Assembly (NCBI GenBank): GCA_017557185.1 | Contig: JAFZAP010000025.1 | Location: 1-32,523 of the forward strand | Direction of reading: 5' to 3' | From: Prevotella sp. | GTDB taxonomy: Bacteria; Bacteroidota; Bacteroidia; Bacteroidales; Bacteroidaceae | Length of the DNA: 32,523 nucleotides | Shown: piece after piece, positions 1 to 32,523 of the stretch | How positions within the stretch are numbered: position 1 is the stretch's first letter | Layout: each line of letters begins with the position of its first letter | Translations under genes and position numbers: made by a program | Notes under the pieces: generated by a model | What the model saw: only the letters and a program-made list of their open reading frames with translations | Database searches by the model: none | What the model was told of the DNA's origin: nothing

Positions 1-182
1 CCTGTGTCTGCCCGCCATTTGTGCCCATTTCGTGTCCGCTGTTCGGGCAGACACGGGGGTCTGCCCCTACACGTAGCGCCGCAGGAAAAACAAATATTTG
101 TGGACAAAATTCTTTCCCCACTTCGCTCTGAAAGCGGCAGAGCCGAGCGATTCTAATTATGATAATTTCTTTCCGATAAAAA
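1..182. repeat. Composite dispersed repeat (palindromic element, REP-like hairpin module, A/T-rich module)
   Basis: Three modules follow one another. Bases 1-70 are the right part of a palindromic element whose complete copy lies at 12553-12635; its left arm is cut by the window edge. Bases 71-113 match 12636-12678 closely. Bases 108-146 are a hairpin-like module containing GCTCTGAAAGCGG and GAGCCGAGCG, seen again near 8357-8400 and, in a related form, at 20361-20408 and 22832-22879. Bases 143-182 are an A/T-rich module that recurs almost unchanged at 8400-8435. No gene is supported here. Confidence 0.8.
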
Positions 183-383
183 GAATCCCTGCCATCTTTC
201 CCTCTCCCCCTTTGGGGCGACTGGGGTCTTCAGAGCAGCCATTGGTGTGGCTGCGGCCCCACAAAGGGGAGCGAATCCCTCATTCGCGACGGAGGGCAAG
301 TCGGAGTGGGGATCCCCTCCTTTCGGAGGGGCAGGGGGGAGGCTTTTCCCCCTCCCCCTTTGGGGAGGGCCAGGGTGGGGCTC
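183..383. repeat. C/G-rich inverted-repeat tract
   Basis: This stretch is made of runs of C and G (CCCCCTTTGGGG, CCCCTCCTTTCGGAGGGG, CCCCCTCCCCCTTTGGGGAGGG) that form nested inverted repeats. The same word family appears at 8440-8525, 12482-12530, 13330-13358 and 31849-31870, and inside several genes. Open reading frames crossing it have no protein-like content. I see no gene. Confidence 0.7.
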
Positions 384-413
384 CAAAAAAAGGCTCGTCG
401 TGATGACGAGCCT
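384..413 (-). terminator. Rho-independent terminator of the GH43 pair
   Basis: On the minus strand, 22 bases after the stop codon of the downstream GH43 gene, a perfect 9-bp stem (AGGCTCGTC paired with GACGAGCCT, 5-base loop) is followed directly by a run of seven T. This is a textbook intrinsic terminator and marks the end of the two-gene GH43 transcript. Confidence 0.85.
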
Positions 414-435
414 CGTTGTATGGAAAAGAGTTGTT

Positions 436-1923
436 TTAATGCGAAGTCGGTGATGAAGATTCCTTCGTGAAATTCCACTTGGAGTTATCGGAGGAGAAAT
501 CGTAGGGTGCGAGGGTGGGCGTACTGTCGCCAGCTGAATAGAGGCAGTACTTCTGGTTCTTGCCCTCCTGACCTGGGATGACGTAAGGCATGATGCGATA
601 GGTGCCGTCAGTGAGCTGTTCGATGCGCCAGAGCTGCTCATCGAGATCAGCAAACTTCTTGGTGGTCAGCTCCAGGTCGGCCGTAGCGGTTAAGGCACGA
701 TCGGTTCCCTCAATGCGGATGATATAAAGCGGTCCGGTGATAGTACCCTTATCTGTGCGTGCCAGCTCCCACTTCTGCCAAGGACGGAACATGTAGTCGC
801 CGATGCGGACAGGGATATCGCCTGCGGGCCATGAACTTTGCACCTCAGCCAAAGTCTGGTTGGGAACGGGCGTCGGGGGGGCAGCCTCCTGCTGTGGACG
901 GCCGAAGCCGCCGAATCCGCCCTGACGGGCCACATTCATGCGAACAAAGTCGACAGCCAGTTCAAGTGAGTAGCCGCGGCGCTCGCTCAGGATAGCATAG
1001 CTGCCGTTCTTCAACTGTTCGCCGGCATAGGGCCAGTCGTTCTTCCAGAGCAACGGACGAATGCCCAGCGTGGAACGTCCGCCCAAGTCAAAGTCGGCCT
1101 CGAAGTGGCACGACATGATTTCTACTCCTTCGTCGATGATGGTGCGTCCAAAGTGTCCAGGACCTGTCTTGCGATCACCGGCGGCAATGACCATACGTCC
1201 TCCGCCGTGATACATGTCGCGACCCACATTATCTATATATGGACCCTCAACGCTGCGCGAGCGACCTACAACGATGTTATACGTGGAGTTCACGCCATCG
1301 CAGCAAGTGCCGTGTGTGCCAAGCAGGTAGTACCAGCCGTTGCGGTAGATGAGATCGGTAGCCTCGCAGTCTATTGCGATATCCTTCTCCTTGTTGCCTG
1401 CCACGCGATAACCCGTGGTGGGGTCAAGTTCGATGAGGCGGATCGTACCGAAGTATGTGCCGTAGCTGGCCCAGAGTCGGCCCGTCGTCGGGTCGAGGAG
1501 CAGACCCGGGTCGATGGCATCCTGGTCTTCCATTCCGTCTGACGAACACACTTCGACGGCTGTAGTCCATTTGAAGTCAGGCGACTTCGGGTCGAGCGTC
1601 TTGTTCCACATGGTGAGAATGCGGCCGCTGTGTCCGCCTCCGAGTCCGCCACCCGTAGCACCATAGATGCAGAGATAGCGGTCGCCGATCTTCAGTACGT
1701 CGGGAGCAGCACCGCCGCCTGGGCGCTCAGCTCCGCTGTGCCAGTTCCAGCCGTCCTCGCTGATGAGTCCTCCGCCGCCTGTGCCAAAGGTATAATACTT
1801 GCCCTCGCACTCGGCGATGGTCGACGGGTCGTGGATGTAGGGTCGTCCGATTTGTGCCCTTACCGGGCTAATGGATAATGTACAAAGGATAGTGGAAAAT
1901 GCTATCAGATATTTCGTCTTCAT
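436..1923 (-). CDS. Secreted GH43 arabinanase-like glycosidase with C-terminal lectin-like domain
   Basis: Protein of 495 residues. Residues 1-23 form a signal peptide ending in VRAQ, so export is likely. The GH43 five-bladed propeller follows, with the expected acidic triad: base Asp32 in HDPST, modulator Asp138 in AIDPG and acid Glu187 in CEATD. The overall pattern (HDPST near the N terminus, GTHGTCC after the acid) is that of endo-1,5-alpha-L-arabinanases, so action on arabinan is the best guess, but the exact substrate is inferred. Residues from about 355 on (PLYIIRIEGTDRALT, EQLWRIEQLTDGTYRI) resemble a ricin-type beta-trefoil carbohydrate-binding domain. The gene starts 19 bp after the neighbouring GH43 gene, so the two are probably co-transcribed, and it ends before a clear terminator. 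Confidence 0.85.
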   Translation of the reverse strand: MKTKYLIAFSTILCTLSISPVRAQIGRPYIHDPSTIAECEGKYYTFGTGGGGLISEDGWNWHSGAERPGGGAAPDVLKIGDRYLCIYGATGGGLGGGHSGRILTMWNKTLDPKSPDFKWTTAVEVCSSDGMEDQDAIDPGLLLDPTTGRLWASYGTYFGTIRLIELDPTTGYRVAGNKEKDIAIDCEATDLIYRNGWYYLLGTHGTCCDGVNSTYNIVVGRSRSVEGPYIDNVGRDMYHGGGRMVIAAGDRKTGPGHFGRTIIDEGVEIMSCHFEADFDLGGRSTLGIRPLLWKNDWPYAGEQLKNGSYAILSERRGYSLELAVDFVRMNVARQGGFGGFGRPQQEAAPPTPVPNQTLAEVQSSWPAGDIPVRIGDYMFRPWQKWELARTDKGTITGPLYIIRIEGTDRALTATADLELTTKKFADLDEQLWRIEQLTDGTYRIMPYVIPGQEGKNQKYCLYSAGDSTPTLAPYDFSSDNSKWNFTKESSSPTSH

Positions 1924-1942
1924 AATCTTCAGCTGTTAAAGG

Positions 1943-4066
1943 TTATTGATTTACGGTAATTGTATAGCCAGTGACGGGTTTTCCCTGCTCGTCGAGGAAG
2001 CGAACGCAGAAGTCGCTCATGCCCGGGCCGTTGATGACGGCACCACGCAGGATGTTACGGCCTTTCTTCAGCGTGAGGCGCTGCGACATCGCATCGTCCT
2101 TCACCATACGGCGGTCACCGCTGAGCAGCAGGGCTTCCTCGCCGTTGAGCCACCACATCGAGGCAGAGTTCGAGCCTACGGCCAGGCGGACGTTCTCGAT
2201 ATCCTCAGGGCAGTCGATCACGGTGACAGCCCAGAAGAGCACGCCATAGACCTTCTCGCCCCACTTCTCGGCGAAGCGGAAGAGCTTCACGTTGAACATA
2301 TTGCTTTCGAGGGCGTGCCAGGTGAGCGTCTGCTTCACGGTCTTCACCTGCGGTCCTTCAGGCATCTGCTGAGCTCCGCGGCCGAAACCTGCGGGAGCCT
2401 GTTCCTGCTTGAATACGGCCGTCACCTTCTGTCCGTCCTTCGGCACAATGGTCTGCTGACCCTTGAAATACTCGCGATTGAAGTGTTCGCGCAGATAGGA
2501 ATCGGTGAAGACGGTATTTCCGCTGTTGGGCTTATCGATGGGTTCGAGCAGCATCCAGCGACGGATGAAGCCTTCCTCGTCGGGCTTGGCTGCAGGAGCC
2601 TTTGCTGCCACAGGCGAGAAGTAGTTGGGGCGGTTCTTGAACTGCACCCAGTCAACGCTCAAGGCACTCGTTCCCTCATTGGTAATGACGAGATCGGTGA
2701 CGCCCTTCGGTGTGTACTCCAGCGCTGCCGTCTGTGTAAGCCACTGGTTGCGCATATCGCGACGGAAGCGGGCCATCATCGGATTATTGGCTGCTCCGGC
2801 GGGAGGCTCCGGCGGACGTACTGCCATTTTGAAGCGAGCAATCACCTTTCCGTTGGCACTTTTCTCGCGAACGCAGAACTCAGTGTCGTCGCTGGCTTTG
2901 GCGTTCAGCACCAGATAGCCGTCCTTGATGCAGCTGAAGTCAACGTCGTTGTATTTCAGCCAACTGCCTTTCGCGGGCAGGGTGGCCTGGAAACTGCGGA
3001 AGGTGTTCACCGTATCAATCAGTGCCGTAGTAACATCGGCCGAAGCTGTGCTATAGCGGTCGATCTGAATCTTCTCGGTGGCCTTGTTGATACCCACGCC
3101 ACGCATGGTCTTCTTCACCTCCTGGATGGTACCGTCAGGATTGAAATACAGTCTGTCGATCTGTACCGAACGGCGCTTATCGTCGCGGGGCGAGTAGGCA
3201 TTCTGGTGATAGAACAGATACCACTGTCCCTTGTAGTTGACGATGCTGTGGTGGTTGGTCCAGCAGCCATTTTCGTGCTCGGCCATGATCAGACCTTTGT
3301 ATTCGTAGGGTCCCATCGGGTTCTTGCTCATAGCATATCCGAGAACTTCGGTATTCTCCCGAACGTAAGGATACGTCAGGTAATAGTTGCCGTTGTACTC
3401 GAAGGCAAAGGGACCCTCAGCCTGCCGGCTGGGCAGGTCTTTCAGGCAGTTCACACCATACATCTCAAACTCGCGCTCTCCCCATTTCACTTTCTCCTTT
3501 GGGGTGTCGTCGGCGAGTTCCTTCATGTTGGGCTTGAGCTTGGCACAACGACCAGCGCCCCAGAAGATGTAGGCATTACCGTCGGAAGCCAGGAGCACGC
3601 AAGGATCGATGCCGCCGATGCCCTTGATAGGCTCCGGCTCGGGAACGAACGGTCCTTCCGGGCTGTCAGCGATGGCCACACCGATGCCAAAGCCCCGACC
3701 GTCCTTTGGTGCCGACGGGAAATAGAAATAGTACTTACCATTGCGCTCAACGCAGTCGGGAGCCCACATCGAATAAGAGTTGGGCCTTACCCAAGGAACT
3801 TTGTTTTGGGTAACAATTACTCCGTGATCGGTCCAGTCGGTGAGGTTCTCCGACGAAAATACGTGGTAGTCTTCCATGCAGAACCAGTCTTGTCGCTGAC
3901 CCTCCGGTGGGAAGATGTCGTGCGAAGGATAGAGATAGACCTTTCCGTTAAACACACGAGCTGTCGGATCAGCTGTGAACAGATGGCCGATGATGGGGTT
4001 TTGTGCTGTTGCTGCAAGCGAGAATGCGCCGAGCAGCAGGAATAGGGAAACAATCTTTTTCATCAT
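1943..4066 (-). CDS. Secreted GH43 glycosidase with CBM6-like and C-terminal beta-sandwich domains
   Basis: Protein of 707 residues from the ATG at 4066. The reading frame stays open to 4093, but that start would lie inside the -7 promoter box, so the double ATG at 4066/4063 is preferred. Signal peptide residues 1-22 end in ATAQ. The GH43 propeller shows base Asp33 (TADPTAR), modulator Asp154 (GGIDPC) and acid Glu217 (AEGPFAFEY). This set is common among alpha-L-arabinofuranosidases and beta-xylosidases; the substrate is not decided by sequence. Residues about 345-500 look like a CBM6-type sandwich ending in LSVDWVQFK. The last 190 residues (FIRRWMLLEPI, TWHAL, YGVLFWAVTVIDCPED) form a further domain found at the C termini of secreted Bacteroidetes hydrolases. 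It is the first gene of a two-gene operon divergent from the hybrid sensor gene. Confidence 0.85.
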   Translation of the reverse strand: MMKKIVSLFLLLGAFSLAATAQNPIIGHLFTADPTARVFNGKVYLYPSHDIFPPEGQRQDWFCMEDYHVFSSENLTDWTDHGVIVTQNKVPWVRPNSYSMWAPDCVERNGKYYFYFPSAPKDGRGFGIGVAIADSPEGPFVPEPEPIKGIGGIDPCVLLASDGNAYIFWGAGRCAKLKPNMKELADDTPKEKVKWGEREFEMYGVNCLKDLPSRQAEGPFAFEYNGNYYLTYPYVRENTEVLGYAMSKNPMGPYEYKGLIMAEHENGCWTNHHSIVNYKGQWYLFYHQNAYSPRDDKRRSVQIDRLYFNPDGTIQEVKKTMRGVGINKATEKIQIDRYSTASADVTTALIDTVNTFRSFQATLPAKGSWLKYNDVDFSCIKDGYLVLNAKASDDTEFCVREKSANGKVIARFKMAVRPPEPPAGAANNPMMARFRRDMRNQWLTQTAALEYTPKGVTDLVITNEGTSALSVDWVQFKNRPNYFSPVAAKAPAAKPDEEGFIRRWMLLEPIDKPNSGNTVFTDSYLREHFNREYFKGQQTIVPKDGQKVTAVFKQEQAPAGFGRGAQQMPEGPQVKTVKQTLTWHALESNMFNVKLFRFAEKWGEKVYGVLFWAVTVIDCPEDIENVRLAVGSNSASMWWLNGEEALLLSGDRRMVKDDAMSQRLTLKKGRNILRGAVINGPGMSDFCVRFLDEQGKPVTGYTITVNQ

Positions 4067-4090
4067 GTCATTAGTGTAATAATATCTCGG

Positions 4091-4119
4091 CAAAGTTACG
4101 AAAAAACCATGAATTACAA
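4091..4119 (-). promoter_or_regulatory. Bacteroidetes-type promoter of the GH43 operon
   Basis: Reading the minus strand, TAACTTTG at 4098-4091 fits the TAnnTTTG -7 consensus, and a TTG at 4119-4117 sits 18 bp upstream as a -33 box. A start site near 4084 is expected, leaving a leader of about 18 nt before the ATG at 4066. Confidence 0.7.
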
Positions 4120-4126
4120 CCGATAA

Positions 4127-4158
4127 TTTGTAACACAGGTTTTACAAAATGTTACAAA
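4127..4158. promoter_or_regulatory. Inverted repeat between divergent promoters (operator candidate)
   Basis: TTTGTAAC at 4127-4134 and GTTACAAA at 4151-4158 are perfect inverted 8-mers separated by 16 bp. A further ATGTTAC occurs at 4181-4187, overlapping the -7 box of the sensor gene. The position between the two divergent promoters suits a site for the AraC domain of the hybrid regulator. That assignment is inference. Confidence 0.4.
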
Positions 4159-4160
4159 TA

Positions 4161-4192
4161 TTTGGTACATATCGCAAAAAATGTTACCTTTG
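4161..4192 (+). promoter_or_regulatory. Promoter of the hybrid two-component gene
   Basis: TTTG at 4161-4164 (-33) and TACCTTTG at 4185-4192 (-7) are separated by 20 bp, a near-consensus Bacteroidetes housekeeping promoter. The predicted start near 4199 gives a leader of about 28 nt to the ATG at 4227 and excludes the upstream in-frame start at 4149. Confidence 0.75.
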
Positions 4193-4226
4193 CAGGCAAA
4201 TAATTATATTTCCATCGACTAACAGA

Positions 4227-7200
4227 ATGAAAAGACTTGTTCTGACCACACTACTCACCGTGTTGGCGCTGATGAATCTCAGTGCCCAAATCGGAAAACT
4301 ATACAACGCCGACAACCAGTTGCCGAGCAGTTTTATCAATCAGGTGTTTGTTGACAACGACGGACTGCTGTGGGGAGCCACCCGCAACGGTCTTTGCTGC
4401 TATGACGGCTATCAGTTCCGAACCTTCACGAAGGACAGCTATCCAGGCATGGAGAGTAACTATGTGAACTGCATCGCCCAGGATCATCACAACCTCATGT
4501 ATCTCGGCTTCTTCGGAGGTCTGCAAACCTTCGACGGCTCAACGTTCAATACGGTAGAAATCACCGACCTCAGCGGTCATGTGTCGTCGTGCTACGTTAT
4601 CTGCTTTCTGGAGCTGAAGAGTGGCGAGATTCTCATCGGCACATCGGGTTGCGGTGTGGTGCGCATGACATCGGCAACGACAGCCCGACAGCTGGGCGGC
4701 GACCTGGCGGCAGCGTCCACCGTGCATAGCATGGTTGAAGACAGCAAGGGTCGCGTGTGGATAGCCACCGATCAGCAGGGTGTGCTGGTGTGGCACAAAG
4801 GCAAGGTCGTGGAGCGCTACTTCCAGGAGGAGCCCTTGAAATCGTGTGTCCGCAGCTTGTGCATCGACAAGGACGGCCACCTCTACGTGGGCACCTCCCG
4901 ACAGGGTGTCTACCGCCACGACGGCCACAGCTTCGTGCATATCGATGCCACTTACAACAAACTCGTGCCTGCCATCTATTGCAGGAGCAACGGGCAGGTC
5001 GTCATCGGCTACGACGGTGCGGGAATCGCCATCTACGACCCCACAACGGGCAACCTCGTCGACAATCCCTTCTACACCAGTATGCTGGACCTCACGCAGG
5101 CGAAGGTGCTCTCGCTCACCGAAGACCATAGCGGCAACCTCTGGTTGGGACTGCTGCAGAAAGGTATCTATATGCAGCCTGCCAGCGGGGCAGGATTCTC
5201 GTATATGGGCTATCGCCTCGGGCCGAACAACGTCATCGGACAGGCCTGCGTCGCCAGCACGATGATCGACTCGCGCGGCTATGTGTGGGTAGGCACCGAC
5301 AAGGACGGCCTCTACCAGCTCACGCAGTCGTCGACGCTCGTCAAGCACTACGGGGGCAATGTGCCGGCAACGGTCATCTCGCTGTGCGAGGACCTGCAGG
5401 GCCGCATCTGGCTCGGCAGCTATCAGGAGGGTTGCGGATGGATCGATGCCGGCGGCAACTACCACCAGCAGCAGCTGCCGCAGGGCTGGCGCGTCAGCGT
5501 GTTCGGCATTGCCTGCGACCCGAAGGGAAACATCTGGCTGGCCACGATGGGTAACGGTCTGATACGCCTCTCCCCCGACGGCACTGTCAAATCGTACACG
5601 ATGAAGGAAGGTGCCATCGACAACCGGCAAGTGAACAGCCCCACCAATGACTACCTCTCGCAGCTGTCGCTGTCGCCCGACGGCAAGCGCGTCTATCTCG
5701 CCACGACGATGGGTGCCTGCTGTCTCGACATAGAAACCGAAAGCTGGACCAACACCTTCGGCCAGAACTGTCTGATGTACGGCACGTCGGTGTTCAACGT
5801 GAAGGAGTTCGGCGGCCGACTGCTCCTGGCCACCAGCGACAGCCTGCTGTGCTACGACCTGTTGTCACACCGCATGGAGCAATACGCCACCGACAACGTG
5901 TTGACAAGCAACGGCGTGAGCTCGATAGAGCAAGACCAGCGCGGGCGCCTGTGGATCTCGTCGTATCGCGGCCTGTGCTGCTACGACCCGAAGACGGGCA
6001 GCACCGAGAACTTCTTCATCGACGACGGCCTGCAGTCGAACGAGTTCTCGACAGGTGCTTCGTGGACATCGCCCAACGGACTGATGCTTTTCGGCGGCGT
6101 AGGCGGCATCACCTGGTTCGACCCGATGAAAATCTCACAGAAGGAATGGAAAGCCCGCGTGAAACTCTCGGCATTCCTTATCAACGGCGAACATGCGGGC
6201 AAGGGCACGCGGTCGGGCCACTACACCGTGTGCGACACCTCGGTCATCGCCAGCAACCGCTTCGACCTGAGCTACCGCGACAACTCGTTCACCATTCAGC
6301 TGTCGACGCTTACCTACGACACCCCCGAACACATTACTTATATATATCAGATCAACAACGAGGCACCGGTCCGACTGCAACCGGGCAAGAACGAAATCGC
6401 CTTCTCGCACCTCACGCCGGGAACGTATAAGTTCCGCATCAAGGCCGAGCGCAACAATGTGCAGACCGAGGAGCGGCAGTTCACGGTGGTGATTCACAGC
6501 CCGTGGTGGCGCACGTGGTGGGCCACCTGCCTCTATGCCCTGCTGCTCTGCCTGGCCATCTGGCAATACCTGCGGCAGCGCAGCCGTAACGAACAGGACC
6601 GTCTGCGACTGCAGGAACACATCCACGCCGAGGAGATGGGCGAGGCGAAGCTGCGCTTCTTCATGAACATCAGCCACGAGATACGCACGCCGATGACGCT
6701 TATCATCACGCCGCTGCTGTCGCTCATGAAGCAGGACGACGACCCGCATCGCCGCAGCGTCTATGAAACCATCCGCCGCAATGCCGAGCGCATCCTCAGC
6801 CTCATCAACCAGCTCATGGACTTGCGTAAGATCGACAAGGGAATGATGCAGATGCACATGTCGGCGACCGACCTCGTGCCGTTCGTGCAGGACATCTACA
6901 CACTCTTCGAGCACCAGGCACAGACCAAGCGCGTAAGCTTCCGCTACGAACACGACGCCGACCAGCTGCCCGTGTGGATCGACCGCCGGCAGTTCGACAA
7001 GGTGGTTGTCAACATACTGTCGAATGCATTCAAGTTCACACCGCCGGGCGGCGATATCCTCATCCGGGTGTCCCACGACGACCATCACGCCACGATTGCC
7101 GTGAGCGACAACGGCGAGACCATTCCCGAAGACATGCTCGACAACATCTTCAAGCGCTTCTACCAGACCACGACGACCGTCAACGACCGCAACACGGGAA

Positions 7201-8249
7201 CGGGCATCGGACTCGACCTGACGCGCTCGCTCGTAGAGCTCCATCACGGCACTATCGTCGCCCGCAACCTCAATGCTGAGGAAGCCGCCAGCCTGCTCGC
7301 CGACAACAGCCAGCACGGCGTGGAGTTCGTCGTCACCATTCCGCTTGGAAAGGATCACCTCACGGAAGACGAGATCGACGTCGAGGAACCGGAGCTCCAT
7401 AACGCCCCGGCACCGCAACTCCTCGAGGAGGAGGACGACGAAATGGACGGACTGCTCGACGACTCTGCCGAATGGTCGGCCGAGAAGAACCGCCGTCAGA
7501 TCATCGTCATCGCCGAGGACGACGACGAGATTCGCGACTACCTCACCCAGAGCCTCTCTGCCGACTACGACATCCGCTCGTGCACCAACGGCCGCGAGGC
7601 ACTTGCCGAGACGCTGAAGAGCCTGCCCGACCTCGTGCTGAGTGATGTGATGATGCCGGAGATGGACGGCAACACCCTCGCCGCCACGCTGAAGTCGAAC
7701 CCGCAGACCAACCACATTCCTATCGTGCTGCTCACCGCGAAGAACCGCGACGAGGACAAGCTCGAAGGTCTTGGCACGGGTGTCGATGCCTACATCGTGA
7801 AGCCTTTCAACATGGACATCCTACGCCGTACCATCGTCAACCTCATCAGTTCGCGACATATGCTGCGACTGAAATACGGCCGCAACGACGACCTGGAGAG
7901 CAAGGTACAGCGCGTCGAGATGAAGTCGCCCGACGAGAAGCTCCTCGAGCGAATCATGAAAGTCATCAACGAGAATATTTCGAATAGCGACCTGAGCGTT
8001 GATACCATCGCCTCGACGGTGGGTATCAGCCGCGTTCACCTGCACCGGAAGATGAAAGAGCTCACGGGACAGACGCCCCACGACTTCATCCGGAACATCC
8101 GACTGAAGCAGGCGGCTCACCTGCTCTCAACAGGCGATATGAACGTCACGGAGGTGATGTATGCCTGCGGATTCAGTAACTCCGCCTCCTTCTCCACCAT
8201 CTTCAAGCGCTTCTACGGCATGACGCCCCGCGACTATAAGAATTCGTAA
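4227..8249 (+). CDS. Hybrid two-component system sensor/regulator (HTCS) with AraC output
   Basis: Protein of 1340 residues that puts a whole phosphorelay in one chain. The start is the ATG at 4227 (MKRLVLTTLL), which begins a signal peptide and lies after the promoter. The periplasmic part (about 22-755) carries repeated propeller motifs of the W-x-G/A-T kind (LLWGATRNGLCCYD, VWVGTDKDGLY, RLWISSYRGLCCYD) and ends in a Y_Y_Y-type domain. One membrane helix lies near 759-781. The histidine kinase has phospho-acceptor His817 in NISHEIRTP and an ATPase domain with N and G boxes. The receiver has Asp1140 in LSDVMMPEMDG. The last 85 residues are an AraC-type helix-turn-helix pair. This family senses oligosaccharides directly and activates neighbouring carbohydrate genes; the divergent GH43 pair is the obvious target. 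No SusC/SusD genes are present here. Confidence 0.93.
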   Translation: MKRLVLTTLLTVLALMNLSAQIGKLYNADNQLPSSFINQVFVDNDGLLWGATRNGLCCYDGYQFRTFTKDSYPGMESNYVNCIAQDHHNLMYLGFFGGLQTFDGSTFNTVEITDLSGHVSSCYVICFLELKSGEILIGTSGCGVVRMTSATTARQLGGDLAAASTVHSMVEDSKGRVWIATDQQGVLVWHKGKVVERYFQEEPLKSCVRSLCIDKDGHLYVGTSRQGVYRHDGHSFVHIDATYNKLVPAIYCRSNGQVVIGYDGAGIAIYDPTTGNLVDNPFYTSMLDLTQAKVLSLTEDHSGNLWLGLLQKGIYMQPASGAGFSYMGYRLGPNNVIGQACVASTMIDSRGYVWVGTDKDGLYQLTQSSTLVKHYGGNVPATVISLCEDLQGRIWLGSYQEGCGWIDAGGNYHQQQLPQGWRVSVFGIACDPKGNIWLATMGNGLIRLSPDGTVKSYTMKEGAIDNRQVNSPTNDYLSQLSLSPDGKRVYLATTMGACCLDIETESWTNTFGQNCLMYGTSVFNVKEFGGRLLLATSDSLLCYDLLSHRMEQYATDNVLTSNGVSSIEQDQRGRLWISSYRGLCCYDPKTGSTENFFIDDGLQSNEFSTGASWTSPNGLMLFGGVGGITWFDPMKISQKEWKARVKLSAFLINGEHAGKGTRSGHYTVCDTSVIASNRFDLSYRDNSFTIQLSTLTYDTPEHITYIYQINNEAPVRLQPGKNEIAFSHLTPGTYKFRIKAERNNVQTEERQFTVVIHSPWWRTWWATCLYALLLCLAIWQYLRQRSRNEQDRLRLQEHIHAEEMGEAKLRFFMNISHEIRTPMTLIITPLLSLMKQDDDPHRRSVYETIRRNAERILSLINQLMDLRKIDKGMMQMHMSATDLVPFVQDIYTLFEHQAQTKRVSFRYEHDADQLPVWIDRRQFDKVVVNILSNAFKFTPPGGDILIRVSHDDHHATIAVSDNGETIPEDMLDNIFKRFYQTTTTVNDRNTGTGIGLDLTRSLVELHHGTIVARNLNAEEAASLLADNSQHGVEFVVTIPLGKDHLTEDEIDVEEPELHNAPAPQLLEEEDDEMDGLLDDSAEWSAEKNRRQIIVIAEDDDEIRDYLTQSLSADYDIRSCTNGREALAETLKSLPDLVLSDVMMPEMDGNTLAATLKSNPQTNHIPIVLLTAKNRDEDKLEGLGTGVDAYIVKPFNMDILRRTIVNLISSRHMLRLKYGRNDDLESKVQRVEMKSPDEKLLERIMKVINENISNSDLSVDTIASTVGISRVHLHRKMKELTGQTPHDFIRNIRLKQAAHLLSTGDMNVTEVMYACGFSNSASFSTIFKRFYGMTPRDYKNS

Positions 8250-8525
8250 AGCCCCACCCCAAAGGGGTCCCCCAAAACAATTTGTTTTGTAAAAACTATC
8301 TGGGTAGTGGGATTTATTAAGACAACATAGACAACTTTGGACAACTTTTTGTTGTCTCTAGTTCTTTCTCCACTTTGTTCTGAAAGCGGCAGAGCCGAGC
8401 GATTCTAATTATGATAATTTCTTTCCGATAAAAAAACCTCCCCTTTTGTTCCCCCTCCCCCTTTCTTTCCCCGCTATCGCTCTGAAAGCGGCATAGCCGA
8501 GCGGGGGAGGGCTGGGGTGGGGCCT
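8250..8525. repeat. Convergent intergenic region filled with dispersed repeats
   Basis: The gap between the converging sensor and mannosidase genes contains no gene. Bases 8252-8298 hold two small palindromes (ACCCC-AAA-GGGGT, and CAAAACAA with TTGTTTTG) that could help end transcription. Bases 8357-8435 repeat the hairpin and A/T-rich modules seen at 108-182 almost exactly. Bases 8440-8525 are the C/G-rich family, with another copy of the GCTCTGAAAGCGGCA / AGCCGAGCG module near 8478-8505. Confidence 0.75.
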
Positions 8526-11500
8526 TTACCACAGCCCAAACTCGTACAGTCGTGTGGCGATGCCGCCGATCTCCTGCGTAGGACCAACCACATACAGACG
8601 GACATAGCGCACCGACCGAGGCTCGAAGCTGCGGTCGGTCTCGTTCAGTCGGTTGCCGTCGAGGATATCGAGCGTCTGCCACTCCTCGCCGGGCGCATTG
8701 CGACCCTGCAGCAGCACCGTACGCGTGATATAGTCTTCCGTCTCATGCCCTGCATGCAGCAGACGCCAGCGGCTCACGCTCTTCGTCTCGCCGAGGTCGT
8801 AGACGATGTAGTTCGGGGCGTTATGCGTGTCGCACCACTTCGTATCGTCCTTCCCGTCGGTAAGCATGGCGGGACTCTCCTTCTCATTCACGAAGCCCGA
8901 GCACTCTATGGGCTGCATGCCGCGCACCAGGCTCGCCGTCTTCGGCTTTCCCTGCTTCGCCGTCACCATCTCCTCCTGATAGCTGACGTCGTCGGTATTC
9001 GAGGTCTCGAACAGACTGCTTGCCGGCTTCACACCCTCGCCCTCGTTGGCCACCGTAGCGGCAAACAGCACGACGTGCCTGTCGGCAGGCAGGATCACCT
9101 GCGTGGTGCCCTTCGGCAGGTCGATGGCGACCTTGAACATATACGTGAACTCATAGGGCTCGTCGGCCGAGAGCGAGTGGCGGTGAGTACCCGTGTAGGC
9201 CACCTGGGCCTGCTTCAGGAATCCCTTCGTGTGGCCGGTATGACCCCACTGACCGATGAACCCGCTGTAGAACGGCACCTCCACCGTCTGTCGCCAGCGC
9301 TTGGCATTCTTCTGCGCCGAGAGCGCCGTGAACTCAGCCTTTCGGTCGCCCTCGCTGCTGGCGGCGAGCAGATACAGGCGGTTGTAGCCCGCAGGCACCT
9401 GCAGCGTGTCGCCCTCGCAGGCCATACCGTTTGCGGCATCCTTCTCGCCCAGGCGGAACGTGATGCCGTCGGCCGTCAGCGACTCCGGCAGCAGTTCTGC
9501 TGCATAGCTGTAGCCACCCTCGAAGTCGGCATCCTTGCGGAAGGCATTAAACGTCGCACACTTCTTATTGAATGCCAGCACGAGCGGCTGCTGCGCGATA
9601 GCCTCTTCCTTCTGTTTCCGCAGCTTCACCTTGTAGGTCCTCACGCCGAACGGATTGATGTCCACCGCGAGCTTATTGCCCACGAACGGCGCCTCGCCAA
9701 TCGTCTTCTCCGTACCGTCGGCCTCCACAGCCGCTACGATGTTGGCGGCGAAGGTCAGCGTGGCCTGCTGCTCCTCCTTTCCGCCCAGCTCATGCACGCG
9801 CACCACATATTCGTCGCTCACCTCGGCACGCTTCATCGTGCGGATGAGCACATTGTCGTTGTCGCACTCCACAAACGAGAACGAACGACCTTGTGCACCC
9901 TTGTGACGCGGGGCTACGAAGGCGCGCAGCGGACTGTTGAACGCAGTAGCGCGGCGGGCGGTCAGCGGCAGGTCCATTGCCCCCTGGTGGCCGATGATGC
10001 TATAGGTGAACACGTGGTGGCCCTTGTCCTGATGAGCCTGATAGGCGAAGCTCTTGCCCGGCTTCGGCGCGTAGAGCAGCGACAGGCGCAGCGTGTTGTC
10101 GTTGGGCTTGTCCCAGCCGTAGCGGCCGTTGTTCAGGATCGTCACGCCATACGCCCCGCTGCGGTCGGTCAGGTCGGTCCATTCGTGCGAATACACCTCA
10201 AACTGATTATCGCGGTTGTTGCCGCGCTGCACAGTGCCCAGCCCGAGGTCGTAGGAAGCCATCTCGTTGGCGATGCCCAGCGGGAACTCCGCCTTCAGCA
10301 GGGCGTTCTCGGCAGCCCAGTCCACCGTCGTCTCGAAGTCCAGGCGGTCGGCCTCGGCACCCTCGTAGAGGTGCAGGTCCTGACGGATCACCGTCGCCCC
10401 GTAGCGCTTGCTCACGCGCAGCGTCTTGCGCAGCTGGCCGTTCTCGACCACCTCCATGCTCACATCCTCGTGGATGGGCAGCGGGTCCTTGTCGAGCGTG
10501 CGCTTATGGATCTCCCATGCCGGCCACGTCTCCGACCTGCAGTCGTCGAACACCACCAGGCGGATACTCTTCCCGGCTGCCACTAGCTCGCGCTGTGCAC
10601 GCTTGTCGTAGAGCGACACCAGGTCGCCGTGCTCATCCAGCCGCAGGCGGTACACCGAGTTCTCCAACTCCCTGACTCCCCTCCCTACGGGGGAGGGGTT
10701 GGGGGTGGGGCTTTCTGTCAGGCCATACACCGCCATACCTGCCGAAGGCACCTCCGCCTCAAACAGCAGCTGACGGCCGACGATCTGCGACGGCACCTTC
10801 CGTCCGGCACCATCCACGACGCTCAGCGCCTGCGCCTTTCCCAGCTGGTCCAGGTCCACCTTCACCAGACCCTTCACCGCGAACGCCTCGTTGTTATACA
10901 CCACCACGGGCGTGCCGGCCACCTGTGTGTCCATCTTCCGAGCCACACCGCCGACACTCGTCGTGAGCACATCCGAGAACTGCTTCAGCGACAGCAGCTC
11001 GTCGTTCCACGAGAACTCATACGCCCGCGGAATGCTCGTTCCCGTCACGTCGTCGTGGAACTGATGCCACAGCATCCTGCGCCACGACTCCGTCATCAGC
11101 CCGATCGGATAGCGATAGGCGCCAGCCCAGTCGGCCATCACCGCAGCACGCTCGGCAGCGTCGCCCAGGTGCTCGTTCTGGCGGTTGTAGAGCTTCATCG
11201 CAGCCTGCGACGTATAGCAGCCGTTGCCGTGCAGGTCCATATACAGCTCTCCGCGGAACGACGGCAGGTTCTCCATCTGTCCCGACGACAGCACGTCCTT
11301 GTAGAGCTGGTCGCTCGTAGCACTGAGAATCCTCAGCGGACCGCTGCCCCGCAGGCCCTTCTCCACGCCGCGCACCGAAGCCACCGTCGGCGAGCCGCCC
11401 ACATCGCCCGTGCCGTAGTAGCGATACGACACGCGCTGCGGACTCTCCTCCACCTCGCGTATCAGCATCTCACTGCTCGAGAGGTCCTCGTCGGGCAGGC

Positions 11501-12164
11501 GCTGCGAGTAGTTGAAGCCGTGCGCCATCAGCATCTTGCTGCCGTCGATGCCCTCCCACACGCCGAACGAGAACGGATAGCGCTTCCCGCCCTCATAGAA
11601 CGGATTCGTGCGCCACACCAGCTTCTGCGACGAGAAGCCGATCAGACCGCAGTGGCGAGCCAGCGTAGGCATCGTGTACGGGAAGCCGAAGCAGTCGGGC
11701 AGGAACACGTCCGTGCCCTCCGTGTCGAACTCCTGGCGGAAGAACGTCTGGCCGAGCAGGATGTTGCGAATCCACGACTCCGGCGAGCACACAATCGTCT
11801 CGCACGCATCCCAGCTGCTGCCGGTGATGTGCCACCGCCCCTTGCGAATCCATTCCTTCAGCTCCTCATACTGCAGCGGGTAGTACTCCTTCATCCAGCT
11901 GTACTTCACGCCGCCCTCGAAGTTGAAGATGTAGTCAGGATACTGGCGGAACAGATGGAAGTTCTGAACCATCGTGTCCCACACATAGTTCTTAATCGTG
12001 GTCTGCACATCCCAGTTCCACTGCGTGTCCAGATGGGCATCGGCAACCATATACACCGTGCCCGGCGCCTCGCCGGCGCCCTGTGCGTGAGCATCGGCGC
12101 TGCCCAGCAGCAGCGACGCCAGCACCAGCAACAAATACCTTGCGTCTCTCATCATTCTGTGCAT
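8526..12164 (-). CDS. Secreted GH38 alpha-mannosidase with C-terminal F5/8 type C domain
   Basis: Protein of 1212 residues with a signal peptide (about 1-28, ending AHAQ). The GH38 N-terminal domain starts at MVADAHLDTQWNW; His44 and Asp46 would bind the zinc ion and Asp157 (FLPDCFGFP) is the likely nucleophile. WHQFHDDVTGTS downstream supplies a further zinc-binding histidine. GH38 enzymes remove alpha-mannosyl residues, for example from N-glycans, with retention of configuration. The last 140 residues (VNEKESPAMLTDGKDDTKWCD through RSVRYVRLYVVG) form an F5/8C-like carbohydrate-binding domain. Residues about 482-498 (SPTPNPSPVGRGVRELE) are encoded by a C/G-rich dispersed repeat sitting in frame. 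M4 and M5 are alternative starts. The gene stands alone. Confidence 0.9.
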   Translation of the reverse strand: MHRMMRDARYLLLVLASLLLGSADAHAQGAGEAPGTVYMVADAHLDTQWNWDVQTTIKNYVWDTMVQNFHLFRQYPDYIFNFEGGVKYSWMKEYYPLQYEELKEWIRKGRWHITGSSWDACETIVCSPESWIRNILLGQTFFRQEFDTEGTDVFLPDCFGFPYTMPTLARHCGLIGFSSQKLVWRTNPFYEGGKRYPFSFGVWEGIDGSKMLMAHGFNYSQRLPDEDLSSSEMLIREVEESPQRVSYRYYGTGDVGGSPTVASVRGVEKGLRGSGPLRILSATSDQLYKDVLSSGQMENLPSFRGELYMDLHGNGCYTSQAAMKLYNRQNEHLGDAAERAAVMADWAGAYRYPIGLMTESWRRMLWHQFHDDVTGTSIPRAYEFSWNDELLSLKQFSDVLTTSVGGVARKMDTQVAGTPVVVYNNEAFAVKGLVKVDLDQLGKAQALSVVDGAGRKVPSQIVGRQLLFEAEVPSAGMAVYGLTESPTPNPSPVGRGVRELENSVYRLRLDEHGDLVSLYDKRAQRELVAAGKSIRLVVFDDCRSETWPAWEIHKRTLDKDPLPIHEDVSMEVVENGQLRKTLRVSKRYGATVIRQDLHLYEGAEADRLDFETTVDWAAENALLKAEFPLGIANEMASYDLGLGTVQRGNNRDNQFEVYSHEWTDLTDRSGAYGVTILNNGRYGWDKPNDNTLRLSLLYAPKPGKSFAYQAHQDKGHHVFTYSIIGHQGAMDLPLTARRATAFNSPLRAFVAPRHKGAQGRSFSFVECDNDNVLIRTMKRAEVSDEYVVRVHELGGKEEQQATLTFAANIVAAVEADGTEKTIGEAPFVGNKLAVDINPFGVRTYKVKLRKQKEEAIAQQPLVLAFNKKCATFNAFRKDADFEGGYSYAAELLPESLTADGITFRLGEKDAANGMACEGDTLQVPAGYNRLYLLAASSEGDRKAEFTALSAQKNAKRWRQTVEVPFYSGFIGQWGHTGHTKGFLKQAQVAYTGTHRHSLSADEPYEFTYMFKVAIDLPKGTTQVILPADRHVVLFAATVANEGEGVKPASSLFETSNTDDVSYQEEMVTAKQGKPKTASLVRGMQPIECSGFVNEKESPAMLTDGKDDTKWCDTHNAPNYIVYDLGETKSVSRWRLLHAGHETEDYITRTVLLQGRNAPGEEWQTLDILDGNRLNETDRSFEPRSVRYVRLYVVGPTQEIGGIATRLYEFGLW
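10668..10715. repeat. C/G-rich dispersed repeat inside the GH38 gene
   Basis: The plus strand reads as a run of CCCTCCC...GGGGGAGGGG and GGGGTGGGG words identical in style to the intergenic tracts at 330-380 and 8500-8525. It adds about 17 residues rich in Pro, Ser, Gly and Arg without breaking the frame. Four G-runs close together could also fold as a G-quadruplex in the plus strand. Confidence 0.7.
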
Positions 12165-12192
12165 TTTTTCAGATTGTTTAGTTATTTCCCGA

Positions 12193-12227
12193 CAAAGTTA
12201 CAAAATTTTCTCCATCCACGTACAAAA
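12193..12227 (-). promoter_or_regulatory. Promoter of the GH38 gene
   Basis: On the minus strand TAACTTTG (12200-12193) fits the -7 consensus and TTTTG (12227-12223) lies about 22 bp upstream, a slightly long spacing. A start near 12186 gives a leader of about 21 nt to the ATG at 12164, which is preceded by an A-rich run. Confidence 0.6.
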
Positions 12228-12244
12228 CAACCCCGCTTTTTTTT

Positions 12245-12389
12245 AGGTAATTATAAACTTTTTGACCCATCAGTTTCTCCACGGATCTTAGATGATTCTA
12301 AGGAATGAAGGAATCAAGGAATTTAGACAGAGAGACATAGAGTCGGAGAGCCGAGCGCGTTTCCCCAATTCCCATGTTCCTTAGAAATC
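12245..12389. repeat. Dispersed repeat with short inverted-repeat (MITE-like) element
   Basis: Bases 12245-12288 match 32110-32155 with few changes (they share TCAGTTTCTCCACGGATCT). The element proper starts at about 12292 with ATTCTAAGGAATGAAGGAA and ends at about 12389 with TTCCTTAGAAAT in inverse orientation. The same left end begins the 295-bp element at 32204. At about 98 bp this copy looks like an internally deleted relative. It has no coding capacity. Confidence 0.65.
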
Positions 12390-12552
12390 TCTCTTTGTCT
12401 CTTTGTCTCTATGTCTTATTTGGGAATCGCGGAACAATCGCAGGAACCGGCTGGCTCCATCACATCTCCACACTAGTGTAAAGCCTCACCCCAGCCCTCT
12501 CCAAGGAGAGGGAGCACGAAGGGGAGGGGGGTGAAATGACCAGCCCGCGCTC
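12390..12552. other. Non-coding stretch with simple and C/G-rich repeats
   Basis: Bases 12390-12418 are CTCTTTGT/CTCTATGT simple repeats, the reverse of GACAGAGAGACATAGAG at 12327. Bases 12482-12530 contain the GCCTCACCCCAGCCCTCTCC family that also occurs at 31849, 13338 and inside gltB. I see no gene or promoter between them. Confidence 0.6.
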
Positions 12553-12635
12553 GTAGGGGCAGACCCCCGTGTCTACCCGCCATTTGTGTCCATTTCGTGT
12601 CCGCTGTTCGGGCAGACACAGGGGTCTGCCCCTAC
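12553..12635. repeat. 83-bp palindromic dispersed element
   Basis: Left arm 12553-12579 (GTAGGGGCAGACCCCCGTGT and onward) and right arm 12609-12635 are inverted repeats of 27 bp with two mismatches around a 29-base loop. A second copy opens the window (1-70). The element has no open frame and would fold into a strong hairpin as RNA or single-stranded DNA. Confidence 0.8.
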
Positions 12636-12711
12636 ATGTGGCGCCGCAGGCAAAAACAAATCTTTGTGGACAGAATTATTCTAATTATTCTAATTTGTTT
12701 CCGATAAAACG

Positions 12712-12882
12712 ATGAAGCTGAGTAAGAATTTTACATTAGAGGAACTAACGGCGACAAGTCACAGGAAGCTGCAGGATGCGCCCTCGATGGAGGTGATCAG
12801 GAATTTGCAGAATCTCTGCATTCACGTGCTGCAGCCGCTAAGCGGAACCCACCTCCCCCGCTCGGCTCTGCCGCTTGCGTAG
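12712..12882 (+). pseudogene. 5' remnant of a peptidase M15-like (D-Ala-D-Ala carboxypeptidase family) gene
   Basis: A 56-codon frame begins MKLSKNFTLEELTATSHRK and continues PSMEVIRNLQNLCIHVLQPL. This is the conserved start of the small M15-type peptidases common in Bacteroidetes mobile and phage-like loci, which normally run to about 130-150 residues with a zinc-binding H-x6-D...H core. Here homology stops after VLQPL, exactly where the dispersed CCCCCGCTCGGCTCTGCCGC module begins, and a stop follows in the repeat. No catalytic residues remain, so I call it a truncated pseudogene. The family call rests on the N-terminal pattern only. Confidence 0.6.
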
Positions 12883-12935
12883 TAAACGGAGCAAACGCTT
12901 TTTTTTCGCTCCGTCAATAGGCATTCGTGTGAATA

Positions 12936-12962
12936 TTTAAAAAGGGAGGGCCGAAGCCCTCC
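12936..12962 (-). terminator. Intrinsic terminator with UUCG tetraloop
   Basis: On the minus strand GGAGGGC-TTCG-GCCCTCC forms a perfect 7-bp stem with a stable tetraloop and is followed by CTTTTT. It lies 126 bp after the stop of the small HTH-like gene and probably ends that transcript. The intervening 12963-13088 holds no convincing gene. Confidence 0.75.
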
Positions 12963-13088
12963 GTGAGCAAAAAATTTATCTGCAACGTTCGTTGCGAGTA
13001 CAGGCTGCATCATGGCATAGCTCAAGCAAGCTTGGCTCTGCTCATCTGATTTGCACTGTACTTGCGTCGACGACGAAGCCGTGAGAGA

Positions 13089-13262
13089 TTACTGGGCTGG
13101 AGTCCACTTGCAGCGGACGGGCGACACGATGGCTCCCTCTTTCTTCAACTCGGCAAAAGCCTTGTCCACTTCCTTGCGGTCGATACCTGTGATTTCCGCA
13201 ATCTTGCCTGCGTTGACGGGTGCACCGAACTCGCGCATGGCTTGTAATACTTGTTCTTTCAT
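13089..13262 (-). CDS. 57-residue winged-helix-like small protein
   Basis: From the ATG at 13262 the minus strand encodes 57 residues beginning MKEQVLQAMREFGAPVNAGK. The order helix, AGKIAEITGIDRKEVDKAF, then AELKKEGAIVSPVRCKW reads as a compact winged helix-turn-helix: the central part matches a recognition-helix pattern and the end forms the wing. Small stand-alone proteins of this type occur in Bacteroidales; their targets are not known to me. Length, charge pattern and the terminator downstream argue for a real gene. I see no consensus promoter upstream, where the sequence is A/T-rich (TTAAAATTTTAA). Confidence 0.75.
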   Translation of the reverse strand: MKEQVLQAMREFGAPVNAGKIAEITGIDRKEVDKAFAELKKEGAIVSPVRCKWTPAQ

Positions 13263-13299
13263 TGTTTTTAAAATTTTAAGGTATTAATTTTCAACTTTC

Positions 13300-13405
13300 C
13301 GCTCGGCTCTGCCGCTTATAGCTACCCTCGCCTTTCGGAGAGGGGCTGGGGGTGAGGCCATCGCGGAGCAAGAACTTTCAACTATCAACTTTCAACTATC
13401 AACTA
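13300..13405. repeat. Repeat-filled spacer
   Basis: This gap holds the CGCTCGGCTCTGCCGCTT module (13301-13318), the C/G-rich GAGAGGGGCTGGGGGTGAGGC tract (13338-13358) and a tandem ACTTTCAACTATCA repeat (13374-13404). All three families recur elsewhere in the window. There is no gene. Confidence 0.7.
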
Positions 13406-13861
13406 TTACAGTTGCAACCGCAGCCAGTGCCGCGCGTCAATCTTCTCGATGAGCTCCACTGCGCCCTGGCTCCAGAAGAGGTCTTCTTCCTCGTCCCTCA
13501 GGTAGTCCTTCAGCAGATCGTAGGTGATGGGATCGTCCTTCACGCCCTCCATGCACTTCATCAGCAGTTCAACGCCTGGCTCTTGAATGGCGAGGTCGGC
13601 CTTGACATACTCAACGGGGTCGCAGATCAGGTCGCGCCTCTTCATGCCTTCGAACTTGATTTCTCCGCCAAGGTCGAGGATGCGCTCCGTGAACTTCTCC
13701 ACCCAGCCCATCTCCTCATTGAAATGGCCGATGTATTTCTCTCCGAGTTTGGTGATGCCCTGCGACTTGAAGATCATGCCCTGCTGCTTGTGAACGATGG
13801 CGCCTTCTGCCAGATGGGTTACGAAAAACTGTAATGCCTCAATAGATTTCTTCTTGTCCAT
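13406..13861 (-). CDS. Ferritin-like four-helix protein lacking both ferroxidase histidines
   Basis: Protein of 151 residues. The pattern HLAEGAIVHKQQGMIFKSQG, then FNEEMGWVEKFTERILDLGG, then YVKADLAIQEPGVELL, then LRDEEEDLFWSQGAVELIEKI follows the four helices of bacterioferritin closely, and the length is typical. The conserved glutamates of the di-iron site can be placed, but the two histidines of the usual E-x-x-H pairs are replaced (EMGW instead of EMKH, EEEDL instead of EEEHI). No haem-binding methionine can be assigned with confidence. It may bind metal differently or may have another role, for example in redox stress. The gene is divergent from the AraC regulator at 14021, which probably controls it. 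Confidence 0.7.
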   Translation of the reverse strand: MDKKKSIEALQFFVTHLAEGAIVHKQQGMIFKSQGITKLGEKYIGHFNEEMGWVEKFTERILDLGGEIKFEGMKRRDLICDPVEYVKADLAIQEPGVELLMKCMEGVKDDPITYDLLKDYLRDEEEDLFWSQGAVELIEKIDARHWLRLQL

Positions 13862-13919
13862 AATTGTTTTGTTTTTAGTTGTTAGACGATTATGTTATTT
13901 TCATTCATAAATCACACCG

Positions 13920-13950
13920 CAAAATTACGGAGTTTTTTGCACGAATCCAA
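13920..13950 (-). promoter_or_regulatory. Promoter of the ferritin-like gene
   Basis: Minus-strand TAATTTTG (13927-13920) is a good -7 box and TTG (13950-13948, in TTTGG) a -33 box with 20-bp spacing. The expected start near 13913 gives a leader of about 50 nt. The direct repeats at 13952-13990 abut the -33 box. Confidence 0.7.
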
Positions 13951-13951
13951 A

Positions 13952-13990
13952 TCTGAAACAATACAAAACTTGTCTGAAACGATACAACTA
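13952..13990 (+). promoter_or_regulatory. Two direct repeats, 21-bp period (AraC-type operator candidate)
   Basis: TCTGAAACAATACAAAACT at 13952-13970 is followed by TCTGAAACGATACAACTA at 13973-13990, repeating every 21 bp, two helical turns. AraC-family dimers bind exactly this kind of tandem half-site. The pair sits between the divergent promoters, touching the -33 box of the ferritin-like gene and just upstream of the -7 box of the regulator's own gene. Confidence 0.65.
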
Positions 13991-14004
13991 TGAGAAATTA
14001 TTCG

Positions 14005-14012
14005 TATCTTTG
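14005..14012 (+). promoter_or_regulatory. -7 box of the AraC-type regulator gene
   Basis: TATCTTTG fits TAnnTTTG. No -33 TTG is found at the right distance. The start site should fall at about 14018-14020, so the ATG at 14021 would be at or within a few bases of the mRNA 5' end. Confidence 0.55.
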
Positions 14013-14020
14013 CCCCCGAT

Positions 14021-14902
14021 ATGTACACGCTGAATGAATATTTGCCGATATTTGTTGGCGACGACTTGCCCGAAAAAGGTGGTGACGACGGGATGTACTG
14101 TCTGGAAACAGACGGGCCGAAAATCCTTCGTGCCAACCTGTTGCATGGATTCGTGGCCTGCTTCGCCTTTATGCTGGTGGACAAAGGGTGGATGACGATT
14201 CACTACAACGGGCGCGATCTGACGCTACGTCCCAACGACCTGTACACCTATTCGCCAGGCCTCCCCGTCGACGTCATCGCCACCTCCGACGATTTCCACG
14301 GCTACTGTCTGATGGCCGATGAGCATGTCACCATTGAGGCTCCATCCCTCCACGACCTCCTGCATCTGGCCTACCTGCCCATCGTACAGCTGCATGAGCC
14401 CAAGCAGACGCTGGCCTCAGATGCCGCACAGCATCTGATTGCAAAGATGCGCGAAATCATCGGCTATCTTCATTCCGACCATATTTATAAAGGCGAGGTG
14501 TTGCGCATGCTCTATTCCATCTTCCTGCTCGACCTGCAGAATGCCCAGCAGCGTGCCATCGTACACCGCCAGACGCCCCAGCGCGTGGAGGAGATCTTCA
14601 TCGGCTTCATCCGTCTGCTGCCCCGCCACTTCGCCCGGCACCACGACATCCCGTTCTATGCCGACCAGCTCAATATCTCTACCGTCTATCTCTCCCGCGT
14701 GGTTCGTCAGGTCACGGGCCGCACCGTTGTCGACTATATCAATCAGATGCTACTGATGGAGGCCTCCTTCCTGTTGCAAACCTCCCGACTGAGCATCACC
14801 CAGATAGCCGACCGCCTCCACTTCGCCGACACCCCTTCCTTCAGCAAGTTCTTCCTACGCCTGAAGGGCATGAGTCCGAAGGAATATCGGAAGGGGTTCT
14901 AA
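14021..14902 (+). CDS. AraC-family transcriptional regulator
   Basis: Protein of 293 residues. Residues 1-115 form a cupin-like sensing domain (GWMTIHYNGRDLTLRPNDLYTYSPG is the characteristic beta-barrel turn). Residues about 200-293 contain the double helix-turn-helix: FYADQLNISTVYLSRVVRQVTG, then ISQIADRLHF-like ITQIADRLHFADTPSFSKFFLRLKGMSPKEYRK. It is transcribed away from the ferritin-like gene, with a tandem operator candidate between them, so local and autogenous regulation are likely. The effector is unknown. The start at 14021 gives an almost leaderless message; a later ATG (residue 28, nt 14102) would cut into the cupin domain. Confidence 0.88.
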   Translation: MYTLNEYLPIFVGDDLPEKGGDDGMYCLETDGPKILRANLLHGFVACFAFMLVDKGWMTIHYNGRDLTLRPNDLYTYSPGLPVDVIATSDDFHGYCLMADEHVTIEAPSLHDLLHLAYLPIVQLHEPKQTLASDAAQHLIAKMREIIGYLHSDHIYKGEVLRMLYSIFLLDLQNAQQRAIVHRQTPQRVEEIFIGFIRLLPRHFARHHDIPFYADQLNISTVYLSRVVRQVTGRTVVDYINQMLLMEASFLLQTSRLSITQIADRLHFADTPSFSKFFLRLKGMSPKEYRKGF

Positions 14903-14904
14903 CT

Positions 14905-14981
14905 ATAGGCATTCGTGTGAACGCCTTTGACGCATTTTTTGGTCGTTCCGTCAATAGGCATTCGTGTGAACGCCTTTGACG
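14905..14981. repeat. 28-bp direct duplication overlapping the asnB 3' end, with hairpin
   Basis: The 28-mer at 14905-14932 recurs exactly at 14954-14981; the second copy encodes the last nine AsnB residues, VKGVHTNAY. A 23-base part also occurs at 12911-12933. Each copy contains the stem GGCATTC-GTGT-GAACGCC (7 bp, one wobble). On the plus strand the first copy is followed by CATTTTTT, so it may end the araC-type transcript. Confidence 0.7.
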
Positions 14982-16612
14982 GCTCGGCCTGAGGGATCAT
15001 TCATGTTCTTGAAGGCGGCATCCCACTCGAGGGCGATGGCGGTGGAGCAGGCAACGCTGGCCTCGCTGGGCACGCTGCGGGCGGCCGATTCTGAGGGGAA
15101 GTGCTCGGCGAAGATAGAGCGATAGTAGTATTCCTCCTTGTTCTTAGGCGGATTGATGGGGAACCGTTCGGCGGCATGCGCCATCTGTTCGTCGCTGACA
15201 GCCTCAGCGGTGATCTGCTTGAGGGTATCGATCCAAGAATAGCCCACTCCGTCGCTGAACTGCTCCTTCTGTCGCCACGCCACAGCCTCGGGCAACACAT
15301 CGGCGAAGGCCTCGCGGACTATCTTCTTCTCAATTGTCGAGCCTGGGCACATCTTCACCTCTGGATTTGTTCGCATAGCTACATCGAGGAACTCCTTGTC
15401 GAGGAAGGGAACACGACCCTCGACACCCCACGCCGACAGGCTCTTGTTGGCGCGGAGGCAGTCGTAGAGATAGAGCTTTCCGAGCTTGCGGACGGTCTCC
15501 TCGTGGAAGTCCTTTGCCGACGGGGCTTTGTGGAAGTAGAGATAGCCGCCGAAGATTTCGTCGGCTCCCTCGCCCGAGAGCACCATTTTGATTCCCATCG
15601 ACTTGATGACACGGGCCAACAGGTACATGGGCGTGGAAGCACGGACGGTGGTGACGTCGTAGGTCTCGATGAAGTAGATGACGTCGCGGATGGCATCGAG
15701 TCCTTCTTGAACGGTATAGTTGATTTCGTGGTGCACGGTGCCGATATGGTCGGCCACGAGCTTGGCTTTGGCGAGGTCGGGGGCTCCCTTCAGTCCTACG
15801 GCAAACGAGTGCAGACGAGGCCAGTAGGCTTTGGTCCGGGAGTCGTCCTCGATGCGCATCTCGCTGTATTTCTCGGCGATGGCTGAAACGACGGAGGAAT
15901 CCAGGCCGCCTGAGAGTAGCACGCCGTAGGGCACGTCGGACATCAGTTGGCGACGGACGGCGTCCTCGAGTGCATCATGGATAGCCTCAACGCTGGCAGG
16001 ATTGTCCTTCACGGCGTCAAACTGCATCCAGTCGCGGCGATAGTATCGCTTCATTCCCGGGTCGGCACTCCAGTAATAATGACCTGGCAGGAAGGGCTCA
16101 TAACGCTCGCACTGGCCTTCGAGGGCTTTCAGTTCAGATGCCACATAGACCGTGCCCTCGCTGTCGTAGCCAATGTAAAGGGGTATGACGCCGATGGGGT
16201 CGCGGGCAATCAAGAACTCGTTGCGCTCCTCGTCGTAGAGCACAAAGGCGAAGATGCCGCTCAGGTCTTCGAGAAAGTCGATGCCCTTCTCACGATACAA
16301 TGCCAGGATCACCTCGCAGTCGGAGCGCGTCTGGAACTCATATTGTCCGGCTAAGCGACGGCGAATCTCCAGATGGTTGTATATCTCGCCATTCACCGCC
16401 AACACCTGTTTCTGATCAGGAGAGAACAACGGCTGTCCGCCACTCTCGGGGTCGACGATGCTCAGTCGCTCGTGGGCGAGGATGGCGCTGCCGCCACAAT
16501 AGATTCCACTCCAGTCAGGACCGCGATGACGGATTTTCTGACTCATCTTCAAGGCTTTCTGACGGAGCTCCTGCGAAGGCTCCACGTTTAATATTGCTAC
16601 GATTCCACACAT
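14951..16612 (-). CDS. asnB: Asparagine synthase, glutamine-hydrolysing
   Basis: Protein of 553 residues, the normal length for AsnB. Cys2 (MCGIVAIL) is the class II glutaminase nucleophile; RHRGPDWSG and VNGEIYNH line the glutamine site. The synthetase domain has the pyrophosphate-binding SGGLDSS loop at 234-240 and VLSGEGADEIFGGY later. The enzyme makes asparagine from aspartate, glutamine and ATP in the cytoplasm. The C terminus DPSGRAVKGVHTNAY matches the family, so it is native although its last 28 bp are duplicated downstream. The gene is the last of the pyrG-carAB-glmS-asnB series and lies 64 bp after glmS in the same direction. Confidence 0.95.
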   Translation of the reverse strand: MCGIVAILNVEPSQELRQKALKMSQKIRHRGPDWSGIYCGGSAILAHERLSIVDPESGGQPLFSPDQKQVLAVNGEIYNHLEIRRRLAGQYEFQTRSDCEVILALYREKGIDFLEDLSGIFAFVLYDEERNEFLIARDPIGVIPLYIGYDSEGTVYVASELKALEGQCERYEPFLPGHYYWSADPGMKRYYRRDWMQFDAVKDNPASVEAIHDALEDAVRRQLMSDVPYGVLLSGGLDSSVVSAIAEKYSEMRIEDDSRTKAYWPRLHSFAVGLKGAPDLAKAKLVADHIGTVHHEINYTVQEGLDAIRDVIYFIETYDVTTVRASTPMYLLARVIKSMGIKMVLSGEGADEIFGGYLYFHKAPSAKDFHEETVRKLGKLYLYDCLRANKSLSAWGVEGRVPFLDKEFLDVAMRTNPEVKMCPGSTIEKKIVREAFADVLPEAVAWRQKEQFSDGVGYSWIDTLKQITAEAVSDEQMAHAAERFPINPPKNKEEYYYRSIFAEHFPSESAARSVPSEASVACSTAIALEWDAAFKNMNDPSGRAVKGVHTNAY

Positions 16613-16676
16613 AGGGGTATTGACGATTTACGATTTACGGATTGACGATTGACGGATTTACGATTTACGATTTTTA
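16613..16676. repeat. Tandem ACGATTTACGATTT spacer between glmS and asnB
   Basis: The 64-bp spacer consists almost wholly of degenerate tandem copies of GATTTACGATT and GATTGACG units. The carAB-glmS spacer (18522-18562) is built from the same unit. It holds no promoter I can recognise, which fits co-transcription. Confidence 0.7.
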
Positions 16677-18521
16677 TTATTCTACTGTCACACTCTTTGC
16701 GAGATTCCTGGGGCGGTCGACATCCTTGCCTTTGCAGACGGCAACGTGATAGGCCAGCAACTGCAGGGGAATGGAGGCGATGAGGGGCTGGAAACACTCC
16801 ATCGTGTCGGGGAGCTCGATGACGTGGTCGGCGAACTTGCTGATTTGCGCATCGCCCTCGGTGACCAGAGCTGTCACCCTGCCGCCTCGTGCCCGCACCT
16901 CCTGGATGTTGGAGATGACCTTCTCGTAGAGCCTGTCGCGGGTGGCGATGACGAATACTGGCATCTCGGAGTCGATCAACGCTATCGGACCGTGCTTCAT
17001 CTCTGCTGCCGGATAGCCCTCAGCATGGATATACGATATCTCCTTCAGCTTCAGGGCTCCTTCGAGCGCCAGAGGATAGTTGTAACCGCGCCCGAGGTAG
17101 AGGCAGTTCTTGGCGTAGGTGAAAGTGCGCGCCAGATGTTCTATCTGTTCGTTGTCCTTCAGTGCCTGCCGCATCTTCTCTGGGATCAGCGTCAGCTCCT
17201 TCACCATCCGCCCATACAACTCGTCGGCGATGGTGCCCCGTTCCTTAGCCAGGCAGAGTGCGAGCATCGAGAGCACCGTCACCTGTCCTGTGAATGCCTT
17301 GGTGGAGGCGACACCGATTTCCGGGCCTACGTGGATGTAGGTTCCCGTGTCGGTAGCACGAGGAATACTGCTACCGATGGCGTTGCAGATTCCGTAGATG
17401 AATGCCCCCTGCTCCTTCGCCAACTGGATGGCGGCAAGGGTGTCGGCGGTCTCACCACTCTGTGAGATAGCTATCACCACATCGTCGTTCGTCACCACAG
17501 GATTGCGATAGCGGAACTCCGAGGCGTACTCCACCTCGCAGGGGATGCGACACAGGCTCTCGAAGAGCTGTTTGCCGATGAGTCCGGCATGCCACGATGT
17601 GCCGCAGGCTACGATGACGATGCGCTTGGCCGAAAGCAGTTGTTCACGATAGTCGATGAGTGCGGAGAGCGTCACATGAGTACCCTCGACATTGATGCGT
17701 CCTCGCATGCAGTTGGTCAGGCACTCCGGCTGCTCGAAGATCTCCTTCAGCATGAAGTGCGGGTAGCCGCCCTTCTCAATCTGTCCGAGGTCGATGTCGA
17801 CCGTCTTGACTGCCAGCTCCTGCTCTTCGCCGAGAATGCTGATGACTCTCATCTCTTCGCCGAGCCGGATCTGGGCGATGTTCCCGTCCTCCAAATACAC
17901 TACCTTGTCGGTGTATTCAATGATAGGACTGGCATCGCTGCCCAGGAAGAACTCGCCGTCGCCGATGCCCACCACGATGGGACTCTGCTTGCGGGCGGCG
18001 ATAATCTGGCGAGGGTCGCGCTTATCGACGATGGCGATGGCGTAGGCGCCAATCACCTGATAGAGCGCCACCTGCACAGCCTCAAGCAGCGGCAGGTTCT
18101 TCCTGACCATGATATACTCCACCAGCTGCACCAACACCTCCGTGTCGGTGTCGCTCTCAAACCGGACACCCTTCGCCTGAAGCTTCGCCTTGATGTCGGC
18201 GTAGTTCTCGATGATGCCGTTGTGGATGATGGCGAGGTTACGGCTCTGCGAGTAGTGCGGGTGGGCATTCCTTGCCGACGGCTCGCCGTGGGTTGCCCAG
18301 CGCGTATGGGCGATGCCCACACAGCCCGTCACGTCCTTGTCGCTGCAATACTCTGTCAGGTTGTCCACCTTACCCTTGGCCTTATACACGTTCAGACTGC
18401 CACTGTCGCTAATCATTGCCACACCGGCTGAGTCGTAGCCACGATACTCCAGTCGCTGGAGTCCCTTTATCAAAATCGGATAGGCTTGCTTCGTGCCTAT
18501 ATATCCTACTATTCCACACAT
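16677..18521 (-). CDS. glmS: Glutamine-fructose-6-phosphate aminotransferase (isomerizing)
   Basis: Protein of 614 residues, typical GlmS length. Cys2 in MCGIVGYIG is the glutaminase nucleophile; the GATase II domain runs to about residue 220 (HTRWATHGEPS, NGIIENY). Two SIS sugar-isomerase domains follow, the first with VACGTSWHAG, the second with LGRGYNYPLALEGALKLKE and the ending LAKSVTVE that shapes the active site. It converts fructose-6-P and glutamine into glucosamine-6-P, the first step to UDP-GlcNAc for peptidoglycan and lipid A. No glmS ribozyme is seen upstream; it lies 41 bp behind carAB in the same apparent operon. Confidence 0.96.
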   Translation of the reverse strand: MCGIVGYIGTKQAYPILIKGLQRLEYRGYDSAGVAMISDSGSLNVYKAKGKVDNLTEYCSDKDVTGCVGIAHTRWATHGEPSARNAHPHYSQSRNLAIIHNGIIENYADIKAKLQAKGVRFESDTDTEVLVQLVEYIMVRKNLPLLEAVQVALYQVIGAYAIAIVDKRDPRQIIAARKQSPIVVGIGDGEFFLGSDASPIIEYTDKVVYLEDGNIAQIRLGEEMRVISILGEEQELAVKTVDIDLGQIEKGGYPHFMLKEIFEQPECLTNCMRGRINVEGTHVTLSALIDYREQLLSAKRIVIVACGTSWHAGLIGKQLFESLCRIPCEVEYASEFRYRNPVVTNDDVVIAISQSGETADTLAAIQLAKEQGAFIYGICNAIGSSIPRATDTGTYIHVGPEIGVASTKAFTGQVTVLSMLALCLAKERGTIADELYGRMVKELTLIPEKMRQALKDNEQIEHLARTFTYAKNCLYLGRGYNYPLALEGALKLKEISYIHAEGYPAAEMKHGPIALIDSEMPVFVIATRDRLYEKVISNIQEVRARGGRVTALVTEGDAQISKFADHVIELPDTMECFQPLIASIPLQLLAYHVAVCKGKDVDRPRNLAKSVTVE

Positions 18522-18562
18522 ACTATTATGATTTACGATTGACTTATTTACGATTTACAAAT
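18522..18562. repeat. Tandem-repeat spacer between carAB and glmS
   Basis: The 41-bp spacer is made of TTTACGATT/GATTGACTTA units as in the glmS-asnB gap. It begins directly at the stop codon that cuts the CarB part short, so a repeat may have replaced the missing coding sequence. Confidence 0.6.
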
Positions 18563-21500
18563 CTATAGATACGATAAATACAGGTAATTGGTTTGGGCGG
18601 GATATTCGGCTGCGAGGGTGTCGATCTGGTTGACAATGGGCACCAGTCCCAGCATCTTGCGCCACTTGCGGACGGTCAGCCCTGCCTGCTCCATCTTCAT
18701 ATACTGCTCCAGTCCTATCGCGCGGGCTATCTGGAAATCGGAGAAGCCATAGGTCTTAGCGGCATGCAGCAACGGGAATACTTCAGGCGACTGGAGATAC
18801 TCCTTGAGCTCACTCGGCTCCATCAGCTCAAAGACTTCCGACAGTTGGGAAAGTTCCTTGAGTTGCGAGTCGAGGTCGATGATGTGTTTCAGCTTCTGCA
18901 GGAACCAGCGGTCGATCATCGTCAGCTGGTGGATCTGCTCCACGCTATAGCCAATCTGCAGGGCCTTCGACACCACGAAGATACGCATGTCGGTAGGCTC
19001 GTGAAGAGCGGTGGCGATGTCCGGTATTTTTATGACGTGGTTTTCCACAAAACCGTGCATCCCCTGCCCTATCATGCGCAAGCCCTTCTGCAATGCCTCC
19101 TCGAACGTGCGACCGATGGCCATCACCTCGCCCACACTCTTCATCGACGAGCCGAGCTGCCGCTTCACTCCTTGGAACTTGGTCAGATCCCATCGGGGAA
19201 TCTTCACTACGACATAATCGAGGGCAGGCTCAAAGAAGGCGCTGGTGGTCTTCGTGACAGAATTCTTCAGGTCGAAGAGCCCGTAGCCCAGGCCGAGCTT
19301 GGCAGCGACGAAAGCCAGCGGATAGCCCGTCGCCTTCGATGCCAACGCCGACGATCGCGACAGACGGGCATTGACCTCGATGACGCGATAGTCCTCCGAC
19401 TGCGGGTCAAGGGCATACTGCACATTACACTCGCCCACGATGCCGATGTGGCGGATGATCTTGATGGCCAGCGCACGCAGTTTGTGATACTCGCTATTCG
19501 AGAGCGTCTGCGAGGGAGCCACCACGATCGACTCACCCGTATGGATGCCGAGGGGGTCGAGGTTCTCCATGTTGCAAACGGTGATGCAGTTGTCGTAGCG
19601 GTCGCGCACCACCTCGTATTCTATCTCCTTCCAACCTCGCAGCGACTTTTCAACTAATACCTGCGGCGAGAACGAAAACGCCTCTTCGGCCTGAACAAGC
19701 AATTCTTCCTCGTTGTCGCAGAAACCCGAGCCGAGGCCGCCAAGAGCATAGGCAGCTCGCAATATCACCGGGAATCCTAACTCCGCAGCTGCCCAACGCA
19801 CTTCCTCAACGGTGCTGCAAGCCTGACTCTTGATGGTCTTCACACCGATCTCGTCGAGACGCTTGACGAAGCGATCGCGATCTTCTGTGTCGATGATGGT
19901 CTGCACGGGGGTTCCCAACACCTTGACGCCATATTTCTCGAGCACACCCCTTTCGTAGAGTTCCACTCCGCAGTTCAGCGCTGTCTGTCCACCGAAACTC
20001 AAAAGGATTCCGTCGGGACGCTCTTTCTCTATCACCCGCTCCACAAACTCGGGTGTGACGGGTTGGAAATAGACGGTGTCGGCAACATCCTTCGAGGTCT
20101 GCACGGTTGCGATGTTGGGGTTGATGAGCACAGAGTAGATGCCCTCTTCCTTCAGCGCCTTCAGTGCCTGTGCGCCGCTGTAGTCGAACTCGCCGGCCTG
20201 ACCAATCTTCAAGGCTCCGCTGCCCAGCAATAGTACTTTCTTTAGAGTGGACGAGTAGACGAGTTGACAAGTGGACGAGTGTTTATCTGTGGACGAGTGG
20301 ACAAGTTGACAAGTTGACGAGTTATTTGCGCTATCATTCAACTTGTCATCTTGTTCACTTGTCCGCTCGGCCCGCAGGGACGCTTTCAGAGCGAAGCGGG
20401 GAAAGAACTTGTCAACTTGTTTACTTGTATACTTGTTTACTAATGAAACGAACTCATCAAATAAAAACTCCGTATCGACAGGCCCGGAACAAGCCTCCGG
20501 GTGGAACTGTGCCGACATCCACGGATTCGACTTGTGGCGGATGCCCTCGTTCGAGCCGTCGTTCATATTCACGAACAGCGGTTCCCAATCGTCAGGTAGT
20601 GTCGATGCATCTACTGCATAGCCGTGATTCTGCGAGGTGATGAAGCATTGTGTAGTGCCTACCCGCTGAACTGGCTGGTTGTGTGAACGATGACCGTATT
20701 TCAGTTTGTAGGTCTTCGCACCGGCGGCACGCGCCAGCAGCTGATTTCCCAGACAGATGCCCATGCAGGGCCTTACTTGCTTGCTTTCTAGGAATGTCCG
20801 GATATGCTCCACCGTCTTGCTGCATTGCTCTGGATCGCCGGGACCGTTTGCCAAGAAAAGACCGTCGAACTCCAATTGGTTGAAATCATAATCCCAAGGC
20901 ACACGCACCACTTCTATTCCGCGTCTGATGAGACAGCGGATGATGTTCGCCTTCACACCGCAATCGACAAGGACCACCTTCGGCACAGAGGAGACAGAGG
21001 ACACAGAGTCATCGTGTACTGCGGTTGGGTGATAGGTGATGATATCCTTGCAACTGACCTTCTCCACCCAGTTCACGGAGCCGTAGCTCTCGGTGTTCTC
21101 TGTCTTCTCTGTGCCCTCTGTCTTCTCTGTGCTCTCTGTGCCAATTATTACTCTCCCCATCATCACGCCACTTTCTCGCAACACCATCGTCAGCCTGCGA
21201 GTGTCGATACCTGTTATCGCAGGCACCTTCTCCCGCTTCAGCCATGCAGCCAGCGACTCTTTTGCGTTCCAATGAGAATAGGCCTCGCTATAGTCGGCCA
21301 CAACCAAAGCTTTCACATGGATGCGGCCACTCTCCAAAACAGGAAGTCTCCCCCTATCCCCCTCCAAGTGGAGGGTGAACTCAGATGAGCCAGTAGCCTC
21401 CCCCAGTTGGGGGAGGTTGGAGGGGACTCCATAGTTGCCAATCAGCGGATAGGTGGCAACCAGTATCTGGCCGGCATAACTGGGGTCTGTCAGACTCTCA

Positions 21501-21616
21501 GGATAGCCTGTCATAGCCGTGTTGAACACCACCTCGCCCACAGCATCGGCATCATAGCCAAACGAGCGGCCGATGAACTCTGTACCGTCTTCAAGAATGA
21601 GTTTAGCTTCTCTCAT
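18563..21616 (-). CDS. carA: CarA-CarB(N-terminal half) fusion, carbamoyl-phosphate synthase
   Basis: A single frame of 1017 residues. Residues 1-396 are CarA: the glutaminase triad is Cys288 (GICLGNQ), His372 and Glu374 (QFHPEA). Residues 397-457 are a repeat-derived linker. Residues 458-1017 are the first half of CarB: VLLLGSGALKIGQAGEFDYS, ATP-grasp core with ALGGLGSGF and ENLDPLGIHTGES, EVNARLSRSSALASKATGYP, then the oligomerization domain ending TNYLYLSYL. The family normally continues for another 500 residues (carbamate-kinase half and allosteric domain); here a stop codon falls right at the domain border. The synthetase half is strikingly like eukaryotic CPSase II. Three further repeat insertions lie inside CarA (residues about 66-93, 159-177, 203-212). 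The gene overlaps pyrG by 14 nt. Confidence 0.9.
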   Translation of the reverse strand: MREAKLILEDGTEFIGRSFGYDADAVGEVVFNTAMTGYPESLTDPSYAGQILVATYPLIGNYGVPSNLPQLGEATGSSEFTLHLEGDRGRLPVLESGRIHVKALVVADYSEAYSHWNAKESLAAWLKREKVPAITGIDTRRLTMVLRESGVMMGRVIIGTESTEKTEGTEKTENTESYGSVNWVEKVSCKDIITYHPTAVHDDSVSSVSSVPKVVLVDCGVKANIIRCLIRRGIEVVRVPWDYDFNQLEFDGLFLANGPGDPEQCSKTVEHIRTFLESKQVRPCMGICLGNQLLARAAGAKTYKLKYGHRSHNQPVQRVGTTQCFITSQNHGYAVDASTLPDDWEPLFVNMNDGSNEGIRHKSNPWMSAQFHPEACSGPVDTEFLFDEFVSLVNKYTSKQVDKFFPRFALKASLRAERTSEQDDKLNDSANNSSTCQLVHSSTDKHSSTCQLVYSSTLKKVLLLGSGALKIGQAGEFDYSGAQALKALKEEGIYSVLINPNIATVQTSKDVADTVYFQPVTPEFVERVIEKERPDGILLSFGGQTALNCGVELYERGVLEKYGVKVLGTPVQTIIDTEDRDRFVKRLDEIGVKTIKSQACSTVEEVRWAAAELGFPVILRAAYALGGLGSGFCDNEEELLVQAEEAFSFSPQVLVEKSLRGWKEIEYEVVRDRYDNCITVCNMENLDPLGIHTGESIVVAPSQTLSNSEYHKLRALAIKIIRHIGIVGECNVQYALDPQSEDYRVIEVNARLSRSSALASKATGYPLAFVAAKLGLGYGLFDLKNSVTKTTSAFFEPALDYVVVKIPRWDLTKFQGVKRQLGSSMKSVGEVMAIGRTFEEALQKGLRMIGQGMHGFVENHVIKIPDIATALHEPTDMRIFVVSKALQIGYSVEQIHQLTMIDRWFLQKLKHIIDLDSQLKELSQLSEVFELMEPSELKEYLQSPEVFPLLHAAKTYGFSDFQIARAIGLEQYMKMEQAGLTVRKWRKMLGLVPIVNQIDTLAAEYPAQTNYLYLSYL
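20246..20428. repeat. Composite repeat forming the CarA-CarB linker
   Basis: This 183-bp segment joins the two enzyme parts. It contains short ACTTGTCAACTTGT tandem units, module A (39 bp, 20309-20347) and module B (48 bp, 20361-20408). Module A recurs exactly at 22878-22916 in pyrG and reads DKLNDSANNSSTC in both proteins. Module B recurs exactly, but inverted, at 22832-22879. The translation is Ser/Thr/Asn-rich, without predicted fold. Confidence 0.85.
20981..21142. repeat. Inverted pair of ACAGAG simple repeats inside carA
   Basis: CACAGAGGAGACAGAGGACA at 20985-21006 and TCTGTGCCCTCTGTC units at 21091-21142 are the same short repeat in opposite orientation about 85 bp apart. They encode DSVSSVSSVP and TESTEKTEGTEKTENTES, both absent from ordinary CarA. 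Related GACAGAGAGACATAGAG words are intergenic at 12327 and 32237. Confidence 0.7.
21338..21425. repeat. C/G-rich repeat inside carA
   Basis: CCCCCTATCCCCCTCCAAGT and CCTCCCCCAGTTGGGGGAGG here belong to the C/G-rich palindromic family. They add about 20 residues (NLPQLGEATGSSEFTLHLEG region) between NYGVPS and ESGRIH, which lie close together in normal CarA. Confidence 0.65.
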
Positions 21617-23336
21617 AATCGGTTGTTTCGATGCATGCTTTCATGAACGACATAAACAACGGATGGGGATGCAGCACCGTCGAAGAATACTCCGGGTGGA
21701 ACTGCGTACCGATATACCATCGTTTGTCGGGTATCTCAACGATCTCCACAAGATTGGCGGCAGGGTTGATGCCTACGCACTTCATGCCATGATTCTCAAA
21801 TTCTTCCTGATAGGCATTGTTGAACTCATAGCGGTGGCGGTGGCGTTCCTTGACGAGCGTTTCCCCTCCATAAGCCTCATACACCTTACTGCCTTCCACT
21901 AACTGGCAGTCGTAGGCGCCCAGTCGCATCGTGCCGCCCATCTGCGTGATACTCTTCTGTTCCTCCATCATGTCGATGACATTGTGCGGGGTGAGGCTCA
22001 TCTCGGCACTGTTGGCATCGCTGTACCCTAATACGTTGCGGGCAAACTCAATCACCATCATCTGCATGCCAAGACAGATGCCAAACGTAGGAACATTGTG
22101 GGTGCGGCCATATTCGGCAGCAATAATCTTTCCTTCAATACCGCGCTGGCCGAAGCCCGGACAGATGAGGATGCCCGCCATATCGCTGAGTTTCTCGGCA
22201 ACGTTCTGACTGGTAATCTCCTCGCTATTCACAAAATGAATCTTCGCCTTCACATCGTTGTAGATGCCGGCGAGATTCAGACTTTCGCGGATGCTCTTGT
22301 AAGCGTCCTGCAGGTCGTACTTACCCACCAGTCCGACATGTACCTCGCGGGTAGCGTGCCGCTGCTTCTCAAGGAAGTCGTGCCAAGCCTTCATGGCTGG
22401 TGTCTCGCCCACAGGAATGCCAATCTTACGCATAATGGCGGCATCCAGCCCTTGTCGCTGCATGCTCACAGGCACCTCATAGATGCTGGGCATGTCCTCG
22501 CTTTGCACCACGCATTCCAGATCGACATTACAGAACGACGCCACCTTCAGACGTATCGAGTCATCGAGGTGGCGCTCCGTGCGTAAGACGAGTATGTCGG
22601 GCTGAATACCCATGCTCTGCAACTCCTTCACTGAGTGTTGAGTGGGCTTGGTCTTCAGTTCGTCGGCAGCTTTCAGATAGGGCACGTAGGTCAGGTGTAC
22701 ACAGACGGCATCGCGTCCCAGTTGCCAGCGCAGCTGACGAATGGCCTCCATGAAGGGCGCACTCTCTATGTCGCCAATAGTGCCACCGACTTCGGTGATA
22801 ACGAAGTCATACTGAGTTGACAAGTTCACAAGTTCTTTCCCCGCTTCGCTCTGAAAGCGTCCCTGCGGGCCGAGCGGACAAGTTGACGAGTTATTTGCGC
22901 TATCATTCAACTTGTCCACTTGTTCACTTGTCAACTTGTCAACTCTAAAATGAAGCATCCTCCGTTTAATCTCGTCCGTAATGTGTGGCACTACCTGAAT
23001 TGTTTTGCCCAAGTAGTCGCCGTGCCGTTCGCGGTCGATCACGGTCTTATAGATACGACCTGTTGTAATCGAGTTGTTGCGGGTGGTATGTATGCCGGTG
23101 AATCGTTCGTAATGCCCCAGATCCAGATCTGTCTCCATACCGTCTTCGGTGACATAACACTCGCCATGTTCGTAGGGATTCAACGTCCCTGGGTCGATGT
23201 TGATGTAAGGATCGAATTTCTGAATCGTCACCTTGAAGCCGCGTGCCTGCAGCAGCTTGCCAATGCTGGCTGAGATGATACCCTTCCCCAAAGAGGAAAC
23301 CACGCCGCCTGTGACGAAAATGTACTTTGTGTTCAT
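21603..23336 (-). CDS. pyrG: CTP synthase with repeat-derived insertion
   Basis: Protein of 577 residues, about 40 longer than usual. The N-terminal amidoligase domain opens MNTKYIFVTGGVVSSLGKG with the nucleotide-binding loop. The glutaminase domain has Cys421 (GICLGMQ), His547 and Glu549 (QFHPEY). It makes CTP from UTP, ATP and glutamine. Residues about 130-174 (VDKLTSEQVDKLNDSANNSS and onward to ELVNLST) interrupt the ordinary join between EIKRRML and YDFVITEVGGT and are encoded by dispersed repeats. As the frame is intact and all catalytic residues are present, the enzyme is probably active. It is the first gene of the operon, read from a promoter at about 23390, and its stop overlaps the carA start (ATGAG within TATGAGAG). 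Confidence 0.95.
   Translation of the reverse strand: MNTKYIFVTGGVVSSLGKGIISASIGKLLQARGFKVTIQKFDPYINIDPGTLNPYEHGECYVTEDGMETDLDLGHYERFTGIHTTRNNSITTGRIYKTVIDRERHGDYLGKTIQVVPHITDEIKRRMLHFRVDKLTSEQVDKLNDSANNSSTCPLGPQGRFQSEAGKELVNLSTQYDFVITEVGGTIGDIESAPFMEAIRQLRWQLGRDAVCVHLTYVPYLKAADELKTKPTQHSVKELQSMGIQPDILVLRTERHLDDSIRLKVASFCNVDLECVVQSEDMPSIYEVPVSMQRQGLDAAIMRKIGIPVGETPAMKAWHDFLEKQRHATREVHVGLVGKYDLQDAYKSIRESLNLAGIYNDVKAKIHFVNSEEITSQNVAEKLSDMAGILICPGFGQRGIEGKIIAAEYGRTHNVPTFGICLGMQMMVIEFARNVLGYSDANSAEMSLTPHNVIDMMEEQKSITQMGGTMRLGAYDCQLVEGSKVYEAYGGETLVKERHRHRYEFNNAYQEEFENHGMKCVGINPAANLVEIVEIPDKRWYIGTQFHPEYSSTVLHPHPLFMSFMKACIETTDYERS
22815..22949. repeat. Composite repeat inserted in pyrG
   Basis: Module B (22832-22879, 48 bp) and module A (22878-22916, 39 bp) are exact copies of those in the CarA-CarB linker, with B in the opposite orientation relative to A. 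ACTTGTCAACTTGT tandem units flank both sides. The insertion is a multiple of three and keeps pyrG open. Confidence 0.85.
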
Positions 23337-23371
23337 CGCTCTGTCATTTTTTTCATTTGAAAAGCGTCTTC

Positions 23372-23387
23372 GCGCCTTTCAAGGCGC
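23372..23387. promoter_or_regulatory. Palindrome at the pyrG start site
   Basis: GCGCCTT-TC-AAGGCGC is a perfect 7-bp inverted repeat that touches the -7 box of the pyrG promoter and covers the expected start site (about 23381). It could be an operator or a hairpin at the mRNA 5' end; the sequence does not decide. Confidence 0.45.
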
Positions 23388-23466
23388 AAAGGTAGTACTT
23401 TTTCATAGGATAAGAAAAAGGACACTGCTGTTTTGATTGTTAAAATTCTGACTATCTGACATTTTG
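23387..23466 (-). promoter_or_regulatory. pyrG operon promoter with two-box upstream element
   Basis: Read on the minus strand: CAAAATGTCA (23466-23457), 11 bp, TTTTAACAAT (23445-23436), 41 bp, then -7 box TACCTTTG (23394-23387). There is no TTG at the -33 position, which suggests dependence on an activator. The same spacing is found at gltB and at 31968-32047. Confidence 0.7.
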
Positions 23467-23533
23467 TAAAGTAGAAGATGGTATTACGGGTTGTCATGCT
23501 GACACAATGAACGATTATTATGGATTTTTATAG

Positions 23534-23613
23534 CAAAATGTCAATAATGCGTTTTTTCAACAACAAAAAAACTGTCAACAATTTTGAGGCATCTGCAAAA
23601 TAATTTAATTTTG
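23534..23613 (+). promoter_or_regulatory. gltB operon promoter with two-box upstream element
   Basis: CAAAATGTCA (23534-23543), 11 bp, TTTCAACAAC (23555-23564), 41 bp, -7 box TAATTTTG (23606-23613); a -33 TTG lies at 23584-23586. The first box is the mirror image of the pyrG box at 23457-23466, the pair spanning 87 bp. A start near 23620 makes the ATG at 23657 more likely than the GTG at 23633. Confidence 0.7.
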
Positions 23614-23656
23614 CAGGCAGAAAACAGATAAGGTGAAAGATAACAGTAAGGATAAT

Positions 23657-26600
23657 ATGACAGAGGGCAAACTGCAGACAGCACTGAGAGAACAGAAGAC
23701 ACCGCGCCTTCAGCAGGGACTCTACCAACCCGCCTATGAGCACGACGCTTGTGGTGTGGGTATGGTGGTGAATATTCACGGCGGGAAAAGCCACGAACTG
23801 GTGGATAACGCACTACGCGTGTTGGAGAACATGGAGCATCGAGGCGCTGAGACACGCGACAAGACAGGCGATGGCGCTGGCATCATGTTGCAGATTCCCC
23901 ATGAATTCATCCTGTTGCAAGGCATCCCCGTGCCGGAGAAAGGCCGATATGGTACTGGACTGGTATTTCTGCCTCGCGATGAAAAAGCACAGGAGGCAAT
24001 TCTAAGCGTGATGATTGAGGAGATTGAGCGCGAAGGGTTGCAACTGATGCATGTGCGCACGGTGCCGACTTGCCCTGAGGTATTAGGCGCTGCGGCAAGA
24101 AAGGTGGAGCCGGAGATTAAGCAGATATTCGTGACGGGAGCCACTGAGCAGCAAGCAGAAACCATCGACCGCACATTATATAAAATAAGGAAAAGGATTG
24201 AGAACAGGGTGACGAAGATGGCTGACGACGGCAGGGAAACCGTCGACCGCGTGTCTTTCAACGACTTTTATATCTGTTCACTGTCGAGCAAGAACATCAT
24301 TTACAAGGGAATGTTGACAAGCGGACAGCTCAGGCGGTATTTCCCAGATTTGTCGAGTCCCTATCTGACAAGCGGCCTTGCGCTGGTGCACTCTCGCTTC
24401 TCCACCAACACATTTCCGACGTGGAGCCTGGCCCAGCCGTTCCGCTTGCTGGCTCACAACGGCGAGATCAATACCATTCGTGGCAATCGCGGATGGATGA
24501 AAGCTCGCGAAAGCGTCCTGAGCAGTGAGACTCTGGGTGATATCAAGGACCTATGCCCCATCGTGCAGGAGGGCATGAGCGATTCCGCCAGTTTGGACAA
24601 CGTGTTTGAGTTTCTCATGATGAGCGGACTTAGTCTGCCACAGGCCATCGCAATTTTAGTGCCAGAGAGTTTTAATGACAAGAACCCCATCTCGGAAGAC
24701 CTGAAGGCGTTCTACGAATATCACTCCATATTGATGGAACCGTGGGACGGCCCTGCAGCACTACTGTTCAGCGACGGCCGCTATGCAGGCGGAATGCTTG
24801 ACCGAAACGGATTGCGTCCCAGTCGCTACACAATAACAAAACAAGGAATGATGGTAGTAGCTAGCGAGGTGGGCGTGATGGACTTCGAGCCTGGCGACGT
24901 GGTGAGCAAGGGTCGCCTGCAGCCAGGTAAGATTCTGCTTATCGACACGCAGGAAGGCAAAATCTACTATGATGGCGAAATCAAGGAGCAATTAGCAAAG
25001 GCACATCCCTATCGCGACTGGCTCAGCGAGAACCGCGTGCAACTGGAGAAACTGAAGAGTGGCCGAAAGGTGGAGAACGGTTTGGGCGACCTGGAACAGA
25101 AACTCGTGGCGTTCGGCTTCGGACAGGAAGACATTGATAAGACGATTACCCCGATGGCAACAACAGGACGGGAGCCTGTGGCAGCGATGGGTAACGACAC
25201 TCCGCTGGCGGTCGTCAGCGATCGTCCGCAGGTCTTCTTTAATTATTTCCGTCAGCAGTTCGCACAGGTGACGAACCCCGCCATCGACCCGATTCGCGAA
25301 GAACTGGTGATGTCGTTGACGGAGTATATCGGTGCCGTTGGAACAAACATTCTGACACCCGATGCAAGCAATTGTAAGATGGTTCGTCTGCCGCAACCTG
25401 TATTGACCAACACACAACTCGACATATTATGTAACATCCGCTACAAGGGCTTCAAGACGAAGAAGTTGGCGATGCTTTTTGAGATTGCCCAAGGCGAGGG
25501 CGGCCTGCGCCAGGCACTCCATGAACTCTGCAAAGAGGCAGAGGCTAGTGTGGACGAGGGTGTGAACTATATCATCCTCTCTGACCGCGACATTGATGAA
25601 AAACATGCGGCAATTCCTTCGCTGCTGGCTGTTTCGGCTGTGCACCACTATCTGATTAGCGTGGGTAAGCGTGTTCAGACAGCCCTGATTGTAGAGAGCG
25701 GTGAGATTCGCGAAACGATGCACGCAGCCTTGTTGCTGGGCTACGGTGCAAGTGCGCTGTGTCCGTATGTGACATTCGCTATCCTCGACGATCTCGTGAA
25801 GAAGCACAAGATTCAAGAGGAGTATGCTACCGCTGAGAAGAACTACATCAAGGCGGTCGACAAAGGATTGAAAAAGATCATGTCGAAGATGGGTATTTCG
25901 ACCATCCGCAGTTATCGGGGCGCGAAGATCTTCGAGAGCATCGGGCTGAGCGAGGACTTGCTGAGGAGGTACTTCGGCACAGACACAAGTACTATCGGTG
26001 GCATCGGACTGAAGGAAATAGCGAGGGACGCGATAAGGCTGCATGAAAAGAGCCTCACCCCCAGCCCAAAGGGCGAGGGGAAAGGTTTCCTTCCTAACAA
26101 TGGTCAGTTCTCGTGGCGTAAGGATGGTATCAAGCATGCCTGGAATCCTGAGACGATTGCGAAGCTGCAACTGGCGACGCGACAGGGCTACTACGAGAAA
26201 TTCAAGGATTGGGCAAAACTCGTTGATGAGAAAGAATCGCCTATCTTTATCCGCGACTTTTTCGGTTGGAAGAAGGCTACGAAGCCCACACCTATCGACG
26301 AGGTAGAACCTGTGGAAAGTATCGTCAGGCATTTTGTGACGGGTGCTATGTCGTTTGGCGCGCTGAGCAAAGAGGCCCACGAGGCATTAGCGTTAGCAAT
26401 GAACAAACTCGGCACGCGCAGCAACACTGGCGAGGGCGGTGAGGACAACGTCCGCTATCATACGGAGGTTGATGGTGTTTCTCTGTCAAGCAAGACCAAG
26501 CAGATAGCCAGCGGACGCTTTGGCGTGACGACAGAATATCTGGTGAATGCCGAGGAAATACAAATCAAGGTCGCCCAGGGTGCAAAACCGGGTGAAGGCG

Positions 26601-28240
26601 GACAGTTGCCTGGTTTCAAGGTGAATGGCATCATCGCCAAGACTCGCAACGCTATGCCCGGCATCTCGCTGATTTCACCACCCCCACATCACGACATCTA
26701 CAGCATTGAGGATTTGGCTCAGCTTATCTTCGACTTGAAGAACGTGAACCCCACAGCTGCGGTCAGCGTGAAACTCGTGGCCGAGAGTGGTGTGGGAACG
26801 ATTGCCGCGGGTGTGGCGAAGGCCAAGGCCGACCTCATCGTGATTAGCGGAGCCGAAGGAGGAACGGGTGCATCACCCGTATCAAGTATGCGATTTGCAG
26901 GCATCAGCCCTGAGATTGGACTCGCCGAGACGCAGCAGACACTTGTACGCAACGGACTGAGGAACCAGGTGCGCCTGCAGACCGACGGTCAGCTGAAGAC
27001 CGCGAAGGACGTTATCATTATGGCAATGCTTGGCGCCGACGAGTTCTCGTTCGGCACACTGCCGTTGATTGTTCTCGGATGCGTGATGATGAGGAAATGC
27101 AACACAAACACCTGTCCGATGGGTGTGGCAACGCAGGATCCAGAGCTTCGGAAGCACTTCGAGGGACGCGCCGAATACGTGGTGAATTTCTTCACGTTCC
27201 TCGCTGAACAGGTGCGGGAATATCTGAGCGAAATCGGTGTGCATAGCCTGAAGGAGATTATCGGACACACGGAGCTTATCGAGGTAGATACCGTTAACGC
27301 CACCGATAAGCAGAAGACTATTGACTTCGGTCGCTTGCTGCATCAGCCAGAGACGGACCGTGCCCTCTATTGGGATCGCGGCGAATTTACGAAGGTGACC
27401 AGCGTTAAGGACGAGGAAATCATAAAAGCTGCCGCGAACGCTATCGACAGACAGGAAGAAATCACCCTCGACTACTCTATTCGCAACACCGACCGCGCCG
27501 TGGGTACGATGCTCTCAGGAGTCATCGCAAAGAAATACGGTGAAGCAGGTTTGCCCGAAGGTACTATCAACATCAAATTCAAGGGATCGGCTGGCCAAAG
27601 CTTCGGCGCGTTTGCGGTGAAAGGCGTGAACCTGAAACTCGAGGGCGAGTGCAACGATTATTTCGGCAAGGGTCTCTCGGGCGGTCGCATCAGCATTCTT
27701 CCTCCTGCACGTAGTAGCAAGGACTTCCGTGCAGAAGATAACATCATCGCAGGAAACACAGGACTTTATGGCGCCACTTCCGGAGAAATGTTCATCAACG
27801 GAAAGGTGGGTGAGCGCTTTGGTGTGCGCAACTCGGGTGCTATCGCCGTCATCGAGGGCGCTGGCGACCACTGTTGTGAGTACATGACAGGCGGTCGCGT
27901 GGTAGTGCTTGGTAAGACTGGGCGTAACTTCGCAGCTGGTATGTCGGGCGGTGTGGCCTATGTCTACGACCCCGATCATTCCTTCGACTACTTCTGCAAT
28001 ATGGATATGGTGGAACTCTCGCTCATCGAGGACAGCACGAGCCGCAAAGAACTACTCGAACTCATTCGCCAGCACTATCTGCATACTGGTTCGGCGCTGG
28101 CAGGACGGATGCTCGACAACTTCTCGAAGTATGTTGATGACTTCATTCAGGTATTGCCTATTGAATATAAGCGCGTGTTGGAGGAGGAGAAGATGGCACG
28201 GCTGCATGAGAAGATTGCCGACATCCAGCGAGAATATTAA
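23657..28240 (+). CDS. gltB: Glutamate synthase, large (alpha) subunit
   Basis: Protein of 1527 residues from the ATG at 23657, which follows AAGGA; an in-frame GTG at 23633 would leave hardly any leader. The glutaminase nucleophile is the Cys of EHDACGVG (residue 32), exposed in this family by removal of a short propeptide. The FMN-binding synthase domain carries the 3Fe-4S cysteines C1142, C1148 and C1153 (CVMMRKCNTNTC). The C-terminal beta-helix shows the G-rich repeats (GGRVVVLGKTGRNFAAGMSGG). With GltD it transfers glutamine amide nitrogen to 2-oxoglutarate. A repeat-derived peptide ([13 protein letters not shown], about residue 800) sits between the central and FMN domains. It leads the gltB-gltD-dapF-dapL series, divergent from pyrG. 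Confidence 0.96.
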   Translation: MTEGKLQTALREQKTPRLQQGLYQPAYEHDACGVGMVVNIHGGKSHELVDNALRVLENMEHRGAETRDKTGDGAGIMLQIPHEFILLQGIPVPEKGRYGTGLVFLPRDEKAQEAILSVMIEEIEREGLQLMHVRTVPTCPEVLGAAARKVEPEIKQIFVTGATEQQAETIDRTLYKIRKRIENRVTKMADDGRETVDRVSFNDFYICSLSSKNIIYKGMLTSGQLRRYFPDLSSPYLTSGLALVHSRFSTNTFPTWSLAQPFRLLAHNGEINTIRGNRGWMKARESVLSSETLGDIKDLCPIVQEGMSDSASLDNVFEFLMMSGLSLPQAIAILVPESFNDKNPISEDLKAFYEYHSILMEPWDGPAALLFSDGRYAGGMLDRNGLRPSRYTITKQGMMVVASEVGVMDFEPGDVVSKGRLQPGKILLIDTQEGKIYYDGEIKEQLAKAHPYRDWLSENRVQLEKLKSGRKVENGLGDLEQKLVAFGFGQEDIDKTITPMATTGREPVAAMGNDTPLAVVSDRPQVFFNYFRQQFAQVTNPAIDPIREELVMSLTEYIGAVGTNILTPDASNCKMVRLPQPVLTNTQLDILCNIRYKGFKTKKLAMLFEIAQGEGGLRQALHELCKEAEASVDEGVNYIILSDRDIDEKHAAIPSLLAVSAVHHYLISVGKRVQTALIVESGEIRETMHAALLLGYGASALCPYVTFAILDDLVKKHKIQEEYATAEKNYIKAVDKGLKKIMSKMGISTIRSYRGAKIFESIGLSEDLLRRYFGTDTSTIGGIGLKEIARDAIRLHEKSLTPSPKGEGKGFLPNNGQFSWRKDGIKHAWNPETIAKLQLATRQGYYEKFKDWAKLVDEKESPIFIRDFFGWKKATKPTPIDEVEPVESIVRHFVTGAMSFGALSKEAHEALALAMNKLGTRSNTGEGGEDNVRYHTEVDGVSLSSKTKQIASGRFGVTTEYLVNAEEIQIKVAQGAKPGEGGQLPGFKVNGIIAKTRNAMPGISLISPPPHHDIYSIEDLAQLIFDLKNVNPTAAVSVKLVAESGVGTIAAGVAKAKADLIVISGAEGGTGASPVSSMRFAGISPEIGLAETQQTLVRNGLRNQVRLQTDGQLKTAKDVIIMAMLGADEFSFGTLPLIVLGCVMMRKCNTNTCPMGVATQDPELRKHFEGRAEYVVNFFTFLAEQVREYLSEIGVHSLKEIIGHTELIEVDTVNATDKQKTIDFGRLLHQPETDRALYWDRGEFTKVTSVKDEEIIKAAANAIDRQEEITLDYSIRNTDRAVGTMLSGVIAKKYGEAGLPEGTINIKFKGSAGQSFGAFAVKGVNLKLEGECNDYFGKGLSGGRISILPPARSSKDFRAEDNIIAGNTGLYGATSGEMFINGKVGERFGVRNSGAIAVIEGAGDHCCEYMTGGRVVVLGKTGRNFAAGMSGGVAYVYDPDHSFDYFCNMDMVELSLIEDSTSRKELLELIRQHYLHTGSALAGRMLDNFSKYVDDFIQVLPIEYKRVLEEEKMARLHEKIADIQREY
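26045..26088. repeat. C/G-rich repeat inside gltB
   Basis: GCCTCACCCCCAGCCC followed by AAAGGGCGAGGGGAAAGG matches the intergenic family at 12482, 13338 (reverse) and 31849. It adds about 13 residues, in frame, before LPNNGQFSWRKDG. Confidence 0.7.
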
Positions 28241-28262
28241 TTATCAATTATCAATTGTTATC
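28241..28262. repeat. TTATCAATTATCAATTG spacer between gltB and gltD
   Basis: The 22-bp spacer is a tandem AATTATC repeat. The same unit fills the dapF-dapL spacer, and a derivative encodes [12 protein letters not shown] within gltD (28911-28944). Confidence 0.65.
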
Positions 28263-29642
28263 ATGGGAAATCCGAAAGCATTTTTAGAGATACACCGCCA
28301 GGAAGCTGGATACCGTCCGGTCAATGACAGAATTCACGATTTCGGCGAGGTGGAGCAGACGCTCAACACGCATCTTCGCCGTGAACAGGCCAGCCGCTGC
28401 ATGGATTGCGGCGTGCCCTTCTGTCACTGGGCTTGTCCGTTGGGCAACAAGGCACCCGAATGGAACGACGCATTGTATCGCGGCTACTGGGAACAGGCTT
28501 TCCGCCTGCTCACCAGCACCAACCCTTTCCCGGAATTCACGGGCCGCATCTGTCCTGCCCTCTGCGAGAAGGCATGTGTACTGAACCGCTTCAACCACGA
28601 GCCGACGACCAATCGCGAGGACGAATGCGCCATCATAGAGGCTGCCTTCCGCGAAGGCTATATCAAACCCCGCATACCTGTAAGGAATGGAAAGCATGTG
28701 GCGGTCATCGGTGCCGGCCCTGCAGGACTCGTTGCTGCCAACGACCTCAACCAGATGGGCTATAGCGTCACCGTATTCGAGAAGAACGAAGCTGCCGGCG
28801 GACTCCTTCGCTATGGCATTCCCAATTTCAAGCTGAACAAGGCCGTCATCGACCGTCGCCTGCAACTGCTGGAACAAGAGGGTATTAAGTTTGTCTACGG
28901 CTGTGCTGTAGAAATTGATAATGGAGAATTGAAAATTGATAATGGCTCTGATAGCGCAGCCAATCATGATCCATACGACGCCATCGTCATCGCCACCGGC
29001 ACTCCCGCCGCTCGTGACCTCAAGGCTCCCGGACGCGACCTGAAGGGCGTTCACTTTGCACTCGAACTGCTCTCCCAGCAGAACCGCGTCCTTGCCGGCA
29101 TGGAATTTACGAAGGAAGAGCGTATCACCGCCAAAGGCAAGGATGTGCTCGTGATCGGTGGTGGCGACACAGGCAGCGACTGCATCGGCACCGCCCATCG
29201 TCAGGGATGTAAGAGTGTGACGCAAATAGAAATCATGCCGCGACCCGTTGAAGGGCCCGACGACCCGCAGAATCCTTGGCCCAATTGGCCCCGCACCCTC
29301 AAGACCACCTCGTCGCATGAAGAGGGTTGCACCCGCCGCTGGAATATCAACACCCTTGAGTTTCTGGGCGAGAACGGAAAACTGACGGGAGTTCGTGTAC
29401 AGGAAATAGACTGGGAGCCCAATCCCGAAGGTGGTCGGCCGCTGATGGTGGAGAAAGGTAAGCCGGAAATCATCAAGGCCGAACTCGTTTTGCTGGCGAT
29501 GGGATTCCTGAAGCCCGAACATCCGCAGTATCCTGAGAATGTCTTCGTCTGCGGTGATGCCGCCAATGGTGCCTCACTTGTTGTCCGCGCTATGGCCAGC
29601 GGCCGCCAGACTGCCATAAAAGTAAATGATTATCTGAAATGA
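28263..29642 (+). CDS. gltD: Glutamate synthase, small (beta) subunit
   Basis: Protein of 459 residues from the ATG at 28263; the longer frame to 27909 overlaps gltB and is not supported. The N-terminal cysteine clusters ([13 protein letters not shown] and CPALCEKAC) bind 4Fe-4S centres. The first dinucleotide fold is [17 protein letters not shown] (FAD) and the second [13 protein letters not shown] (NAD(P)H); [19 protein letters not shown] closes the FAD site. It passes electrons from NAD(P)H to GltB. A short internal tandem ([12 protein letters not shown]) comes from the AATTGATAATG repeat family. Its stop shares the ATGA with the dapF start, showing translational coupling. Confidence 0.95.
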
Positions 29643-30571
29643 GCAAGATTCAATTCACCAAGATGCACGGCTGTGGCAACGACTACATCTACGTCAATGC
29701 CATGCTTTACCACATCCCCGACCCGAAGGCTGCTGCTATCGCGTGGAGCGACCGCCACAAGGGCATCGGCTCCGATGGATTGGTACTCATCGACCGCTCG
29801 CCCATTCCCGAGGCCGACTACTCTATGCGCATCTTCAATGCCGACGGCAGCGAAGCCATGATGTGCGGCAATGCATCAAGGTGTATAGGGAAATATCTCT
29901 ATGAACGGGGACTCTCCGACAAGACCCAGATTAAACTACTCACGATGTCGGGCGTCAAAACATTGTCGTTGCATGTAAGCGATGGTATTGTTGAAAGCGT
30001 CACGGTCGATATGTTGGAACCTGTATTGGAGGACGAGCGCCTGTTTAACCCACAAATCGCGAAGAGTCTATCTACTCCCCTCGCCCTTCATGTTCCCCTC
30101 GCCCCTCATGTTCCCCTCGCCCTTCGGAGAGGGGGTAGGGGTGAGGCCGGGGTTAGGGGTGAGGCCGGGGCTGGGGGTGAGGCTGCTGTTTTTGTCTCGA
30201 TGGGCAATCCACACTACGTCATCTTCACCGACGATGTCGATCAGGTGGGCGAGACAGGACGCATCCTCGAACATCATCCTGCCTTCCCGCAGCGCTGCAA
30301 TATCGAGTTCGCTCAGGTCATCCCTCCCTCGGAGGGACAGGAGGCGGGTATCCGCACGCGCGTCTGGGAGCGTGGCTCAGGTATCACGCAGGCCTGTGGC
30401 ACAGGAGCCTGTGCTACGGCTGTAGCCGCTGCCGTCACAGGCCGTGCGGGGCGCAGTTCGCAAATCGTGATGGATGGCGGCACCCTCCACATCGAGTGGC
30501 GCGAGTCAGACAATCACGTCTATATGACCGGCCCTGCCGCCTTCGTCTTCGACGGAGAGATAGAACTCTAA
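29639..30571 (+). CDS. dapF: Diaminopimelate epimerase with repeat insertion
   Basis: Protein of 310 residues, about 40 more than usual. The two catalytic cysteines are Cys76 (MMCGNASR) and Cys253 (QACGTGACA), which swap protons at the alpha carbon to turn LL- into meso-diaminopimelate for lysine and peptidoglycan. [29 protein letters not shown] and RVWERGSG are all in place. Residues about 143-182 ([20 protein letters not shown], then GEAG repeats) are encoded by dispersed C/G-rich repeats and lie in the hinge between the two lobes. A smaller SEGQEAG insertion is at 232-238. It overlaps gltD by 4 nt and precedes dapL, the step before it in the DapL pathway. Confidence 0.94.
30067..30185. repeat. 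Tandem C/G-rich repeats inside dapF
   Basis: Three tandem CCCCTCGCCCTTCATGTT-like units are followed by inverted GGGGTAGGGGTGAGGCCGGG units, three copies in tandem. Both halves belong to the CCTCACCCC family seen between genes. The total length keeps the frame, and copy number could vary between strains. Confidence 0.75.
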
Positions 30572-30608
30572 CTATCAACTATCAATTGTCAATTATCAAT
30601 TAGAATAT
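30572..30608. repeat. TATCAATT spacer between dapF and dapL
   Basis: The 37 bp are tandem CTATCAA and AATTATC units like the gltB-gltD spacer. No promoter box is evident, which suits an operon. Confidence 0.65.
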
Positions 30609-31844
30609 ATGGCTCTAGTAAACATCCACTTCCTGAATCTGCAGAACAACTACCTGTTTGCCGACATCGCCAAGAAGGTGAACGCCTTCAAGGTGATGCA
30701 CCCCAAGGCCGACGTCATCTCCCTCGGCATCGGCGACGTCACCCAGCCACTCGCCCCCGCCGTTGTAGAGGCCATGCACCGCGCTGCCCACGAGATGGGA
30801 ACCTTCAAGGGATTCCGCGGCTACGGCCCCGAGCAGGGCTACGACTTCCTGCGCGAAGCCATCCTGAAGAACGACTTCCTGCCGCGCGGTGTCCACCTCG
30901 ATATCGATGAGATCTTCATCAACGACGGCGCGAAGTCCGACACGGGCAACTTCCAGGAGCTGCTCCACTGGGACAACTACATTGGCGTCACCGACCCTAT
31001 CTACCCCGTCTATATCGACTCGAACGTGATGATCGGACGCTGCGGAACCTATCGTGACGGCCGTTGGACGAACGTGCGCTACCTGCCTACCACAGCTGAA
31101 AACGGATTTGTGCCTGAGCTGCCCAAAGGCCGTCCCGTCGACGTCATCTACCTCTGCTATCCCAACAACCCCACGGGCACTGTCATCACCAAGCCCGAAC
31201 TGCGCAAGTGGGTGAACTACGCGCTGAAGAACGATGCCCTCATCCTCTACGATGCCGCCTATCAGGCCTACATCCGCGACAAGGAGATCCCGCACAGCAT
31301 CTATGAGATACGAGGTGCCCGCAAGTGTGCCGTCGAATTCCACTCGTTCTCGAAAACCGCCGGCTTCACGGGTGTGCGCTGTGGATATACCGTGGTGCCG
31401 AAGGAGGTGAGCGTGAGCACCTTCGAGGGCGAACGCATCCCGTTGAACCAGCTGTGGCTGCGCCGACAGACAACGAAGTTCAATGGCACCAGCTACATCT
31501 CGCAGCGTGCCGCCGAGGCCATCTACACCCCCGAAGGCAAGCAGCAGATACAACAGACCATCGACTACTACATGCAGAATGCCAACCGCCTGCTCACCCG
31601 CCTTCGCGCCCTCGGCTACGAGGTCTATGGTGGTGAGAATGCACCATATATCTGGATGCGCACGCCCGACGGCATGGGTTCCTGGCAATTCTTCGAGGCT
31701 CTCCTCTATGGCGCCAGCGTCGTCTGCACCCCGGGAGTCGGCTTCGGCCCCAGCGGCGAGGGATACGTCCGCTTTACCGCCTTCGGCAGCCATGAGAGCA
31801 CGGAGGAAGCCCTTCAGCGCATCGAGGCCTGGAGTAAGGGATAA
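30609..31844 (+). CDS. dapL: LL-diaminopimelate aminotransferase
   Basis: Protein of 411 residues, the usual DapL length. It is a fold-type I aminotransferase: Lys249 in SFSKTAGFTGVRCGY would hold pyridoxal phosphate, CYPNNPTGT and FRGYGPEQGY are typical for the family, and the start MALVNIHFLNLQNNYLFADI fits DapL. It makes LL-diaminopimelate from tetrahydrodipicolinate and glutamate in one step, replacing the succinylase or acetylase route. Glutamate, its amino donor, is the product of gltBD upstream, and dapF acts on its product. Last gene of the plus-strand operon; I see no clear terminator after it. Confidence 0.95.
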   Translation: MALVNIHFLNLQNNYLFADIAKKVNAFKVMHPKADVISLGIGDVTQPLAPAVVEAMHRAAHEMGTFKGFRGYGPEQGYDFLREAILKNDFLPRGVHLDIDEIFINDGAKSDTGNFQELLHWDNYIGVTDPIYPVYIDSNVMIGRCGTYRDGRWTNVRYLPTTAENGFVPELPKGRPVDVIYLCYPNNPTGTVITKPELRKWVNYALKNDALILYDAAYQAYIRDKEIPHSIYEIRGARKCAVEFHSFSKTAGFTGVRCGYTVVPKEVSVSTFEGERIPLNQLWLRRQTTKFNGTSYISQRAAEAIYTPEGKQQIQQTIDYYMQNANRLLTRLRALGYEVYGGENAPYIWMRTPDGMGSWQFFEALLYGASVVCTPGVGFGPSGEGYVRFTAFGSHESTEEALQRIEAWSKG

Positions 31845-31890
31845 AAGCCTCACCCCAGCCCTACCTCCGTCGCGAATGGGACCCACAAGG
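31845..31890. repeat. C/G-rich repeat fragment after dapL
   Basis: AGCCTCACCCCAGCCCTACC starts four bases after the dapL stop and belongs to the CCTCACCCC family. It runs to the first TGACATTTTG box. It occupies the place where a leftward promoter would be expected by comparison with the pyrG/gltB gap. Confidence 0.6.
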
Positions 31891-32047
31891 TGACATTTTG
31901 AAATCTTTTCGTATATTCTTTCAACATTATGTAAAGAGAAGCGGGAACTAACAGGCCCTAAACTTTACAAAATGTCAGCTAAGAAAAGTTTTAACAATTA
32001 AAGAGGATGTTAGCAGATAGCTTCCTCACGGTTTTGTCGTACCTTTG
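31891..32047 (+). promoter_or_regulatory. Orphan promoter with the pyrG/gltB-type upstream element
   Basis: TGACATTTTG (31891-31900) and CAAAATGTCA (31968-31977) are inverted boxes spanning 87 bp, as in the pyrG/gltB gap. Then come 11 bp, TTTTAACAAT (31989-31998), 41 bp and the -7 box TACCTTTG (32040-32047). No -33 TTG is present. CTTTACAAAATGTCAG (31963-31978) is identical to the pyrG box with its flanks. No gene starts in the remaining 476 bp, so the promoter either serves a gene beyond the window or has been cut off by repeats. Confidence 0.65.
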
Positions 32048-32057
32048 CACCAAGAAA

Positions 32058-32155
32058 GTGAATAGTGAATAGTGAAAAATTTGCTACCGCTTCGACAAAT
32101 CTTTAAATAAGGTAATTATATACTTTTCGACCCCTCAGTTTCTCCACGGATCTCA
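32058..32155. repeat. Simple repeat and dispersed repeat copy
   Basis: Tandem AGTGAAT units at about 32058-32076 are followed, at 32110-32155, by a copy of the repeat found at 12245-12288 (shared TCAGTTTCTCCACGGATCT). No reading frame of interest is present. Confidence 0.6.
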
Positions 32156-32203
32156 TGGATTTTCACGGATTATATATTTGAACATCTATAACCACGAAAT
32201 ATG

Positions 32204-32498
32204 ATGATTCTAAGGAATGAAGGAAACAAGGAAACTTGACAGAGAGACATAGAGTCTGAGAAAGAATGATGCAAATGAAATCGGACAATGGAGGGCGATT
32301 CCGCGCGCGGAATCTAACGTTTGACAGAGCCGGCATTGACAAACGAGTTTGTCATGCAGACTCTATCGAACGTGTGACGATGGTGGTAACACCATCTCCT
32401 CCATTATCCAATTTCCTTTGCATCATTCTTGCTCCTCTTCGCTACGCAAGCGGCAAAGCCGAGCGCTTTTCCTCTATTCCTTTATTCCTTAGAATATC
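32204..32498. mobile_element. MITE-like 295-bp element with nested inverted repeats
   Basis: Outer inverted repeats ATTCTAAGGAATGAAGGAA (32207-32225) and the complement of 32477-32495 match at 18 of 19 bases. A second, inner pair, 32262-32294 and 32398-32430, matches at 30 of 33. The centre holds a perfect 18-bp palindrome GATTCCGCGCGCGGAATC, the hairpin TGACAAAC-GA-GTTTGTCA, and GATGGTG-GTAA-CACCATC. The REP-like module GCAAGCGGCAAAGCCGAGCG lies inside the right arm. There is no coding frame. This is the make-up of a non-autonomous element moved by a transposase elsewhere, or of a structured RNA. A related shorter copy lies at 12292-12389. Confidence 0.65.
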
Positions 32499-32523
32499 TG
32501 CATTCTATGTTAAATTCCTAATA

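Follow-up and report, generated by a model that had tools for sequence, protein, structure and literature searches.

In E. coli, Lrp activates gltBDF; in the Bacilli, GlnR and TnrA act through the operator TGTNAN7TNACA; and the -24/-12 consensus of sigma-54 promoters is TGGCAC-N5-TTGC, while the -7 box TAnnTTTG is of the Bacteroidota type. Prevotella are prominent bacteria of the rumen and gut, and their control of ammonia assimilation at the promoter is apparently undescribed: in the accessible portions of the open-licence literature, no published account of such control in Bacteroidota was found, nor of a motif like the one reported below. For archaeal Lrp proteins, the available text of a review describes binding sites as imperfect palindromes with AT-rich centers, 13 bp in the FL11 co-crystal, that are clustered on one face of the helix two or three turns apart (PMC2995911), and the glutamine-responsive Sa-Lrp, in the available text on it, wraps DNA and attaches to the promoters of ammonia-assimilation genes (PMC3584215). 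In P. ruminicola 23, the accessible part of an expression study reports that amtB, glnK, glnN, gltBD, asnB, pyrG and dapF change jointly with ammonium, amtB by up to 69-fold; this text is inconsistent on direction (induced in limiting ammonium versus higher in non-limiting ammonium), and the main text makes no mention of a promoter, motif, operon, transcription factor or Lrp (PMC5552732).

The locus described here is the gap between the divergent genes pyrG and gltB on a Prevotella sp. contig of 32,523 nucleotides, the whole of which was analyzed and is called the window below. Its promoters point to a nitrogen regulon whose two-headed operator is phased with the DNA helix; no earlier description of such a system was found.

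Three promoters of the window share two boxes at fixed spacing

The minus-strand operon comprises pyrG, a fused carA/half-carB, glmS and asnB, and the plus-strand operon comprises gltB, gltD, dapF and dapL (Table 1), the true start of gltD probably lying inside its ORF. A similar carA/carB fusion of 977 residues, judged by length and N-terminus, is present in genome G105, and in G160 carA is separate and carB is of half length. Direct reading of the sequence established that both divergent promoters carry CAAAATGTCA-N11-TTTYAACAAY-N41-TAnnTTTGC, confirming the order and spacing that a first-pass annotation had described in both directions; the gaps of 11 and 41 bp are identical on the pyrG and gltB sides, and the sequences between the boxes differ between the two promoters. 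The distances of 63 bp noted at the time (23457 to 23394 and 23543 to 23606) are likewise correct, but 23457 and 23543 mark the end of each box that is nearer to its promoter, where the outer end had been stated. The pyrG promoter indeed has no TTG at -33, and the gltB promoter has a TTTG at 23583-23586, 19 bp upstream of its -7 box.

A search of the window with the 31-bp two-box pattern, allowing up to three mismatches, returned three matches, all of them exact, and 100 dinucleotide shuffles of the window returned none. These three are also the only exact matches in the whole genome (3.35 Mb, 89% complete; reversed control, 0). At up to three mismatches the genome held one further match, which has three mismatches and no TAnnTTT 33-49 bp downstream, and the reversed control then gave two. 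Comparison of the window with Rfam gave no match.

The third exact copy, at 31968-31998 (31968-32048 with its -7 box), had been overlooked when only two copies were reported; it follows dapL. Because dapL, the site and glnK stand in this same order in genomes G007 and G166, the third copy is probably a glnK promoter. A search of the genome, which is 89% complete, returned no glnK, and the 475 bases from the third promoter to the contig end contain no ORF of 100 residues, the longest having 86. Part of this stretch, 32207-32495, forms a near-palindrome about 290 bases long, built of nested inverted repeats that are 86-89% complementary, and RNA folding of 32044-32523 was far better than that of shuffles (z = -9). 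Possibly the near-palindrome is a small mobile element whose presence parts the promoter from glnK and caused the break in the assembly.

Table 1. Promoter elements and genes of the window, with positions, strand and remarks
Feature	Position	Strand	Remark
-7 box TACCTTTGC, pyrG promoter	23386..23394	-	72 bp from first base of box, as in the pattern behind the 41 strict sites
Second box TTTTAACAAT, pyrG	23436..23445	-	Sequence and genome pattern search
First box CAAAATGTCA, pyrG	23457..23466	-	
Main palindrome, core CAAAATG 23460-23466	23457..23469	-	pyrG position -72, gltB position -146
Shared central site CACAATG	23503..23509	.	gltB -103, pyrG -115; core CAnnnTG, not CAWWWTG
Main palindrome, core CAAAATG 23534-23540	23531..23543	+	gltB position -72, pyrG position -146
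First box CAAAATGTCA, gltB	23534..23543	+	
Second box TTTCAACAAC, gltB	23555..23564	+	Sequence and genome pattern search
-7 box TAATTTTGC, gltB promoter	23606..23614	+	212 bp from pyrG -7 box
Palindrome TGACATTTTGAAA	31891..31903	+	Position -146 of third promoter
CATTATG	31925..31931	+	Position -115 of third promoter
Third copy: palindrome TTACAAAATGTCA 31965-31977, second box TTTTAACAAT 31989-31998	31965..31998	+	
-7 box TACCTTTGC, third promoter	32040..32048	+	Again after 41 bp
asnB	14951..16612	-	
glmS	16677..18521	-	
carA fused to N-terminal half of carB	18563..21616	-	One 1017-residue protein
pyrG, CTP synthase	21603..23336	-	
gltB, glutamate synthase large subunit	23633..28240	+	
ORF containing gltD	27909..29642	+	Named from Pfam domains and place after gltB
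dapF	29639..30571	+	
dapL	30609..31844	+	

The boxes are part of a helically phased palindrome array

An alignment of 39 sites placed the two boxes within a longer pattern. The earlier description of boxes repeating about every 21 bp did not hold: a palindromic core, CAWWWTG, recurs more often, most commonly in steps of 31-32 bp and also with neighbors at 10-11 bp, and the two boxes are one piece of a longer array of these palindromes that is phased with the helix. Core positions were counted in 115 promoters, with the T of the -7 box as reference, with one row (L114) and one reverse-strand pseudo-hit at L091 left out, and the preferred positions were -146/-145, -136/-135, -115/-114, -104/-103, -72, -41, -10 and, weakly, +22. 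The stretch from -76 to -2 served to select the promoters and is biased by that choice; the stretch from -200 to -76 did not. In this upstream stretch, 115 of 147 cores fell on 8 of 125 positions, compared to 9.4 expected if uniform, with the positions chosen from the same data. The best period of the upstream cores was 10.4 bp, and their phase concentration at 10.5 bp was 0.84, compared to at most 0.27 in 1000 rotations, a statistic in which cores of divergent pairs count from both sides and the promoters, being from one genus, are not independent. Taken alone, gltB, glnK, pyrG, amtB and glnN each gave a concentration of 0.83-0.90 (glnN with 7 cores).

The cores are flanked by T at -3 in 87 of 115 cases and by A at +9 in 86 of 115, which extends the unit to a 13-bp palindrome, TnnCAWWWTGnnA; within the core, A and T interchange, and both CATTTTG and CAAAATG are found. 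Six such palindromes occur in the window, where 0.74 would be expected by chance, and four of the six lie in the promoters described here. A stray one at 4142-4154, at the start of a hybrid two-component sensor gene (4149), is probably due to chance. In the window, the main palindrome of each divergent promoter sits exactly at the other promoter's -146 position, and both positions of the shared central site are among those favored genus-wide. None of the window's three promoters has a core at -41 or -10.

The target genes differ in which units they keep. A core of the form CAnnnTG is present at -72 in 27/36 gltB, 23/28 glnK, 15/21 pyrG, 18/19 amtB and 6/6 glnN promoters, and at -41 in 0/36 gltB, 12/28 glnK, 3/21 pyrG, 7/19 amtB and 5/6 glnN promoters. 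The second box is kept in 15/21 pyrG, 14/19 amtB, 4/6 glnN and 16/28 glnK promoters; for gltB, where the same box had been described, the version is weak, and TTTAACAA stands at its place in 0/36 promoters. Alignment columns 22-28, in the second box, are identical in 36-39 of the 39 aligned sites, which were picked by a pattern containing these letters. The TTTTAACAAT box is unlike the palindrome in sequence and could be the site of a different factor.

At promoters, the strict pattern was found in one genus, upstream of nitrogen-assimilation genes

A strict pattern, defined as the two boxes plus the -7 box with at most three mismatches, was found at 41 sites, spread over 25 of the 150 genomes that represent the genus, the source genome included, and the reversed control gave none. 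Nitrogen-assimilation genes (glnK, pyrG, amtB, glnN, gltB and carA) follow 40 of the 41 sites, and the lone exception is the window's third copy, with no readable gene downstream. The downstream genes were recognized by their N-termini, with families checked on examples against Pfam and NCBIfam: the first 34 were 11 glnK, 9 pyrG, 5 amtB, 4 glnN, 3 gltB, 1 carA and 1 with none readable, and the remaining seven sites precede amtB (3), glnN (2), glnK (1) and pyrG (1), six of these by ORF tables. The scan for target enrichment that had been suggested yielded sites upstream of pyrG, gltB, amtB, glnK, glnN and carA in congeners, and the spacing that was to be compared at gltB and pyrG of related species is kept there and at the four other genes. 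Since the spacing is kept in congeners and the joint ammonium response of P. ruminicola 23 is reported in the available text (PMC5552732), the shared nitrogen or glutamine regulon proposed earlier is supported.

Across the order, strict matches occurred in 2 of 393 genomes, the source genome and G238; 390 of the 393 are from other genera, and the one match among these (1/390, G238) lies inside a coding gene. Across the family, 2 of 301 genomes matched, both of the same genus and one of them (G610) at pyrG, and genomes of other genera gave 0/279. Among named contigs there were at least six matches (five Prevotella sp., one Prevotellaceae), five of which precede amtB, the sixth reaching the end of its locus. 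The strict form of the site is thus a genus-level feature, not seen at promoters elsewhere among the Bacteroidales genomes scanned, and a more diverged form may exist beyond the genus.

A recognizable gltB start was present in 62 of 70 gltB loci, and 59 of these 62 have a -7 box in range. Of the 59 gltB promoters, 23 scored above 0 by a 79-column matrix, and 36 gltB promoters pass a shorter matrix; the gltB array is accordingly more diverged than the glnK array. At -7-like sites in a set of nitrogen clusters (L099-L113), the shorter matrix scored above 0 in 30 of 127 cases. In many of the nitrogen clusters read, the first ammonium-transporter gene is followed by a protein of about 235-250 residues with no Pfam match (L099, 2925-3653, and like ORFs), and we presume, as a guess from position, that it may equal PRU_1977 of P. 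ruminicola 23. According to the accessible part of the expression study, PRU_1977 changed 58-fold with ammonium (PMC5552732).

Most divergent promoter pairs lie at whole-turn distances

Mirror symmetry, first seen in the window alone, proved to be conserved in itself. Twenty-nine divergent pairs were found and 28 were kept; the one left out was spurious, both of its members falling on the same promoter (the L091 pseudo-hit). The distance between the -7 boxes is 201-203 bp in 5 and 211-212 bp in 15 of the 28 pairs. In these 20 pairs, drawn from 20 genomes, the main boxes are separated by 63 or 73-74 bp (6 or 7 turns); in the other 8 pairs, the -7 boxes are 304-549 bp apart. One partner is gltB in all 20 spaced pairs, and the other is amtB (8), glnK (6), pyrG (4), a putative porin (1) or unclear (1). 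In 9 of the 20 spaced pairs, from related genomes, the weaker promoter scores below 10 by the matrix. An exchange of partner genes at a kept distance is hard to explain other than by one shared protein-DNA complex, and this is an uncommonly clean example of a distance between two promoters that evolution has kept in units of the helical turn.

Candidate regulators and alternative explanations

The palindromes are tentatively assigned to a protein of the Lrp/AsnC type, the most likely family on present analysis, because the form of the site and its steps fit those in the available text on Lrp proteins (PMC2995911) and because a glutamine-responsive example exists, again by the available text (PMC3584215). 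This genome has three Lrp/AsnC genes. No array lies upstream of any of them, with matrix scores of -50 or less and one lone core at -61; autoregulation by the same sites is common, not universal, among Lrp proteins. The best candidate is the gene linked to metY (L096), whose best solved-structure match is 2gqq, a leucine-responsive regulatory protein that we take to be the E. coli protein. In a first sample of chosen genomes, this type was found in 14 of 16 array-bearing genomes (15 strict-site genomes and G032), compared to 0 of 14 array-free genomes, and 2 of the 14 array-bearing carriers (G012 and G099) have only relatives of 52-54% identity; relatives of 50-63% identity occur in 21 of 150 genomes. 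At an identity of at least 74%, it is present in 22 of 25 strict-site genomes and in 34 of 125 others, relatedness not being allowed for, and co-occurrence had a Fisher p of 2.4e-8 with kinship ignored and with 35/125, a broken copy in G122 being included. A weaker array is present in many of the genomes that lack a strict site. The strict-site genomes G028 (99% complete), G153 (76%) and G167 (89%) lack this gene, which therefore counts as no more than a candidate regulator. In G122 (99% complete), all that is present of this type are fragments near 686070 and 691669 on contig C1, one of them interrupted by a stop codon, and the gltB promoter of that genome (L019) keeps part of the array.

A regulator of another or undescribed family may bind the palindromes, with the likeness to Lrp being a convergence of geometry, although we regard this as somewhat improbable. 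ORF tables of 15 site neighborhoods revealed no obvious transcription-factor gene, Pfam searches of eight flanking proteins gave as DNA-binding candidates only an HU-type (L101) and a LuxR-type protein (L162), and G028 lacks the metY-linked Lrp gene; nevertheless, AT-centered palindromes on one face with steps of two to three turns are what is described for Lrp-like proteins. An AraC-type gene adjoining asnB (14021-14902) was set aside: AraC proteins usually use a direct spacing of 21 bp, which the repeats lack, and the genes on the far side of this one are carbohydrate genes.

OmpR/PhoB-type regulons have direct repeats at 11-bp intervals, and an OmpR/PhoB-type response regulator reading 7-bp units CAAAnTG at that interval is an unlikely, if not unreasonable, candidate. 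Cores of the form CAnnnTG occur together at -115 and -104 in 6/28 glnK, 4/21 pyrG, 3/19 amtB and 2/6 glnN promoters, and at -146 and -136 in 3 glnK, 1 pyrG, 4 amtB and 0 glnN promoters; aligned sites often read CAAAGTGTTAG CAAAATGAAAG at such neighboring positions; and neighbors 10-11 bp apart, found in some glnK, pyrG and amtB promoters, would overlap as 13-bp palindromes and agree better with an OmpR/PhoB-type protein. However, steps of 31-32 bp are the commonest, the core is symmetric and occurs in both its CATTTTG and CAAAATG forms, and the -115/-104 pair is found in 1/36 gltB promoters.

Without any specific regulator, the repeats could be nothing more than A-tracts in helical phase, curving the DNA ahead of strong promoters, and the 10.4-bp period and A/T-rich cores do suit curved DNA; the kept flanking T and A, the interchange of A and T inside the core, and the nitrogen genes behind nearly every strict site (40/41) make this very improbable. 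Likeness by chance or by recent duplication without function, which the restriction of exact copies to three in the genome might suggest, can be dismissed given conservation in diverged congeners at unrelated genes, empty reversed controls and differing sequences between the boxes.

Discussion

Altogether, these data suggest that the pyrG/gltB gap is probably a two-headed control region of a Prevotella nitrogen-assimilation regulon, in which an oligomerizing regulator binds the palindromes and handles both promoters as one unit. The sites, their spacing and phasing, their target genes and their conservation are observed directly; from them we infer protein binding, wrapping, a signal, a direction of regulation and a regulator family. 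A dimeric, oligomerizing regulator would occupy the 13-bp TnnCAWWWTGnnA palindromes, spaced by about three helical turns along a single face of the DNA. It would cover roughly 200 bp and wrap the promoter region, tying the promoters of pyrG-carAB-glmS-asnB and gltBD-dapF-dapL into one nucleoprotein unit. Another copy of the array would drive the gene after dapL, probably glnK, and nitrogen status, sensed as glutamine, 2-oxoglutarate or PII, would set the occupancy of the regulator. This arrangement makes a physical prediction, namely that inserts of half a turn between the promoters break control and inserts of a full turn do not, and the array both names target genes and provides bait DNA for the regulator.

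With respect to known systems, the array shares the kind of target gene with NtrC/sigma-54 control (glnK, amtB and glutamine synthetase); it differs in that the promoters here have the -7 box TAnnTTTG, and sigma-54-like sites at up to two mismatches number 15 in the window, compared to 16.5 by chance, none overlapping these promoters. The kind of target gene is also shared with GlnR/TnrA of the Bacilli, whose operator is matched nowhere in the window (0 sites, against 0.36 expected by chance). The ammonium-responsive set of P. ruminicola 23, as given in the accessible text, includes genes found among the targets and operons of the array, the response being known from that species (PMC5552732). 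With Lrp/AsnC regulators, the array shares imperfect AT-centered palindromes of about 13-15 bp, as seen in the flank profile of 115 units picked for CAWWWTG, and several sites on one helix face two to three turns apart, a criterion taken from the available review text, in which amino-acid signals are also theirs (PMC2995911). In the portions available of the literature on Lrp proteins, TnnCAWWWTGnnA was not met as an Lrp consensus; no link between the array and an Lrp gene emerged, and the fixed two-headed spacing and the second box TTTTAACAAT are its own. It could quite possibly represent a form of nitrogen control particular to Prevotella and separate from NtrC, GlnR and NtcA, in which about 210 bp are wrapped, divergent promoters act as one unit, and the partner of gltB may be swapped while the distance stays at 6 or 7 whole turns.
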